A stretch of DNA of 61,367 nucleotides from Paludibacteraceae bacterium (lineage in GTDB: Bacteria > Bacteroidota > Bacteroidia > Bacteroidales > Paludibacteraceae), in the NCBI GenBank assembly GCA_017477325.1, contig JAFUWV010000007.1, forward strand, positions 1-61,367. Reading direction: 5' to 3'. The notes under the pieces were generated by a model. That model worked only from the letters and a program-made list of their open reading frames with translations. It was not told the origin of the DNA and ran no database searches. A program made the translations under genes and the position numbers. Positions within the stretch are counted from its first letter, which is position 1. The number at the start of each line of letters is the position of its first letter. This document shows positions 1-61,367 of this stretch, piece after piece.

Positions 1-91
1 CTTTACCCTCAACCAACAATGGTTCATAGCCATAAGACATATTATGTCCAAATGAAAGCGATAACAATATGACTAACATCTTTTTTCTCAT
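1..91 (-). CDS. Exported protein, N-terminal fragment (cut by window edge)
   Basis: An open frame starts with ATG at 89-91 and runs off the left edge, giving about 30 residues. They form a basic start (MRKK), a hydrophobic stretch (MLVILLSLSFG) and then YGYEPLLVEGK, which looks like a signal peptide followed by the start of a mature exported protein. The Y-x-P-L-x-x-E-G-K pattern just after a signal peptide is common in Bacteroidales hypothetical secreted proteins. The rest lies outside the window, so no function can be given. It lies 74 bases downstream of the papain-like protease on the same strand. Confidence 0.6.
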   Translation of the reverse strand, partial: MRKKMLVILLSLSFGHNMSYGYEPLLVEGK

Positions 92-165
92 ATTCTAGTT
101 AATTTATTAATATAATCCATTAGATTTAAATGTTTTCTATAAGGCAGACGATATTTTTAATTTAT

Positions 166-2136
166 TCATAACATTAAAACATTTCCATGTTCTATATCAC
201 ATTGCCCCCCAACCTCAACCTCAAGAGAACCTATGGAATGATGATACAGTGTACCATTATTAAGTAATTTTAAAGTTCCCGTACTTTCTACTCTTATGTT
301 TGAGTTGAAAACATTGCCTGCGTTTACTATTAATTTTGCTCCATCATTAATAATGATTTTTGCAGCTGGATTCATTGTGAGATTGGCGGAAAGTGTTAAT
401 GTTGCATTATTAGTAATTATGATGTTACCACATTGGGCTAAATCTGTATTCCAACAGGTATCTTCTGTAATAGTAAGTGTATGATAAGGAAATTCATATT
501 CATTAAAAACTCCGTATTCGTTCATTTCGGCAACTGCAGGATTAGAATCGTCACCATCGGGGATATCGGGACAGCAGATAGGACAATTCGTTGGTTTAGG
601 CCCCAGACCCCAAAAATAATAGCCATCGTTATCATTGTCAGTTACTACAATATCATCGTCCGTATGTTTTAAACTTATAATAGGTGTTATTATTTTATAA
701 GTTGATGACATATTTCTAATAGTATTACCACTGTGAGGAAACACTGCATACACATACCCTCCGTTTCTTCTTCCTATTGTACCTGCACTATTTTTAAAAA
801 TCCAATAAGTTTGTCCGATTAGTTCATTACCTGGATAAATTATACTATCAATATTGCAAATAGTAGCTGGATAACTAGGGATTAAGGTAATTGTATCATA
901 TTCCCCAATTGTATGGAACCCCACCATAGACATAGAATGTCCACAATATTTTACCGTATCTCTCCCATCATCAGTTCGACCTAAATAACTATGAGAGTAT
1001 CCCGAAATTAATGGACCTTTGTTTATAATATTCCATTTGAGTTCTTGTATATTGCATGATATATATTGATAATCTGTAATAAAAATTCTTTCATCCGGAT
1101 TATTACATTTCTCCGAACATAATATAGTACAATCATTTTGGAAAGGCATACATTCTTCATTACAAACTCCATTTTCTTTAATATATTTTAGAGCTATTGA
1201 ACTTACACCTCCCTTACCTGATATTGATCCTCCATGAGAACAGACTCCAACTTCTTGTTCTGATAAATCTACATTAAAATGTTGGTTATAATATAAATTA
1301 TTAACAGCTTCTACTGATGCAACCGGTCCAAATACCCAACATCCACCATTACCAATACTACTGGGATTAGAAGGCAAATTCTGGTTTTTTATGGAAGTTA
1401 TCCAGCTAGATCCATGTCTACTTCTCCAATCGAATTCATCAACAAATTGTACAACATTCTCTCGCATATTGCCATCAATAAGGCTATTATCTTGGAGTTC
1501 GTAATCACTTGGAACAATTTCAAAAATGCCTCCTGCATAAAACTCTATTCCCGAAGACACATAATTATCATCATCACAATAGAAGATGGATTTAATATTA
1601 TCATAACTATATTCAAAATCTTCACAAACTTCTGCCAACCAATGTTTTTTGTTATCAAAGATATACTTATTCCACTTATTAACCTGATTTGTTGCATTTT
1701 GATTTAGTAACGATTTCCAATTCATTAATCCTCCTATAGCATCAGGACTTACTTCATAAGTTAAGTAATCTATGTGTATTGAAGAGTTTTTGCAAATAAT
1801 CTTTAAGTACAAAGGTTGTATACTATCTAACATTATTGTCTCTCTTTTACCGAGGAATAGTCCCTCTTTATCGAATCTACTATCAAACTCATCAAAGAGA
1901 TACTCATCTTGCTTTGTGTCTACTAAAATTACACGTGCAATACAATTATTATTACCAATACTATTATATTTGACATACCCATTAACTGACATGGAGAATA
2001 CTCCCTGAGGCTGCAAAGGAATCATATAAATATCATCCCTTTCATATGTTTTATCAATAAATATAGTATCTGCATCTACAATATTTACAAAACATATTAT
2101 AACATAAGAAATGAGCAAAATTCTATTTTTACACAT
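166..2136 (-). CDS. Secreted papain-like (C1A-type) cysteine protease with C-terminal beta-solenoid-like tail
   Basis: The 656-aa product begins with a signal peptide (residues 1-22). A poorly recognisable 200-residue N-terminal part may act as propeptide. The papain fold starts near FDWRSR (235-240). Gln252 (IKNQN) fits the oxyanion-hole glutamine, Cys266 lies in GGCWVFGPVASVEA, His400 in CGHSMSMVGF, and Asn449 in YWIFKNSAGTIG, so the catalytic set looks complete. Residues about 555-656 alternate short hydrophobic strands with Asn/Gly turns (IIITNNATLTLSANLTM), like a parallel beta-helix. I see no T9SS type A domain. The gene is clearly more AT-rich than most of the window, which suggests separate ancestry. 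Substrate unknown. Confidence 0.8.
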   Translation of the reverse strand: MCKNRILLISYVIICFVNIVDADTIFIDKTYERDDIYMIPLQPQGVFSMSVNGYVKYNSIGNNNCIARVILVDTKQDEYLFDEFDSRFDKEGLFLGKRETIMLDSIQPLYLKIICKNSSIHIDYLTYEVSPDAIGGLMNWKSLLNQNATNQVNKWNKYIFDNKKHWLAEVCEDFEYSYDNIKSIFYCDDDNYVSSGIEFYAGGIFEIVPSDYELQDNSLIDGNMRENVVQFVDEFDWRSRHGSSWITSIKNQNLPSNPSSIGNGGCWVFGPVASVEAVNNLYYNQHFNVDLSEQEVGVCSHGGSISGKGGVSSIALKYIKENGVCNEECMPFQNDCTILCSEKCNNPDERIFITDYQYISCNIQELKWNIINKGPLISGYSHSYLGRTDDGRDTVKYCGHSMSMVGFHTIGEYDTITLIPSYPATICNIDSIIYPGNELIGQTYWIFKNSAGTIGRRNGGYVYAVFPHSGNTIRNMSSTYKIITPIISLKHTDDDIVVTDNDNDGYYFWGLGPKPTNCPICCPDIPDGDDSNPAVAEMNEYGVFNEYEFPYHTLTITEDTCWNTDLAQCGNIIITNNATLTLSANLTMNPAAKIIINDGAKLIVNAGNVFNSNIRVESTGTLKLLNNGTLYHHSIGSLEVEVGGQCDIEHGNVLML

Positions 2137-2264
2137 AATTGTATTAAATTAAAGTTATTCGTAAAAAAGTAAAGGAAACGAAGACATTCAAAATCTACGA
2201 ATCACATTATTAACACATGACAAACGAATTATTAATATATGGCAAACAAGATAGTGGAATGCTT

Positions 2265-3521
2265 TCATTTTGTGAGGATCATACGTTTGGTATCAATCAC
2301 CTGTCCGTCAGCAATGAGAGAGTATAAGTACATGCCTGCCTGAAGTTCATTGGCCTGTATGGTAAGTGCTCCATCTCCAGTTTGTGAGATTGTATGTTTT
2401 GAAATTTGAGTGCCATTCATATCATAAATATAGATGGCAGAATTTTGCATATTGGCAGGCAGGAAATACCGAATCTCTGTTGCAACATCAAAAGGATTAG
2501 GCTCATTCTGATAAAGCACGGCTTCGTCTGAAAGATTGTCTTTCGGCATTTGTCTTTTTATTGGTTCGCCAGCCTGCAGGCTCTCCACCTGATGCTGCAA
2601 GTCCTGAATTGCCATAACCAAGAGAGGTATAATCTCTTGATAGTTGATACCGAGGAATCCGTTGCCGTCTTCATTTACGATATTAGGCAACAGTTCACGA
2701 ACCTCTTGAGCGAGAAAACCATAATGCAACTGCTCAAAGTCGATATCAGGACTGAAATACTGAGGTTTCTCTTTAGTAGAATCGTTCACTTCTCCTTCCA
2801 ACTCTATCTGCTGCCAGTTATATTGAACAGGATTAAGTCTGCCTATTGCGGACAATGCCTCTTGCTTTATCGGAGCAATGTTTGTTTTAAGTCGTTCGTC
2901 AGACGAATTTATCAAACTTATTGTATTTAAATTTCCATTGACATTGGTCTGGCCATAGAAGTATCCGGCATACTTACCGGGTATGGCAGAATTATACTCA
3001 GATATTCCGCCAAATATACCGGTTCCATTGTTAGAACCGGTAAGCAATCCGTAAACGCCATAGTTATAGCCGTTCGTTAAATTGCCGGCGGTAGCATATA
3101 CTCCGTATGCCTTAGGAAAAAATATTCCACTATACATTGAAGGGATAGCCGTTGCTATGCCTGCTTCGGCTTTTATTCCTATACTCTTTTCAAGAGCAAA
3201 TTTGCTATTTGCGTATATAGCAGCACTTGTTTGACTGGTAAATTTGTCTGTAAAAACTTTTACTCCATAATTTGTTGAAGATATATATGGATAATTTCCT
3301 TGAATAACGTTTGATATATATTCCCACATATCCATTGAACCATTCCTTTCTATGGAAACAGCGGCAGTCGAATCACCAACTGTATTAACTGACAGATTCG
3401 ACAAGGGGGCCGAAGTACCGACAGCAATACCAACTTTGCCGTCACTCGCTACTTTAAGTTGGGAACTTGCATATCCTGCCGACATGAGAAGGATAGCAGA
3501 GAGAAGGAAAATCTTTTTCAT
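2265..3521 (-). CDS. T9SS cargo with peptidase S74 intramolecular chaperone domain
   Basis: The chosen ATG (3519-3521) gives 418 aa beginning with a clean signal peptide, MKKIFLLSAILLMSAGYASSQ; a longer frame upstream contains the promoter and is not expected to be translated. The middle is Gly/Asn/Ser-rich and resembles a trimeric fibre stalk. Around residue 205 is SSDERLKTNI, the hallmark start of the peptidase S74 domain, followed by YGFLAQEV and LGINYQEIIPLL motifs of that family. The last 75 residues (YQNEPNPFD to KRMILTK) are a T9SS type A sorting domain. In phage tail spikes S74 domains trimerise the protein and cut themselves off; here the domain sits before the export/anchor signal. 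It is probably a monocistronic surface or released fibre. Confidence 0.85.
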   Translation of the reverse strand: MKKIFLLSAILLMSAGYASSQLKVASDGKVGIAVGTSAPLSNLSVNTVGDSTAAVSIERNGSMDMWEYISNVIQGNYPYISSTNYGVKVFTDKFTSQTSAAIYANSKFALEKSIGIKAEAGIATAIPSMYSGIFFPKAYGVYATAGNLTNGYNYGVYGLLTGSNNGTGIFGGISEYNSAIPGKYAGYFYGQTNVNGNLNTISLINSSDERLKTNIAPIKQEALSAIGRLNPVQYNWQQIELEGEVNDSTKEKPQYFSPDIDFEQLHYGFLAQEVRELLPNIVNEDGNGFLGINYQEIIPLLVMAIQDLQHQVESLQAGEPIKRQMPKDNLSDEAVLYQNEPNPFDVATEIRYFLPANMQNSAIYIYDMNGTQISKHTISQTGDGALTIQANELQAGMYLYSLIADGQVIDTKRMILTK

Positions 3522-3561
3522 GGTGTTTAATAAATTTAGTGTGTTTATTAAGATTTCGGGG

Positions 3562-3593
3562 CAAAGGTATGCAATATATTTCAATAAAGCAAA
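3562..3593 (-). promoter_or_regulatory. Promoter of the S74/T9SS gene
   Basis: On the minus strand TTTG (3590-3593) is followed after 20 nt by TACCTTTG (3562-3569), the Bacteroidota -33/-7 pair. It lies 41 bases upstream of the ATG at 3521 and supports that start. Confidence 0.7.
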
Positions 3594-3656
3594 TAAAATG
3601 TACAATATTGACAAATTAGAGGTATAGAATGAAAATACGGTCAAAGAGCAAAACAG

Positions 3657-3694
3657 TAAAAAAAACCTCGGATGTCAGAATAAACACCCGAGGT
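3657..3694 (-). terminator. Rho-independent terminator after the DUF4465 gene
   Basis: On the minus strand a 7-bp stem ACCTCGG/CCGAGGT (3688-3694 with 3665-3671) and a 16-nt loop are followed by a run of T (3657-3664), 25 bases past the stop codon of the DUF4465 gene. Confidence 0.75.
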
Positions 3695-3718
3695 AAATGG
3701 TTAGCAGGCAAACAAAAT

Positions 3719-4519
3719 TTATTTTGCCCACTGCGGTATTACAGTGAGTCCGTCGAGGGCGAAATAGGTAGGAGTGAGGAATCCGTATTCGTTCTTGTCG
3801 GTCGATTCCATAGTGAAGGTAATGCCGAAGCAAACACCGAGCGGAGTGAGGTCGATCTTTGCCCATTCCTCGTTTATAAAGGTTTTGCCGTCGCGGAAGT
3901 CAGCGAGATAGTACTTTACCTCATTGCCTTCTACAACCTCGTTGTTTTCGTTGAGTGCTTTGACAGTAAGCAGCAGATAGTCTCCGTCTTTGAATGCCCG
4001 TGCGTCATAGGATCCACCGTTTTTGAGTGTTGACACCACTTGTGCGGTGTTGGTCAGATAGACGGCTTGCGGTTTGTAAGAGTCGGCCCCTGTGAATGTG
4101 ATGTCGCTTGTGCGGTTGAGTTCTCCTTTTGTAGCATCGTAGTAGTCGCCCCAGTAGCATGTCATGTAAGGAGTGCCTTCTCCATTGAGTCCGCCTTTTG
4201 TTATTGCCGACTCAGGCAGAGTGGCGTCTGCTTTGTTGTTTTTGCTGACACCGTAGCCCATGTAGTAGGTGGTTTCGTAGGTCTGACCTTCGAAAACATA
4301 CTGCGAGACAGCGGCTCTGTGGTGGAAGGTGAACGTCTGTGCTACGAAATCGTCAACGGCAGTGCTGTAGAGGCCAGACCACAAGCCGTCGTCATCATAG
4401 CTGAGGCTAGTGGTAGTGTTATTCAGATCGAGGGTCCAGACTGTGGTTTCAGTTCCGGAGTTGCAACTTGCGAGGAGCACTAACATGAGTGCTGCAACGC
4501 CAAAAATAGATTTCTTCAT
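3719..4519 (-). CDS. DUF4465-domain lipoprotein, probable surface B12-associated protein
   Basis: The 266-aa protein has a lipoprotein signal (MLVLLASC, Cys19) and a body typical of DUF4465: Y-Y-M-G-Y-G-V-S near residue 87, YMTCYWGDYYDA, the YLTNTA strand near 150, and LADFRDG...EWAKIDLTPLG toward the C terminus. DUF4465 proteins recur in Bacteroidota vitamin B12 loci, and from memory the described B12-binding BtuH lipoproteins belong to this kind of protein; I could not verify that link. It is the second gene after a cobalamin riboswitch, 52 bases behind the preceding gene, and ends at a clear terminator. Role inferred: capture of corrinoids at the outer face of the outer membrane. Confidence 0.8.
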   Translation of the reverse strand: MKKSIFGVAALMLVLLASCNSGTETTVWTLDLNNTTTSLSYDDDGLWSGLYSTAVDDFVAQTFTFHHRAAVSQYVFEGQTYETTYYMGYGVSKNNKADATLPESAITKGGLNGEGTPYMTCYWGDYYDATKGELNRTSDITFTGADSYKPQAVYLTNTAQVVSTLKNGGSYDARAFKDGDYLLLTVKALNENNEVVEGNEVKYYLADFRDGKTFINEEWAKIDLTPLGVCFGITFTMESTDKNEYGFLTPTYFALDGLTVIPQWAK

Positions 4520-4571
4520 TTTGTTTGTTTTTTGATTGTTATTGTTAGTATTCTTAGTTTTTCAATTTTCA

Positions 4572-5441
4572 TTATTCACTTTTTATTACTACTACTCCCG
4601 CCACTTCGGTAGAGAGTTCGCCTATCATGGTATAGACTTCGTCGACGGCGGTCTGTATGCGTACGAAGTCGCAGTACCCGAGTGGTACGTGCGTGCCATT
4701 CTGATCAACAGCCCAGTCGAGGTCGAAAGCGGTTCCGAGAGAGTCGGTGTTAGGATAGTTGTCGGCATAGCCAAACTCGAGAACCTGCTGTGCGACGACT
4801 CCGTTTTCAGCCACCATGTGTGAAGAGAGAAGGGTGCCGCTAACGTGTATGACGGTGTCGGTGAGCCATTGCGGGAAATAAGGTTGCCGATGAAAAGGAT
4901 TGTTGAGTGTGGTGTCGGACTTATGCCATGTCTTTTCGTAGTTATGAGTAGTCTCGGGCTTGAAATATTCAGAGCCAGCGAGTTCGTACCATGTGTCGTC
5001 GGGGAGTCCGTTTCGGTTGACGTCCTGACTTACCAGCACTATGCCGGGTTCGCTGTTGCCGGTACGTGTGCTGCCCTGAGCCATGAAAGCATTACCGAGT
5101 ACACGAAAGTCCCGTTTGTCAGGAAGGTTTTTTATGGAAGAACCGAGAGAGACAGTGACGTATCCTCCGAATCCTCCGAGGGTAATGACAGAGCCTTGAC
5201 GAAGCGATTGTTGAGCCTTGAGGAGCATGTCTTGATAGGTGTCACCAACCCGGTATTCAGGTAAGATATTGACAAACTGCCCCATGGCGGGGCGGTACTC
5301 GAGGACTGTCAGAGAGTCAGAGAGAGCACCGGCAGGTACGACAGGTTCGGGTTCCTGAGTATGGGGGGAACAAGAAGATATTCCTGCCAGAAACAGGAAC
5401 AGCAGCAGAGGGCAGAAAAAAACAGTATAAAAATGCTTCAT
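4572..5441 (-). CDS. Riboswitch-controlled cell-surface lipoprotein
   Basis: Starting at the ATG at 5439-5441 the product is 289 aa with a lipoprotein signal peptide (LFLFLAGISSC); an upstream TTG in frame is less likely. The mature part contains EYRPAMGQFVN, a glycine-rich strand VITLGGFGGYVTVSLG, DVNRNGLPDDTWYELAGSEY and a closing segment CDFVRIQTAVD. These match a family of about 300-aa surface proteins often met next to BtuB/BtuG in Bacteroidales. DVNRNGLPDD resembles a calcium-binding loop. It is the first gene behind the cobalamin riboswitch, so corrinoid scarcity should switch it on together with the DUF4465 gene. The exact function is not known to me. Confidence 0.7.
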   Translation of the reverse strand: MKHFYTVFFCPLLLFLFLAGISSCSPHTQEPEPVVPAGALSDSLTVLEYRPAMGQFVNILPEYRVGDTYQDMLLKAQQSLRQGSVITLGGFGGYVTVSLGSSIKNLPDKRDFRVLGNAFMAQGSTRTGNSEPGIVLVSQDVNRNGLPDDTWYELAGSEYFKPETTHNYEKTWHKSDTTLNNPFHRQPYFPQWLTDTVIHVSGTLLSSHMVAENGVVAQQVLEFGYADNYPNTDSLGTAFDLDWAVDQNGTHVPLGYCDFVRIQTAVDEVYTMIGELSTEVAGVVVIKSE

Positions 5442-5486
5442 CTCAATATGCCCCAATCCTCGAGGGCCTTAAAAAATGTATTAACT

Positions 5487-5712
5487 TATGGCAGGTCTTC
5501 CGACTTGTCTCCTTTGTCCTGCGTCTTCCCATCGGGCGAGGTAGCCTAACAGTGACGATATGAGAGTTTCAGGGCAAAGTTTGTAAGGCACAGTCTCTAA
5601 GAGACATCCTTTATCGTTGTGCGTTACAAAGACTTACGGCTGCGGGACAGTACCTGAATCGCACAGGTTTCCCTATTAATCTCATGGGTTGCAAACCTTT
5701 AGAGAACCATAC
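5487..5712 (-). promoter_or_regulatory. Cobalamin (adenosylcobalamin) riboswitch
   Basis: Read on the minus strand the region holds the conserved cobalamin-aptamer blocks in order: AATAGGGAAACCTGTG, CTGTCCCGCAGCCGTAA, the B12-box region TCACTG...GATGGGAAGACG, and the closing AAGTCGGAAGACCTGC. It ends about 45 bases before the first gene of the DUF4465 operon. In this class ligand binding normally represses translation or transcription of uptake genes. I see no obvious separate U-tract terminator in the short space before the ATG, so translational control is more likely. Confidence 0.93.
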
Positions 5713-5779
5713 GTAATTGTTTAATGTTTAACGCCTCTGAGGAGGCTTTTGAAAGTTGAATTATTTATATTAGCGGCTG

Positions 5780-5809
5780 CAAAGGTAGTAATAATTATCA
5801 GAATACAAA
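5780..5809 (-). promoter_or_regulatory. Promoter of the riboswitch transcript
   Basis: Minus-strand TACCTTTG (5780-5787) with TTTG at 5806-5809 (spacing 18). The start of transcription near 5773 leaves about 60 nt before the aptamer; that stretch contains a small GCCTCC/GGAGGC hairpin (about 5736-5750). Confidence 0.65.
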
Positions 5810-5826
5810 AATGATGAATGACAGAC

Positions 5827-8061
5827 TTATTCGTCGGTGCGCATGTTGGCAATCACTTCATACCGGTTTTGTCCCTTATACTGAGTGAGGTTTTGCAGAG
5901 AGTCGGTAGTGATGCTGATACGTTTTTCGGATATATCTTTTTGTTTGGTGAGGTACCGTGTGAGTACGAGGTTGCGCATCTCAGCCTTATGAAGAACTTG
6001 CTGCTGCAAGGAGTCGGGGGTATAGTATTCGACAGCTGCAGCGGTCAGTTTGTTCCGCTTGCCTGTGAGTTGTTCGGCATAGTGCTTGAACCCGGAGTCG
6101 CTGTTGCTGATTTTCTGTATTTTCTCGATGTCGAGCAGAGTGATGGAGCCGATGGCCTCGGTTTGCTGTTCGTAGTAACTGCGTTTGAGATTGAAGAGCG
6201 CCTGGGTTTCGACAGCCGATTTGAGATTGAACTGTTGCACCATGTTGAGTGTGACATCAGGTTGCTCGGTCATCATCTGTGCAATGAGGTCGAGTTTCTT
6301 GTACTGTTCGAGGCTGAGGTCAGGCTGTATGAGGTCAACAGGCATCTGGCTGAGGTCTCCTGCCTGAATGCCGCTTGCTTGTGCCATTGCCACGAAGGGT
6401 GCGGCAGTGGCTTTCAGGAGAGTATTGCCGATGGCCCGGCCAATGACTTTCCCGAGTGAGAACTTAGGCTCGTTGAGGTTACCCTCGACAGGCACCTCAA
6501 TGAGGATTTTTCCGCTCATGTCGGTCATGAGGGCGATTGCAGACTTGAGAGGTACACTCTTGAACTCGGCTTCGGAGCGGTTGTCTTTTCGTCCGAGTTT
6601 GAGGTCGTAGATTTCTATTTTCTGCATGCCGTCGATTATGCCATGACTGAGGCTGTTGTCGCTTGTGAGAGACAATATTCCTTTGTTGACAGGGTAGGCA
6701 AACAGGTCTTCAACCCACGGAGACAGTCCCTCAAGTTGCACATTGCGCAGCATGGCGACTACCCGGGCGTCTTTGTTCTTGTAGTCGAGGCTGCCGCGCC
6801 AGTTGACCATCATGCTTCCGCCGTCAGGCAGACCAGCATTGAGGATGATATGGTTTTGTCCGTCGAGGGTGAGGTTTTGCGCAGAAGCACGTATGGCGCG
6901 CACCTTGTACGAGAACTTCCGGGAGAGGGTCTTGTCGGTATAGTTGATCTGAGATTTGCGCAGAGCGAGTCTGCCAACGGAGAGGCGGAGGGGGGTAGTG
7001 TCGGATGTTTCGGGAGTTTTCTTGGCTGCAGTGGTATCAGACGTTACAACAGTTTCAGGAGTTTGGGGAGCGGCGAGGAGACGTGAGATGGTGTTGCCGG
7101 TTTTGTCGCGAAGGATATTGAGTATCATGCTGTCAACAGCCAGACTGTCGAGCCTGATGTTCATTGTCTTTGGTACGATGCTGCTGATACCGACACCTAT
7201 CATGCCAACTTCTGCGATGGTCTTGCGGTCTTCGTCGCGGAGTTCGAGATTATCGACTTGCACATTGCCCTGGAGTTCTACTCCCATCACGTCGTCGAGA
7301 CTGCCGTGTGCCACGAGGTGTGCACCGAGCCAGCCATCGATGCCTCCTGCAGAGATATGTTCCCTGATGAAGGGTAAAAGGAAGTTGAGGTCGATGTAGC
7401 TAAGGTCGGCTATGAGGGAGTAGATATTGCTCTGCATGTCGTATGCACCGCGCAGCATGACTTGTCCTGCATTGTCGGGCAGGTCGAAACGCAGACCGGC
7501 ATCGGTCTGTCCTGCACCGAACTCGAGTCCCGGCACATCGAGACGCAGATGCTCAAAATCCCAGTGCTGGTTGCGGTTCTTGTCCTGATAAGAGATATTT
7601 CCGTTTCTGAGGCGTATGTCGTTGAGGCTGACCCGCCACGAAGAAGGAGTGGTGTCCCTGACGGCAGCAGTGTCGTTAGAGGCAAAGCGCTGAGGCAGGT
7701 CGGAGAAGTTGAAGCGTTCGCCATCGCTCCAGACATTGATACAGAAGTCGGTAAGATGAATATGCCGCAGATAGACCTGCTTGCCAATGAGGCGCAAGAG
7801 GCTTATATTGACATCGAGTTCTTGCCAGGAAGCGAAGGTCGCGGTGTCTGATTGGTCAGTCAGACGGAGGTCTCTGATGCGGACATTGCCGGTGAGCGCA
7901 CTGACACTAAGGCTGCCGATTTCAACTTGGCGTCCGATCCATTGCTGACTGTTCTTTTCTATAACGAGTTTGGCAACGGGTGAGCCTACAAAGCGAACGA
8001 GAGCAAACAGACCGAGAAGGACTGCTGCTATGATGACAAGCGGTTTGGAGATACGTTTCAT
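5827..8061 (-). CDS. AsmA-like / DUF748 envelope protein
   Basis: The 744-aa product has one N-terminal membrane segment (LVIIAAVLLGLFALVRFVG) followed by a long periplasmic beta-rich body. The opening [26 protein letters not shown] and the later DMSGKILIEVPVEGNLNEPKFSLGKVI are signatures of DUF748/AsmA-type proteins, which in other bacteria act in outer-membrane homeostasis and probably lipid transport between membranes. A Gln/Lys-rich segment (about 600-700) carries several YYEQQ/YTPDSLQQQ helices. It overlaps the upstream gene by 4 bases (ATGA), so translation is likely coupled. Specific cargo cannot be told from sequence. Confidence 0.75.
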   Translation of the reverse strand: MKRISKPLVIIAAVLLGLFALVRFVGSPVAKLVIEKNSQQWIGRQVEIGSLSVSALTGNVRIRDLRLTDQSDTATFASWQELDVNISLLRLIGKQVYLRHIHLTDFCINVWSDGERFNFSDLPQRFASNDTAAVRDTTPSSWRVSLNDIRLRNGNISYQDKNRNQHWDFEHLRLDVPGLEFGAGQTDAGLRFDLPDNAGQVMLRGAYDMQSNIYSLIADLSYIDLNFLLPFIREHISAGGIDGWLGAHLVAHGSLDDVMGVELQGNVQVDNLELRDEDRKTIAEVGMIGVGISSIVPKTMNIRLDSLAVDSMILNILRDKTGNTISRLLAAPQTPETVVTSDTTAAKKTPETSDTTPLRLSVGRLALRKSQINYTDKTLSRKFSYKVRAIRASAQNLTLDGQNHIILNAGLPDGGSMMVNWRGSLDYKNKDARVVAMLRNVQLEGLSPWVEDLFAYPVNKGILSLTSDNSLSHGIIDGMQKIEIYDLKLGRKDNRSEAEFKSVPLKSAIALMTDMSGKILIEVPVEGNLNEPKFSLGKVIGRAIGNTLLKATAAPFVAMAQASGIQAGDLSQMPVDLIQPDLSLEQYKKLDLIAQMMTEQPDVTLNMVQQFNLKSAVETQALFNLKRSYYEQQTEAIGSITLLDIEKIQKISNSDSGFKHYAEQLTGKRNKLTAAAVEYYTPDSLQQQVLHKAEMRNLVLTRYLTKQKDISEKRISITTDSLQNLTQYKGQNRYEVIANMRTDE

Positions 8062-9107
8062 TGTGAAGACAGTTTAGTTTCGTCTTTTTGCCGTTGTTCA
8101 AGCTCTTGCAGATAGAAAGTCATGTTGACCTGTTGCTGGGCGGCATCGGCAGACTGCATTTTGGAGAAAGCTTCGATAGAAAGTTTTGCCCACTGCCGGG
8201 CCTGAGCAAGGTCACCGAGTATCTCGCAGGTGACAGCAATGTCGGCAGCGGCGTATGCACAATTCTCCATCAGATTAGCCTTGGACTTCTTGCCCGCTTG
8301 CTTGGACAGGTCATAGCATAGCTGCCATGTGCGGACTGCCTGCTCCCAGCGTCGGCAGGTGAAATGGCGCATGCCTTCCGTGAGCAGCGAGTCGGAGTTC
8401 TCATAAAGATATCTGTCCACCGTCTCCCACTGGGGGATGAACTGTATGGCGAACTGCTCGCCTGCATATTCAGCGACATCGAGGAGCGCAGTCTGCCGGT
8501 CGGGCAGTTTGTCGAAAGCGAGATTGCTATCGTATGAAGAGCCTTCCCAGAGAAGCGTGTCGGAACGTGTGAGAGTGGAGAAAGAGCCTGAGCGGGTGGT
8601 TAGGGTCCAGGAAGTGGTGACATAGACTTGCAGATAGGCATAGTAGTTATAGTCGTCACCAAGATAGAGTTCCTCGCGGTCGTAGATGAGAATGCGGTCA
8701 AGCGCGAGAACGGCATCGGAGTTGTATGCAAGGCAAAGCGAGTCGGTCAGTTTGCGGCTTAGACTATTGCCTGCGAAGAAGGTGCCGTCAGCCATTGAGC
8801 GGTTGACAAGTCCGACAGAGGAAAAGAGTCCGCTTTCATCGAAATGCTGTGTTGCAGCGAACAGGGCACGAGTGGCAGCCTGCGCAAGGTCGATAGTCTG
8901 ATTGCCTTTGTTGTTACCGAAGAGGACGAGTGCATGTCCGAAGTCATCGGGTTGCTTGACGGTATTGTTGACAATGAGCATATCGGCAGCACCGCGCGGG
9001 AAGTCTTTTGCCGCCGGCCGAAGCACATCGAGCGTGGTATGCCACTGCTGGGCAAAGCATGCACAGCATAACACATATAAGGCGGATATAATCAAGAATC
9101 TTTTCAC
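8058..9107 (-). CDS. Exported protein of unknown function (DUF6340-like)
   Basis: I chose the GTG at 9105-9107, which yields MKRFLIISALYVLCCACFAQQ, a good signal peptide with the predicted transcription start only about 13 nt upstream; a TTG three codons earlier is the alternative. The 349-aa product has a core with LIVNNTVKQPDDFGH, FDESGLFSSVGLVN and LCLAYNSDAVLALDRI, and ends in two TPR-like helical pairs (MRHFTCRRWEQAVRTWQLCYD...GDLAQARQWAKLSIEAF). This layout fits the DUF6340 family of Bacteroidota, whose role is not known to me. It forms a two-gene operon with the DUF748 gene. Confidence 0.65.
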   Translation of the reverse strand: MKRFLIISALYVLCCACFAQQWHTTLDVLRPAAKDFPRGAADMLIVNNTVKQPDDFGHALVLFGNNKGNQTIDLAQAATRALFAATQHFDESGLFSSVGLVNRSMADGTFFAGNSLSRKLTDSLCLAYNSDAVLALDRILIYDREELYLGDDYNYYAYLQVYVTTSWTLTTRSGSFSTLTRSDTLLWEGSSYDSNLAFDKLPDRQTALLDVAEYAGEQFAIQFIPQWETVDRYLYENSDSLLTEGMRHFTCRRWEQAVRTWQLCYDLSKQAGKKSKANLMENCAYAAADIAVTCEILGDLAQARQWAKLSIEAFSKMQSADAAQQQVNMTFYLQELEQRQKDETKLSSQ

Positions 9108-9126
9108 AGGTACCAAGATTTGGCTG

Positions 9127-9156
9127 CAAAGATACTAAAAAAAAATGAAAAACAAT
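9127..9156 (-). promoter_or_regulatory. Promoter of the DUF6340-like/DUF748 operon
   Basis: Minus-strand TATCTTTG (9127-9134) with ATTG at 9153-9156. Transcription would begin near 9120, leaving a leader of roughly a dozen nucleotides before the GTG start. Confidence 0.6.
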
Positions 9157-9174
9157 GTATGTTTCCTACAGCAT

Positions 9175-9218
9175 ACAAAAAAATGTTAGCGGATTTCATG
9201 AGATGGAATCCGCCAACA
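9175..9218 (-). terminator. Terminator of the giant-protein operon
   Basis: On the minus strand TGTTGGCGGATT pairs with AATCCGCTAACA (arms 9207-9218 and 9184-9195; one G-T pair) around an 11-nt loop and is followed by a T run (9177-9183). It lies 44 bases past the OmpA-family stop codon and closes the 14-kb operon. Confidence 0.8.
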
Positions 9219-9261
9219 AATCAAACAGTCAGGTGTTTCTTCATTTTAGCGATAATGTTTA

Positions 9262-10470
9262 TCACTTCGGCAGGACAGTAATACGGACGATCCGATTGAG
9301 TGATGTCTTCTCGTAGACTTGCTCACGAGCACCCAGAGGATTGATTGTGATTTTGCTTTCATCTACGCCATAGTCATTGACAAGAATATCCCTAACACTC
9401 TCAGCACGTCGTTTTGCCAGTTCATCGTTATATTCGACTGACCCTGTTCCTGCATCGCAGTATGCATCAAGACGCAGAGTAGCCTCGGGATAAGCGGAAA
9501 GGAATGCAGCTACGTTGTAGTACTGAGCCTCATAATCCTGTTTGGGTTTGTCGCTTCTGATAGCAAACTCTATCAAGCCGATTTGGAACGGTTGGTCGAA
9601 TGTGCCTTTCTTAGCAGCCTCGGAAAGATTCGAATTGGAAATAGGTGCAGCACGTTCAATAACAGTCTCCGTATTGTTGTAAACATAAACGGTATCCTTC
9701 TTGATATTCATGCGCTCTTTCTTTTCACGAATACCGAACTTATGGCCGCCAATATTATAGGTTGCACCTATAGTGAATGCCAAGTCAGCTTGCGTAACCG
9801 GACCGGCGACCTGCCTATGATAATCAGGCATAAACGCAGTGGACAACTCAAGATTGATATCCCAGTTCTCCGTAAGGCGATACTTACCTATCAAGCCAGC
9901 ATTGCCAGTCAAACAGCCACCACCGGTAGTACCATGTGACTTAACATCAAAGACCTGAAGATAACCCAAGCCTATGAAAGGGATGATGTCCCATTTCTGC
10001 GAATCAGCCCAACCTCCCTTGATGCAACTAAGGAGCGACAATGTGAAGTCCAGATGCGGATTAATATAGAATGCTTCATATTCGAGTGAACCATCAGACA
10101 TTACTCTCGGACTGAGAGGAGCATCCGAACTACCGATCAGAGAAAAATCGAATCCCCAATTGTTAGCTCTTTCGCCACTTATAGCACCTTTCCACCACAT
10201 ACTCTTCAGTTGTAAGCGGAATCCAAAATAAGGCATAATCCATTTACCTACAGTGACGGAAGTGTTAAGTCGCACACCGTTGCCGGCAACAACCTCCTTT
10301 ATAGAATCATTGAAAAGGATATTTCCGCCAAGTTGCAGGTCGATATACCAGTCATCCACACCTTTCCCGAAGCCATTATAAACGGTTTCAGCAGGTGCAT
10401 TCTCGTCCTGAGCGAAAGTTACCACGGAAACCAGGCAACTCAATAACAATAGAAATATTTTTTTCTGCAT
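9262..10470 (-). CDS. OmpA-family outer-membrane protein
   Basis: The 402-aa protein has a signal peptide (cut after VTFA), an N-terminal beta-barrel-like region (about 30-260) with alternating aromatic strands, and a C-terminal OmpA peptidoglycan-binding domain (about 295-402): AYPEATLRLDAYCDAGTG, then ELAKRRAESVRDIL with the Arg and Asp expected to hold diaminopimelate. It is the last gene of a five-gene operon, 5 bases after the lipoprotein gene. Family knowledge predicts that it spans the outer membrane and grips the cell wall. In this context I infer that it anchors or docks the large surface proteins encoded upstream. Confidence 0.85.
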   Translation of the reverse strand: MQKKIFLLLLSCLVSVVTFAQDENAPAETVYNGFGKGVDDWYIDLQLGGNILFNDSIKEVVAGNGVRLNTSVTVGKWIMPYFGFRLQLKSMWWKGAISGERANNWGFDFSLIGSSDAPLSPRVMSDGSLEYEAFYINPHLDFTLSLLSCIKGGWADSQKWDIIPFIGLGYLQVFDVKSHGTTGGGCLTGNAGLIGKYRLTENWDINLELSTAFMPDYHRQVAGPVTQADLAFTIGATYNIGGHKFGIREKKERMNIKKDTVYVYNNTETVIERAAPISNSNLSEAAKKGTFDQPFQIGLIEFAIRSDKPKQDYEAQYYNVAAFLSAYPEATLRLDAYCDAGTGSVEYNDELAKRRAESVRDILVNDYGVDESKITINPLGAREQVYEKTSLNRIVRITVLPK

Positions 10471-10475
10471 AAGTC

Positions 10476-10895
10476 TTAGATGGCTATAAAGTTAATAACT
10501 AATGGTTTGTCGGGTGTGCCTAACTGCGTATCCTGTTTGAACGGGAATACCTCCGTTCCAAGATACTTATATTGCGTTTTTGCACTCCAATATTGGAAAG
10601 TAATATTGACAACTTCATCCTCAGCAGCCAAAATCTGGATATAGAATATACCATCATACAAATTGGCCACACCGCGAATTTCCTCCCCCACAAGGGCGAC
10701 CATTTGGTCGTCCTTAGTGAGGAAAGGATTCAGGTTTTCCGGAAGCTGAATAGCTGCCGTCATACTAACCGAGTATTCCGCTTTATCCGTAAATGTCCAA
10801 TTGGGGTTATCGTATTTATTTACGTCATTGCCATTGTTACATGACATCATCGAAACGGAGATGATGAGAACTATTACATAAATGCTCTTTTTCAT
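10476..10895 (-). CDS. Lipoprotein sharing a domain with the giant T9SS protein
   Basis: The 139-aa product has a lipoprotein signal (VSMMSC, Cys19) followed by one small beta domain (about 40-139). Its order DDQMVALVGEEIRGVAN...VFPFK...LGTPDKPLVINF repeats the pattern seen twice near the C terminus of the neighbouring 3190-aa protein (D-x-I-x-A-x-x-x-G-x-x-x-G-x-A ... IPFK ... GTPDEPLEINF). I do not recognise a named family. It is placed between the giant gene (20 bases) and the OmpA gene (5 bases), which points to a joint surface assembly. An outer-membrane partner binding the giant is an inference only. Confidence 0.7.
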   Translation of the reverse strand: MKKSIYVIVLIISVSMMSCNNGNDVNKYDNPNWTFTDKAEYSVSMTAAIQLPENLNPFLTKDDQMVALVGEEIRGVANLYDGIFYIQILAAEDEVVNITFQYWSAKTQYKYLGTEVFPFKQDTQLGTPDKPLVINFIAI

Positions 10896-10915
10896 AATCG
10901 GATATTTTTTACGGA

Positions 10916-13900
10916 TTAATACTTAACGAACTTGGTTACTTCAACATTCTCACCATTAACAAGACGGAGGAAGTAGGTTCCAGCGCCCAAATCGGTGACA
11001 TTGATGCTGCGTACGTAAACATCGGAGCAAACAGCGGCAGGTGTCTCAATCAAGCGTTTGCCTACCACATCGTAGATTTCCAAGTATGTAGGAGCTTCTT
11101 GTTTGAGGACAGCAGTTACATTGATGTTACTTACAGCAGGAACAGGATAAACAGCTACGTTAGCAAGCGAACTTTCAGTTTCGAAGTTGATCTCGAGCGG
11201 TTCATCAGGCGTACCTGCCACAGCATTCGCTTTGAATGGAATAACTGTTGAACTGGTGTAGGTATCACCACTTCGAACTAACACGAAGTTAACTCCATTT
11301 TCGATATCTGAACCGGCAATCGAGATACACTGCAACTCATTGTTCTCATACGGAACGGCTACTGCCTGACCGCAAATCTCGCCATTGACAATAGCATAGA
11401 TAACATCGCCTTCTTGAACCATCGAACAATGTCCGAATACGCTCATATTGTACGGATAATTGCCGTTGATGCGGCGTACCGGAGCTTGATTCAATGTGCT
11501 GGCCTTGCTAGGATATGTTAACGTCTTATCATTATCAGGATCGATGTTCTTCAACATATAACCTTCAGTAGGTTTCATGTATTTGAGCGACCCAACCCAT
11601 TCATTACCAAAATACATTGCAAAGGCATTCTGCGACTTCACGATATCACCATTCTGCGCGTTATAACCTGCAAGAGCCGTCTTAACCGGCAAGGTATTCT
11701 GAGGCAGATAACCGATGTAGTTCCAACGATTGGCAGCAATAGTAATATTTACTTTGGTCGGGTCAACAGCATTACCGCTAACCGGCAGAACTTTATCAGT
11801 ATTCACGCTAACCATGTACATTCCCTTGATATCGAAACCAGTCAAGCCACCACCAATATTCCACATTTCATCTTTAGCAGAATAGGTAGCACTATGATAC
11901 AAGTCTTTCACTTGCTCACCACCCAGCCATTCGGTACCATTCAATGCAGTATGAATATCGTTTAAATCATCGTTTTGAAGGTTGAATGAAATCCAATTCC
12001 AGCCTTTCTTGAGTTCTATGTTATTGAAATACATTTCTCCGCAATCGAATAGAACCGGATTCATTGGTGTTCCATAAACCTTATTTTTGATGAAGGTGAT
12101 TGTCTGAGAAGGAACCGCGCTATAAATAGTACCGGTGCTTGCGTCATACATGCGGAATGTAAGCGGTGCAGTGCTATTCTGCGAATTACTATAGACAGTC
12201 AACAATACATAGTACATATCGGTAGCTTCGTTGTAGGTTGTTCTGGAATTACCCACACATGTCTTACCATCGAATGCAGCCAAAATATCGTTTTCATCCA
12301 TAGAGAAGACTCCGTCTACTCGCATCTGACCGAAGATAGACATATTATATTGGAAATCGCCAGGATTAACCTCCCATGCAGGTTCTTCGCCCTTAACCGT
12401 AACGTTGAGTGACAACGGCTCCGATACATTCTCAGCATCTACCAAATAGATGACTTCATTGTAGGTTCCTACATTCAAACCTGAGTTGACGGTGAACGTA
12501 ATAGTTGTAGACTTAGTCGGGTTGAGCGTACCAGAAGAAGGAGTAGCTGTCAACCAAGAAGGCAGATTCTCAATAGTGAAGTTTTGCACGTAACCACCCT
12601 TATTGGTAATACCAATCCGGAACTGATGATCTTCATATTGCTGCTTCGTAATAGATATCTCATCATCTTGCCACATCAACTGGTTGCGATCGATATAAGC
12701 GCTCCACGTAATCGGCGATAAGATAGAGTTGCCATTGAGATCGCGGATATCTTCTGCAGTAAAGGTAACAATTGTATTCTCTATGCGATAGTCATCTTCT
12801 TTCATGGTTATAATCAAAGCGTCGTTGTTGACTACAAAGTCGTAACGCAGTTTTGAAACAGAACCTTGTGTGCGAACCGGTGCAATATCAGAGCTTTGCA
12901 ACGTATTGCCACTGGATGTAGCCGAAAGAGTGTCGGTCACATAGTCTTTCGTGGTATATTGCAATTCCTGCACACCTTGATAAGTGATATAATGTTCGAA
13001 CGGATAATAGAGCAACAGACCTATCTCGTCACCATTAAGTTTCTGGTTGGAGAGTTCCTCCATTTGCGATTGCGTACGATAGAGTTTCCACAAACGAATC
13101 TCATCGATCTTACCATCAAAGAACTGGTCAGCCTTACGAGTTGTTTCTTGCGGATTAGTGTACCAAACACGTGCACCCGCATACATCATATCGCTCGATA
13201 TAGAACCTACCATATCAGCAGCAATATAAGTAATCATCCGGCCATCCATGTAGATGCGGGCATGACCGGTAGAACGACTGACAGTGAATGAGAATTGATG
13301 CCATTCGCCATCGCACCAGTCACCAGGAACTTCAGTTTCGTAGCCATTGTTGCGATAGCACAAAACACCATTTTTATTCCATCCTACCGAGAACAACTTG
13401 AACGGATCTTCAGCTACATTGCTAATACCATCACCGTTACATAACATTGTTGCATTAACTTGCTCCTTGTCGGTCTTGAACCAGAACTCAAGAGTATAAT
13501 CCATCTCTTCTGTAACAATAGCGGCAGAGGTATTGATGGTCAAATAACCCGACTTACCATCAAACTGAACGGAGTGACCATCAGGCAGTGCCCACTTGGC
13601 ATTTTCAAGTATCATGTTCACGCCACGAGCTTTGTCTTCGGTAGCAGAACCACGAGCCTCATCCATTGCATAATAACCGATCAGACCTACATCATTACCT
13701 GACAACTGAACAGCTGAATTAGCTTGCAGTTGTGAAGCCGTACGGCATGAATTCCATACACGGAACTGATCGACTTTACCATCGAAGTAATTGTCTTCGG
13801 AAGCGATGTCGCGACCTATCTGCAACTGACCAATACCTGTATATGGTTGAGCAACTTTCTGCTCGATTACTGCAACCCAGTTGACATAGGCCGTCAGGAT

Positions 13901-16900
13901 TTCGGTCTGAGAATCATAGGTTAGAGCTACGTTGTTCCAGCTACCTAACTGGAATGCTGCAGGACGATCAGACGTGTACTCATTTTTACCGAAGCGAACT
14001 TTCACATAATTATCAGAAGTAATTGCGAAAGCAAGACTTTGAGCGACATCACCATGGCTGAACAATGTAGCATTTTGAGCTTTATCGATAGTAATCCAAC
14101 CTTCAATTGTCAAATCTTTATTAGCATAGTTCTTTTGCAACTCAGTAGTCAGATAAGCACCTGTCCCATCAAGCTGAACCGATACATCGTGGTTGGTGGA
14201 AGCGCCATTGCGAATACCGGTTACCGTGAAGTTGTTTTCTGTCAGTAGGCCTTCAGCAATAGTTTCGTTAAAGTCGAGACGAATCTCATCCTCAACAGTG
14301 AGAATACCATTTGCAGGTTTGGCAGCACCAAATAGCCGCGGGTTGTACATATCCTTGATTCCGGATATAACAGCTGAAGGATTCTCATATAGTGTGTTGT
14401 TAATATTACATACAGATACCGCACGCAGATCATACTTCTGGTCTGGAAGTTCATCCATGAAGAAGTTGTAGGTCAACGTACCTGCATCAGATGCGAGAAT
14501 CATACGAGCTTCATTGCCTGCCTGAATAGCCAAATTATACAAAGTTGAATCGGCATACCAATAGCAGAGCGACGACCAATCATAATCCGACCCGGAAGCT
14601 GGTTTGTATTGGAACTCAATATGGTCGAAATCAGTGTAGTTAGCATCGAAATTGCTAATTTTAACCGGCAAATAATGCTTCTCCAGACCATTAACCATCG
14701 CCGTCTTGCACTTAGTGTTATACGTCCAATTATTGCTTGGGGAAACAATATCCAGATCAGTACATGTGGGCAAGAAGTGAACAGAGAATGTAATGGTATC
14801 GGCAATAACATCCAAGAAACTGGTAGGATCAGCTTGGCATTGCGATCCCAATACCACCTGAAGGTTATCGTAATTAAGAGCACGACCTTTTTCTACAGTC
14901 ATTGTCTTAACCAAAGTCTCGCCCGCTTTAACCAGGAAGATCAGCTCGAATCCTGTCACGGTGTTGCCATCGAACGAAATCATTGCGCCATCAGGGTTAC
15001 TCTCATCAACAGCTATAACCTTGAACCATTGGTCCTCACCCGTTTCCGAGTTATTACGCATATAAACTGTGAAATAAGCCGGTTCTCCGGAAGGAACATT
15101 CTCCATGAAGTTATTCTCCATAGAGATATATGGAACTTCCAAACGCATGGTAGGTTTGGTAAGCATTACGCTATCTGTCTTCAGACTTTTCAGTTTATCG
15201 GGGTCTTTTGCCATTTCTTTGTATATATCCAGATACTTGGCATAGTAAGCATCCTCATAAGGACAGGATGTTGCACCACCCTCAGTGACAAAGATGAAAC
15301 TGCTGAAATAATCTTTATCTTCGATAGCAGTAGAGTCAACCGTATTACCTTGACTTAAATTACCTTCGTAGTCATACTCCTCATCTTCCGACTTCCAATC
15401 CGGTTCGCGATAAACCGTTACAGACAAGTAGTCATCATCACCATCCTCAGCCAAAACAAATCCTTTGCAGTGGCTGCGCTCAGTCTCAGTTGTGAAGGTT
15501 CCACCTTGAGTAGTGGTAAGAGTCTCTTCCATTTTGTAAGATACAGCACTCTTATGACCATGTGAAATTTCTATATCTGATTCATAGCCTGCTGCTGCTC
15601 CCAGAGTGATGGAGAATGAACTTTCATGCGCCTTGCCTGCGGAGTAAGATTCGCTATATTCCATGCTTGCACCTGCTTGGAGCGAATAGTTCTCTACACG
15701 ATTCTTAGAATCTTTCTGAGCCATTAACTTCTGATACTCATTTCGTCCAAGTTCGTATTGCCATCCACGAATCCACTGGTTAATGGTATTAATTGTATCG
15801 ATGTTGGCATACTTAGTTTTGTTAGTATAAATAATATTATAGCTGGGACCATCCAAAGAACTTTCACTATTTCCAACTGTATTTTTATAACTATCCAAAC
15901 GAGAATCGGAGTTGGGCAAGCCAAAGAACTCGCTATCGGCAGGCCAATACGATACGTAGAAAATGGTATCGAATCTATCAGCCAAATCCTGCAAAGAGTC
16001 TATTTGAGCCTGGTCTCTATATGGAATCAGGAAACTATTACGGATCGACTCCATATTAGGAATAAGCGATTGCTCTATATAAACTTGAGGATAAGCAAAG
16101 GTAGTGCTGAACGACTGTTCTACATTTCTTCCTTTTGTTTGTACCAACACCCAGTCTTGCGGTGTGTCGTCGTATACTTTTTCGTATGCGTCCTCACCTC
16201 CTGCATTGTTGAATACTGACTTAGGCATAAGAGTAATATTGCCAGTACTACCGAATGTAATATTAGTAGAATATCCGATATAAACATCACCGTTAGCACC
16301 GACATACAAAGGATCATCACTTGTCTGGAAGTGGGTTGTGATTGTTGTTGTCGAAACTTTAGAATCCGATCCTTCATACTGCTCTGCATGGACAGCTCCA
16401 ATAGTAGCTGTTGTGGTTGCATCATCCTCTTGGACAGTTCCTGCTCCGAACCCGGCGAAGGTTTTAATTTCAAATCCCATCGCTATAGCTGCTCCCTGGA
16501 AACCTTCATTCTCAACCGAACCGGTATATGTAGAGGATTCAGTGAAAGTAACTCCCTTCTCAAGATAAGAATATGAGTTACTTCCCGGAGGATCGCGAAG
16601 CACTGTCAGCACTTTGTTAGGGCCAGCTGTTACGAAGTCGATACCCGTGTTCCAATAACCAAGTGTATAAACAGCACCATCTGTAAATGGAGGCACCCAA
16701 TCGAACGAAGTGGAAGAATCGCCATATTTTACTTTTGCCCAAATATGACTTTCTGCACTGGTAGGATCCAATTCGACAGATGTGAATTGATATATTCCAT
16801 GACCCAATGAATCTGCCTCAACTTCTTCTATCCGGTTGTTCAGCTCATTGGTAAACTCAACTGTTGCATCCTGAGTAGGAACAGAATCGGTCCAAACAGG

Positions 16901-19900
16901 GTCACCATTCTTGTCGAAATAGGTATAAACTTCGCAGATCTTCAAATCGAACGTATAACTGCCTCTTTGGAATACCGGTTTGCCGAACAAATAAGTATCC
17001 ATGCCAGCATCATAAAGCTGAGCAACATAAGCCTCATTGTTCCACAAACTGACCTTCGATTTCTCTTCTCCGAAATACGAAAGTTTCTTACCGTTTTCAT
17101 CCAACTGGCGAATATCAACAATCGGTTCAAAACGTTTGATAAACTTCATCGCTTTGTTACAACGAACAGTATCTTTTCCGTTTACCTCGAATGTGTCTAT
17201 CAATACTACGTTATCGAAATTGAAGTCTTGGAGTATTCCGAAGTCATAGTCTGTACCGTCAATGCGCATACCATAAGTGACAGGAGGCACATAAGCAACG
17301 AACTCACCGGTGGTATCGTTGACTGTAATTGTTATACCATCCTCACCGGTAGTCTGAGTATTAAACAAAGTATCTACATAGTGTGTGAACTGCTCTGTCT
17401 GCTCTTTAGACGCCAGTTTGTATTGACCTTGGCGTTTATGACTCAAAACCAGTTTCATGCCTTCACCCAAGTTGTTGGTACTGAGGCTTAAACCTACAGG
17501 ATAACTCTCTTGAATAACACCACCGGCAACACGTCCAATAAACTTAACACGAGTATTATCCCAGAGTTCGAGACCTGACAAGTCATCCTGATAATTGCGA
17601 TTCTGGCCATTACTCATAGTAATTTTTCCATCATTTTCGAAGACGTGACCATCTTTCACTACCTTAACCTCGTGAATTCCCACAGGAACTTGTATCATGA
17701 ACTGACCATTAGCATCGGTTTTGATTAGAGAGCCATTAGAATTCTTAACCTCTGAACCATCAATCACAAACCATGCGCCCTCTACAGGCATTGTACCACC
17801 TGTATAACGTACTGTACCGCTAACTTTAAAAGAACTCTCATCCTTGAAATTAACCGTATGGTTTTGAACACTCGGGCTAATCAAACGAATCTCACTGACC
17901 GGAACAAATGAGTGAACGCCCTTAAGCGGAGTGAGCGTATAAGCAGTGCTATTCCCATAATAAGGAACGCCAAGAATGGAATAAATACCACTCTTATTGG
18001 TTATGCCTTTGAACGACAACTGATTCGCAGTCGGGCACACATTGCTTGGTTGAGCACCAATCAATTGAACATGGTGCTTGTTATGGCCGGATATGGTGAA
18101 CGACATGTCGAACACTTGATCATCAAAAGTATAATCAAAATTATAGTATGCAGCCAAACCTTCTTCGTTTCCTGCCAAGTGACGCCCGTAATCACTTTCA
18201 ACAGAACTTTGAGAAAGTGCCAATGACCATACGCGAACTTCTTCGATATATCCTGCGTAAGCATTTCCCATTGTCATTGGGGAGTTAGAAGCATTCGGAT
18301 GATTAACTCCCTGGCGAGTACCAACCAAAAGACCATTGACATATAGGTGAGCCATCTTCGTATCAGAATCATAAACAGCAGTCAGTTGCGTATACATCGT
18401 GGTAGAAAGCGTTTCTGAGTCAACCGTCAAACGAGTAGAACCTATTTGGAAATACGGATGACCATTGTTGATACCGAGATCATACCTCTCCGGTTTTGTC
18501 AAAATATGTTGATCAGCAGTAGTTAATGCATCAGGCATAATCCATGCCTGAAGTGAAACCGAAGTCCCATTGTCTACCAACAAGTTGTTGTCTTTTACTT
18601 GACCATAAGCATCTTTGGCGAAATACATGGATTGTCCCTTTATTGTTTCAGTAGTGGACAAGCGTACTTCTACCGAGTCCTCAGCTTGACCATCGGGGAA
18701 TGTAACCTGACCATAGAATTCTCCTGTAGGAGTGCGGAAACCGGTTGCATAAACAGCATTGGATGATAATATGGAATCGGAGCAATTCAGCAAACCAATG
18801 ATTCTATAATCGTAGATATAACCTGCTTTAGCATTTGGATCGGACGTCATATAATCTTCAAAGACAGAAGCTCCATCCAATGTAGGCATGGTCTGCCAGG
18901 CGTCTTCACCCTCGCCATGCAAACGACGACTAATGGAGAATTTGTCGAACGTACCGTGTGATTTCCACTCTACTTCAATGCGGTCGGAGTAATAGCCCTT
19001 AGAAGCATCTGCACTTACCAAATCACCTATTTTACTCGGAGTAACAGGCTCTGTTACACATTTGTTTGCTATAAAGTTATTATTACCAGGCAATACAAAA
19101 ACTTCGTATTTATAGGTATTACATTTTTGGATAGCGCGATCTATATATTCCTTGGTTTCAATATCGTTTTTCGATAAGCCTGCGATTTCCTGGGATGTTC
19201 CTGTTGTTGTATTATTACGAACAATCATGAATCGGGAATCGGTACTCCATATATAGTCCATGCTATTATAATTCCAAGTTACTTTGATTGCGTCGTAACC
19301 GTCAGCTTCTGTCAGTACCGATGCTGCCGATGTAATCTGCACATGCTGATAATTAGGTTTAACATAAGTAGATTGACCAAAATCGAATCCCCATTGTGCG
19401 AGAGTTGTTGTACGCGTAATACGATAGTATATTATAGAGTCAGAGATGCCAGCGCTTGTCAGATTATCAATATACATATAACTGGTTTGCGAAGACGCAT
19501 ACGCTAAAGTAGTTGTTATTTTCTCCGCGTTGGTAAAGTTATCATGTATGGAGCGCTCTATAACGAAGTAGTCGGGTTCCATTGCTCCGGTTCCCGATTC
19601 CATATCCCATGACAGTTTCACAGTACCGCCATCCTGATATGCAGCTGAGAAATTTTGAATAGCCTGATAACCTTTGACGGCGGTGGAAATAGTAACTTCC
19701 TTATTTACTTTTTCACTGAATTTCAATGTTATCTTTTGCGATAGTGTTCCTCCTGATGCCATGCGGTCGGTTTGTTTGGTTAGCATAGCAGCCGAATTAA
19801 AAGGAGTACTATCCCAATAAAGATTGGTAGGCACAGTTCCACCAGTATAGTTCACCGTCATATCAAGTTTATTTACAGTATTGGAATACGAATAAATAAG

Positions 19901-20488
19901 TTTGAGATTTTGTCCGTTAATATCGGGCAGGGTTTTTCCCGGATTGATAGTTGCATCTCTCACCATTGAGCCCTCACCATCCTGGTCCTGTTCTATCCTG
20001 AAGTAGAAGTAGAAAGTAGGAGTATAGCCTAAGGCACTCAGTGGAGGATAGTAGTAGAAATCTGCAGTAGCTGCTGTACCGTCGCTAACATCCTGAGAAA
20101 ATCTTCCTGATGTTTTGAAATCGTTTCCAACCTTCACCCATCCATGAGTGGTATTACTAGGCGCATTGGAATAATCTACGTGCTCGCAATCGCTACAACC
20201 TTTCAGGTCCATGACCTTATGATCAGTACTATTCCACCTAGCCTGGATATAACTACCGGAGATCAACGATACGTCTTTGGCACTGTTTGTCGGGTTGTAA
20301 TAATACTTGAACTTGATATGGTAACGACCGTTTTCCGGTTCGAAATCAACGCTAGCCGATTTTGCAGGATCAATTTGATTCACATATTCATAATTGGTAC
20401 CGGCAAAACTAAGGTTGTTACCATACAAGACGGATAGCAGTGCAACCAGCACCACTTGAATCCACTTTTTGTTGATTAACCTTTTCAT
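10916..20488 (-). CDS. Giant T9SS-secreted multidomain surface protein (LamG, BACON-like, 3190 aa)
   Basis: A signal peptide (1-29) is followed by Ig/FN3-like modules (about 280-600), a LamG/jellyroll domain (about 620-795), a carboxypeptidase-regulatory-like domain (about 885-957), an unrecognised central part (about 1000-2070) with TVLRDPPGSNSYSYLEKG near 1297 and a Gly-rich hydrophobic stretch near 1330, two further LamG domains (about 2102-2273 and 2305-2492), a BACON-like module (PSWLTATPSSGTL, about 2640-2698), two copies of a domain shared with the adjacent lipoprotein (about 2711-2815 and 3008-3105), and a type A sorting domain (about 3115-3190). LamG and BACON modules usually bind glycans, so an adhesin or matrix-binding role is likely; no catalytic motif was seen. 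No internal stop interrupts 9.6 kb. Confidence 0.85.
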   Translation of the reverse strand: MKRLINKKWIQVVLVALLSVLYGNNLSFAGTNYEYVNQIDPAKSASVDFEPENGRYHIKFKYYYNPTNSAKDVSLISGSYIQARWNSTDHKVMDLKGCSDCEHVDYSNAPSNTTHGWVKVGNDFKTSGRFSQDVSDGTAATADFYYYPPLSALGYTPTFYFYFRIEQDQDGEGSMVRDATINPGKTLPDINGQNLKLIYSYSNTVNKLDMTVNYTGGTVPTNLYWDSTPFNSAAMLTKQTDRMASGGTLSQKITLKFSEKVNKEVTISTAVKGYQAIQNFSAAYQDGGTVKLSWDMESGTGAMEPDYFVIERSIHDNFTNAEKITTTLAYASSQTSYMYIDNLTSAGISDSIIYYRITRTTTLAQWGFDFGQSTYVKPNYQHVQITSAASVLTEADGYDAIKVTWNYNSMDYIWSTDSRFMIVRNNTTTGTSQEIAGLSKNDIETKEYIDRAIQKCNTYKYEVFVLPGNNNFIANKCVTEPVTPSKIGDLVSADASKGYYSDRIEVEWKSHGTFDKFSISRRLHGEGEDAWQTMPTLDGASVFEDYMTSDPNAKAGYIYDYRIIGLLNCSDSILSSNAVYATGFRTPTGEFYGQVTFPDGQAEDSVEVRLSTTETIKGQSMYFAKDAYGQVKDNNLLVDNGTSVSLQAWIMPDALTTADQHILTKPERYDLGINNGHPYFQIGSTRLTVDSETLSTTMYTQLTAVYDSDTKMAHLYVNGLLVGTRQGVNHPNASNSPMTMGNAYAGYIEEVRVWSLALSQSSVESDYGRHLAGNEEGLAAYYNFDYTFDDQVFDMSFTISGHNKHHVQLIGAQPSNVCPTANQLSFKGITNKSGIYSILGVPYYGNSTAYTLTPLKGVHSFVPVSEIRLISPSVQNHTVNFKDESSFKVSGTVRYTGGTMPVEGAWFVIDGSEVKNSNGSLIKTDANGQFMIQVPVGIHEVKVVKDGHVFENDGKITMSNGQNRNYQDDLSGLELWDNTRVKFIGRVAGGVIQESYPVGLSLSTNNLGEGMKLVLSHKRQGQYKLASKEQTEQFTHYVDTLFNTQTTGEDGITITVNDTTGEFVAYVPPVTYGMRIDGTDYDFGILQDFNFDNVVLIDTFEVNGKDTVRCNKAMKFIKRFEPIVDIRQLDENGKKLSYFGEEKSKVSLWNNEAYVAQLYDAGMDTYLFGKPVFQRGSYTFDLKICEVYTYFDKNGDPVWTDSVPTQDATVEFTNELNNRIEEVEADSLGHGIYQFTSVELDPTSAESHIWAKVKYGDSSTSFDWVPPFTDGAVYTLGYWNTGIDFVTAGPNKVLTVLRDPPGSNSYSYLEKGVTFTESSTYTGSVENEGFQGAAIAMGFEIKTFAGFGAGTVQEDDATTTATIGAVHAEQYEGSDSKVSTTTITTHFQTSDDPLYVGANGDVYIGYSTNITFGSTGNITLMPKSVFNNAGGEDAYEKVYDDTPQDWVLVQTKGRNVEQSFSTTFAYPQVYIEQSLIPNMESIRNSFLIPYRDQAQIDSLQDLADRFDTIFYVSYWPADSEFFGLPNSDSRLDSYKNTVGNSESSLDGPSYNIIYTNKTKYANIDTINTINQWIRGWQYELGRNEYQKLMAQKDSKNRVENYSLQAGASMEYSESYSAGKAHESSFSITLGAAAGYESDIEISHGHKSAVSYKMEETLTTTQGGTFTTETERSHCKGFVLAEDGDDDYLSVTVYREPDWKSEDEEYDYEGNLSQGNTVDSTAIEDKDYFSSFIFVTEGGATSCPYEDAYYAKYLDIYKEMAKDPDKLKSLKTDSVMLTKPTMRLEVPYISMENNFMENVPSGEPAYFTVYMRNNSETGEDQWFKVIAVDESNPDGAMISFDGNTVTGFELIFLVKAGETLVKTMTVEKGRALNYDNLQVVLGSQCQADPTSFLDVIADTITFSVHFLPTCTDLDIVSPSNNWTYNTKCKTAMVNGLEKHYLPVKISNFDANYTDFDHIEFQYKPASGSDYDWSSLCYWYADSTLYNLAIQAGNEARMILASDAGTLTYNFFMDELPDQKYDLRAVSVCNINNTLYENPSAVISGIKDMYNPRLFGAAKPANGILTVEDEIRLDFNETIAEGLLTENNFTVTGIRNGASTNHDVSVQLDGTGAYLTTELQKNYANKDLTIEGWITIDKAQNATLFSHGDVAQSLAFAITSDNYVKVRFGKNEYTSDRPAAFQLGSWNNVALTYDSQTEILTAYVNWVAVIEQKVAQPYTGIGQLQIGRDIASEDNYFDGKVDQFRVWNSCRTASQLQANSAVQLSGNDVGLIGYYAMDEARGSATEDKARGVNMILENAKWALPDGHSVQFDGKSGYLTINTSAAIVTEEMDYTLEFWFKTDKEQVNATMLCNGDGISNVAEDPFKLFSVGWNKNGVLCYRNNGYETEVPGDWCDGEWHQFSFTVSRSTGHARIYMDGRMITYIAADMVGSISSDMMYAGARVWYTNPQETTRKADQFFDGKIDEIRLWKLYRTQSQMEELSNQKLNGDEIGLLLYYPFEHYITYQGVQELQYTTKDYVTDTLSATSSGNTLQSSDIAPVRTQGSVSKLRYDFVVNNDALIITMKEDDYRIENTIVTFTAEDIRDLNGNSILSPITWSAYIDRNQLMWQDDEISITKQQYEDHQFRIGITNKGGYVQNFTIENLPSWLTATPSSGTLNPTKSTTITFTVNSGLNVGTYNEVIYLVDAENVSEPLSLNVTVKGEEPAWEVNPGDFQYNMSIFGQMRVDGVFSMDENDILAAFDGKTCVGNSRTTYNEATDMYYVLLTVYSNSQNSTAPLTFRMYDASTGTIYSAVPSQTITFIKNKVYGTPMNPVLFDCGEMYFNNIELKKGWNWISFNLQNDDLNDIHTALNGTEWLGGEQVKDLYHSATYSAKDEMWNIGGGLTGFDIKGMYMVSVNTDKVLPVSGNAVDPTKVNITIAANRWNYIGYLPQNTLPVKTALAGYNAQNGDIVKSQNAFAMYFGNEWVGSLKYMKPTEGYMLKNIDPDNDKTLTYPSKASTLNQAPVRRINGNYPYNMSVFGHCSMVQEGDVIYAIVNGEICGQAVAVPYENNELQCISIAGSDIENGVNFVLVRSGDTYTSSTVIPFKANAVAGTPDEPLEINFETESSLANVAVYPVPAVSNINVTAVLKQEAPTYLEIYDVVGKRLIETPAAVCSDVYVRSINVTDLGAGTYFLRLVNGENVEVTKFVKY

Positions 20489-20496
20489 ATATTGAG

Positions 20497-22938
20497 TTAT
20501 TTAGAAATTTGCTTAATAGCTATAACAACGAATTTATTAGATTTGACGACTCCTTCTATGTGTCCGCCATTTATCAAGAACGAAGAAGCGAAGTCATCGG
20601 CCTCTTCGTTAGAGGTCCAAACCGTCAGATTCTCAAGTGAGTTGGCTCCTTGAGCAACAAAGACAGGATTAATAAGATCTAATGCATGGTATACTTCTTC
20701 TATCTCTGCAGTAGAAGGCAGATACCATCCTATGCCGGCACTTGCTGCAGCTTGGAAGGCAGGATAGTCAAACAGTTGAGAAGCTACCAAAGCTTGGTTG
20801 TCAGAACCGTTTGCATAGGTTGCTCCTATTGAGATACCCTCTTTGCCCCATATATATGCAGACGGAGTTTTAACTTGTGCCAAGTTGATCACCTTAGCTT
20901 CTGATCCACCCGGTGCTACGTAGTAAACAACACCTACTGCAGTATCGTTTTCTTTGTAAATCTCACCTATTGAGAACAAATTCTTCTTATAGGTAACCAC
21001 AACTTTCGTATCTTCAGCAATACGCTTAATGATTATCTGATTCAAATCACGAGCAGAAGCGGTTACATCCACGTCATCCACCTTGATTGAATATAATCCG
21101 TAACCCTCGATGGTCAATATGTCTTTTACGAAATCGCAAAGATAACCGACTTTTACAGATGATGTATCGTTTATAAAATCACCCGGGAGAGTATCGTTTT
21201 CAATGCTTGTGATATATGTCACAGTTTGTTGCCCAAGCACTACATCGATCTCGAAGCTGGTATGACCTGTACCCGTAGTATCAACTACGAAGTCGAGAAA
21301 AGTCACGTTTTTATCAGTAAAGTAATACGACGGACTATCCACTGCATTAACCAATACTTGCTTAACGCCCCATCCTTCTGCGGGATATATTTCGAAAGAA
21401 GCATCATTGTAGAGAGGAACCAGAAGTTTTCCGCTGTTACTCATCATGCCGGTACTTTCGGAGACAGTAAAGGCAGGATTAGGATAGTTGTTGAATCGAA
21501 CTTCAACCAAGTCGATATTGGCAATGTTTTGAGCAATGTAGGATGCATTTAACCATTTTGGTATTCCGTCGCCACCCATAACCAGTAAATCTCCGGCATT
21601 TCCGGGCTCCAGCACGTGCCACGTATTTCCATTGGGATCGAAATACATCAATGCGCCAACTTTAGATCCTGTCGGTTTGTCTTGAAGATCCTTCCAGTTT
21701 CCGCTAAAGCCATAGGTATCGACAGAATCCTTAATGTTAGGGCGGTTGGTCAGGTCATAGTAACTTCCTGTAAAGTTATTATACAATGCCACAGAGTCAC
21801 GAATATTCGGTCTGTTCTTCAACAGCGCATAATCGTTTTTTTCGTATGCAGCGACAGAATCAGGGAATGAAGGTTTGTTCTGCAAGGCCTGATAATCGAC
21901 TACTCCTGCCGAATATTTCTCCACACTGTCTTTGAAGTTAGGGCGGTTGTACAAATCGTTGTAATCGCTTGTACCCCCAGTACCAATTGAAGATGGTCTG
22001 TCAGTCAAGTCATAGTAACTTCCCGTGAAAGCCACAGTAGCGAAATTCGGAACGTTGGTAAGTTCGTTGTAATTACCACTGAAACTATAAGCAGCCACCG
22101 AGTCATGAATATTCGGGCGGTTGGTCAAATCGTTATAACTACCGCTGAAAGTACCATCTACTGAGAGGTTAGGACGGTCGGTCAAGTCAAGATAACTACC
22201 TGTAGCAGCCACACGAGCCAAAGTGGGTTTGCCACTAAGATCTTCATAATTGCCACTGGTGGCTACTTTTGCCAGTTCGGGTTTGTTACTCAATTCATTA
22301 TAGTTACCACTTGTAGCGACCGACGCCAGATTGGGTTTGTCGCCTAAGTCATTGTAACTACCGGTTATAGCCACAGTAGCGAAATCCGGACTTCCACTCA
22401 GATCGTCGTACCTGCCGCTAGTAGCTACAGTAGCTAAGGCGGGAGCACCACTCAAATCTTCGTACTTACCACTAAAACCAATGTTTTCCGGCACATCCAC
22501 CAGACTATTATAAGAAATTGTGCCGTTCACCTTCTCCGCCGTCTGTGCATGGAGGGCGTACGGCACGCTTAATAGTTGGGTGGTTGTTTGGTTCACAAAA
22601 TTGAACCCGCCATCGACATCTACTGCAACTTGTAGAAAATAAGGACCTTTCGACCAGTCAATATCCGCGAAGGCTCCTGTTACCGGCGTACCTCTGCCGA
22701 TGTTGAGGCTAATCAGACCATTGGCATTGGTTTTCCCGGACAAGTTCTCTGCGTAGACAGCCGATCCATCGGCACTGCCCTGCAGAATACTTATCCGCAA
22801 AGTGATGTTTCTGTTTGTCGCTAAATTGCCCTGAGCGTCTCGTATGACCGATTGGAAGGTCATAGCGTCAGGCACTTGAGCGAAGAGCACGCTACTTATA
22901 ATCAATGAAAGTAGCGCTACTAAGCATCTCTTCTCCAT
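20497..22938 (-). CDS. Exported protein with about 15 tail-fibre-like Y-x-D-L repeats and a C-terminal DUF1566-like domain
   Basis: The 813-aa product starts with a signal peptide (to LFAQ) and a conserved Bacteroidota module, MTFQSVIRDAQGNLATN to LLSVPYALHAQTAEKV (about 22-137). Residues 140-430 contain some 15 repeats of about 18-22 residues of the form [SN]-Y-x-[DE]-L-x-x-x-P-x-[LFI], alternating with VAxxG or DSVxxY linkers; such repeats occur in phage tail fibres and bacterial trimeric fibres. The C terminus (about 730-813) carries GIGWYLPSTAEIEEVY...VWTSNEE, resembling DUF1566-type lectin-like folds. I see no type A sorting domain. It lies 8 bases upstream of the giant gene, so the two are co-expressed. 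Predicted as a fibrous surface protein. Confidence 0.75.
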   Translation of the reverse strand: MEKRCLVALLSLIISSVLFAQVPDAMTFQSVIRDAQGNLATNRNITLRISILQGSADGSAVYAENLSGKTNANGLISLNIGRGTPVTGAFADIDWSKGPYFLQVAVDVDGGFNFVNQTTTQLLSVPYALHAQTAEKVNGTISYNSLVDVPENIGFSGKYEDLSGAPALATVATSGRYDDLSGSPDFATVAITGSYNDLGDKPNLASVATSGNYNELSNKPELAKVATSGNYEDLSGKPTLARVAATGSYLDLTDRPNLSVDGTFSGSYNDLTNRPNIHDSVAAYSFSGNYNELTNVPNFATVAFTGSYYDLTDRPSSIGTGGTSDYNDLYNRPNFKDSVEKYSAGVVDYQALQNKPSFPDSVAAYEKNDYALLKNRPNIRDSVALYNNFTGSYYDLTNRPNIKDSVDTYGFSGNWKDLQDKPTGSKVGALMYFDPNGNTWHVLEPGNAGDLLVMGGDGIPKWLNASYIAQNIANIDLVEVRFNNYPNPAFTVSESTGMMSNSGKLLVPLYNDASFEIYPAEGWGVKQVLVNAVDSPSYYFTDKNVTFLDFVVDTTGTGHTSFEIDVVLGQQTVTYITSIENDTLPGDFINDTSSVKVGYLCDFVKDILTIEGYGLYSIKVDDVDVTASARDLNQIIIKRIAEDTKVVVTYKKNLFSIGEIYKENDTAVGVVYYVAPGGSEAKVINLAQVKTPSAYIWGKEGISIGATYANGSDNQALVASQLFDYPAFQAAASAGIGWYLPSTAEIEEVYHALDLINPVFVAQGANSLENLTVWTSNEEADDFASSFLINGGHIEGVVKSNKFVVIAIKQISK

Positions 22939-22962
22939 TGGAAATAAAATTATTTGTGAATA

Positions 22963-23439
22963 TTATTTTTTGATTACTTGACAGCCTGCACCTACTTTTC
23001 CGTTTTGCAGTAGACGCAGTGTATAAGTGCCTTGCGGATAACCGGTCATATCGATTTCCATAGGCAACTTAGGATCGAAGCGCTTGCTTTCTAACAATTG
23101 TCCTTGAATGCTAAACAACTCGTAATCGACATCTCCTTCAATAGTACTCACAACATTGATTTGAAGCATCGACGACGTCGGATTAGGATAAACAGCAATG
23201 GTCGTTCCTGCCATAGCCGGAATCTCGTGCAATCCGGATACCAGCAATGTGAAAGTTTGCTGAACGCCAATTTCTGCAGAACCAGTTTCACCAACCGCAA
23301 GACCGGCAACAGATTGACCTACAGAAAAAGCCACCTGATCGCCATCACCTCCAGCAGGAACAACAGCAATTTGAGCGTGTGTAATACATGTGCAAGTAGA
23401 CATGAATAATAGAAGTGAAAAACGGTAAATGTTCTTCAT
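22963..23439 (-). CDS. Small T9SS type A sorting-domain protein
   Basis: The 158-aa protein consists of a signal peptide, a short beta module (QVAFSVGQSVAGLAVGETG...IGVQQTF, about 35-70) and a complete T9SS type A sorting domain (about 80-158: IAVYPNPTSSMLQINV...DYELFSIQGQLL...YPQGTYTLRLLQNG). Such tiny cargoes with little beyond the sorting signal are common in Bacteroidota and have no known activity. It is the first gene of the five-gene operon; 24 bases separate it from the repeat protein. After sorting-signal removal only some 60 residues would remain on the surface, so it may be a structural subunit or anchor-like peptide (inference). Confidence 0.8.
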   Translation of the reverse strand: MKNIYRFSLLLFMSTCTCITHAQIAVVPAGGDGDQVAFSVGQSVAGLAVGETGSAEIGVQQTFTLLVSGLHEIPAMAGTTIAVYPNPTSSMLQINVVSTIEGDVDYELFSIQGQLLESKRFDPKLPMEIDMTGYPQGTYTLRLLQNGKVGAGCQVIKK

Positions 23440-23500
23440 TGGCTTGCTTGTTATTAAAGAGATTACTTATTATGGTGGGACTTATATTTGAATTCGTCCG

Positions 23501-23532
23501 TAAAGGTATTTCTATTTTTTGATATACACAAA
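23501..23532 (-). promoter_or_regulatory. Promoter of the giant-protein operon
   Basis: Minus-strand TTTG (23529-23532), 20 nt, then TACCTTTA (23501-23508), one base off the consensus -7 box. Transcription would start near 23494 and leave a leader of about 55 nt. No other promoter-like match was seen inside the closely packed genes down to 9262. Confidence 0.6.
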
Positions 23533-23661
23533 TAAAAAGTAAAAAAAGCGAATAAAATGTAAAAAAAGTACGTTTAACTTATTATTAATCTTTATAATTA
23601 TCCATTAGTGTCCACTAAAAATTAAGGAAAAGTTCTTTGATGTATTGAAAATTAGTTTATT

Positions 23662-24010
23662 ATGGCGATAGCCCGAGTCAACGGATTTGATTTTGTAAAT
23701 TTGTATGGGAAAACTTATATCCCTATGAATCAAATCAGATACATTTTTTCACTGGTGATTGAATTTGTTGACCGCACTCATTTCTGCTATCTTGTTCGTA
23801 AGTACAATGGTGACCACTATGTCATGCTTTATACCTGTTGGAATCAGTTACTTACGCTTATCTTCGGGCAACTCAGTCGGTCGCATGTATTTTATCCGAA
23901 ATTTAGAAACCAATTTTATGGTTAGAGCAAAGATGTTAAAATATAAGCGCATCACTTGGAAACGCAATTATATCAAAGATTATAGGAGTATCCTCATTGC
24001 AAGTGGATGA
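23662..24010 (+). pseudogene. Remnant of an IS4-type transposase (DUF4372 N-terminal domain)
   Basis: From the internal Met at 23725 the frame reads MNQIRYIFSLVIEF, then LVRKYNGDHYV and LYTCWNQLLTLIFGQLS. This is the pattern of the DUF4372 N-terminal domain of IS4-family transposases in Bacteroidota (Q-x-x-F-x-x-[IL]-[MIL]-E-F, YNG, CW-x-Q[FL], FGQL). The match stops near 23880, after which the reading frame drifts and ends; the DDE catalytic part is absent. About 40 bases upstream of the longer frame, AGTGTCCACTAAAAATTAAGG (23606-23626) could be part of an element end. The 600-base gap 23440-24041 otherwise contains only the operon promoter. Confidence 0.6.
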
Positions 24011-24041
24011 TTTTGTAAAAACCATACAAAACCAGCTAAAC

Positions 24042-25370
24042 TCATAATATCCTTATTCGCCACTCTTTTGGATAGAGGTTGTTGCAGTGGTTGCCGATGT
24101 TTTTGGCAAAGCCGAGAGGGATATCCTGATAGGTGAGCAGCAGTACTCCGAAGGGCTGGTCGGTGAGAGTTATGGCCTCGCAGCGGAGGTAGGCGAGTGC
24201 TTTGTCGAGACTGAGGGAGATACTCGTGAACTTGTCTTGACAGAAGTCTTTTGCCATGGCGAGTGCGTGCTGGGGAGCCGGCGACTTGCCCCGCATCTCT
24301 CCTACTCCGAATCCTGTAGAGATACAAGTGAGACGTGTGCTGAGGAAATCGATAAGCTCTTTGTATCTGACAGGATAGGCGATAGAGAAGCGGTCTTCCT
24401 GCCGTAGCGCCCACTCGTCGGGATGCTTTAGCCATGTCCGCAGTTCTTGTTCGCACTCAACAGGGACAGCAGTCTTTTTCTTCTCCCCGCGGATTTTGAG
24501 CGGCTGGTAGTGCTCTTCGTGTTTCCGCAGTACAGCGATATAGAATCCTTCGCCCCGTGTCTTATGGGGATAGAAATGATAGCCGAGAGTTTCGGTGATG
24601 CCCCATTCTTTCTGCAGAGGTACATGCAGCAGGTCGGCTCCGAGATGTTCGATGATGAAACGAGTGTTGTCTTCGTCTTCCTTCTGATTGAAGGTGCAGG
24701 TGCTGTAGATGAGCAGTCCTCCGGGTTTGAGTGTGTCCCATACGTCCATCAGTATGTCTTGTTGGCGTCGGGCGCACATCTCGACGTTACGAAGGCTCCA
24801 CTCGTCGACAGCCTTAGTGTCTTTGCGGAACATTCCTTCGCCGGAGCAGGGGGCATCAACGAGTACGCAGTCGAAGAGGTTAGGCAGCCGCTGCCCGAAG
24901 TCAGCGGGCCGGTTGTGAGTGACGACCGTGTTGCCATTGCCCCATTTCTGTATGTTCTCAGAAAGGATGAAGACGCGCTGACGGACGACCTCATTGCTGA
25001 CAAGGAGTCCTTCATGGCCGAGCCATTGGCTTATCAATGTGGATTTACCTCCTGGTGCAGCACATAGGTCGAGGACGAGGCTATCGGGTTTGAGACAGGT
25101 ATTGAGAATATGTTCGACAAACATGGAGGACGCTTCCTGCACATAGTAGCATCCCGCATGCAACAGGGGGTCGAGAGTGAACTGCGGCCGCTCATGGAGG
25201 TACCATCCGTCCTGACACCATGGTACGCGTCCTGCCCACGGCAGGTTGAGGTCAGCCTTGTCGTTGATGCGGACGGAGGTGACCGGCTCCTGCTGCAGTG
25301 ACCGGCAGAAACTGTCGAGTTCGAGTCCCATCTGAGGCTCAATGAGGTCTATGAAATCGAGCGGAAGCAT
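24042..25370 (-). CDS. RsmB/RsmF-type rRNA (cytosine-C5)-methyltransferase (NOL1/NOP2/Sun family)
   Basis: From the ATG at 25368-25370 (MLPLDFIDLI) the protein is 442 aa; the longer frame upstream crosses the promoter. The SAM site is LDLCAAPGGKSTLIS (about 107-121), and the two catalytic cysteines of m5C methyltransferases are visible in VDAPCSGEGMFRKD and YSTCTFNQKEDED. The C-terminal extension with GEMRGKSPAPQHALAMAK and TDQPFGVLLLTYQDIPLGFAKNIG matches the RsmF-like group, which carries a PUA-like RNA-binding tail. It is predicted to methylate a cytosine in 16S rRNA. It diverges from the PcrA gene, with face-to-face promoters between them. Confidence 0.88.
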   Translation of the reverse strand: MLPLDFIDLIEPQMGLELDSFCRSLQQEPVTSVRINDKADLNLPWAGRVPWCQDGWYLHERPQFTLDPLLHAGCYYVQEASSMFVEHILNTCLKPDSLVLDLCAAPGGKSTLISQWLGHEGLLVSNEVVRQRVFILSENIQKWGNGNTVVTHNRPADFGQRLPNLFDCVLVDAPCSGEGMFRKDTKAVDEWSLRNVEMCARRQQDILMDVWDTLKPGGLLIYSTCTFNQKEDEDNTRFIIEHLGADLLHVPLQKEWGITETLGYHFYPHKTRGEGFYIAVLRKHEEHYQPLKIRGEKKKTAVPVECEQELRTWLKHPDEWALRQEDRFSIAYPVRYKELIDFLSTRLTCISTGFGVGEMRGKSPAPQHALAMAKDFCQDKFTSISLSLDKALAYLRCEAITLTDQPFGVLLLTYQDIPLGFAKNIGNHCNNLYPKEWRIRIL

Positions 25371-25427
25371 TATTTTTAGTGAATAGTTAATAGTGAATTG
25401 TCTGTCCGCAATTGACAAAACTGCCCA

Positions 25428-25458
25428 CAAAGTTACAAAGAATAGTTGATATTGCAAA
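25428..25458 (-). promoter_or_regulatory. Promoter of the rRNA methyltransferase gene
   Basis: Minus-strand TTTG (25455-25458), 19 nt, TAACTTTG (25428-25435). The leader of about 50 nt includes a short repeat of the TTCACTATT type (25379-25399) directly before the ATG. Confidence 0.7.
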
Positions 25459-25465
25459 ATTAGAT

Positions 25466-25496
25466 TTTGAAGAAAGAGCAAAAAGCAGTACCTTTG
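25466..25496 (+). promoter_or_regulatory. Promoter of the PcrA/UvrD gene
   Basis: Plus-strand TTTG (25466-25469), 19 nt, TACCTTTG (25489-25496). It lies inside the longest open frame and therefore decides that translation begins at the downstream ATG 25550. Confidence 0.75.
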
Positions 25497-25549
25497 CGTG
25501 TCAGTTTAGGGGGCGCAGATTATTGAACGGTAATGAAAAATTTGTCTGT

Positions 25550-27832
25550 ATGAATGATTTTTTAGAAGAGTTGAACGAGTCTCAGCGTTTGGCGGTGGAG
25601 TGCACGGAGGGTCCGAGTCTTGTGATAGCGGGTGCGGGTAGCGGCAAGACCCGCGTGTTGACTTATCGTATAGCATGGTTGCTGAGCCAGGGTGTATCTG
25701 CAAGCAATATATTGGCATTGACGTTTACCAACAAGGCAGCGCGTGAGATGAAAGAGCGTATAGGCAGGTTGGTAGGAGAGAAATATTCCAGATATTTATG
25801 GATGGGTACGTTTCATAGTGTTTTTTCCAAGATACTCCGTCAGGAGTGTGCCCGTATAGGTTATTCTCACAACTACGCGATATATGACAGTCAGGACTCA
25901 AAGAGCCTGATAAAGCAGATAGTGAAGGAGATGGAGTTGGACGAAAAGCAGTACAAGCCGAACATGTTGGCAGCAAGAATATCAATGGCTAAGAACAACC
26001 TTGTGTCGCCTCAGGACTACGCTGCAAACCGTGCTTACACAGAAGAGGACAAGCGCGCGAGACTGTACAGGATGTCGGACATATATTTTGTATATAACAA
26101 GCGCTTGAAGAGTGCCAACGCCATGGATTTTGACGACCTGCTGCTGAACATGCACCAGATGCTTGTGCAGAATGAGGACTTGAGAGAGAAGTACAGCAGT
26201 ATTTTCCGTTACATATTGGTTGACGAGTATCAGGATACGAACTATTGCCAGGCACGCATAGTGTCACTGTTAGCGTCACCGGGAAACAACATCTGCGTAG
26301 TGGGTGACGATGCGCAGTCGATATATTCGTTCAGAGGAGCCAACATAGACAATATCCTCATGTTCAGCCGTATGTTTGCCGGCACACGCCTTTTCAAACT
26401 GGAGCGTAACTACCGTTCGACACAGAACATAGTGGAAGCTGCGAACTCGCTGATAAAGAAGAACCGGTCTCAGATACAGAAGAATGTTTATTCAGATAAA
26501 GAGAGAGGGGAGCGTCTGCAGTTGTCAGTTCATGAGAACGACCGTCATGAAGGCGAGTATATAGCCAAGACTATCAAGCAGAAGGCAAAAGGTCCGGGTA
26601 GTGCGGCATACAATGATTTTGCGGTGCTATACAGAACCAATGCGCAGTCCCGTGTGATAGAGGATGAGTTGAGGAAACTGAGTATTCCATACCGCATATA
26701 CGGCAGTGTGTCGTTTTATCAGCGCAAGGAGATAAAGGATGCTATTGCCTATTTCCGTTTGATTGTTAACGCATCGGATGATGAGGCATTGCTGCGCGTG
26801 ATAAATTTTCCAGCCCGAGGTATAGGCGACACTACTATGCGCCGTGTGCTTGATTGTGCACACAGACAGGATGTGCCTGCTTTTGCCGTAGTGAGGAACC
26901 CTGCGGGATATGGTCTGGAGAGTGCAGCGGCAGCTCAGAAGCGTCTGACAGGTTTCGCCCAGTTGATAGAGAGTTTTATTCAGGATACGCTTGCGACAGA
27001 TGCGTATGTTTTTGCCCAGAAGGTGCTGAAACAGACGGGTGTGTTGACAGCAGCCTTGACGGACACGACTCAGGAAGGACAGGACAGATATGTGAACCTG
27101 CAGGAGCTGCTGGGCAGTATACATGAGTTTGTGGAGCAACGCATGGAGCAAGGCGAAGAAGCGCATATAACTGATTTTCTTCAGGAGGTGTCACTACTGA
27201 CTGACCAGGACGAACATCTGAACGATGACAGTCCGCGTGTGTCGTTGATGACGGTGCATACAGCCAAGGGGTTGGAGTTCCCGACAGTCTTCATAGCCGG
27301 CATGGAGGAGCAGTTGTTTCCTTCGGCATTTGCGGAAAGCGAGAGAGAGGTAGAGGAGGAACGAAGACTGTTTTACGTGGCTATCACGCGTGCGGAGCGG
27401 GAGGTGTACATAACATACGCCCGCCAGCGCTTCCGCAATGGTCAGATAGTGTTCTCTTCGCCAAGCCGCTTTCTGAATGATATAGACAGCAAATACATCA
27501 GCCAGTCGCCTGCAGCGCCACGTCCTTCAGCATTTACTCCGTCGTGGATGCAAGACGAATGGCGGTCGGTACCAACAACGAGGACAACGACAGAAAAGAC
27601 GACCCAACCGAGCAGACTGACAAAAACCACAGGCATACAGATAAAGACCGACCGTGCGGCTTTTGACAGCGGTTTCAGAGCAGGGTCAAGAGTGAGACAC
27701 GGTACTTTCGGCGAAGGAACGGTGAAGGAGTCGTTTATAGAAAACGGCAATGAGAAGATAGTTATAAAGTTTGACAAGGTGGGAGAGAAGACACTGTTGC
27801 TGAAGTTCGCCCGTTTGGAGAGACTGGGATAG
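25550..27832 (+). CDS. pcrA: UvrD/PcrA-type superfamily 1 DNA helicase
   Basis: Starting at MNDFLEELNESQ the product is 760 aa. SF1A helicase motifs appear in order: Q-motif region LNESQRLAV, Walker A AGAGSGKTRVLTYR, GTFHS (Ia), DEYQDTN (II), VGDDAQSIYSFRGA (III), LERNYRST (IV), VSLMTVHTAKGLEFP (V) and RLFYVAITRAE (VI). The C terminus GSRVRHGTFGEGTVKE...DKVGEKTLLLKFARLERL is the Tudor-like RNA polymerase-binding domain of PcrA. The function is unwinding DNA in repair, removal of recombinase filaments and conflict resolution with transcription. The promoter just upstream excludes the longer frame that starts 46 codons earlier. Followed by a 217-base gap and a separately promoted TonB receptor. 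Confidence 0.93.
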   Translation: MNDFLEELNESQRLAVECTEGPSLVIAGAGSGKTRVLTYRIAWLLSQGVSASNILALTFTNKAAREMKERIGRLVGEKYSRYLWMGTFHSVFSKILRQECARIGYSHNYAIYDSQDSKSLIKQIVKEMELDEKQYKPNMLAARISMAKNNLVSPQDYAANRAYTEEDKRARLYRMSDIYFVYNKRLKSANAMDFDDLLLNMHQMLVQNEDLREKYSSIFRYILVDEYQDTNYCQARIVSLLASPGNNICVVGDDAQSIYSFRGANIDNILMFSRMFAGTRLFKLERNYRSTQNIVEAANSLIKKNRSQIQKNVYSDKERGERLQLSVHENDRHEGEYIAKTIKQKAKGPGSAAYNDFAVLYRTNAQSRVIEDELRKLSIPYRIYGSVSFYQRKEIKDAIAYFRLIVNASDDEALLRVINFPARGIGDTTMRRVLDCAHRQDVPAFAVVRNPAGYGLESAAAAQKRLTGFAQLIESFIQDTLATDAYVFAQKVLKQTGVLTAALTDTTQEGQDRYVNLQELLGSIHEFVEQRMEQGEEAHITDFLQEVSLLTDQDEHLNDDSPRVSLMTVHTAKGLEFPTVFIAGMEEQLFPSAFAESEREVEEERRLFYVAITRAEREVYITYARQRFRNGQIVFSSPSRFLNDIDSKYISQSPAAPRPSAFTPSWMQDEWRSVPTTRTTTEKTTQPSRLTKTTGIQIKTDRAAFDSGFRAGSRVRHGTFGEGTVKESFIENGNEKIVIKFDKVGEKTLLLKFARLERLG

Positions 27833-27879
27833 GGAGAATGGTGACGGGTTACAGGTGAAAAAATCACTATAAATAGGTA

Positions 27880-27910
27880 TTGTGCAGGATGAAGAAGCAT
27901 AGTAATTTTG
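27880..27910 (+). promoter_or_regulatory. Promoter of the TonB receptor/HMA operon
   Basis: TTGT (27880-27883), 19 nt, TAATTTTG (27903-27910). The leader is about 130 nt and contains a strong GC-rich hairpin (arms about 27981-27992 and 27996-28007, CTCCTGCTCTG/CAGAGCGGGAG), a possible post-transcriptional control site. Confidence 0.55.
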
Positions 27911-28012
27911 CAGTCGGAAAAAGCGTTATAGCAAATCCTGTTTTATAGTATATTTTCACACAAACAAATTCAGTCTCCTGCTCTGCGACAGAGCGGGAGA
28001 TGACATTTAAGG

Positions 28013-28052
28013 GAGTGAATAGTGAATAGATAATAGCGAATAGTGAATAGTG
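28013..28052 (+). repeat. Short tandem repeat built from GTGAATA units at a start codon
   Basis: Five imperfect copies of the heptamer GTGAATA (variants ATAATAG, GCGAATA) lie directly in front of, and include, the GTG start of the TonB receptor. The same word in inverted orientation is in the leader of the 24042-25370 gene (25379-25399), and related words lie near 4565-4590 and 46070-46100. Confidence 0.7.
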
Positions 28053-30119
28053 AAAGATCTCAGAGTATATATAATATTGGCTGCTGTTGTCGTGAGTCAG
28101 ATGGCAACACGTGCTCAGGAGGCGGTGGTAAGAGAGGGGACAGACTCGGTGAGTGTGTCAGCGAGTGACCTTACGCTGCAGGAAGTGAATGTGAGCGGAA
28201 GACGCGCCTCTACTGTCAAGTCGCGCACCTCGGCTTTCGACACTCAGCGTCTGAACTCTTCCGAGTTATGCAAGGCAGCATGCTGCAATCTGTCGGAGAG
28301 TTTTGAGACGAATGCGTCGGTTGATGTGGCATACTCGGATGCTGTGACCGGTGCAAAGCAGATACGTCTGTTAGGGCTTAGCGGCACGTACGTGCAACTG
28401 CTGACGGAGAACACGCCCGGCATCAGAGGTCTGGCACAACAATTCGGCATGGAATATATACCCGGTCCGTGGATGGAGTCGATACAGATAAGCAAGGGTA
28501 CGGCTTCGGTCATCAACGGCTATGAGAGCAGCACGGGTCAGATAAACATAGAATATCTGAAGCCGAAGGTGCAAGATCCTATTGCCGTCAATCTGATGGT
28601 TAACACGGAGGCTCATAGTGAGGTGAACCTGACCGGCGGCTGGCAAGTGACACAGCCCCAGGAGGACTCGGAGAAGGCAGATGTGAGCACCGGCATACTG
28701 GCCCATGCCCAACTGATGCCGATCAGCATGGACCATAACAAAGACGGTTTTCTTGACATGCCAATGGGCTACAACGCCAATATACTGAACAGGTGGGACA
28801 TATTCAAAGGCAGATATACGGGTCGCATACTTGTGAGAGGCATATATGACGAGCGCAAAGTAGGTCAGGGAGCAGGGAACCTGTTCCGCCATAAAGCGGA
28901 CGAGGCGCTATACGGAATAGCTCTATCAACGAAGCGTATAGAGGGTTTTATGAAGAACGGCTACGTGATAGACCCTGAGCGCGAGATGTCGATAGGAATA
29001 ATCACGGCACTGAGTTATCATAACCAGCAGAACAGGTATGGCAAACGACAGTGGAATGCTGCCCAGACAAATGCTTATCTGAATGCCATGTTTCAGATGG
29101 AGCCTGCGGAGGGACACAAGATAACTACGGGTTTGTCGGTCAACTATGACAGATATAACGAACAGCTTAGTGTAGCGGGCACGGAAGACCTGAGTCGCCA
29201 AGAACTGACTCCGGGCATATTTGCAGAATACAGTTATCATGCGTTGGAGCAACTGACATTGGTAGCAGGCATGCGGGCGGATTATTCCACACAATGGGGA
29301 GTGTTCTTTACTCCGAGAGTGAATGTAAGATACTCACCTTTCGAGTGGTGGACATTGCGTGCGAGTGCGGGTATGGGGTATCGTTCGCCGAACCTGATAG
29401 CCGACAATACGGCAATGCTGGCTTCTTCAAGACAACTGTTCGTAGTGGAAGGAATAAAACAAGAAAGAGCGGTGAATACAGGTATTGTAACGACTTTTCA
29501 CATACCTATCAGCGGCAGAGAGTTGCAGATAACTGGTGAGTACTACTATACTCATTTTCTGAATTGCGTCTTCACCGACTTTGATACAGACCCTCATGCG
29601 GTATATATAAGAAACTCATACGGCACACGCAACTACTCTCACACATGGCAGATAGAGGCAAGCATGGAGGTGCTTCGCGGGTGGACGATGACAGCGGCTT
29701 TTCGTGAGACAGACGTGATGCAGACCATAGGTGACAGACTTCGTCAGAGACCTCTAACCCCACGCTTCAAAGGACTGATAACCACTTCGTATATAACACC
29801 ATTGCGCAGATGGCAGTTTGATGCCACAGTGCAGTTTAACGGCGGCGGACGTATGCCGGACCCGGACAAAGAGAACCCGTTGTGGGATGCGACATACAAG
29901 TGGTATCCTCAACTGATGGCACAGATAACGAAGTACTGGCGGACCTGCTCTCTGTATCTGGGTGCGGAGAACATGACGAACTTCCGGCAGACGAATCCTG
30001 TGATTGCAGCCAGCGAGCCTTTTGGTACGGACTTTGATGCCTCAATGGTGTACGGGCCGGTAAGCGGATGGAAGATATACTTGGGTTTCCGCTGGAATCT
30101 TGCGAAGAAAGAAGATTAA
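28050..30119 (+). CDS. TonB-dependent outer-membrane receptor, probable metal or metallophore uptake
   Basis: The 689-aa protein starts at a GTG inside a short tandem repeat; the signal peptide ends at ATRAQ. A TonB-box-like region with LQEVNVSGRRAS is followed by the plug (about 55-185: AKQIRLLGLSGTYVQLLTENTPGI, WMESIQISKGTASVINGYE, GQINIEYLKP) and a 22-strand barrel ending in an aromatic strand YLGFRWNLAKKED. The plug has the pair ELCKAACCN (about 72-80), two adjacent cysteines shared with a Bacteroidota receptor type that usually sits beside a heavy-metal-associated protein, as it does here 11 bases downstream. Copper or another soft metal is the likely ligand, by association only. Confidence 0.8.
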   Translation: MKDLRVYIILAAVVVSQMATRAQEAVVREGTDSVSVSASDLTLQEVNVSGRRASTVKSRTSAFDTQRLNSSELCKAACCNLSESFETNASVDVAYSDAVTGAKQIRLLGLSGTYVQLLTENTPGIRGLAQQFGMEYIPGPWMESIQISKGTASVINGYESSTGQINIEYLKPKVQDPIAVNLMVNTEAHSEVNLTGGWQVTQPQEDSEKADVSTGILAHAQLMPISMDHNKDGFLDMPMGYNANILNRWDIFKGRYTGRILVRGIYDERKVGQGAGNLFRHKADEALYGIALSTKRIEGFMKNGYVIDPEREMSIGIITALSYHNQQNRYGKRQWNAAQTNAYLNAMFQMEPAEGHKITTGLSVNYDRYNEQLSVAGTEDLSRQELTPGIFAEYSYHALEQLTLVAGMRADYSTQWGVFFTPRVNVRYSPFEWWTLRASAGMGYRSPNLIADNTAMLASSRQLFVVEGIKQERAVNTGIVTTFHIPISGRELQITGEYYYTHFLNCVFTDFDTDPHAVYIRNSYGTRNYSHTWQIEASMEVLRGWTMTAAFRETDVMQTIGDRLRQRPLTPRFKGLITTSYITPLRRWQFDATVQFNGGGRMPDPDKENPLWDATYKWYPQLMAQITKYWRTCSLYLGAENMTNFRQTNPVIAASEPFGTDFDASMVYGPVSGWKIYLGFRWNLAKKED

Positions 30120-30130
30120 ACTTTTGATAT

Positions 30131-30424
30131 ATGAGAGCAAAGATTTTGATATTGGCATTGCTTTGCGGAATAGTTCTGGTTTATGCCAAGCCTAAGTCAG
30201 AGCGTGCGAAGGCAGTGTTTCATGTGGAGATAACATGCGATAACTGCGTGAAAAACATTCAGAACAATATCGTATGGGAAAAGGGTCTGAAAGATATGCA
30301 GATAGACAAGCAGGCAGAGACGGTGACTCTCACTTGGGACCCGCAGAAGACAGACACCACTACTCTCAAGCAGGCATTCGAGAAGATACATAAGCCTGTG
30401 CAAAGAATAGATATGGTGAAGTGA
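30131..30424 (+). CDS. Exported heavy-metal-associated (HMA) domain protein
   Basis: The 97-aa product has a signal peptide (to VYAKP) and a ferredoxin-like HMA domain, AKAVFHVEITCDNCVKNIQNNI, with the metal-binding CxxC as CDNC (about 37-40). The rest (MQIDKQAETVTLTWDPQKTD, TLKQAFEKI) shows the beta-alpha-beta pattern. HMA proteins bind Cu(I) or Zn(II) and pass it to partners. Being cotranscribed with the preceding TonB receptor, it probably receives or buffers metal in the periplasm. No CPx-ATPase is nearby. Confidence 0.85.
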   Translation: MRAKILILALLCGIVLVYAKPKSERAKAVFHVEITCDNCVKNIQNNIVWEKGLKDMQIDKQAETVTLTWDPQKTDTTTLKQAFEKIHKPVQRIDMVK

Positions 30425-30430
30425 TTTTTA

Positions 30431-30462
30431 TTTGTTTATTCCAAAAACTTGCACTACCTTTG
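30431..30462 (+). promoter_or_regulatory. Promoter of tRNA-Leu
   Basis: TTTG (30431-30434), 20 nt, TACCTTTG (30455-30462); the predicted start lies about 10 nt before the tRNA. Confidence 0.75.
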
Positions 30463-30478
30463 CAGCCGCTAATGAAAA

Positions 30479-30564
30479 GCCGCGATGGTGGAATCGGTAG
30501 ACACGAAGGACTTAAAATCCTTTGGCCCGAAACGGCTGTGTGGGTTCAAGTCCCACTCGCGGTA
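30479..30564 (+). tRNA. tRNA-Leu (anticodon TAA)
   Basis: The acceptor GCCGCGA pairs with TCGCGGT (30557-30563, one G-T pair). The anticodon stem AAGGA/TCCTT encloses CTTAAAA, giving TAA. A long variable arm (about GGCCCGAAACGGCTGT) marks a class II tRNA, and the T loop is GTTCAAG. Discriminator A; CCA is not encoded (ACAA follows). Confidence 0.95.
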
Positions 30565-30579
30565 CAAAAGGCAATAAAT

Positions 30580-30622
30580 AATCCCTTGCAAATCATCAGT
30601 TTGCGAGGGATTGTTGTTTCTT
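30580..30622 (+). terminator. Terminator after tRNA-Leu
   Basis: AATCCCTTGCAAA (30580-30592) pairs with TTTGCGAGGGATT (30600-30612; one G-T pair) and is followed by the T-rich GTTGTTTCTT. Confidence 0.8.
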
Positions 30623-30662
30623 AAGGTGTACTAAAGTGTACTCATGGATGATGGAATCTGAA

Positions 30663-31865
30663 TTATTGCACCTTTCTGCCATCAGGAAGAATCTTAGTGC
30701 CGTCAGGGAGGATGATAGTGATGATACCGTCTTGCAAGATCCGTCGAGGCTGAGCATGCATGAGATTGCGGTTTGTGACAGATGTCGTGATTCCGCTCTC
30801 AGGGAGTAAGAGTGGCGGCGCAAGGAATGAGGTGGTGATGCCCTCGCCATTGAATGCTATAGGATAGACCAAAGACTGCATAGGCATGAGGTTGGAGATG
30901 GGGTTAGCAGAAACTGCTGTTGCTCATTGTCCCAGAGCCAGACAGACTTGCCCTCAATCCGGTGCATCAGGAAAGAGTCGTTGCCAGTGACGGTGAGTGC
31001 TTCGGTGCGGGTATCTTCGGGTAGAGTCGCTTTGGCGCTGATGGTGTTGCCGCCCTGACCTTCAAGAAAAATATACTTGCCATTCCAGTTGTAGCCGTAT
31101 CCTCCATTGGCACTATCTTTCGGGAAGAAGAGTGCATAAGTCCTGCCCCGGTGCATAAGGACGCTGTCTTCGCCCACTTGGGGTATCCGCCAGAGGAGTT
31201 GTGTTTCTCCTGTCGGGAGCAGAGTGTCGGCGGCTTCATAGAGGACAAAATCGTAGTCTCCCTGCAGGCGGTTCTCTTTGCGGAACTGAAGAGGCTTGCG
31301 TGCTTTCATCACGCGCGGCATGGTAAGAGTGACAGGGTCTTTTTTGAGCCGAGAATAATATGACCGTAAGAATAGAGAACGTCCGTAGATATTGCTGAAA
31401 TTGCGATTGGCTCCTAACTCGTGATCGAGCTGAAACCAGTTAGAGGTGACCACCCATGTCTGCACTCCGGCTTTGTAGATATTTGATTCTCTTATGCTAT
31501 CTCCTGCCACACTATAGCCGAGCGAGTCAGCCATTATGTAACCCATGCTGTCGACTATGTATGTCTCGGAGAAGCAGTATGCCGGTCACATTGTAAGGCA
31601 TGGTCAGCACACGCCATTGATCCACCATAGTCCAATTCTCAAAGGATACCAAGTTGAAATACTGCACCTCTGCCCATGTGCGCCCAATGACATAGAGGTC
31701 GGTCATCAGCGGTTCGCCTGTCTCGGAGAACACGCTACTGAGGTCACGGATAAGGTTCTTTGCAGAGTCACGCTCGGCATAGGTGATGAAATCGAGATAT
31801 GGGGATGCGGCAGACAGAGAGAGTGCCACACAAACAATCAGGGGAAAAACAGATAATCTTTTCAT
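30663..31865 (-). pseudogene. Frameshifted gene for an exported protein of unknown function
   Basis: Three consecutive open segments make one protein of about 400 aa. It starts at ATG 31863-31865 with a signal peptide (MKRLSVFPLIVCVALSLSAA). Near 31564-31576 an apparent one-base insertion switches frame (ILL then SETYIVDSMGYIMAD), and near 30900-30912 an apparent one-base loss restores the original frame (NEQQQFLL then NPISNLMPMQS). The C terminus RRILQDGIITIILPDGTK followed by ILPDGRKVQ resembles the short tail found on many Bacteroidales secreted proteins. Either the gene is decaying or the assembly has two indel errors; nothing suggests programmed frameshifting. Family not recognised. Confidence 0.65.
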
Positions 31866-32019
31866 TGTGTTTAATGGATGTCCGTTAGTATGTACAGTTG
31901 GCAAAAAGGTACAACAAAGTAAGAAACTTAAATATTTAAGATTCTTCCATAAGAAACAGATTTCAGGTTTATTTTGTGATTCTTTTATTGTTATATTCCA
32001 AGCTCAAGGCGGGCGCTGC

Positions 32020-33207
32020 TTACTCAACATACAGCACGAGTCCCTTCAGATATTCGCCTTCAGGGTGGTAGATATTGATGGGGTGGTCTTGCGGCTGAGT
32101 GAGTTGGTGCAGTATTCTTACCCGTCGTCCTGACATAGCGGCAGCAGAGAATACTGCAAGACGAAACATCTCCTTGTCCACAGCTTGCGAGCAAGAGAAA
32201 GTGAAGAGTATGCCTCCTGGTGCAATCTGTTCGAAAGCCTTAGCATTGAGCCGTTTGTAGCCTTGCAGAGCATTACGCACGGCTCCACGGTGTTTGGCAA
32301 AGGCAGGTGGGTCAAGAATGACAAGGTCGTAACTCTGATTACCGTCTTGTTGCACCTTGCTGAGATAGTCGAAGGCATCTGCACATACAGCCTGATGGTT
32401 GGTGCAAGCAGGGAAATTGCGCTCGACATTGAGTTTGACCAGGTCTATTGCCTTTTGCGAACTGTCAACCGAGCATACACGCTCTGCTCCACCACGCAGT
32501 GCATAAACAGAAAAACCGCCTGTATAGCAGAACATATTAAGGACACGTCTATGTTTAGAGTATCTCTCCACCAAGCGGCGGTTCTCGCGCTGGTCAACAA
32601 AGAATCCGGTCTTTTGTCCTCTAAGCCAGTCAATGGAAAACACCAATCCGTTTTCTTTTGCCAGACAAGTGCTTTCTGCACCAATGAGGTAGCAGTTTTC
32701 TATATCACCAAAGCGCCGGTTCATAGCCAGAGTGCCCTCCGACTTGTAATATACATTTTTCACTTGCGGCACAGTGCTAACGACAGCATCGGCTATTTCT
32801 TTCCTTGCGATGTGCATGCCCGCCGAGTGGGCTTGCAAGACAGCAGTGTCGTCGTACACATCTATTATAAGTCCTGGCAGGAAATCTCCTTCGCCATGCA
32901 CGAGCCGATAGGTGTTGTTGTCGTTTGTGAGCAACCCTAACGCTACGCGCATCAGGTATGCAGCGCGGATACGCTCTTGCCAGAAATCAGAAGGAAGGCT
33001 GTCAGTGAAGAAGTCCAATATGCGCACAGCGATACTCCCCTCCTGGTAATGCCCTATTCCGAGTGTTTCACCTTCAGCAGAACGGACTACGACAAGGTCG
33101 CCTTCCTCGGGCTTGCCTTGCACATGTCCGATAGCACCTGAGAAAACCCAGGGATGAAACCTGAGAAGTGACTCTTCTTTATGACGTTTGAGATATATGG
33201 TTGTCAT
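32020..33207 (-). CDS. rlmI: RlmI-type 23S rRNA (cytosine-C5)-methyltransferase
   Basis: The 395-aa protein has an N-terminal PUA domain (MTTIYLKRHKEESLL, HPWVFSGAI, GHYQEGSIAVRILDF), a central RlmI linker (DFLPGLIIDVYDDTAVLQAH, GQKTGFFVDQRENR) and a C-terminal SAM-binding Rossmann domain (VLNMFCYTGGFSVYAL, about 220-235) with the catalytic-loop motif DPPAFAKHRG. Cys near TFSCSQ completes the site. It methylates 23S rRNA at C1962 (E. coli numbering) in the known family. It is third in an operon with the exonuclease (29 bases upstream) and DUF5063 genes, an order seen widely in Bacteroidales. Confidence 0.92.
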   Translation of the reverse strand: MTTIYLKRHKEESLLRFHPWVFSGAIGHVQGKPEEGDLVVVRSAEGETLGIGHYQEGSIAVRILDFFTDSLPSDFWQERIRAAYLMRVALGLLTNDNNTYRLVHGEGDFLPGLIIDVYDDTAVLQAHSAGMHIARKEIADAVVSTVPQVKNVYYKSEGTLAMNRRFGDIENCYLIGAESTCLAKENGLVFSIDWLRGQKTGFFVDQRENRRLVERYSKHRRVLNMFCYTGGFSVYALRGGAERVCSVDSSQKAIDLVKLNVERNFPACTNHQAVCADAFDYLSKVQQDGNQSYDLVILDPPAFAKHRGAVRNALQGYKRLNAKAFEQIAPGGILFTFSCSQAVDKEMFRLAVFSAAAMSGRRVRILHQLTQPQDHPINIYHPEGEYLKGLVLYVE

Positions 33208-33236
33208 TGTATATATATATACCGGTATGTATGCTA

Positions 33237-33926
33237 TTAACTTTTGTTGTTCTTTGCCAGAGCCTGCATCTGTTGCTGATGTTCCCGGAGTTGCTGCAAG
33301 TCTTCTTCTTTGAGTCTTTTGTATTCTTCTTCAGGAAGAGGCTTTGTGAGCAGTAGTTCTTTGTATATAAGGAGCGTAGCCCATGCATCAGTGGAGGCAT
33401 AGCGAGCCTGATCCTCGGTCAGGACTTCGTTCTCCCAGTTGGTGAGTTGCTGATTTTTGGATATCTTCTGGGAGAAGACGATGGCGAACACTTTCTGCAA
33501 GCCGAGGTCGAAAATACCGTATCTGGGCACTATAGACTGAAGTTCTACGCAGTTGCGTGCCACGAATGGGCGCATACGGTTGAGTCCGTGCCAGTCGTCA
33601 CGCAGGGCAAGACCGACCTTGCAGACTTCTGCATTGGAGAGCAGGTCTGCCAACTCCTTTGGGAAGCCCAGATACTTAAGCTGAAACAGATAGCAACGTT
33701 GTTCGGTGGCAATCTGTACGAGTGATGTAGGGTAGTGCACGCCGTGTATAAAGCTGGGACGTGTCTCGGTGTCGATGCCGACATACTGCTGTGTACGCAA
33801 GTATTTTACAGCAGCAGTCGCCTGTGACTTGGTTCTGACAACGATAACCTCGCCCTGGAACGAAACCACAGGCAGCTGGTTAACCACCTCCTTGTCGATT
33901 CTATGTATAAATCTGTTTTCCTTCAT
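33237..33926 (-). CDS. RNase D-like 3'-5' exonuclease domain protein
   Basis: The 229-aa product is a single DnaQ/RNase D-type exonuclease domain. Visible motifs are YVGIDTETRPSF (ExoI Asp/Glu, about 48-59), LVQIATEQRCYLFQL, GLALRDDWHGLNRM (ExoII-like Asp), and ARYASTDAWATLLIY (ExoIII, YxxxD). A charged helix with EEEYKRLKEEDLQQLREHQ ends the protein. It lacks the HRDC domains of full RNase D. Its ATG overlaps the stop of the DUF5063 gene by four bases. RNA or DNA 3'-end processing is expected; the substrate is not known. Confidence 0.88.
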   Translation of the reverse strand: MKENRFIHRIDKEVVNQLPVVSFQGEVIVVRTKSQATAAVKYLRTQQYVGIDTETRPSFIHGVHYPTSLVQIATEQRCYLFQLKYLGFPKELADLLSNAEVCKVGLALRDDWHGLNRMRPFVARNCVELQSIVPRYGIFDLGLQKVFAIVFSQKISKNQQLTNWENEVLTEDQARYASTDAWATLLIYKELLLTKPLPEEEYKRLKEEDLQQLREHQQQMQALAKNNKS

Positions 33927-34459
33927 TCCTCATTCTTCAGAGTTCCGCTCTCAACAAGGCTATGCAGGGCACGCATGGCGTTCAGCAGTTTCTGCCCCCA
34001 GTGCATGTGAAACGATTCGACGCATGCTATGACCGAATCCTGCATCACTTGCAGATTCTCCGTCTGATAGCCTCCTGCCATGTCTTTCAGCTCTTGGTAG
34101 ATATCTGCCAGATTCTCAGAGATAAAAGCCGACACAGGTTCTGCTGAATAGCGCATATCTTCGACGAACACCTCGAGATAGACATCATCAGAGCCGAGCA
34201 TCTGCTTGATGCCTTCCGAGATGTAGTTATAATCCTCTTCGGTGACGAATTGCTGCTGAAAGCCTTCCGGCTCTTCTTCAGGCAACACTATGGCGCGGGT
34301 CTTCTGATACAGCAAAGGCAAGTACAGAAGTAGCTTTTCGGCAGCATCCTGTTTCTCTTGTTCTTCAATGTGTTCGAGCAGCAGACAGGTCTGCACGGCA
34401 ACAGTCACAAACTCTATAACATCAGAGCGATAGACAAAGGTATGCAGTGATTGTGACAT
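33923..34459 (-). CDS. DUF5063 domain protein
   Basis: The 178-aa acidic, mainly helical protein lacks a signal peptide. VIEFVTVAVQTCLLLEHI, KLLLYLPLLYQKT, DYNYISEGIKQMLGSDDVYLEVFVEDM and ENLADIYQELKDMAG match the DUF5063 family, for which no activity is known to me. It always tends to precede the exonuclease and rRNA methyltransferase genes in Bacteroidales, so a role in RNA metabolism is a fair guess. It starts the operon about 13 nt downstream of the predicted transcription start. Confidence 0.8.
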   Translation of the reverse strand: MSQSLHTFVYRSDVIEFVTVAVQTCLLLEHIEEQEKQDAAEKLLLYLPLLYQKTRAIVLPEEEPEGFQQQFVTEEDYNYISEGIKQMLGSDDVYLEVFVEDMRYSAEPVSAFISENLADIYQELKDMAGGYQTENLQVMQDSVIACVESFHMHWGQKLLNAMRALHSLVESGTLKNEE

Positions 34460-34478
34460 ACTTTAGCAATTTATTGCG

Positions 34479-34510
34479 CAAAAGTAATGCTTTTTTCTTA
34501 AATATACAAA
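34479..34510 (-). promoter_or_regulatory. Promoter of the DUF5063-exonuclease-rlmI operon
   Basis: Minus-strand TTTG (34507-34510), 20 nt, TACTTTTG (34479-34486). Confidence 0.75.
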
Positions 34511-34614
34511 TAGAACAGGAAAATGGAGCAATCTGAGAATTTTGAAAAGATACCGAATAAGGAAAGACTAATCAAACGATTTGACGCAGATGGTTGAGTG
34601 TGTTGCCTGTAGGG

Positions 34615-36018
34615 TTACGGGTTAGAGGTAACCGAGTTTTCTGCAGCACGGAGTTGCTTTAGGAGTTGAGAAGACTCGGCCGAGAGATTCCTGATGGTTT
34701 TCTCCTGAGTAAGTATGATAGGACGGAGAGCAAGCTGTTGCTCGTCGGTTTCTGCAAGCCGATAGTTTTCTCTGTTGTCACGGAGTGCTTCAGTTTCTTC
34801 CTGTATGGTTTTCAAGAGAAGGATATAGTCTCTTGCCAGTTGCTGAGCCTGTGGCGAGTGAAAGTCGGAGAAAGAGTGAAAGACGGTCGAGTCGTTGATG
34901 ATGATGGTGAATTGGTTAGTGGTAACGGGTGACGGGTCAGTGGTGACAGGTGACAGGTTAGTGGTAACGGGTGACGGGTTACCTGTGGCAGGGGAACTAT
35001 AAGAGAGAAGTTGTGCTGCCTGACGGATATACTGCCCGGTTGTGTCGCGAAGGTAATGCTTTTGGGAGTCATAAACGAAGGAATAGACGACAACGCTATC
35101 GGCGGTTGTCCGTCTGTCGGTAGCGAAGAATCCTTTGGCCTGTAGCTCGTCGATAGCCATCATATAGTCGTTTCCGGCGGAGTTGAAAGGGAACCCCAGG
35201 TTTTCAGGAGTGAGCCATGAGTTGGTAGCAGGGTTGAAGCGCGTGAGATAGATGTCGTAGCCGCCAAGTCCTTCTTCATTGTCGGAAGCGAAATAAAGCG
35301 TCATGCCATCGGTAAGCATAAAAGGATAGGCTGTGTTGAAAGAAGAGTTGACAGGTTCGGGGAGGGTGTCGCAAGCCGACCAGTCGGAGAGGAGCCGCTC
35401 GCATGAGGCGATATGAAAGAGAGTGCTGTCGCCCTCTGTCTTTGTGAGGACCTGCAAGCGGCTGTCGCCTCGAGCATTGGTGAAGACAATACCGCAGGAG
35501 TCAGCGGAGAGAGTGCCACAGTCGGAACCGAGATGGTAGGCAGCGAGGAAATGCTGCTTGAGAACAACGATGCTGTCGAGGATGACGATGTCTTCAACCC
35601 GCCGTATGTAGCGACAACCTTTTTTAATATACTCAAGCAGTTGCATACACTGCGGGTATCGGTCGTTGTTTTCGTCGATGGTAGCGATGTATTTCTCAAG
35701 AGTGTTTTGTGCATCTTCGAAGCGGTAGGTCTCAGCATAGAGTTGAGCGAGGTGGAAATTGCGCAGTGCGTAGCGTTCGCCTGCGAGCTCGAACCAACGG
35801 ATGGCTTCTGCAGTCTTGCCGGTTTGTTGCAGGCAGCGTGCATAGCGGTATTGGTAGAGCTGGTTGTGAGGATTGGAACCGAGCAGGCTCTGATAAGCGG
35901 TGCAAGCCTGTGCATATTGCTGCTGCTGAAAGAGTTCGTCGGCCTTTGTTGCAGATTGCGCGTAGCAGCACAAGGATGAGAGGGCGGCAATAATCAATAT
36001 TAGAAAACGTGTTCTCAT
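34615..36018 (-). CDS. Exported TPR and WD40-like (PD40) repeat protein
   Basis: From ATG 36016-36018 (MRTRFLILIIAALSSLCCYAQ, a signal peptide) the product is 467 aa; the longer frame upstream overlaps the opposite gene and the promoter. Residues 25-130 form TPR pairs (ADELFQQQQYAQACTAYQSLL, RYARCLQQTGKTAEAIRWFEL). Residues 160-320 are PD40 blades (LTDGMTLYFASDNEEGLGGYDIYLTRF, the signature of this repeat). A Pro/Thr linker of SPVTTN repeats (about 345-366) and a coiled coil (about 390-460) end the protein. PorE/PorW-like envelope proteins share the TPR-PD40 order, but the OmpA domain of PorE is missing. Envelope scaffold role inferred. Confidence 0.75.
   Translation of the reverse strand: MRTRFLILIIAALSSLCCYAQSATKADELFQQQQYAQACTAYQSLLGSNPHNQLYQYRYARCLQQTGKTAEAIRWFELAGERYALRNFHLAQLYAETYRFEDAQNTLEKYIATIDENNDRYPQCMQLLEYIKKGCRYIRRVEDIVILDSIVVLKQHFLAAYHLGSDCGTLSADSCGIVFTNARGDSRLQVLTKTEGDSTLFHIASCERLLSDWSACDTLPEPVNSSFNTAYPFMLTDGMTLYFASDNEEGLGGYDIYLTRFNPATNSWLTPENLGFPFNSAGNDYMMAIDELQAKGFFATDRRTTADSVVVYSFVYDSQKHYLRDTTGQYIRQAAQLLSYSSPATGNPSPVTTNLSPVTTDPSPVTTNQFTIIINDSTVFHSFSDFHSPQAQQLARDYILLLKTIQEETEALRDNRENYRLAETDEQQLALRPIILTQEKTIRNLSAESSQLLKQLRAAENSVTSNP
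34916..34985 (-). repeat. GTGACGGGT-type short tandem repeat inside a coding region
   Basis: About five imperfect units of GGTAACGGGTGAC / GGTGACAGGTGAC (plus-strand reading) encode the SPVTTN linker of the PD40 protein. The same words occur outside genes at 27840-27858 and 34610-34632. Confidence 0.75.
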
Positions 36019-36027
36019 TTCAAACCG

Positions 36028-36059
36028 CAAAGTTAACGTTTTATTCTGATATAGACAAA
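36028..36059 (-). promoter_or_regulatory. Promoter of the PD40 protein gene
   Basis: Minus-strand TTTG (36056-36059), 20 nt, TAACTTTG (36028-36035). The predicted transcript would start only about 3-5 nt before the ATG at 36018, close to leaderless. Confidence 0.7.
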
Positions 36060-36073
36060 TCAAGATTTTTTTG

Positions 36074-36081
36074 TACCTTTG
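36074..36081 (+). promoter_or_regulatory. -7 box of the btuB-like operon
   Basis: TACCTTTG with no clear -33 partner. Because this box lies at the left end of the open frame, the coding start must be further right (GTG 36098 or TTG 36101). Confidence 0.6.
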
Positions 36082-36097
36082 CAGTCGAAAAAGAAAA

Positions 36098-38218
36098 GTG
36101 TTGTCAGACCGAAGAATAGATATTGTTATCTGCTTGTCATTGATTTCTGTCCTGGCGTGGGCTGAGGCGGACAGTACAGCCGTTGATTCGCTACTGGAGC
36201 AGCTGAGGATAGAGGAGGTGACGGTGACGGCCCGCCGCAGAACGGAGCCGGTGCTGCCTGTACAGACGCTGGAAGGAGAGCGTTTGCATGCTTTGTCTAC
36301 CAATTCGGTGGCTGATGCGGTGCGCTATTTCTCAGGGGTACAGATAAAAGACTATGGCGGAGTAGGCGGACTGAAGACGGTAGATTTGCGCAGTATGGGT
36401 ACGCATCATCTTGGTGTGTTTTATGATGGGATAGAGATAGGCAATGCGCAGAACGGAGTGGTGGACTTGGGTAAGTTCTCAATGGAGAACCTGGAGCAGA
36501 TAGCGCTGTACAACGGCCAGAAGTCGGATATCTTTCAGTCGGCTAAGGATTTCGGCAGTGCCGGAACGCTGTATCTGCGCACGAGGCGTCCGCGCTTTGA
36601 GCAGGGAAAGAACTTCAACTTGCAAGTAAGCATGCGGGCGGGCAGTTTTGGTTTGCTGAATCCGTCGGTGCTGTATGAGCAGAAGCTGACAGAGCAGGTG
36701 CACCTGTCAGCGAGTGCAGAGTATCAGCATGCGCACGGCAGATATAAGTTCCGCTATAGGCGTGTGATGCCGGATGGCAGTGTGGCATGGGATACGACGG
36801 CTGTGCGTCAGAACGGAGACGTGAGTGCCGGCAGGGCGGAGGCAGGTGTGTTTGGATATATGCCCAGAGGCAAGTGGCACGTGAAGGGGTACTACTATCA
36901 GTCGGAGAAGGGCATACCGGGGGCGATAGTGAACAATGTGTGGACCAATGCCCAGCGTCAGTGGGACAGGAATAGTTTTGTCCAGGGCAGCTACATGCAG
37001 ACTTTGATAGAAGGTTATGACATGCAGGTGAGCATGAAATATTCGAACGACAAGATGCGCTACCTGAATCCGGACACGACATTGATGTATATAGACAACA
37101 GTTTTCTTCAGCATGAGATATACATGTCGATAGCAAACAGGTTGCAACTGTCAGGCAAGGAGGCTCTGATAAGAGGGCTGAGAGGCAGTGAGGCGGAGTG
37201 GAGCATGAACCTGACGGCAGACTGGCAGTGGAACCGGTTGTGGGCTGACTTGAAGGAGTTTGTATATCCAACCCGGAACACTGTATATTTCGTGGCTGCG
37301 ACTCAGGTTGACTGGCGCTGGTTACGTGCTCAGGCGAGTATATTAGGAACCTACGTGAACGACAAGCTGGGCAAGCCAAGCGTGTTCACTCATGATGCGG
37401 CAGAGAACAGACTGGTGTGGACTCCGGCAGTGTTTTTCAGTTATCAGCCATACCTGAAGGAGCAGTTGTTCCTGAGAGCGTTCTGGAAGCAGAATATGCG
37501 TATGCCAACATTCAATGACTTGTATTATACGGATGTGGGCAACATATCACTGCAACCGGAACGGTGTACGCAGTATGATGGCGGAGTGGAGTACAGCAAA
37601 CAGTGGGAGAGAGGAGTGATGCGCGAAGTGCGGGTGAAAGCAGACGGCTATTTCAACCAGATACGAGACAAGATAGTGGCTATACCGAAGGGCAACGGTC
37701 AGTACAGATGGATGATGATGAATATAGGCTATGTGGAGATACGCGGAGTGGACGTGAATGGCGGTATAAGTCTTTGTCCGGTGGATGAGCTGATATTGTC
37801 TGCAAATCTGAGCTATACGTTTCAGAAGGCTCAGGATTTCACAAACCGTGAGGAGATAACGTATGGCGGACAGATAGCATATATACCATGGCATAGCGGC
37901 TCAGTGACTGCAGGTTTGAATTGGCGGGGACTGAGTGTGAACTACTCGTTCATATACGTAGGAGAAAGGTATCACAACTCTGCCAATATACCTCAAAACT
38001 ACGAGCAACCCTGGTACACACACGACATGAGTGTGGGTTATGAGGTGGCTTTCAAGAATGGAGTGAAGAACAAGGGGCGAGAAACAAAAAGCCAAGTAGT
38101 GCCGAAGATGAGTTTTGCTATAGAGATAAACAACATGCTTAACCAGCAATATGAGGTGATACTGAACTACCCGATGCCCGGAATCAACGGCAGGGGAATA
38201 GTGAGAATAACTTTGTAG
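36098..38218 (+). CDS. btuB: TonB-dependent receptor, BtuB-like (vitamin B12 uptake)
   Basis: I take GTG 36098 as start, giving 706 aa with a signal peptide ending near SVLAWAEA. The TonB-box-like RIEEVTVTARR is followed by the plug (ADAVRYFSGVQIKDYGGVGGLKTVDLRSMG, HHLGVFYDGIEIGNAQNGVVDLG) and a barrel that ends NGRGIVRITL. The gene lies 4 bases before a beta-propeller surface lipoprotein of the BtuG type, the typical partner of BtuB in Bacteroidales, and this is the main reason for the B12 call; other ligands remain possible. Unlike many btuB genes it has no room for a riboswitch: the leader is about 10 nt. Confidence 0.65.
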   Translation: MLSDRRIDIVICLSLISVLAWAEADSTAVDSLLEQLRIEEVTVTARRRTEPVLPVQTLEGERLHALSTNSVADAVRYFSGVQIKDYGGVGGLKTVDLRSMGTHHLGVFYDGIEIGNAQNGVVDLGKFSMENLEQIALYNGQKSDIFQSAKDFGSAGTLYLRTRRPRFEQGKNFNLQVSMRAGSFGLLNPSVLYEQKLTEQVHLSASAEYQHAHGRYKFRYRRVMPDGSVAWDTTAVRQNGDVSAGRAEAGVFGYMPRGKWHVKGYYYQSEKGIPGAIVNNVWTNAQRQWDRNSFVQGSYMQTLIEGYDMQVSMKYSNDKMRYLNPDTTLMYIDNSFLQHEIYMSIANRLQLSGKEALIRGLRGSEAEWSMNLTADWQWNRLWADLKEFVYPTRNTVYFVAATQVDWRWLRAQASILGTYVNDKLGKPSVFTHDAAENRLVWTPAVFFSYQPYLKEQLFLRAFWKQNMRMPTFNDLYYTDVGNISLQPERCTQYDGGVEYSKQWERGVMREVRVKADGYFNQIRDKIVAIPKGNGQYRWMMMNIGYVEIRGVDVNGGISLCPVDELILSANLSYTFQKAQDFTNREEITYGGQIAYIPWHSGSVTAGLNWRGLSVNYSFIYVGERYHNSANIPQNYEQPWYTHDMSVGYEVAFKNGVKNKGRETKSQVVPKMSFAIEINNMLNQQYEVILNYPMPGINGRGIVRITL

Positions 38219-38222
38219 AAAA

Positions 38223-39368
38223 ATGAGAATAAGAGGCAACATATTACTGATTCTTCATTCTTTATTGCTTATTCTTCTGAGCAGTTGCAGAGGAGATGTA
38301 GTGGTCTATCCTTCGGAGAATGAGCAGCACGGCGAGAGTGTCAGCGGCGAGTTTTTGGGTTTTTACCTGCTGAACGAAGGCAATATGGGCAGCAACAAGT
38401 CAACATTGGATTATTATGACTTCTCCACTGCTACATATACCCGGAATATCTACAGTGAGCGAAACCCTCATGTGCCTCTCTCGCTTGGTGATGTGGGCAA
38501 CGACCTGAAGATATACGGAGGCAGGATGTATGCAGTGATCAACGTGTCGAACAAGATAGAAGTGATGACAGCCGACTCGGCACGGCGTATAGGTCAGATA
38601 GATATACCCAACTGCAGATATCTCTGTTTTGACGGCGGCTATGGCTATATAACCTCTTATGCCGGCCCTGTGCAGATAGGCAGACAGCATGCACAGCTGG
38701 GTTATGTGGCACGTTTTGACACTGCGACGCTTCAGATAGTGGACACATGCATAGTAGGGTATCAGCCTGACGGTGTGGTAGTAGCAAACGGGAAATTGTA
38801 TGTTGCCAACTCGGGCGGCTATATGCTGCCTGATTATGAGACAGAAATTTCGGTAGTGCGACTGAGCGACTTCAAGGAGGAGAAACGCATAGAAGTAGCA
38901 CCGAATCTGCACTATGTGATGCCAGACAGATATGACCGGTTGTGGGTGAGTGCGCGGGGCAACTACAACAGCCGCCCCTCAAGACTATATTGCATAGACC
39001 TCAAGACAGAGACTGTGGTGGACTCGGTGCCGATGCCTGTGGACAACTTCTGCATAGAGGGTGATTCGCTGTTTTTCTTCGGTCAGCAGTTCAACTGGGA
39101 GACACTGGAGGATGAGAGGGTGTTCGGAATAGTGAACGTGAAAACAAGAGAGTTGCTGACAGAGAATTTCATAAATGATGACAGGGTTTTCCAGAAACCA
39201 TACGGAATAGCAGTAAACCCAATGTCGGGTGATATATATCTGACAGATGCCAAAGACTACGTGACTCCCGGTATGCTTTATTGCATCGGACCAGAGGGCA
39301 AGATAAAGTGGGAAGTCCGCACAGGAGATATACCTGCACATTTTGCATTTAGAAAGAAGACATTATAA
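38223..39368 (+). CDS. BtuG-like surface lipoprotein (DUF5074/YncE-type beta-propeller)
   Basis: The 381-aa product has a lipoprotein signal (LLLILLSSC, Cys22) and then a seven-bladed-propeller pattern: FYLLNEGNMGSNKSTLDYYDF, NDLKIYGGRMYAVINVSNKIEVM, YGYITSYAG, GYQPDGVVVANGKLYVANSG and YGIAVNPMSGDIYLTDAKDYV. In Bacteroides the equivalent protein BtuG caps BtuB and binds cobalamin extremely tightly at the surface; that is established for the family, whereas ligand specificity here is inferred. It is spaced 4 bases after btuB and 11 bases before aroB, suggesting one transcript. Confidence 0.72.
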   Translation: MRIRGNILLILHSLLLILLSSCRGDVVVYPSENEQHGESVSGEFLGFYLLNEGNMGSNKSTLDYYDFSTATYTRNIYSERNPHVPLSLGDVGNDLKIYGGRMYAVINVSNKIEVMTADSARRIGQIDIPNCRYLCFDGGYGYITSYAGPVQIGRQHAQLGYVARFDTATLQIVDTCIVGYQPDGVVVANGKLYVANSGGYMLPDYETEISVVRLSDFKEEKRIEVAPNLHYVMPDRYDRLWVSARGNYNSRPSRLYCIDLKTETVVDSVPMPVDNFCIEGDSLFFFGQQFNWETLEDERVFGIVNVKTRELLTENFINDDRVFQKPYGIAVNPMSGDIYLTDAKDYVTPGMLYCIGPEGKIKWEVRTGDIPAHFAFRKKTL

Positions 39369-39379
39369 TAACACACAAT

Positions 39380-40435
39380 ATGGAAACAAACAACATAACC
39401 GTTGATCTTGACCTTGCACTGCGCAACGCAGCAGGTCTGAGAGGCAAATCCGACTTGTTTTTGCTGGCAGACAGCAACTCGTGCAATTATTGTCTGCCAA
39501 AGGTAATGCAGACGTTCGAGTTGGAAGACAGCAAGATACTCGTGTTGCCTGCAGGCGAGCAGCATAAGACGCTTCAGACGGTGGAGAAGATATGGAATTT
39601 TCTTATAGAGAGCCATGCCACCCGCAACTCTCTGCTGCTGATACTGGGTGGCGGGGTACTGACAGACATGGGCGGTTTTGCGGCTTCTACTTTCAAGCGT
39701 GGTATCCCATACGTCAATATTCCAACAACACTGCTCGCTATGGTAGATGCTGCGCAAGGCGGCAAGACAGGTTTCGATTATCAAGGTCTGAAAAACGAGA
39801 TAGGTATGTTTGCACCCGCTTTGAAGACCATTGTGTATCCGATGTTTCTGCAAACACTGCCTTCCGAGCAACTGCTGTCAGGCTATGCCGAGATACTGAA
39901 ACACGCCCTGATTGCCTCACCGCTGGAACTTATACGCGTGCTGAATTTTGATATAGACAATATAGACTATGAGCAGCTGGCAGAACTTATAGACCGCTCG
40001 ATTGACATAAAACAATACATTGTAGAGCAAGACCCGGAAGAGACAGGTCTGAGGAAGTCGCTTAACTTCGGCCATACCATAGGACATGCTATAGAAGAGT
40101 ATTCCTTAATGAATAAAGAAGCGAAGCCTATGCTGCACGGTTATGCGGTGATGTACGGTATGGTGGGAGAACTGTATCTTTCGATGGTGAAACTGGGACT
40201 TGAGCAGCAGACGCTGACTCAGGTGGTACACTTCATGACAGAGCATTATGGCAAGCCTGTGTGCCCGTGCAAAGACTACGGCCAACTGCTTGAACTGATG
40301 CGCCACGACAAGAAAAACACCGAGCAAGGACAAATTAACTTCAGTCTGCTGCGTCAGGTAGGCAACTGCAGGGTAAACCAGGAATGCACGGACCAAGAAA
40401 TTCTTGACGCGCTGGATTTCTTATTTAATATATAG
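39380..40435 (+). CDS. aroB: 3-dehydroquinate synthase
   Basis: The 351-aa protein converts DAHP to 3-dehydroquinate, the second step of the shikimate pathway, with NAD and a divalent metal. NAD-binding and phosphate motifs are seen in LPAGEQHKTL, LGGGVLTDMGGFAASTFKRGI and IPTTLLAMVDAAQGGKTG; metal ligands are the Glu of GYAEILKHAL, His of LNFGHTIGHAIE and His of MLHGYAVMYG. RKSLNFGHTIGH is the family signature. Length is normal (about 350). The location directly behind a B12-uptake receptor/lipoprotein pair is not an obvious metabolic match; it may only be readthrough. Confidence 0.95.
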   Translation: METNNITVDLDLALRNAAGLRGKSDLFLLADSNSCNYCLPKVMQTFELEDSKILVLPAGEQHKTLQTVEKIWNFLIESHATRNSLLLILGGGVLTDMGGFAASTFKRGIPYVNIPTTLLAMVDAAQGGKTGFDYQGLKNEIGMFAPALKTIVYPMFLQTLPSEQLLSGYAEILKHALIASPLELIRVLNFDIDNIDYEQLAELIDRSIDIKQYIVEQDPEETGLRKSLNFGHTIGHAIEEYSLMNKEAKPMLHGYAVMYGMVGELYLSMVKLGLEQQTLTQVVHFMTEHYGKPVCPCKDYGQLLELMRHDKKNTEQGQINFSLLRQVGNCRVNQECTDQEILDALDFLFNI

Positions 40436-40579
40436 GTGTTACTGCTATCTATTCAGTTTTTTCCTGTTACATCGTAGCGCCCGCCACCGCGGATGATGCC
40501 GCCTATGTCATCTTCATTACTGAAGAACACTTGTCCGCGTAGCGACATGGAACGGTCGAATCGGATGGTAGCGGCAGAA

Positions 40580-40615
40580 AGAAAAAACAGCAGAAGAGTC
40601 ACGACTCTTCTGCTG
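40580..40615 (-). terminator. Terminator of the initiator tRNA
   Basis: A 12-bp stem CAGCAGAAGAGT/ACTCTTCTGCTG (40588-40599 with 40604-40615), loop of four, followed on the minus strand by TTTTTTC (40581-40587). Confidence 0.85.
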
Positions 40616-40631
40616 CATTTGTTTCAGTCAG

Positions 40632-40703
<72 letters not shown>

Positions 40704-40728
40704 ATATTCTTTCTTCCGAAAGCGAGTG

Positions 40729-40760
40729 CAAAGGTACTGCAAAAAAATGACATGTGCAAG
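40729..40760 (-). promoter_or_regulatory. Promoter of tRNA-fMet
   Basis: Minus-strand TACCTTTG (40729-40736) with CTTG at 40757-40760, spacing 20. Confidence 0.65.
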
Positions 40761-40782
40761 TATTGCAGGAAAAAAGTTGTAT

Positions 40783-41052
40783 TTAATATGTATCACCTGC
40801 CTCAGGGATATCTGAATTTTTGGAATCCTGACTCTCTAATCCCGCCAGAATATCTTCGGCTTTCTTCAGATCTTCATCAAGAATCATCAGGTTATAGCCT
40901 CCTGCAGAAGAAAAGGAGAAGAGAGCGTAGAGTTGTGCCCCTAACTGATTGGCGATGAAGGACTGGACACCGTTTTGAAGCAACGCATCTTTAACAAACT
41001 GCGCCTCAGGAAGAGTGTCGTAAGTGCGAAAAATAATAGTTTTGTCGGCCAT
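40783..41052 (-). CDS. DUF2007 family small protein
   Basis: The 89-aa cytoplasmic protein begins DKTIIFRTYDTLPEAQFVKDALLQNGVQSFI, followed by YNLMILDEDLKKAEDILAGL. This beta-alpha-beta-beta-alpha pattern is the DUF2007 (putative signal-transducing, PII-like fold) family; the start IFRTYDTLPEAQ is characteristic. Its role is unknown. It lies 25 bases downstream of sufB on the same strand and is probably co-transcribed with it. Confidence 0.8.
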   Translation of the reverse strand: MADKTIIFRTYDTLPEAQFVKDALLQNGVQSFIANQLGAQLYALFSFSSAGGYNLMILDEDLKKAEDILAGLESQDSKNSDIPEAGDTY

Positions 41053-41077
41053 AGCGATGTTATTTTATTATGAGATA

Positions 41078-42511
41078 TCAGCCTATACTACCTTCAAGCG
41101 AGACTTGCAGCAGTTTCTGTGCTTCAACCGCAAACTCCATAGGCAGTTTGTTGAGAACTTCTTTAGCGTATCCGTTGACGATGAGTCCTACGGCGTCTTC
41201 GGTACCTATACCCCGCTGTAGGCAGTAGAAGAGCTGGTCTTCGGAGATTTTGCTTGTAGTGGCTTCGTGTTCGACGATGGCAGAAGGATTCTGAATCTGC
41301 ATGTCGGGGAAGGTATGTGCACCGCATTTGTCACCGAGAAGGAGAGAGTCGCACTGCGAATAGTTGCGTGCACCTTCTGCCTGAGCGACCACTTTGACGA
41401 GTCCGCGGTATGAGTTCTGACTCTTGCCGGCTGATATACCTTTAGATATGATGCGTGAGGTGGTATGTTTGCCGATATGAATCATTTTAGTGCCGGTGTC
41501 TGCCTGCTGACAGTTATTGGTGAGTGCGACAGAATAGAACTCTGCACTTGAGTAGTCGCCACGGAGTATGCATGAGGGGTATTTCCACGTGATGGCAGAG
41601 CCTGTCTCAACTTGTGTCCAACTGAGTCTTGCCCGCTCGTGACACAAGCCACGCTTGGTTACGAAATTGTATATTCCTCCTTTGCCGTCTTTGTCGCCGG
41701 GATACCAGTTTTGCACAGTGGAGTATTTGACCTGTGCATCTTTGTGAACGATAATCTCCACGATGGCGGCATGCAACTGGTTTTCATCGCGCATAGGAGC
41801 GGTGCAACCTTCGAGATAGCTGAGATAAGCGCCTTCGTCGGCTATGAGCAGTGTGCGCTCAAACTGCCCTGTCTGCGCAGCATTGATGCGGAAATACGTG
41901 CTCAGTTCCATAGGGCAGCGCACTCCTTTGGGTATGTATACGAAACTGCCATCGGAGAATACTGCAGAGTTGAGTGCCGCATAGAAATTGTCGGTGGGAG
42001 GAACGACAGAGCCCAGATATTGTCTGACCAAATCGGGATGTTCACGCACAGCCTCGCTGATGGAGCAGAAGATGATACCTTTTTCTGCAAGAGTCTCACG
42101 GAAAGTGGTTTTGACAGAGACCGAGTCCATGACGGCATCCACAGCCATATTGCCTGCCAGAGCGGCGCGTTCTTCGAGGGGAATACCCAGTTTGTCGAAG
42201 GTCTTCATGAGCTCGGGGTCAATCTCTTTCTGTTCGCCGGACTTGGTCTTGGGCGCAGCATAGTAGGATATAGCCTGAAAGTCGATTTGAGGAATGTCGA
42301 GGTGTGCCCATGTGGGCACTTTCATTTGTTGCCAATGGCGGAAAGCACGCAGGCGAAACTCCAGCAGCCACTCAGGCTCTTGCTTTTTTTGGGAGATAAG
42401 ACGGACTACATCTTCATTGAGACCGCGAGAGAGTATCTCGGTCTCGATATCAGTAGTGAACCCGTACTTGTAGTCACTATTGGTAATATCTTCAATAATC
42501 TTTTCTGCCAT
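41078..42511 (-). CDS. sufB: Fe-S cluster assembly scaffold protein SufB
   Basis: The 477-aa protein is a full-length SufB. Recognisable stretches are [16 protein letters not shown] near the N terminus, [46 protein letters not shown] (split here by eye into the conserved beta-helix and His/Cys region), [18 protein letters not shown] and [21 protein letters not shown]. SufB with SufC and SufD builds Fe-S clusters. The usual partners sufC and sufD do not follow: the next gene is DUF2007 and then tRNA-fMet, so here sufB is detached or its partners lie outside the window. Confidence 0.95.
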
Positions 42512-42598
42512 CTGTTTACAGATTTTCGCTCTTTGTTGCTATCCTAAATTTGGCTCTTCACCGGGATGTCCAAGTGTGGCGTCTCAGTTCCGTTTATT

Positions 42599-42630
42599 AG
42601 CAAGAGCCGTCAAATTTGACGGCTCTTGCT
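42599..42630 (-). terminator. Perfect-palindrome terminator after tRNA-Cys
   Basis: A 16-bp inverted repeat without spacer: AGCAAGAGCCGTCAAA (42599-42614) and TTTGACGGCTCTTGCT (42615-42630), two bases past the tRNA 3' end. The flanking sequence on the minus strand is only moderately T-rich. Confidence 0.7.
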
Positions 42631-42632
42631 TG

Positions 42633-42703
42633 AGGTACCTAGCAGATTCGAACCGCTGTCCCCGGTTTTGCAGACCGGTCCCTAACCACTCGGGCAAGGT
42701 ACC
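42633..42703 (-). tRNA. tRNA-Cys (anticodon GCA)
   Basis: Acceptor GGTACCT pairs fully with AGGTACC. Anticodon stem CCGGT/ACCGG holds CTGCAAA (GCA). T loop TTCGAAT. The discriminator base is T73, as cysteinyl-tRNA synthetase requires. CCA is not encoded. Confidence 0.93.
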
Positions 42704-42765
42704 ATTTGATTTGACAATCGGCCTAAAGTACGAACAATGCGTAGCGGCTTTTTCAAATGCGGCTG

Positions 42766-42797
42766 CAAAGGTACATTAATTATTTGAATCCTGCAAA
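42766..42797 (-). promoter_or_regulatory. Promoter of tRNA-Cys
   Basis: Minus-strand TTTG (42794-42797), 20 nt, TACCTTTG (42766-42773), about 60 nt before the tRNA. Confidence 0.75.
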
Positions 42798-42850
42798 TAT
42801 TTTTTCTTTAATGGAAAGATTTTCCCATGAAAGTGTATGCAGGAGAATAA

Positions 42851-44131
42851 TTATGCAGCTCTGCGGAATTTGCGGATTTGGTAGAACAGCATGATGCCGG
42901 CAGTGAGGGCGGAGAGCAGGTCGGATACGGGCAACGAGAGCCAGACTCCATTAAGTTGGAAAGCAAGAGGCAGCAAAAGTGCAAGAGGAATAAGATAGAG
43001 CACTTGCCTGGTAAGTGACAGGAATATAGCCTTGCCTGCCAACCCGATGCTGGTAAAGAAGTTGCCTGTGACCATCTGGAATCCGGTGCAGAAGAATACG
43101 GCAAGCACGATGCGCATGGCAGGCACGGACATCTCGATGAGTTCTGCCTCATGGGTAAACATCTTGACGAGCAACTCGGGACATATTTCAGCAAGCAGAA
43201 AGACAAGGGTGGTGACGGCCGTCGCCCACAGAGCGGTGAGCCGGAAGACACTAAGCATACGATGATATTGCCGGGCTCCGTAATTGTAGCCGGCTATGGG
43301 TTGCATGCCTTGGTTGAGACCCATGACAATCATGGCAAAGACGAATGTCACCCGGTTGATGACTCCATAAGAGGCTATAGCCATATCTCCGCCGTAGTGC
43401 TTGAGTTGGTTGTTAAGTATGATGACGACAACGCTATGAGCTATATTCATAAGGAATGGTGATAGTCCGATAGCAAACGAGTCAAGCACGATTTTACGGT
43501 CAAGCCGCCACATCTTGCGGTTGAAGTGCAGCAGTTCGTTGGGGTTGCAGAAGATAGTGAACTGCCATATGACAGCTACCGCTTGTGAGATCATGGTAGC
43601 AAGAGCAGCACCTCGTACACCCATGTCGAGAACAAAGATAAAGACGGGGTCGAGAGCGATGTTAAGCACTACGGCTACGATGGTGGCAGTCATGGAGGCT
43701 GTGGGATGACCCGAGGAACGGAGCATGTTGTTCAGCCCGAAATAGATATGTGTGAGAACATTACCTATCAGTATAGGCACCATGTAGTCATGGGCATAAC
43801 GGAGTGTGTCATCAGAAGCACCGAAAGCACGCAGGATAGGGTCAAGCCAGATGAGACCGACCGCTGTCACTGCAGCGCTGAGCAAGATGTTGAGCACTAT
43901 GACGTTGCCAAGCACGCGACGGGCGCTCTCGTAGTCACGTTGTCCGAGTTTGATAGCTACCAATGTGCTTGCGCCGACTCCCACCATGCTGCCAAAGGCG
44001 GCACATATATCCATAAATGGTTTGGCAACGGTAAGACCCGAAAGAGCCAATGCTCCAACACCATGACCGATGAAGATGGAGTCAACAATATTGTAGAGCG
44101 AGCTGGCAGTCATAGCAATGATTGCCGGCAA
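42851..44131 (-). CDS. MATE family efflux transporter
   Basis: The protein of at least 426 aa has 12 hydrophobic segments in two similar halves, with MATE landmarks PAIIAMTASSLYNIVDSIFIGHGVG, SGLTVAKPFMDICAAFGSMVGVGAS and NQGMQPIAGYNYGARQYHRM. It should expel cationic drugs or metabolites by Na+ or H+ antiport. Position 44131 is a TTG; the conserved MATE N terminus (LGTEPIGKLLRQYAL) continues in frame upstream to about 44209, where no ATG, GTG or TTG exists, so the true start is unclear. It is last in the trmB-mrp-MATE run and its frame extends to the mrp stop codon. Confidence 0.88.
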   Translation of the reverse strand: MPAIIAMTASSLYNIVDSIFIGHGVGALALSGLTVAKPFMDICAAFGSMVGVGASTLVAIKLGQRDYESARRVLGNVIVLNILLSAAVTAVGLIWLDPILRAFGASDDTLRYAHDYMVPILIGNVLTHIYFGLNNMLRSSGHPTASMTATIVAVVLNIALDPVFIFVLDMGVRGAALATMISQAVAVIWQFTIFCNPNELLHFNRKMWRLDRKIVLDSFAIGLSPFLMNIAHSVVVIILNNQLKHYGGDMAIASYGVINRVTFVFAMIVMGLNQGMQPIAGYNYGARQYHRMLSVFRLTALWATAVTTLVFLLAEICPELLVKMFTHEAELIEMSVPAMRIVLAVFFCTGFQMVTGNFFTSIGLAGKAIFLSLTRQVLYLIPLALLLPLAFQLNGVWLSLPVSDLLSALTAGIMLFYQIRKFRRAA

Positions 44132-44213
44132 AGCATATTGTCGGAGCAGTTTGCCAATAGGCTCAGTACCTAAGGCAAGGGTGTTAGTATGGTCGGCAGA
44201 CTGTTTGATGTTT

Positions 44214-45257
44214 TTATTTAGCGCTTAACAAGTTTGCTATTTGATTGTAGAAAGCGGCAGCAGGGTGGCCTTGCTGCAGAGTGACAGGAGTGCCATCGTC
44301 GGCAGCTTGACGGATGCTTTCGACAAGAGGAATCTGACCGAGCAGGGGAACTCCAAGTTCTTGAGCCAGATGTTTGCCTCCGTCTTTACCGAAAATATAA
44401 TACCTATTCTGCGGCAGTTCTTGCGGAGTGAACCATGCCATATTCTCTATTATTCCGATTACCGGCACGGCAACATGCTCATTGCGGAACATGTCAACTC
44501 CTTTCTTTGCATCGACAAGAGCAACGGGCTGAGGTGTGGTAACGACAATGGCTCCTGTAAGTTGAACGGTCTGTACGACGGTCAGATGAATATCGCTCGT
44601 GCCCGGCGGGAGGTCGATGAGCAGATAGTCGAGAGCCCCCCAATCGGCTTCTGTGAGGAGTTGTTTGATAGCATTGCTGGCTAACCCTCCCCGCCAGACA
44701 ACGGCATTATCCGGGTCAACAAAGAATCCGATACTGAGAAGGCGCACACCATATTGCTCTACAGGTTCGATGAGTTCTCTGCCATCGACAACTGTCATCA
44801 CGGGTCGTGCAGCTTCCACGTTGAACATCTTGGGTTGAGAAGGACCATGAATATCGGCATCGAGGAGTCCTACGCTATAGCCCCGTTCAGAGAGAGCGAT
44901 AGCCAGGTTGGCGGCTACGGTGGACTTGCCAACACCGCCTTTGCCGGAACTGACAGCTATGATATTCTTAACTTCGGAAAGGGGATTATCGTCTTTTTTG
45001 AGAGTTGTCTGTTTAGGGAATTTTGTGTGAATGGTGACAGCAGCATTAGGGTCAACGTAAGTCTTTACCGCCACTTCTGCCGCTTTGACAACAGACTTGA
45101 GAAAAGGGTCGTTTTCTTTCTGAAAGATAAGAGAAAACGACACTTCAAAACCTGAAATGCGAATGTCGTCTTCAAGCATTCCGCTTTCTATCAGGTCTTT
45201 GCCGTTGCCGGGGTAGCGCACATGGCGCAGTGCATCGATTATTTGTTGAGGATACAT
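44214..45257 (-). CDS. mrp: Mrp/ApbC/NBP35-type Fe-S carrier ATPase
   Basis: The 347-aa protein joins an N-terminal MIP18/DUF59-like domain (about 1-75) to a deviant-Walker P-loop ATPase: SSGKGGVGKSTVAANLAIAL (about 103-122), LLDADIHGPSQPKMF, LLIDLPPGTSDIHL and GIIENMAWFT. In this sequence the usual C-terminal CxxC of Fe-S carriers (normally ENMSYFxCPxC) is replaced by NMAWFTPQELPQNRY, a variant seen in Bacteroidota Mrp proteins. It is predicted to bind and deliver Fe-S clusters. It follows trmB by 11 bases. Confidence 0.9.
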   Translation of the reverse strand: MYPQQIIDALRHVRYPGNGKDLIESGMLEDDIRISGFEVSFSLIFQKENDPFLKSVVKAAEVAVKTYVDPNAAVTIHTKFPKQTTLKKDDNPLSEVKNIIAVSSGKGGVGKSTVAANLAIALSERGYSVGLLDADIHGPSQPKMFNVEAARPVMTVVDGRELIEPVEQYGVRLLSIGFFVDPDNAVVWRGGLASNAIKQLLTEADWGALDYLLIDLPPGTSDIHLTVVQTVQLTGAIVVTTPQPVALVDAKKGVDMFRNEHVAVPVIGIIENMAWFTPQELPQNRYYIFGKDGGKHLAQELGVPLLGQIPLVESIRQAADDGTPVTLQQGHPAAAFYNQIANLLSAK

Positions 45258-45268
45258 CTTTATAAGAT

Positions 45269-46036
45269 TTAAAGATTTAAAGATTGATTTTGTGTGTGAT
45301 AGTTTCTGCCATAAGAGCGATAGGTGTCCTTTTCGATTTCGACATCAGGCTCAATATAAGTATCTTGTTTGGGGAGCATGAAGCGGAGATACTTGATGGT
45401 CATTCCCCGGTCGAGCCACTGCCGCTCATAGTGCGTCTTCAGGCTGAGAACGGGGTCGGTATAGTCAGAATGATAGAGGTCGGGTGTGTTAGTGAGGCAA
45501 GGAAAAGAGTTGGCTTTGAGCATCTCAAGTGTATATTGATAGAGGAAGGGACTGTCGGTTTTGAGATTGACGATACCGTTGTCTTTCATGATGTTGCAAT
45601 AGCGCTCCATGAAATACGATGAAGTGAGGCGTTTGGTGGCTTTCTTCATCTGCGGGTCGGGGAAAGTAATCCATATCTCACTGACTTCGTCATGAGCAAA
45701 GAAACGCGTGAGAAACTCGATGTTAGTACGAAGGAAGCCGACATTGGCCATATTGTCAAGACAGGCTTGCCTGGCACCTGCCCATATACGGGCTCCCTTA
45801 ATGTCGATGCCTACAAAGTTTTTATCAGGGAACATTTGTGCCAATCCAACTGTATATTCTCCTCTGCCGCAACCAAGTTCGAGCACTATAGGGTTGTCGT
45901 TATGAAAGAAGTCGGAATGCCAGTTGCCGGCTATAGTGTGTGGAGTGGTGAGGTCCGGTGTTTGAGTTGCACTGCACTGGATGACGTTAGAAAACGTCTC
46001 CATCTCAGCGAACTTGCGAAGTTTGTTTTTGCCCAT
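45269..46036 (-). CDS. trmB: tRNA (guanine-N7)-methyltransferase TrmB
   Basis: The 255-aa protein contains the TrmB order: NPIVLELGCGRGEYTVGLAQ (SAM site, about 51-70), NFVGIDIKGARIWAGARQA, FLRTNIEFL, ISEIWITFPDPQMKKATKRLTS (the signature FPDPQ with its basic follow-up) and LKTDSPFLYQYT. It makes m7G46 in the variable loop of tRNAs. Length and motifs are normal, with an additional C-terminal stretch of about 30 residues. It sits 48 bases after gldH and 11 bases before mrp in the same orientation. Confidence 0.95.
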   Translation of the reverse strand: MGKNKLRKFAEMETFSNVIQCSATQTPDLTTPHTIAGNWHSDFFHNDNPIVLELGCGRGEYTVGLAQMFPDKNFVGIDIKGARIWAGARQACLDNMANVGFLRTNIEFLTRFFAHDEVSEIWITFPDPQMKKATKRLTSSYFMERYCNIMKDNGIVNLKTDSPFLYQYTLEMLKANSFPCLTNTPDLYHSDYTDPVLSLKTHYERQWLDRGMTIKYLRFMLPKQDTYIEPDVEIEKDTYRSYGRNYHTQNQSLNL

Positions 46037-46084
46037 AGAGGGGGATAGTTGTTATAGATTTGTTTATTATTAAATTCTCACTGT

Positions 46085-46564
46085 TTATTCACTCTTCACT
46101 ATTTTTACTCCTACGTCAGAAATTCCACGCAGCGTGTTCTCGCGCATGGCTTGCTCAATGCAGAGACTGAGGGTGTCGGTAGAGCGGAATATGTGGTTGT
46201 GCATGTAAAGCACAGGCATCTCGCGCAGGTTGCCATAGCCATTGCCGAGCCATCGACCACGGTCGTCGGCAAGAAAGAACTCGATGGTGTCGCGAGAAGA
46301 AAGGTGACCGGTGACAGCTGTGCGGTTGCCTGAAATGAAGAGCCACATGTTCTGGTAGGGGTATTGCTGAGTGTGGCGGATGGAGATGATTACATCGTAA
46401 GGCGAGATGGTGTCGGGCGCAGCGAAGTCAAAGCAGAGAGCAGAGTCGGCATGCCATCCTTCACGGGGCAAAGGCTGATACTCGGAGAAGACTGTTTTTC
46501 CGGAGCAGGCACAGAATGACAAAACTGCGACAAGGAGGAATATGTGATAAAGTTTGCTATTCAT
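46085..46564 (-). CDS. gldH: Gliding-motility lipoprotein GldH
   Basis: From ATG 46562-46564 the product is 159 aa with a lipoprotein signal (LLVAVLSFCAC). The family features are visible: FSEYQPLPREGWHADSALCF, YDVIISIRHTQQYPYQNMWLFI and the C-terminal ENTLRGISDVGVKIVKS. GldH is required for gliding in flavobacteria and is kept in non-gliding Bacteroidales, where it is linked to the T9SS-bearing envelope. A longer frame upstream is only the other frame of the preceding gene. It overlaps ricT by 8 bases, as in many Bacteroidota. Confidence 0.9.
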   Translation of the reverse strand: MNSKLYHIFLLVAVLSFCACSGKTVFSEYQPLPREGWHADSALCFDFAAPDTISPYDVIISIRHTQQYPYQNMWLFISGNRTAVTGHLSSRDTIEFFLADDRGRWLGNGYGNLREMPVLYMHNHIFRSTDTLSLCIEQAMRENTLRGISDVGVKIVKSE

Positions 46565-47765
46565 TGTTGTTGCGGTTGTCACGATTATCACGGTTGTATC
46601 GATTAGGACGTTGCTGACGGTTGTCACGATTCTGCCGGAAGCCGTCACGGTTTTGTCTTTGGCCTTTGTTGTCTCTATTGCCACGTTTGCGGTCGAAGCG
46701 GGTGAGATCGTCCTGTCCGACTACGTTCTGATAGTCGGGAATGTTTTCGACAGCCTCTGCAGTTGTTTCTTTTCCACCGAGCGTGTAGGGTTTCTTGCCT
46801 TCGTTGTTCATAGCAATAATTTCGTTGGCCTGCTCGGGAGAAAGTGTGTGCAAGTTGGCAGGCTTTCCGGGAGCGGAAGAGTAGGTTATTTCACGCTGCA
46901 GGGGGTTGGCGGAGAAGAAATACCAAGTGCCGTCTTGTGTCTCAAGAGTGATGCGGCGGTCCGGAAAATCCCGGGTGGCGTCCTCATAGACAGGTACTTC
47001 GAAATTGAGGCAACACTTGAGTTTGGCGCATTGTCCTGCCAGTTTCTGCGGGTTGAGTGAGATGTTCTGCAGGCGCGGGGCGTTGGTGCTGACGGAGCGG
47101 AAGTTGGTAAGCCATGTGGAGCAGCAGAGTTCTCTTCCGCAAGGTCCTGTCCCGCCAATTCTGCCGGCCTCCTGACGTGCACCAATCTGTTTCATTTCGA
47201 TACGCACGCGGAAGGTCTCTGCATAGACTTTGATGAGCTGGCGGAAGTCCACACGCTCGTCGGCTATATAATAGAAGATTGCTTTGGTGCCGTCACCTTG
47301 ATATTCGACATCGCCTATTTTCATCTGCAGTTGCAGGTCTTTGGCAAGTTGGCGCGCACGAATCATAGTCTGCTGCTCCTTTGCCTTGGCCTCGTCACGT
47401 TTACGCAGGTCTTGTTCGGTAGCAAACCGGTAGATGTTCCGGATTTCGTATCTGGCAAGGTCGATATGGTTTTTCTGCATTTGCAGAGCCACGAGTCTGC
47501 CGGTGAGAGTTACTTCGCCGATGTCGTGTCCGGGGTTGGCCTCGACAGCTATAGTGTCGCCTTTCTTGAGGGGCAAATGTTCGGAGTTGTGATAGTAGCC
47601 TTTGCGAGTGTTCTTGAATTGCACTTCTACGAGGTCGGTCTCGCTAATGTTTTCAGGCAGGTCCTGAAGCCAGTCGGTTACAGGTAGCATGTGAAGTGAG
47701 TTGCGGCGACATGCACCTGCACCGAGTTCGCAGTTGCCATTATTTAGTGTAAAATTATCTTGCAT
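46557..47765 (-). CDS. PSP1/RicT-like (YaaT family) regulatory protein
   Basis: The 402-aa protein contains the PSP1 C-terminal domain (about 80-290): AKAKEQQTMIRARQLAKDLQLQMKIG, YYIADERVDFRQLIKVYAETF, RIEMKQIGARQEA, GGTGPCGRELCCSTW and SLNPQKLAGQCAKLKCCLNFE. The Cys cluster CGxxxCC...C...CC would hold an Fe-S cluster as in B. subtilis RicT. After about 360 the tail is an Arg/Asn/Asp repeat region (RDNR, QNRD, RYNRDN) likely to be disordered and RNA-binding. Homologues influence RNA processing. It lies between holB and gldH, the common Bacteroidota arrangement. Confidence 0.85.
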   Translation of the reverse strand: MQDNFTLNNGNCELGAGACRRNSLHMLPVTDWLQDLPENISETDLVEVQFKNTRKGYYHNSEHLPLKKGDTIAVEANPGHDIGEVTLTGRLVALQMQKNHIDLARYEIRNIYRFATEQDLRKRDEAKAKEQQTMIRARQLAKDLQLQMKIGDVEYQGDGTKAIFYYIADERVDFRQLIKVYAETFRVRIEMKQIGARQEAGRIGGTGPCGRELCCSTWLTNFRSVSTNAPRLQNISLNPQKLAGQCAKLKCCLNFEVPVYEDATRDFPDRRITLETQDGTWYFFSANPLQREITYSSAPGKPANLHTLSPEQANEIIAMNNEGKKPYTLGGKETTAEAVENIPDYQNVVGQDDLTRFDRKRGNRDNKGQRQNRDGFRQNRDNRQQRPNRYNRDNRDNRNNNE

Positions 47766-47802
47766 AAAGAAAGAGTTTGATATGTTCGTTTAGTCTGATA
47801 AG

Positions 47803-48951
47803 TTATTTTTTGATGAGCACAATAGTTTGCAGACAGAGGTCGAAGAAGATGATTTTTGCATTTCCGTTTTGCTCGATTTGCTGTTGTGCTACAGTGAACT
47901 GCCGGAGGAGTTGTTCTACATTACGCTCGTTGATAAAAGGTGCGAAGCGCTCAGAGAAAGCGGCTTCTTGCAGTGTCTGATAGTTGAGCTGAGGCTGCTG
48001 AAGGTTGCGGATATAGTTTTCTCTGATTTGGTTCTGAGCATAGACGAGGAAAATTTTCTGTACTTCTCTGCCTTTAGCAGCCATCTGTGAGCACCATTCC
48101 CTAAGGTCGAACAGAGCCTCGTAACTTTTTTTTCTGCCTACTGACCACGCATTGCGGAACAGAGAGGTGAACATATTGAGATTCTGTTGCATTTCATCGG
48201 TTTGCGACAGGGTCTGCAGTGCCCTGAGCCAACTGCCGTTCGCAATATGGGCGATACTCTTGGCTTCGTTTGTGGAGAGGTCCTCGTTTTGACTGAGGAG
48301 TGCTTGCTTGATTTCTTCTTCCGACAGGTTAGGGATGTGAATCTGCTGTGTGCGGGAGAGGATGGTAGGGAGCAACCGTTCAGGCTCTTGCGTAACGAGC
48401 AGGAAAAGAGTCTTCACAGGCGGTTCTTCTATGATTTTGAGCAGTTTGTTAGCACAGGCGGTATGCATCTTCTCTGGGAGCCATATAATCATGGTCTTAT
48501 ATCCGTCGGAGAATGATTTGAGTGAGAGTTTGCGCAGTATCTCACTGCTTTCGGCTTCATAGATAACCCCTTGTTTGTTTTCCGCTCCGATGGCGGCATA
48601 CCAGTCGTTTTGCGAGAAATACTGTTTCTGAAGGATTATGTTGCGAAACTGCTCGATGAAATCGTCACAGACAGAGTCTCTGCCTGTTTTCTCCTTGAAG
48701 ACAGGGAAGGCAAAATGCAGGTCAGGGTGCTGCAATTTCCGGTACTGCAGACAGGACGGACATTGTCCGCAGGAGTCGTTTTCAGTGCGATGTTCGCAAG
48801 CTATATACTGCGCATAAGCTATAGCGAGACTCAGACTGCCGACCCCCTCTTGTCCGAAAAACAACTGCGCATGCGGTATGCGAGACTCTGTAACAGAGAG
48901 CCTTAAGCGTTGCTTTACTTCGTTTTGCCCTATGATATCTTTGAACTGCAT
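47803..48951 (-). CDS. holB: DNA polymerase III subunit delta' (clamp loader)
   Basis: The 382-aa protein has the clamp-loader ATPase fold: IGQNEVKQRLR, IPHAQLFFGQEGVGSLSLAIAYAQYI (a degenerate Walker A, GQEGVGSLS, lacking the Lys-Thr/Ser, as expected for a non-catalytic delta'), a zinc module CEHRTENDSCGQCPSCLQY, KMHTACANKLLKIIEEPP, FLLVTQEPERLLPTILSRTQ (sensor 1 and the SRC-like motif as SRT). It loads the beta clamp at replication forks. It begins a run of six same-strand genes down to the MATE transporter. Confidence 0.9.
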   Translation of the reverse strand: MQFKDIIGQNEVKQRLRLSVTESRIPHAQLFFGQEGVGSLSLAIAYAQYIACEHRTENDSCGQCPSCLQYRKLQHPDLHFAFPVFKEKTGRDSVCDDFIEQFRNIILQKQYFSQNDWYAAIGAENKQGVIYEAESSEILRKLSLKSFSDGYKTMIIWLPEKMHTACANKLLKIIEEPPVKTLFLLVTQEPERLLPTILSRTQQIHIPNLSEEEIKQALLSQNEDLSTNEAKSIAHIANGSWLRALQTLSQTDEMQQNLNMFTSLFRNAWSVGRKKSYEALFDLREWCSQMAAKGREVQKIFLVYAQNQIRENYIRNLQQPQLNYQTLQEAAFSERFAPFINERNVEQLLRQFTVAQQQIEQNGNAKIIFFDLCLQTIVLIKK

Positions 48952-48961
48952 AATTCGGGTG

Positions 48962-48969
48962 CAAAATTA
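48962..48969 (-). promoter_or_regulatory. -7 box of the holB operon
   Basis: Minus-strand TAATTTTG; only a weak TTTA lies at the -33 distance. It places the transcription start only some 4 nt before the holB ATG. Confidence 0.55.
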
Positions 48970-48976
48970 CAAAAAA

Positions 48977-49008
48977 TTTGTGTAATTAAAAAATATACAT
49001 TACCTTTG
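48977..49008 (+). promoter_or_regulatory. Promoter of rpsP
   Basis: TTTG (48977-48980), 20 nt, TACCTTTG (49001-49008). Confidence 0.75.
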
Positions 49009-49015
49009 CACGCTT

Positions 49016-49121
49016 TTTCGAGTAAAGAGCACGTTATTAACAGAGTTTATGCTACGAAAAGCATAATGCTCACACTATTAATCCGAGGCACGCGATGCCT
49101 CATAAATAACACATTACAACA
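49016..49121 (+). promoter_or_regulatory. Structured 5' leader of rpsP
   Basis: The roughly 105-nt leader has two hairpins: ATGCTACGAAAAGCAT (49049-49064) and GAGGCACGCGATGCCTC (49085-49101), then an A-rich stretch before the ATG. Ribosomal-protein leaders often bind the encoded protein for feedback control; this is an inference from structure alone. Confidence 0.45.
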
Positions 49122-49661
49122 ATGGCAACAAAGATTCGTCTTGCCCGTCATGGTCATAAAGACTATGCTTATTACCACATTGTGGTAGCAGACAGCCGTT
49201 CGCCCCGCGACGGCAAGTTCATTGAGCGTATCGGCTCTTACAACCCTAACACCAATCCTGCTACAATCGATCTGAATTTCGAGCGTGCATTGTATTGGGT
49301 AAATGTAGGTGCTCAACCGACAGACACCGTGCGTAACATTCTCTCTCGTGAGGGTGTGATGCTGATGAAACACCTTCAGGGTGGAGTAAAGAAAGGTGCT
49401 TTCGATGAGGCAACAGCTCAGAAACGTTTCGACGCCTGGAAGGCAGAGAAAGATGCCAAGCTGGGCAAGGTAAGCGCAGAAGAGGCTGCAAAGGCTCAGA
49501 AAGTAGCAAAAGAGCGTCTGGCTCAAGAAGTAGAGGCTAACAAGCAGAAGGCTCAGGAACTGGCAAAGAAGCGTCAAGAGGCTCTTGAGGCTGAGGCTGC
49601 CGCAGCTGCAGAAGCCGCTCAGGCAGATGCTCCTCAGGAAGAAGCTCCTGCTGCTGAATAA
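49122..49661 (+). CDS. rpsP: 30S ribosomal protein S16 with long acidic C-terminal extension
   Basis: Residues 1-80 are a standard bS16: [42 protein letters not shown] (read in pieces), [32 protein letters not shown]. The usual protein ends near residue 80-90; here about 90 extra residues follow, rich in Ala, Glu, Lys and Gln ([20 protein letters not shown], then [22 protein letters not shown]), predicted as one long helix. Such tails are common in Bacteroidota S16. The protein is needed for 30S assembly. It is monocistronic, between its own promoter and a bidirectional terminator. Confidence 0.96.
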
Positions 49662-49687
49662 GCAAAGGCTTTTAGCTAAAAACAAAA

Positions 49688-49718
49688 AACAGGATTCCGA
49701 CGGAGTCCTGTTTTTTTT
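49688..49718 (+). terminator. Bidirectional terminator between rpsP and clpX
   Basis: AACAGGATTCC (49688-49698) pairs with GGAGTCCTGTT (49702-49712, one G-T pair), loop GAC, followed by a T run on the plus strand to 49718. The minus strand also continues with TTTTTTG, so it can stop clpX transcripts too. Confidence 0.88.
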
Positions 49719-49849
49719 GTTTAATATAAATGCTCAGGGAGTTGCGCTAATATGGTAAGATTTAAGAATTGAGAGGTAAAGAATATCAGCAGAATGGCAA
49801 GAGCAAGGAGTATGCTTTTTATTGCTATCTTCTTACTTGTTTTCTTCCT

Positions 49850-51100
49850 TTAGAGCGAACTCTGCAGCCGCAACATGTCGGCGGCTTCAATCTTTTGCTT
49901 TGCATAGTCGAGAGTGACAGTGTATTGCGCAGTATGCCGGGACGGAACTTCGAACATGACGGGCATCATGATAGTCTCGGTGAGTGAGCGCAATCCACGT
50001 GCTCCGAGCTTGTACTCCACAGCTTTGTCAACGATATAGTCGAGCACTTCGGGCTGAAACTCCAGTTCGACACCATCCATCAGGAGCAGTTTCTTATACT
50101 GCTTGATGATAGCATTCTTAGGTTCAGTGAGAATGTTTCTGAGTGCTTGCTTTGAGAGCGGCTCAAGATAGGTGAGTATAGGCAGGCGGCCGACAATCTC
50201 CGGTATAAGACCGAACGACTTGAGGTCTTGCGGCGCTATATACTGTAGCATATTGTTCTTGTCGATCTGATGACGTTTGCCTGCATTCTCAAACCCGACG
50301 ACCTGAGTGTTGAGCCGGGCTGCTATCTTACGTTCTATGCCATCGAATGCACCTCCGCAGATGAAGAGAATATTCTGCGTGTTGACATGAATAAACTCTT
50401 GCTCAGGGTGTTTTCTTCCTCCTTCGGGCGGTACGTTGACGACGCTTCCTTCCAACAGTTTCAGCAGCGCCTGCTGAACACCTTCGCCTGAGACATCGCG
50501 CGTGATGCTGGGGTTGTCGGACTTGCGTGCAATCTTGTCGATTTCATCGATGAAGACAATACCCCGTTCGGCCTGCTGAACATCGTAGTTGCACTCTTGC
50601 AGCAGTCTGGAGAGAAGCGACTCGACATCTTCGCCGACATAGCCTGCCTGTGTAAGGACGGTTGCATCGACGATGGTGAAAGGCACGCTGAGCATCTTGG
50701 CGATGGTGCGGGCGAGCAGGGTCTTGCCTGTGCCGGTAGAGCCGACAAGGACAATGTTGGATTTCTCGATCTCCACACCGTCATCGGTGGCAGGTTGCAG
50801 AATACGTTTGTAGTGGTTATAGACGGCAACGGAGAGGAACTGCTTGGCGGCATCCTGACCTATGACATACTGGTCAAGAAAAGCCTTTATCTCCTGTGGT
50901 TTGGGCAGTTGCTTTAAGTCAAGGCTCTGCGCAGTGTTTTTAGTTTTCTTGCCAAGGAGTCCCATCTCTTTGAAGATGAGTTCTCCCTGCTGTATGCAGT
51001 CGGGGCAGATGAAAGAGTCATTAATACCCTGCAGGAGGTTTCTCTCCTCTCTGCCGCAGAAGGAGCAGTATTGTTTGGTTGGATTATCTTTTTTTGCCAT
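49850..51100 (-). CDS. clpX: ATP-dependent Clp protease ATP-binding subunit ClpX
   Basis: The 416-aa protein has the N-terminal zinc-binding domain (CSFCGREE, Cys12/Cys15; CPDC, Cys32/Cys35) and a single AAA+ module: Walker A GSTGTGKT (about 117-124), the pore loop in [14 protein letters not shown], Walker [11 protein letters not shown], sensor GGAFDGIE and LGARGLRSL (sensor 2). It unfolds substrates and feeds them to ClpP. Its ATG shares one base with the clpP stop (TAATG), so the two are translated together. Confidence 0.97.
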
Positions 51101-51768
51101 TATTTCTTGGTAAACACTTTGTCAATCATACCATATTCGAGTGCTTCCTGAGAGGTCATCCAATAGTCACGGTCGGCGTCAGCAATGATTTTCTCCATGC
51201 TTTGTCCGCTGTGGTTGGAGATAATCTGATAGAGTTCTTCTTTGAGTTTGAGAATCTCGCGGGCAGTTATCTCGATGTCAGAAGCTTGTCCCTGTATTCC
51301 TCCCATGGGCTGGTGAATCATGACGCGGCTGTGAGGCAGTGCGGCACGCATACCTTTCTCTCCCGCGACGAGCAATACGGCACCCATAGAAGCGGCCATT
51401 CCGGTGCAGATAGTGGCTACTTTGGCACCGATGAACTGCATGGTGTCATAGATGCCGAGACCGGCATAGACACTACCGCCAGGTGTGTTGAGATAGAGAG
51501 AGATGTCGCGGGAGCTGTCAACGGAATCGAGATACAGGAGTTGCGCCTGAATGACGTTGGCGCTATAGTCGGTGACCTCTGTGCCCATGAAGATGATGCG
51601 GTCCATCATGAGTCGAGAGAAGACATCCATTTGAGTGACATTGAGCTGGCGCTCCTCAAGGATAGAGGGGGATATATAACTTGCTGCCGGCATAGCAGCG
51701 TTCATCATGTTTTCGACATGCATGGTGTTCATGCCCATGCTTCGTACGTACTTAAGAAAATCGTTCAT
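51100..51768 (-). CDS. clpP: ATP-dependent Clp protease proteolytic subunit ClpP
   Basis: The 222-aa serine protease subunit has Ser127 in [16 protein letters not shown] and His152 in [11 protein letters not shown]; the third residue, Asp, lies in [28 protein letters not shown] is the conserved handle/strand. ClpP forms the tetradecameric chamber used by ClpX and the ClpC encoded 2.3 kb away. It precedes clpX in a two-gene operon; the genes for trigger factor often found upstream are not here. Confidence 0.97.
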
Positions 51769-51777
51769 GCTTATAGA

Positions 51778-51812
51778 TGTTTAATGTTTAAAGTTTAATG
51801 TTTAAAGTTTGC
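51778..51812 (-). repeat. TTTAATGTTTAAAG short tandem repeat before clpP
   Basis: Two to three imperfect copies of GTTTAATGTTTAAA lie in the clpP leader, 10 bases from the ATG. Related words are found at 5718-5732 and, as ATTTAAAG twice, at 45266-45284 before mrp. Confidence 0.6.
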
Positions 51813-51861
51813 TTGATGCGGTTAGTCTGAATCTCCTATTCAAGGGAATCTAAAGTGGGGA

Positions 51862-51869
51862 CAAAAATA
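51862..51869 (-). promoter_or_regulatory. -7 box of clpP-clpX
   Basis: Minus-strand TATTTTTG; leader of about 85 nt containing the TTTAATG repeat. Confidence 0.55.
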
Positions 51870-51920
51870 CTGCTTTTTTCTGAGATGTACAAGTAATTTT
51901 TACAATTCAACTTTTTTGTG

Positions 51921-51928
51921 TAACTTTG
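51921..51928 (+). promoter_or_regulatory. -7 box of the porin gene
   Basis: TAACTTTG followed by the typical CAGCC initiation context; -33 region is T-rich (TTTT at 51898-51901). Leader about 45 nt. Confidence 0.65.
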
Positions 51929-51981
51929 CAGCCTGCATAATGTGCACCTAAAGCAAACCGAATGTAGGGCAAACAAAGGAG

Positions 51982-53988
51982 ATGGCTAACAGATTAGAGA
52001 ATGGTATTACCCTCTTTGCTATCCTCTTGCTTAGTATAGGCTATTTGCAAGCAAGACCGGGGGACAGGGCGTCAATCAAGAGTTGGCGTCTTGTGAACGG
52101 TTGGAGTGTGGTGGACAGTGTGGGGGTAGATACGAGCTACATGAATCTTCCGATGCGAGATGCGATAAATGACTACTCGATATCGAACAGTTACAACGGC
52201 AACATGGTGTCGCCGCTTGAGTCGAAGCTGTTTTTCGACCGCACGGACAAGACAGGTTTTTTGTTTGCAAAAGCTTTTGACCCATTCATCATTGCCGGAG
52301 AAGACGTGCGTTTTTACAAGACAAACATAGCCTATAGTTCGATAGCGTACAAGAAAGGTTTCACGACATACAGAGAGGACAATGACCTTGACTTCAAATT
52401 TACGGGAAACGTGACTCGCAGGACTAATCTGGGTTTGACGCTGAACTACCTGAACGGAGTAGGTCACTACGACTCGCAGTCTGGTAAGCGTTTTGCCGGC
52501 AGCGTGTTCGGCTCGTACAACGGTGACCACTACTCATGCATGGGTGCTGTGACTTTCAACACTCTGTCAGCATTTGACAATGGCGGAATACAGGATGTGA
52601 CGCAGATAGGAGGTATTCTTAATCCTGAGGATATTCCCGTGAAACTGAATGCGATGGCGGGAATGAAGCATATAGCCGGAATGTGGAACCACTCGTACAG
52701 CATCTGCGTGGAGCGCGAGCGCAAGGAGACGATAAAGCCTCGCAGAGGGAGTACGGAAGAGCCCAGGGATACGATAATAATAGAGTACGTGCCGGTAACG
52801 ACATTCCGCCATGTGCTTGACATCAACCAGTCCACGCACCGGTATGTGGAGAAGACTTCGCGTCAGAACTTCTACGAGAACACCTATTTCAACACCTCTT
52901 CGACGGCAGACTCGGCTAATGTGCTGAACATACGCAACACGCTGATGGTGACTTTTGAAGAGGAGTTCAACAAGTGGCTGCATTTCGGAGCGGACGTATA
53001 TGCAAAGAACGAGTGTCAGCGGTACGGATTCCACATAGCCGACCAGACACCGCTTTACAAAGACACGGTGATAGGCAGTCTGTCGAAGTATGTGTCGAAA
53101 GGATATCTGTTGCCGGGTGATACGCTGATGGGTGGAAAGTGGGTAAACAACACCTGGGTAGGAGGCTCGCTATACAAGAACAGGGGAAAATATGTGCACT
53201 ACGGATTCAACGGAGACGTGTGTGTGGTCGGTTACAAGATAGGCGAGTTTCAGGTGAACGGACATGTTGACGGTGACTTCAAGCTGGGTAAAGATACGCT
53301 GTCGATGCGTGCGAAAGTAAGTTTCGGGAACAAGGTACCTGACTATTTCCTGCAGCACTACCGTTCGAACCACTATCAGTGGAACAACAGTTTTGACAAG
53401 ACATACGAGCTGCGTGTGCACGGAGAAGTGGCATATCCGATGAAGTATATACAGCCCCGTGCGACGGTTGATTTTGCAAACATAACGAAGTATATCTATT
53501 TCGATCAGAGCGGTATGCCGAAGCAGAACGACGGTAATATACAAGTGATAGCAGTGAATGCGCAACTGAACATTCGTGCGCCGTATTTCGGAATGGACAA
53601 TACTATAGTATGGCAGATGTCGTCGTCGGACCATATATCACTGCCGATGCTGGCGATGTACAACAATATATTCTACTACGGCACATGGTTCAGAGCGCTT
53701 GACGCCCAGATAGGAGTAGATATGCGCTTCTTCACATCGTACTATGCGCCGGTGCTGAATCCGGCCACACTGCAATTTATGGAGCAGAAGGATGTGAAGG
53801 TGGGCAACTATCCGATACTGAATGTGTATGCCAATTTCTATGTGAGGCTGCTTCACCTGAAGCTGTTTGTCCAGTTCACTCACTTCAACAAGTATTTTAT
53901 GCCCGAGATGAATTATCTGTCGATGCCCGCCTACCCATATAACCCGCCTGTGTTCCGTGCGGGTTTGGCATGGCATTTCTATAGATAG
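51982..53988 (+). CDS. Putative porin (Porin_10-like beta-barrel)
   Basis: The 668-aa protein has a signal peptide (LFAILLLSIGYLQA) and then alternating hydrophobic/polar strands with aromatic girdles over its whole length (for example FKFTGNVTRRTNLGLTLNYLNGVG), ending in FRAGLAWHFYR, a typical outer-membrane C-terminal strand. The pattern SLESKLFFDRTDKTGFLFAKAFDPFI and ITKYIYFDQ resembles the Bacteroidota Porin_10 family, about 600-700 aa. Transport specificity is unknown. It has its own promoter and no close partner; ClpC follows after 89 bases. Confidence 0.75.
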   Translation: MANRLENGITLFAILLLSIGYLQARPGDRASIKSWRLVNGWSVVDSVGVDTSYMNLPMRDAINDYSISNSYNGNMVSPLESKLFFDRTDKTGFLFAKAFDPFIIAGEDVRFYKTNIAYSSIAYKKGFTTYREDNDLDFKFTGNVTRRTNLGLTLNYLNGVGHYDSQSGKRFAGSVFGSYNGDHYSCMGAVTFNTLSAFDNGGIQDVTQIGGILNPEDIPVKLNAMAGMKHIAGMWNHSYSICVERERKETIKPRRGSTEEPRDTIIIEYVPVTTFRHVLDINQSTHRYVEKTSRQNFYENTYFNTSSTADSANVLNIRNTLMVTFEEEFNKWLHFGADVYAKNECQRYGFHIADQTPLYKDTVIGSLSKYVSKGYLLPGDTLMGGKWVNNTWVGGSLYKNRGKYVHYGFNGDVCVVGYKIGEFQVNGHVDGDFKLGKDTLSMRAKVSFGNKVPDYFLQHYRSNHYQWNNSFDKTYELRVHGEVAYPMKYIQPRATVDFANITKYIYFDQSGMPKQNDGNIQVIAVNAQLNIRAPYFGMDNTIVWQMSSSDHISLPMLAMYNNIFYYGTWFRALDAQIGVDMRFFTSYYAPVLNPATLQFMEQKDVKVGNYPILNVYANFYVRLLHLKLFVQFTHFNKYFMPEMNYLSMPAYPYNPPVFRAGLAWHFYR

Positions 53989-54077
53989 TGGCGGTGAAAA
54001 GATTTGGCATAATGCTTGCAAATATGAATAAAAGAAAATAGTAAACCTTAACAATAATCATACAAAAAAGGAGTCTT

Positions 54078-56552
54078 ATGAATTATACGAATCAGTTATA
54101 CAAGACATTACAGTATAGTCGCGAAGAAGCTTTGCGTTTGCAGAGTGCAGAGATAAAGCCCGAGCACCTGTTGCTCGGTATCTGCCGTTTTGGCAGTAGT
54201 TCTGCCACATGGCTTCTGGAGGAGGCGGGTGTTGACCTGAATCAGTTGCGAGCAGCGATAGAGCAGAACCAGGTCAAGGCGGAGATGATGCCGGAGGAGA
54301 TAAAGTATTCCCGTGAGGCGGAGCGCGTGCTGCGGATATTGGATCTTGAGACAAGAGCGTACAAATCGGACACGGCGGACATACAGCACCTGTTGATGGC
54401 GCTGTTGAAAGAAAAGATGAACAATGCGGCAATGCTGCTGAAGCAGCAGTTCGGGGTTACGTACGAGAGCATGGAGAAACTCAATCCCAAGCCTCAGCAG
54501 CAGCCACGAATGGGGGCGGGATTCACTTCGGACGAAGATGAGGACTCGCTACCCGGCCAGCCGACTCCGATGAGCGGCAGCGCCGAGCGCCAGCAGTCGT
54601 CAACCCCTGCCCTTGACGCATTCGGAGACGATGTGACAAGGGCTGCGGCAGAGGACAGACTGGACCCCGTGATAGGCCGTGATGAGGAGATAGACAGGGT
54701 GATACAGATATTGTCACGCAGGAAGAAGAACAACCCGATACTGATAGGCGAGCCCGGCGTGGGCAAGTCGGCAATAGTGGAGGGTCTGGCAATGCGAATA
54801 GTCCGTCGCGAGACAGCTCCGATACTTTTCGACAAGAGGATTGTGACACTGGATGTGGCATCGATGGTGGCTGGCACGAAGTACCGCGGTCAGTTTGAGG
54901 AACGGATGAAGGCAGTGATAACGGAGCTGAAGAAGAATCCGAACATCATACTGTTTATAGACGAGATACATACTATAATAGGTGCCGGCAACCAAGCGGG
55001 CCAACTTGATGCCGCCAATATGCTGAAGCCAGCGTTGGCCAGGGGCGAAGTGCAGTGCATAGGAGCCACGACCACAAACGAGTATCGCACAAGCATAGAG
55101 AAAGACGGTGCGCTGGAGCGCCGGTTCCAGAAGGTGATGGTAAGACCGACGACGAAGGAGGAGACCTTCCTGATACTGAAGCAACTGGCACCGCACTACA
55201 CGGCGCATCACCATGTAGAGTTCCCCGATGAAGCACTGAAAGCCTGTGTTGACCTGACAGAGCGCTACATCTCGGACCGCGTGTTCCCGGACAAAGCGAT
55301 AGATGCGATGGACGAGGTGGGAGCACGCAAGCACGTGAAGATGCCCGTCACACCACGTGAGATAAACGAGCTGAAGGACCAGATACGCCGCATAAGGAAA
55401 GAGAAAGAGGAAGTGCTGCAACAGCAGGACTTCTCGAAAGCCGTAGTGATACGGGCTCAGGAGGTGGAGCTGGAGAAGCAACTGAAGATGGAGATACGGC
55501 GTTGGGAAGACAGTCAGGAGCAGAACCAGCCGCTTGTGACACCTGACGACGTGGCGGCAGTGGTGAGCACTATGTCGGGCGTACCTCTTCAGAGGATAGC
55601 ACAGTCGGAGAACGTGAAGCTGAAGAATCTGGCAGGGGTGCTGTGCGAGAAGGTGATAGGTCAGGACGAGGCTGTGAAGACCGTGGTGCGCAGCATTCAG
55701 CGCAGCCGTGTGGGACTGAAAGACCCGCGCCGGCCGATAGGCACATTCCTGTTTCTGGGACCGACAGGTGTAGGCAAGACATATCTTGCCCAGAGTCTGG
55801 CAGAAGAGATGTTCGGAGAGAAAGACTCGCTGATACGGATAGACATGTCGGAATATATGGAGAAGCATGCAGTGTCGCTGCTGGTGGGAGCTCCTCCGGG
55901 ATATGTCGGTCATGAAGATGCCGGCAAACTGACGGAAGCTGTGCGCCGTAAACCTTACTCGATAGTGCTGTTTGACGAAATAGAGAAGGCTCATCCGGAC
56001 ATATTCAACATACTGCTCCAACTGCTTGACGAAGGCCGCCTTACCGACCGTCAGGGTCATGAGGTGAACTTCAGAAACACCATCATCATACTGACATCGA
56101 ACGTGGGTACAAGGCAGTTGAAAGACTTCGGACACGGCATAGGTTTCTCGATGAACAGTACGATAGACGACAAGGATGCCAAGGCGTTGCTCAGGAAGGC
56201 TCTGGACAAGACTTTCTCACCGGAGTTTCTGAACCGTATAGACAACATAGTTACCTTTAACCAGCTGGACGAGCAGTCGGTTGGCAAGATACTGGATATA
56301 GAGTTGCAGGAGGTGGACAAGAGGCTAAAGCCGCTTGGTTACAAGCTGAAACTGACAGATGATGTGCGCAGTCTGCTGATGAAGCGTGGCTACGATGTGC
56401 AGTACGGAGCACGGCCGATGAAGCGTGCTGTACAGAACGGACTGGAGGACATACTGACCGACTGGCTATTAAGCAACCAGCAGGAATATGACGGCGGTGA
56501 ACTGCGCGAGATATCAATAGAAACTGAGGGTGACAAGATAGTAGCAAAATAA
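54078..56552 (+). CDS. clpC: ClpC-type AAA+ unfoldase (Clp protease ATP-binding subunit)
   Basis: The 824-aa protein has an N-terminal double Clp-N repeat (about 1-145), a D1 AAA+ domain (Walker A GEPGVGKS near 222, Walker B ILFIDEIHTIIGAG), a short middle domain (about 440-500, ELKDQIRRIRKEKEEVLQ) of ClpC rather than ClpB size, and D2 (Walker A GPTGVGKT near 561, Walker B IVLFDEIEKAH). A GIGF tripeptide-loop sequence after DFGH fits the ClpP-docking loop. It unfolds proteins for ClpP. The start is preceded by AAAAAAGGAG, a strong Shine-Dalgarno sequence unusual for this phylum. Confidence 0.93.
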   Translation: MNYTNQLYKTLQYSREEALRLQSAEIKPEHLLLGICRFGSSSATWLLEEAGVDLNQLRAAIEQNQVKAEMMPEEIKYSREAERVLRILDLETRAYKSDTADIQHLLMALLKEKMNNAAMLLKQQFGVTYESMEKLNPKPQQQPRMGAGFTSDEDEDSLPGQPTPMSGSAERQQSSTPALDAFGDDVTRAAAEDRLDPVIGRDEEIDRVIQILSRRKKNNPILIGEPGVGKSAIVEGLAMRIVRRETAPILFDKRIVTLDVASMVAGTKYRGQFEERMKAVITELKKNPNIILFIDEIHTIIGAGNQAGQLDAANMLKPALARGEVQCIGATTTNEYRTSIEKDGALERRFQKVMVRPTTKEETFLILKQLAPHYTAHHHVEFPDEALKACVDLTERYISDRVFPDKAIDAMDEVGARKHVKMPVTPREINELKDQIRRIRKEKEEVLQQQDFSKAVVIRAQEVELEKQLKMEIRRWEDSQEQNQPLVTPDDVAAVVSTMSGVPLQRIAQSENVKLKNLAGVLCEKVIGQDEAVKTVVRSIQRSRVGLKDPRRPIGTFLFLGPTGVGKTYLAQSLAEEMFGEKDSLIRIDMSEYMEKHAVSLLVGAPPGYVGHEDAGKLTEAVRRKPYSIVLFDEIEKAHPDIFNILLQLLDEGRLTDRQGHEVNFRNTIIILTSNVGTRQLKDFGHGIGFSMNSTIDDKDAKALLRKALDKTFSPEFLNRIDNIVTFNQLDEQSVGKILDIELQEVDKRLKPLGYKLKLTDDVRSLLMKRGYDVQYGARPMKRAVQNGLEDILTDWLLSNQQEYDGGELREISIETEGDKIVAK

Positions 56553-56565
56553 GTTGCCAGGTGTT

Positions 56566-56597
56566 GTTGCAAATATTAAAAGTTTATTATAACTTTG
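56566..56597 (+). promoter_or_regulatory. Promoter of trxA
   Basis: GTTG (56566-56569), 20 nt, TAACTTTG (56590-56597); it lies within a longer open frame and so supports the start at 56664. Confidence 0.7.
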
Positions 56598-56663
56598 CAG
56601 CGACTAAGAGAAGGCGGCAACAAAACAGTAAACACGAGTAACATAAAAAAACAAGATAAAGAT

Positions 56664-56978
56664 ATGGTAGAAACATTGACTGATGCCAACTTCAAGGAAG
56701 CTCTGGCACAAGAGAAACCTGTGGTGGTAGATTTCTGGGCACCATGGTGTGGTCCATGCAAGATGCTGGGACCCGTGATAGATGAACTGGCAGCAGAGTA
56801 TGAAGGCAAACTGCTGGTAGGTAAAGTGAACGTTGACGAGAACGACGAGATTTGTCAGGAATACGGCATTATGAATATTCCGACGGTGCTCTTCTTCAAG
56901 AACGGCGAGTTGGTTAACCGTCATGTAGGTTTCGCCCGCAAGCCGGACATGCAGCAGAAGTTTGAAGCAATGCTCTAA
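56664..56978 (+). CDS. trxA: Thioredoxin
   Basis: From ATG 56664 the product is 104 aa, the usual thioredoxin size. The active site is [15 protein letters not shown] with redox cysteines in WCGPC, and the cis-proline is in [12 protein letters not shown]. No signal peptide, so it acts in the cytoplasm as disulfide reductant. It is separated from clpC by 111 bases with its own promoter; DUF975 follows after 46 bases. Confidence 0.97.
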
Positions 56979-57024
56979 ACAAAGAAAACACTCAACAATA
57001 CAAACAAACTAAAATTATCCTATT

Positions 57025-57813
57025 ATGAAGTACACTTATTCTGAGTATCGTCAGAAAGCGTGGGATTCGCTTTCCGGCAAGTGGGGTGCAGCCGCACTCT
57101 TGATGTTGGTCTATATGATTATAGCCGCAGTTATCTCGTCGATTGCAGGACCTACCAATGAGCCAAGCTGGCGCATGATTTTCCTGCTTCTGAATCTGGC
57201 GTTGTGGCCAATGGCCTTCTTCCTGACAGTAACATTTCTTGGTGTTGCAAAAGGAGAAGACGTGCCCAAGGTAGCAGCATTGTTTGACCCATACAAGGAC
57301 AAGGAGACATGCATCAGATTTTTCCTTGTAGAGTTTTGGAAGAATTTGTTTATATTACTATGGAGTCTGCTCTTTATTATACCGGGTATCATCAAGGCTT
57401 ACGCTTATGCACTGACAGAGTATATTGCACAGGAGAATCCGGATATGGATCCGCGCGATGCCATGAAGAAGAGCGAGGAGATGATGTACGGGCACAAATG
57501 GGAGTTGTTCGTGCTTGACCTGACCTTCATTGGCTGGTTACTGCTGTCTCTGCTTACAATGGGTTTGCTGATGCTGGTTGTTCAACCTTACATCTACACA
57601 GCTCATGCACATTTCTACCTCTCCCTGAAGGAGGAAGTAGAGCCGGTAGAAGAGAGCAGTGCAAAGGCAGAATATGCAGCAGCACAGGAGAAGTCGGCAC
57701 CCGTAGAGGAGGCTACTGCTGAATTTGCAGAGGCTAAGCCCAAAGCTCATGTAGAGGAGCCTGCGGAGGACGTGCCCGCATCAGAATCGTCGGAAGAGTC
57801 AGCAGAGAAATAA
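57025..57813 (+). CDS. DUF975 family integral membrane protein with acidic tail
   Basis: The 262-aa protein starts YTYSEYRQKAWDSLSGKWGAAALLMLVYMII and has about five hydrophobic segments up to residue 205, with the DUF975 hallmarks SLLFIIPGIIKAYAYALTEYI and ENPDMDPRDAMKKSEEMMYGHKWELF. Residues 207-262 form an Ala/Glu/Pro-rich acidic tail (VEEPAEDVPASESSEESAEK) that is probably disordered and cytoplasmic. DUF975 proteins are of unknown function. The gene ends 27 bases before a terminator hairpin. Confidence 0.85.
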   Translation: MKYTYSEYRQKAWDSLSGKWGAAALLMLVYMIIAAVISSIAGPTNEPSWRMIFLLLNLALWPMAFFLTVTFLGVAKGEDVPKVAALFDPYKDKETCIRFFLVEFWKNLFILLWSLLFIIPGIIKAYAYALTEYIAQENPDMDPRDAMKKSEEMMYGHKWELFVLDLTFIGWLLLSLLTMGLLMLVVQPYIYTAHAHFYLSLKEEVEPVEESSAKAEYAAAQEKSAPVEEATAEFAEAKPKAHVEEPAEDVPASESSEESAEK

Positions 57814-57840
57814 GTTCTCAGAGACAAAGATAAGACTACA

Positions 57841-57871
57841 AAAGAAGCACTTCATGAGGAGTGCTTCTTTT
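57841..57871 (+). terminator. Terminator after the DUF975 gene
   Basis: AAAGAAGCACT (57841-57851) pairs perfectly with AGTGCTTCTTT (57860-57870) around an 8-nt loop, ending in a T run. Confidence 0.85.
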
Positions 57872-57879
57872 GTATTTCG

Positions 57880-58103
57880 GCCGAGGATTCCTGCGTAATC
57901 CCTTTGCTTGCAGCAGGCAATCAAACAAAGAAACACTTCTTTTGATCTCCAAACAAGTTTGATCTCAACGAAGTGTTTCTTTGTGATTCTTTTATGCCGA
58001 GGATTCCTGCGTAATTCCTTTGCTTGCAGCAAGCAATCAAACAAAGAAACACTCTCATAATTACGAATAAATTCGCATTAATCGAGTGTTTCTTTGTGAT
58101 TCG
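57880..58103. repeat. Tandem duplication of a 116-bp hairpin unit at the tRNA-Arg 3' end
   Basis: Two units start with GCCGAGGATTCCTGCGTAAT at 57880 and 57996. Each has a TTGCTTGCAGCA(A/G)GCAA hairpin (57903-57920; 58019-58036) and a long hairpin with arms CAAAGAAACACT(T/C) and its complement (57927-57983 and 58042-58096). A third, diverged copy of the unit's start coincides with the 3' end of tRNA-Arg (GCCGGGATTCGAACC at 58104). The hairpin next to the tRNA can end its transcription. Confidence 0.75.
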
Positions 58104-58170
58104 GCCGGGATTCGAACCCGGGACCCACAGCTTAGAAGGCTGTTGCTCTATCCAGCTGAGCTACCGAACC
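58097..58170 (-). tRNA. tRNA-Arg (anticodon TCT)
   Basis: Acceptor GGTTCGG pairs with CCGAATC (one G-T). Anticodon stem ACAGC/GCTGT encloses CTTCTAA, giving TCT for AGA/AGG codons. D arm GCTC/GAGC, T loop GTTCGAATC. Discriminator A; CCA is not encoded. Confidence 0.95.
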
Positions 58171-58437
58171 GTCGCGTTCGGCTCTCTCGGACTCGGACTG
58201 ACTCTTTTGCTACGCTACAGAGTCATTATTGTCCTCGAGGCCCCCGCTCTCAATCTTCGAACAAAGTTCTCGATTGTGTTTTACGCTTATTGCCACGCTT
58301 TTCTTTTACGTTCGGCTCTCTCGAACGCGGACTGACCTCACTAAAGTTCGGTCATTTTAGTTCTCGAGGCCTGAAATCGCTCTTTTATGTGAGGTAACCT
58401 CACCGCGATTTCCTCCGCTCTCTTTTTTTTTCAAAAG
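58171..58437 (-). ncRNA. Repeat-containing structured leader transcribed ahead of tRNA-Arg (candidate RNA)
   Basis: A minus-strand promoter at 58444-58475 would produce about 265 nt of RNA before the tRNA. It contains two diverged copies of a 63-68 nt unit (58309-58371 and 58175-58242) beginning GGCCTCGAG and ending CGAGAGAGCCGAACG. In each the middle forms a stem (TGACTC/GAGTCA in one, TGACC/GGTCA in the other), and different arms are kept paired by changed bases. A further stem, GTGAGGTTACCTCAC inside AAATCGC/GCGATTT, is near the 5' end. No open frame of note. It could be a precursor trailer, a small RNA, or a decayed repeat. Confidence 0.45.
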
Positions 58438-58443
58438 CGACTG

Positions 58444-58475
58444 CAAAAGTACTGCAAATTTTGTAAATACACAAA
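58444..58475 (-). promoter_or_regulatory. Promoter of the tRNA-Arg leader transcript
   Basis: Minus-strand TTTG (58472-58475), 20 nt, TACTTTTG (58444-58451). Confidence 0.7.
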
Positions 58476-58491
58476 TTTTATATTACCTTTG
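58460..58491 (+). promoter_or_regulatory. Promoter of the DUF6377 gene, interleaved with the tRNA-Arg promoter
   Basis: TTTG-like TTTG (58460-58463), 20 nt, TACCTTTG (58484-58491). It overlaps the opposite promoter, so the two may compete. Transcription would start only a few nucleotides before ATG 58502. Confidence 0.7.
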
Positions 58492-58501
58492 TCTCCGAAT
58501 T

Positions 58502-60064
58502 ATGAACAAGCGGATACAAATATGGCTTTTACTGTCGGTTTGTACAGTCCTTAAAGGCTATGCCGGCAATGTGTGCGACTCACTGTTTGCAGTGTTTGAC
58601 CATGAATTGGAGAGCACTCAGGCGTATATCAGCATCAGGCAGCACCGAATAGACAGTTTGCTGCGGCTGCAATCTGTCGAGGTTGACCCGTACGACATAA
58701 ACTGTTTGCTTACGTCGGAGTATCAGCACTACAAGAGCAAAGAGGCGCGCGAGTATGTGGTAAGAAATCTTGAGAGCAGTTCAAGGAATGAGAGCCGCTA
58801 CCTGGAGTCAACAATAAGACTAGGCTTTCTGCTTGCCAGCACAGGCAACTTCAACGAAGCAAAAGATATGCTTGAGCCTCTCTCAGTCACACGCATGAAT
58901 CAGTATGAGAAGGCGGCATATTATGACTGCATGAATCACCTATATGGTGAAGCAGGTTTCTATAGCAAGACAGAGGCGATGAAGCAAGTGTATTTTCACC
59001 TTGCAGACCTGTATGACGACAGTCTGGCAGCCGTCTTGCCTGCCAATTCGGCAAGGCGCTACCGCCAGCTGGAGGCTCAGTGGCGCAATCGCAGGATGTA
59101 TGATTCATCGCTTGAGATGAACGACAGTCTGTTGATGTCAACCGAGGAATATTCCCAGGCTTATGCTTCTTATGCGTTCTGCCGCTCGGAGACATACCGG
59201 ATGATGGGAGACGAAGATATGCAACTGGAATGGCTGCTGAGGTCTGCCATAGCCGATGTGCGCAACGGAATCACAGACAACGGTTCATCATGGATGGTGG
59301 CGCAGATATGCTATAACAGGGGAGACCTCGGCAGGGCATACCGCTATATAGAATATTCGCTCAACAACTCCAATATCTATGGAGCTACACTGCGTCATGG
59401 TCAGATAGGTCCGCTGATGTCGATAATAAACAACGAATACCAGATGCGTCTGAACAAGCAGCAGCGTATGCTATATGCTTTGCTTGCCGCAGTAAGTATT
59501 CTGCTCTTTGTCCTTGCCATGCTCTTTATACTCATTCAGCACCGGAACCGCAATTTGCAGAGGCTTCACATAGAGACGGAGCAGCTTAACAGGCAGATGG
59601 CTGAGATAAACGGGCAGCTGAGTCAGACAAACATGGCCTTGCGTGAGTCGAACCACGTGAAGGAAGAGTATATAGCGCACTATTTGAATTTGTATTCGGA
59701 GTATATAGACCGTCTGAAGAGCCTTAAGCGTGACCCTGAGTTCACTCAGCGGGAGGTGGAGAGGTTTTATCAGGTGTTTGACTCCACTTTCCTAAGTCTC
59801 TATCCCGACTTTGTGGAGAAGTTTAATTCGCTGTTGCAAAGCGAGAGTCGCATAGTTCTCAAAAAGGGTGAATTGCTGAATACCGAGCTCAGGATATTTG
59901 CTCTTATAAGGCTTGGCATCACCAACTCGGCCAAGATAGCCCAACTGCTAAGATATTCGCCAAACACAATATATAATTACCGTGCAAAGATAAAGAACCA
60001 GGCACAGGGCAACCGGGACGACTTCGAAGACAGGGTGCGTCAGATAGGTACGTTTACGTTTTAG
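58502..60064 (+). CDS. DUF6377-type membrane-bound HTH regulator
   Basis: The 520-aa product has a signal/anchor start (to LKGYAG), a periplasmic TPR-like helical region (about 25-310), a transmembrane segment (LYALLAAVSILLFVLAMLFILI, about 325-346), a coiled coil (about 350-385: IETEQLNRQMAEINGQLSQT) and a cytoplasmic C-terminal domain with a helix-turn-helix, LNTELRIFALIRLGITNSAKIAQLLRYSPNTIYNYRAKIKN (about 465-505, in pieces). This is the layout of DUF6377 regulators, thought to sense envelope signals and bind DNA. Its target is not evident: no susC/susD-like locus is adjacent. Confidence 0.82.
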   Translation: MNKRIQIWLLLSVCTVLKGYAGNVCDSLFAVFDHELESTQAYISIRQHRIDSLLRLQSVEVDPYDINCLLTSEYQHYKSKEAREYVVRNLESSSRNESRYLESTIRLGFLLASTGNFNEAKDMLEPLSVTRMNQYEKAAYYDCMNHLYGEAGFYSKTEAMKQVYFHLADLYDDSLAAVLPANSARRYRQLEAQWRNRRMYDSSLEMNDSLLMSTEEYSQAYASYAFCRSETYRMMGDEDMQLEWLLRSAIADVRNGITDNGSSWMVAQICYNRGDLGRAYRYIEYSLNNSNIYGATLRHGQIGPLMSIINNEYQMRLNKQQRMLYALLAAVSILLFVLAMLFILIQHRNRNLQRLHIETEQLNRQMAEINGQLSQTNMALRESNHVKEEYIAHYLNLYSEYIDRLKSLKRDPEFTQREVERFYQVFDSTFLSLYPDFVEKFNSLLQSESRIVLKKGELLNTELRIFALIRLGITNSAKIAQLLRYSPNTIYNYRAKIKNQAQGNRDDFEDRVRQIGTFTF

Positions 60065-60087
60065 CGGTCAGTGAGATTAGATAAACT

Positions 60088-60119
60088 CTTGCATTTCCGC
60101 CAAAAAAGCAGTACTTTTG
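60088..60119 (+). promoter_or_regulatory. Promoter of the winged-helix fragment gene
   Basis: CTTG (60088-60091), 20 nt, TACTTTTG (60112-60119); places the start codon at ATG 60137. Confidence 0.6.
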
Positions 60120-60136
60120 TAGCACTTTTTGCGGCT

Positions 60137-60454
60137 ATGCAGCTATGCCTATGCCTCAAGGTAGAGAATTTCTGCGGCGGTGTACGAGTGACTATTGAAC
60201 GAACCGTATTCGTAAAACTATCGGTCAGTGATCAGACAAGTGGTCGGACTACACAGAAAAGTGTACAGAAAAGTGTACAGAAAATAGTTGATTTCCTTAG
60301 CGAGAATCCGAATATAACAACGCAAGAAATGGCTAACTTATTAGGTATAAATAGGAGTATTGTTGCTCGTCATATTAAGACCTTACAAGAAAAAGGAATT
60401 ATCCGACGTGTCGGCCCTGATAAAGGTGGTCACTGGGAGATAATCGAAAAATAG
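60137..60454 (+). CDS. Winged-helix protein resembling the C terminus of AlbA_2/AAA_4-type putative regulators (probable remnant)
   Basis: From ATG 60137 the product is 105 aa. Residues 45-105 form a winged helix, VQKIVDFLSENPNITTQEMANLLGINRSIVARHIKTLQEKGIIRRVGPDKGGHWEI (read in parts), and the segment before it holds the linker repeat QKSVQKSVQK. Together with the short strand FCGGVRVTIER this is exactly how the C-terminal end of the AlbA_2 (divergent AAA_4) putative DNA-binding proteins of Bacteroidota looks, but the 300-residue N-terminal part is absent. It may be a truncated gene or a free-standing regulator of the nuclease gene that follows after 68 bases. Confidence 0.6.
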   Translation: MQLCLCLKVENFCGGVRVTIERTVFVKLSVSDQTSGRTTQKSVQKSVQKIVDFLSENPNITTQEMANLLGINRSIVARHIKTLQEKGIIRRVGPDKGGHWEIIEK

Positions 60455-60522
60455 CATCATCTGTCCGCACCGACCGATGAGCGGGACACAAAAACACCAT
60501 AAGAAAGAAAAAGTAAAGATAT

Positions 60523-61367
60523 ATGGCAGATATAGAGAAAATCAATCCGACCGAAATAGTTCCTGCGGAACTACTCGGTGACTTGCGGAAGATAATCGAT
60601 TCCGCGCGTTCACACGTAGCTGCTACGGCCAATTATGAGTTGACGGCGATGTATTGGCATATCGGTGACCGCATCAATCGTGATGTGCTGAATAACGAGC
60701 GTGCTGAATATGGCAAGCAAATTGTCGCAACAGTGGCGCGACAATTGCAAGAGGAGTACGGAACGAAGGGATTTGAAGAGAGAACCATCCGGCGAATGAT
60801 GCAATTTGCCCTGCAATTTCCCGATTTTCAAATTGTGTCACCACTGGTGTCAAAATTGTCATGGACTCATTTTCTGATAGTTATGCCGATTAAGGATGCA
60901 CTCCAACGAGAATTTTATCTGACTATGGCTGCAACCGAAAGATGGAGCAAAAGAACGCTCCAAGCCAAGATTGATGGCATGTTGTATGAACGCACAGCGA
61001 TTGCTACAAAACCGGAGGAACTGATCAAGCAGGAACTGGCAGATTTGCGCGATAACGAGACTCTGTCTCCGGATTTGGTGTTCAAGAGCCCTTATTTCTT
61101 GGAGTTTACAGGTCTCAAAGGCATGTATTCGGAGAAATCGTTGGAAGATAGTCTGGTTGCTCATTTAGAGCAGTTTATTATGGAATTAGGCAACGGCTTT
61201 ACGTTTGTGGAGCGCCAGAAACGAATGATCATTGACGGCGAGGACTTTTATTTGGATCTGCTGTTCTATCACCGCAAGTTGCATCGTTTGATAGCTATAG
61301 ACCTCAAACTCGGTCGTTTCAAAGCGCAGTACAAGGGTCAAATGGAGTTGTATCTGCGTTGGTTGGA
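60523..61367 (+). CDS. PDDEXK nuclease family protein, DUF1016/YhcG type (cut by window edge)
   Basis: An ATG at 60523 opens a frame that runs off the right edge after 281 codons. The N-terminal DUF1016 domain (about 10-160) shows YWHIGDRINRDVL, GFEERTIRRMMQFA and LSWTHFLIVMPI. The nuclease part starts near 195 (YFLEFTGLKG, YSEKSLEDSLVAHLEQFI) and carries the PD-(D/E)XK core: ERQKRMIIDGEDFYLDLLFYH followed by LIAIDLKLGRFKAQYKGQME, with Asp and the D-x-K pair in place. Full-length relatives have about 340 aa. Such proteins occur near restriction and other defence genes, but their role is not firmly established. Confidence 0.88.
   Translation, partial: MADIEKINPTEIVPAELLGDLRKIIDSARSHVAATANYELTAMYWHIGDRINRDVLNNERAEYGKQIVATVARQLQEEYGTKGFEERTIRRMMQFALQFPDFQIVSPLVSKLSWTHFLIVMPIKDALQREFYLTMAATERWSKRTLQAKIDGMLYERTAIATKPEELIKQELADLRDNETLSPDLVFKSPYFLEFTGLKGMYSEKSLEDSLVAHLEQFIMELGNGFTFVERQKRMIIDGEDFYLDLLFYHRKLHRLIAIDLKLGRFKAQYKGQMELYLRWL

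Follow-up and report, generated by a model that had tools for sequence, protein, structure and literature searches.

A five-gene block of a Paludibacteraceae genome encodes a predicted MAT-like fibre module, a giant T9SS protein module and an OmpA-type protein

The gliding adhesin operon of Flavobacterium johnsoniae encodes SprB, SprC, SprD and SprF and combines a large T9SS adhesin with an outer-membrane partner; SprB is a type B T9SS substrate with SprF as its carrier, as described in two sources (PMC12635249, PMC9870892). For the MAT fibres of Bdellovibrio, the relevant paper states that the surface element bound by the MAT N-terminal domain awaits identification (PMC10769870). Surface-exposed Bacteroidota lipoproteins with a lipoprotein export signal are described in a third report (PMC5080379). 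The locus described here has points of likeness to each of these systems. It lies in a window of 61,367 nucleotides (contig JAFUWV010000007.1, positions 1 to 61,367) of Paludibacteraceae bacterium; the host is an uncultured gut-type bacterium. A first-pass annotation of the window had stated that no described system was known with this exact set of five genes, and the literature search agreed: among open-licence papers only unrelated or neighbouring papers were found, with no prior description of either the five-gene set or the giant-lipoprotein pair.

Five ORFs adjoin on the minus strand, at 22963-23439 (P0001), 20497-22938 (P0002), 10916-20488 (P0003), 10476-10895 (P0004) and 9262-10470 (P0005), and the ORF ends leave intergenic gaps of 24, 8, 20 and 5 nt, as had been claimed. 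The single promoter proposed for the start of the block was located at 23502-23532 on the minus strand as a pattern match, TTTG-N20-TACCTTT, to TTTG-N20-TANNTTT, which we take to be the Bacteroidota promoter consensus. This pattern had 16 matches in the window versus 2.25 expected and a maximum of 8 in 100 shuffles, and no second minus-strand match was found inside 9262-23439. The single intrinsic terminator proposed at 9175-9218 (minus strand) also held, with a fold of −18.6 kcal/mol (z −3.8; 0 of 200 shuffles equally good) and a U run after the stem. Generic scans exhibited no excess over expectation, with 36 sigma-70-type sites (38.1 expected, no excess over shuffles) and 6 terminator-like sites of the short-loop type (11.1 expected), and listed neither the operon promoter nor the operon terminator. 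The sigma-70 consensus is the wrong one for a Bacteroidota host, and the terminator was probably missed because its interrupted stem is unfit for the scan pattern. The five genes most likely constitute a single transcription unit, which would yield one transcript.

The gene products were as the first-pass annotation had described them. Two of the five (P0001 and P0003) carry T9SS type A sorting domains, which scored above cut-off, and P0003, with 3190 aa, also has three LamG domains; the other three are a protein with some 15 tail-fibre-like repeats, a lipoprotein and an OmpA-family protein. P0001 (158 aa), a proposed base or export partner of the fibre, has a signal peptide, an SVGQ domain (23215-23376, minus strand) and a sorting domain (22966-23193, minus strand; TIGR04183 at residues 83-158, 35.9 bits, cut-off 23; 34.9 bits versus a cut-off of 27 in a Pfam scan). 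The SVGQ domain comprises about 55 residues with the family consensus GG.A.G.GGS.SYSVGQ..Y.......GS...GVQQP.EI and was matched in its own genome by alignment A6 with an E value of 1.4e-11, P0001 itself being an A6 seed. The T9SS required for such proteins is represented in the same genome by an SprA_N match of 632.6 bits. A plasmid sequence search detected no match to P0001.

P0002 (813 aa) is most likely a MAT-like phage-type fibre with a Sec signal and without a T9SS sorting domain, as judged from domain scans. Its MAT N-terminal-like domain (22681-22905, minus strand) matched NF053851 with an E value of 2.5e-10 and a score below the curated cut-off of 60 bits, a level reached in none of 296 genomes of the phylum. 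A regular expression detected 16 repeat sites, 15 of them fitting the motif Y/W-x-x-L-x-x-x-P (21673-22512, minus strand; residues 143-422). The repeats matched phage tail proteins in 32 records, each with less than 60% identity; the phage-like shaft is predicted from sequence. The C-terminal tip (20518-20751, minus strand) had a nonsignificant Lcl_C match in the window (E 0.14), and seven P0002 homologues had Lcl_C matches with E values from 0.0044 to 3.9e-15; the Lcl_C-type tip of these homologues may match, at the level of fold, the C-type-lectin tip class of MAT fibres. With our own profile, a sorting domain was found on none of the 51 fibre frames of the family set, and TIGR04183 was absent among the families listed (25 of 29) in a scan of the last 130 residues of P0002 and of 47 complete fibre frames from the family; each of the four unlisted families matched a single protein.

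The giant, P0003, contains three Laminin_G_3 stretches, BACON_2, a string of Ig-like domains and a T9SS type A sorting domain (10925-11152, minus strand; 37.2 bits), which scored 34.1 bits in the Pfam scan (cut-off 27) and 38.5 bits with TIGR04183 (cut-off 23). Profile searches detected two copies of a domain termed p4, at 12044-12373 and 11174-11473 (both minus strand). Complete giant frames ranged from 3023 to 3854 aa, and at least two p4 domains were present in 87 of 90 distinct frames longer than 2900 aa; the other three frames are truncated at one end. P0004 (139 aa) is a free-standing p4 domain with a lipoprotein signal, ...SVSMMSC, read from the sequence. Of the 64 p4 proteins with a length of 110-300 aa, 63 had such a signal. 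A p4 lipoprotein gene lay within 300 nt downstream of the giant in 58 of 88 cases, and no p4 gene was present within 1800 nt downstream in 27. The 88 giants all differ in sequence and have 700 nt or more of downstream DNA available; some of them share a genome. The giant and the p4 lipoprotein form a module (module B) that also stands alone. The last product, P0005 (402 aa), has an N-terminal region, in which the barrel model OMP_b-brl scored 13.6 bits, below its Pfam cut-off of 28.7, and an OmpA C-terminal domain of the peptidoglycan-binding type (9295-9540, minus strand; PF00691 at residues 311-392, 39.9 bits, cut-off 27.2). The seven best relatives among the sampled family genomes (E values no higher than 2.7e-36) were on contigs that also had giant or p4 matches; weaker relatives had E values of 1e-14 to 1e-20.

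Our preferred reading, to which we assign a probability of about one in two, is that the block encodes a surface adhesion apparatus that depends on the T9SS, was put together from two pre-existing modules and is probably expressed as one transcription unit. P0001, which carries a sorting domain, would either carry the fibre through the T9SS or hold it at the surface, and its SVGQ domain would most likely bind the N-terminal domain of the fibre. The giant would be secreted and attached via its own sorting domain, with the LamG, Ig-like and BACON domains reaching out. P0004, being a free copy of the C-terminal p4 domain of the giant, may sit on the outer membrane and dock to the base of the giant, and P0005 would fix this base to the cell wall via its OmpA domain. 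The contacts between these proteins, their exposure at the surface, the ligand and a joint action of the modules are predictions from gene and domain content.

The five-gene order was found in seven other loci (L087, L088, L099, L100, L104, L049 and L050), with 27-73% identity where BLAST aligned the proteins, and nine genes flanking the block in the window had no match at an E value of 1e-5 in the available stretches of these loci. Recurrence of the same order between unmatched flanks indicated that the grouping is not accidental and that gene order is conserved beyond the window. The first-pass annotation had named independently scattered homologues as the sign of an accidental unit; parts did occur apart in related genomes, but the intact order recurs as described. 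Because the parts occur apart, the block does not form an indivisible whole and instead comprises two modules and an OmpA-type protein. The annotation's proposal of a surface appendage or adhesion complex with a cell-wall anchor fits all five proteins and the recurring order, but not as a single unit. A fibre was recognised in 5 of 80 giant loci and an OmpA relative in 7 of 80, some of these loci being short; the rarity of both beside giants indicated that neither is needed for the giant. Conversely, the longest ORF in 40 fibre loci was no more than 2130 aa, indicating that no giant is present beside those fibres. OmpA joins the modules in a subset of loci.

These data also bear on the possibility that fibre, giant, lipoprotein and OmpA-type protein form a single stoichiometric appendage with the fibre atop the giant. 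The recurrence of all five genes in this order, at eight loci if the window is counted, is consistent with such a machine, and so is the GC3, which is low to a similar degree throughout the block (0.35-0.47 versus 0.57-0.65 in the seven other window genes for which it was computed). We consider it unlikely, however, as those 40 fibre loci have no giant and 75 of the 80 giant loci have no recognised fibre, so that, as a rule, neither module depends on the other.

The pairing of a small T9SS protein with the fibre was analysed in 150 genomes of the family and in the phylum. The 51 fibre frames come from 80 family regions, which cover part of the MAT_N matches of the family. For 47 of them an ORF began or ended no more than 300 nt upstream, one was cut by an edge and three had no such ORF; in two of these three (L048 and L197), a small T9SS protein lies upstream at a greater distance and was not counted. 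The phylum test comprised 69 matches in 66 of the 76 positive genomes, excluding that of the window (three genomes gave two each), with an ORF within 300 nt upstream in 56 and none in 13. The upstream ORF had a T9SS domain in 42/47 family and 45/56 phylum cases. With our own sorting-domain profile, it was positive in 41/47 and 45/56 cases, respectively, versus 19 of 304 control pairs drawn from the same family regions; addition of a 260-aa limit gave 39/47 and 44/56 versus 2/304. SVGQ domains were cut by motif boundaries, with 38 and 42 kept and 3 dropped. The converse search used the A6 profile, built from 22 family and 10 phylum domains whose position upstream of a fibre had been established beforehand. 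In the family genomes, 42 of 44 SVGQ matches were followed by a MAT_N match no more than 800 nt away, and so were 20 of 22 after removal of the 22 seed hits. From the fibre side, 42 of 77 family MAT_N matches had an SVGQ match within 800 nt upstream. Some of the small proteins have diverged too far to be caught by the SVGQ profile and some loci are cut, and some fibres may be partnerless. The small T9SS protein and the fibre form a two-gene fibre kit (module A), which is also found alone and is present in many of the phylum's genomes.

A mirror-tree test gave a correlation with the fibre domain of 0.70 for the SVGQ domain and 0.69 for the sorting domain (partial values, 0.31 and 0.38). As the SVGQ domain does not surpass the sorting domain in tracking the fibre domain, coevolution lends no support to the proposed SVGQ-fibre interface; coevolution with the fibre that was specific to one domain of P0001 was not seen. 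This outcome, the separability of the modules and the detection of SVGQ upstream in only 42/77 fibre rows would all be expected if the block were a bundle of independent adhesins that are co-transcribed and share a related ecology but never touch, the small T9SS protein being merely another secreted protein. Such independence is improbable in our view: the SVGQ domain is almost confined to positions upstream of MAT_N fibres, with or without the seeds, and the absence of a detected sorting domain on fibres argues against independence within module A.

The core of the giant was compared with known structures. AF2 predicted two long beta hairpins, one at residues 1306-1388 (16325-16573, minus strand; mean pLDDT 81.5, low at the tip) and one at residues 1608-1680 (15449-15667, minus strand; low confidence at the tip), with paired strands of 35-40 residues each. 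The strands of hairpin 1 were nearly free of proline, were rich in Ser/Thr (25 and 31%) and had conserved lengths of 38-40 and 38-43 residues in 59 rows. These properties would suit a contact-dependent attack or predation device in which the core is a membrane-inserting beta barrel and the fibre and LamG domains choose the target, as would weak Foldseek rows that include secretin barrels and Cry51-type proteins and the role of MAT fibres in prey recognition by Bdellovibrio (PMC10769870). We regard this as very unlikely. The TM-scores of those Foldseek rows were 0.05-0.12, and the hairpin tips were of low confidence. Hydrophobic alternation exceeded the Ig-like control (0.21) only in the first hairpin strand (0.45, sd 0.43), with 0.15-0.19 in the others. 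In hairpin 2, the length of the first strand region varied from 35 to 87 residues. Long hairpins, moreover, occur in stalks too. No pore-former was present among the Pfam families listed (25 of 30) in a scan of 59 core homologues, and a profile search of PDB sequences gave no convincing solved relative. Foldseek on PDB, Foldseek on viral models and VIA-align, in which most of the aligned length falls in the Ig-like part (model residues 520-641), gave nothing convincing. The core had no confident known fold among the searches made, and the lack of a match is not evidence of a new fold. Equally remote is a further extension, in which a phylum-wide two-gene display of phage-like trimeric fibres, with a dedicated small T9SS protein as escort or anchor of a fibre unable to be secreted on its own, is joined here to a giant with a membrane-inserting barrel core; the result would be a contact-dependent device, anchored in the cell wall, for recognising and breaching other cells in the animal gut. 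That the genes are accidental neighbours in one assembly, as parts occurring apart elsewhere might suggest, is contradicted by the same order in seven further loci without matching flanks and can be set aside.

Within the preferred two-module reading, the pairing with a small T9SS protein offers a candidate answer to how MAT-like fibres are held on the cell, since the SVGQ-T9SS protein, encoded almost only upstream of MAT_N fibres, becomes a concrete candidate partner for the N-terminal domain in Bacteroidota. If true, this would provide a T9SS route for proteins without a sorting domain. The giant-lipoprotein pair looks like a widespread surface system: in the genome collection, relatives of the core of the giant are encoded by 546 stretches.

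Like the SprB operon, the block codes for a large T9SS adhesin together with a predicted partner in the outer membrane, but it differs in that its giant has a type A domain and its outer-membrane protein is OmpA-type. Membership of the SprB gliding adhesins was rejected on two counts: P0003 matched TIGR04183 (type A) and no type B model at an E value of 0.1, and the 18 families listed for P0005 at the same E value, nearly all OmpA-type, did not include PorP/SprF. The profile library contains both a PorP/SprF-type model and a type B sorting-domain model. The fibre resembles the MAT fibres of Bdellovibrio in its related N-terminal domain, long phage-like repeat shaft and predicted C-terminal tip (PMC10769870); it differs in the lower score of that domain (40.4 versus a cut-off of 60 bits) and in its pairing with a small T9SS protein. 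The p4 lipoproteins resemble the export-signal lipoproteins of PMC5080379 in that 48 of 63 have at least two acidic residues among the six that follow the Cys, a count in which related sequences are unweighted. P0004 itself, with C-NNGNDV and one acidic residue, has a poor export signal that does not fit the K-(D/E)2 or SDDDD-like motif at +2 to +6 (C-NNGND), and its domain is, unlike theirs, common to a giant T9SS protein. P0005 is similar to OmpA-type proteins in its C-terminal domain, which is above cut-off, and is distinguished from them by being encoded beside a T9SS giant and a p4 lipoprotein.

The five minus-strand ORFs lie where the first-pass annotation had placed them (9262 to 23439), separated by gaps of 24, 8, 20 and 5 nt. 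A single promoter had been claimed, and one match was detected at 23502 to 23532 to what we take to be the Bacteroidota promoter consensus, with no further match on the minus strand within the block; this pattern is over-represented in the window (16 matches versus 2.25 expected). A strong and significant hairpin 3′ of the last gene agreed with the proposed terminator. In the first product, P0001 (158 aa), a signal peptide and a short domain precede a T9SS type A sorting domain. The fibre protein, P0002 (813 aa), consists of a signal peptide, a MAT-related N-terminal domain, 15 repeats with likeness to phage tail proteins and a C-terminal tip; this tip is Lcl_C-like in seven homologues, while that of P0002 itself gave no significant match. 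In the giant, P0003 (3190 aa), LamG sequence was recognised in three stretches, alongside one BACON domain, a string of Ig-like domains and a sorting domain. P0004 is a lipoprotein of 139 aa, and in P0005 an OmpA domain was recognised, the barrel match being weak.

The same five-gene order was found again in seven other loci (L087, L088, L099, L100, L104, L049 and L050), whose giants have 40 to 73% identity to P0003 over the aligned part. In L104, the OmpA gene extends as far as the end of the contig, and a gap of 332 nt separates the first two genes; in L100, L049 and L050, the P0001 protein was identified by its two domains, having no BLAST match at 1e-5. Nine of the genes that neighbour the block in the window had no match at E 1e-5 in the available sequence of these seven loci, the flanks of which are short. 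The five-gene unit is real, conserved and more modular than the first-pass annotation held, and its most general part is the first two genes. Among the window's named relatives are many Paludibacteraceae, besides other Bacteroidales, with rumen, horse faeces and other gut material as frequent sources, judging from titles.

Relatives of P0002 were detected in 55 of 150 family genomes (a few rows being matches solely to other parts of the protein), and the NCBI model of the MAT N-terminal domain (MAT_N) matched in 77 of 296 phylum genomes. The ORF directly upstream of the fibre carried a T9SS sorting domain in 42/47 family cases and 45/56 phylum cases, the latter being the loci, among 69, with an ORF within 300 nt upstream. 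With our own T9SS profile, the upstream ORF was positive in 41/47 family and 45/56 phylum cases versus 19/304 neighbouring gene pairs used as a control; adding a size limit of 260 aa gave 39/47 and 44/56 versus 2/304. With the same profile, all 51 fibre frames, of which 47 have a complete end, were negative for a sorting domain, and the NCBI T9SS model was absent among the 25 of 29 families listed for the ends of those 47 and P0002. Common to the small upstream proteins is a domain, termed SVGQ, some 55 residues long. It is nearly confined to genes upstream of MAT_N fibres, since 42 of its 44 matches in the 150 family genomes, and 20 of the 22 that were not profile seeds, have a MAT_N match no more than 800 nt downstream. 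One exception is close to a contig end and the other (E 0.0097) falls within a longer frame. The converse count is weaker (42/77 MAT_N rows with an SVGQ match within 800 nt upstream), partly because some small proteins, such as those of L178, L180 and L181, are too divergent for the profile. In a mirror-tree test, the SVGQ domain stood out no more than the sorting domain did. Successive pairs of small T9SS protein and MAT_N fibre, or several consecutive fibre genes, were seen in L181, L184, L204 and L205. Two MAT_N fibres, attributed to L198 and L205 from the likeness of their ends, have a beta-glucanase-like end (endo-1,3-1,4-beta-glycanase EglC model, two members, best E 5.2e-12), as if the tip were an enzyme.

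Relatives of the giant's core were present in 52 of 150 family genomes and encoded in 546 stretches of the genome collection, of which the best 80 were retained. The 85 complete distinct frames had a median length of 3220 aa (range, 3023 to 3854 aa). Of the 88 distinct giants for which the downstream sequence sufficed, 58 were followed within 300 nt, and 61 within 1800 nt, by a gene for a lipoprotein of the P0004 type (p4). Of 90 distinct giant frames, 87 also contain two or more copies of the p4 domain, and the other three are cut at one end. A lipoprotein signal was found in 63 of 64 p4 proteins of 110 to 300 aa. Among the best 80 giant loci, some of them short, an OmpA relative was seen in only 7 and a fibre in 5. 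Two giant genes stand in tandem in L063 (3-18660), and one contig with a five-gene locus carries a further giant, split across two frames (L067 1210-10252, G083:C70). In L054 and L078 (G092:C220 and G076:C150), the OmpA relative has as its neighbour a frame of about 500 aa in which the p4 domain matches four times; in G092 this frame lies between that relative and the giant. In the p4 lipoproteins of L056, L059, L075, L079, L093, L102 and L115, a long charged spacer, coiled-coil-like by eye and as if forming a stalk, separates the lipid cysteine from the p4 domain. Many distant giants (among L116-L165) have no Por_Secre_tail-like end and share short tails, e.g., ...RNNEKYDVTGKKL or ...GVYIYNGKKQVIK. 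The window's own genome (1.89 Mb, 71% complete) encodes a second, distant giant of 3414 aa (L065 3720-13964, G000:C6); the 1800 nt downstream of it contain no p4 gene, and a p4 lipoprotein relative lies elsewhere in the genome (G000:C11:296154-296576).

An AlphaFold2 model of P0003 residues 1265-1905 (59 rows; mean pLDDT, 81.5) consisted of long strands, with two hairpins flanking a helical stretch and hairpin tips of low confidence. Hairpin 1 is nearly constant in length, almost proline-free and 25 to 31% Ser/Thr; hairpin 2 is less constant. Strand alternation exceeded that of an Ig-like control region in the first strand only, and fold searches with the core returned no confident match; the core is a possible, weakly supported barrel former. 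The C-terminal 596 residues were modelled as Ig-like/PapD-like domains (pLDDT, 90.2).

Third-position GC (GC3) was 0.35 to 0.47 in the five-gene block versus 0.57 to 0.65 in seven other computed genes; the minimum among other window ORFs was 0.48, apart from two near the contig end, a papain-like protease (166-2136; 0.21) and an S74 protein (0.36). Low GC3 is no general trait of giants, because values of 0.51, 0.55 and 0.62 were obtained for the second giant of this genome and those of L087 and L088. Neither the fibre nor the SVGQ domain was detected in 12 sampled genomes of the window's genus; giants were present in five, with identities of at most 39% in the segments listed. The simplest reading is that the five-gene block may have been acquired as one piece.

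SprA is present in the window's genome. The likeliest step is that the P0001-type protein escorts or holds the fibre, because the fibre has no T9SS signal of its own and the N-terminal domain of the co-encoded T9SS protein is nearly fibre-confined. The giant would reach the surface through its own sorting signal, its base probably being steadied by the lipoprotein and OmpA protein. The LamG and Ig-like domains and the fibre tip suggest binding of glycans or surfaces.

Unlike P0002, the S74 fibre-like proteins of this genome bear their own sorting domain: that at 2265-3644 (minus strand) combines, in a single chain, an endosialidase-chaperone (Peptidase_S74) domain with a T9SS sorting domain behind it, and a second S74 match in this genome (G000:C5:4733-4960, in a 449-aa frame) has a sorting-domain match at 4334-4558 on the same contig and strand. 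Bacteroidota surface lipoproteins are described as having acidic residues just after the cysteine (PMC5080379); most p4 lipoproteins resemble them in this respect (two or more such residues in 48 of the 63 signal-bearing proteins), whereas P0004 does not. The N-terminal domain of P0002 is related to that of the Bdellovibrio mosaic adhesive trimer fibres at 40.4 bits, under the curated cut-off of 60. No description of the exact five-gene set was found in the open-licence literature, in agreement with the first-pass annotation, and the block combines known kinds of part: a T9SS substrate, a MAT-like fibre, a lipoprotein and an OmpA protein.
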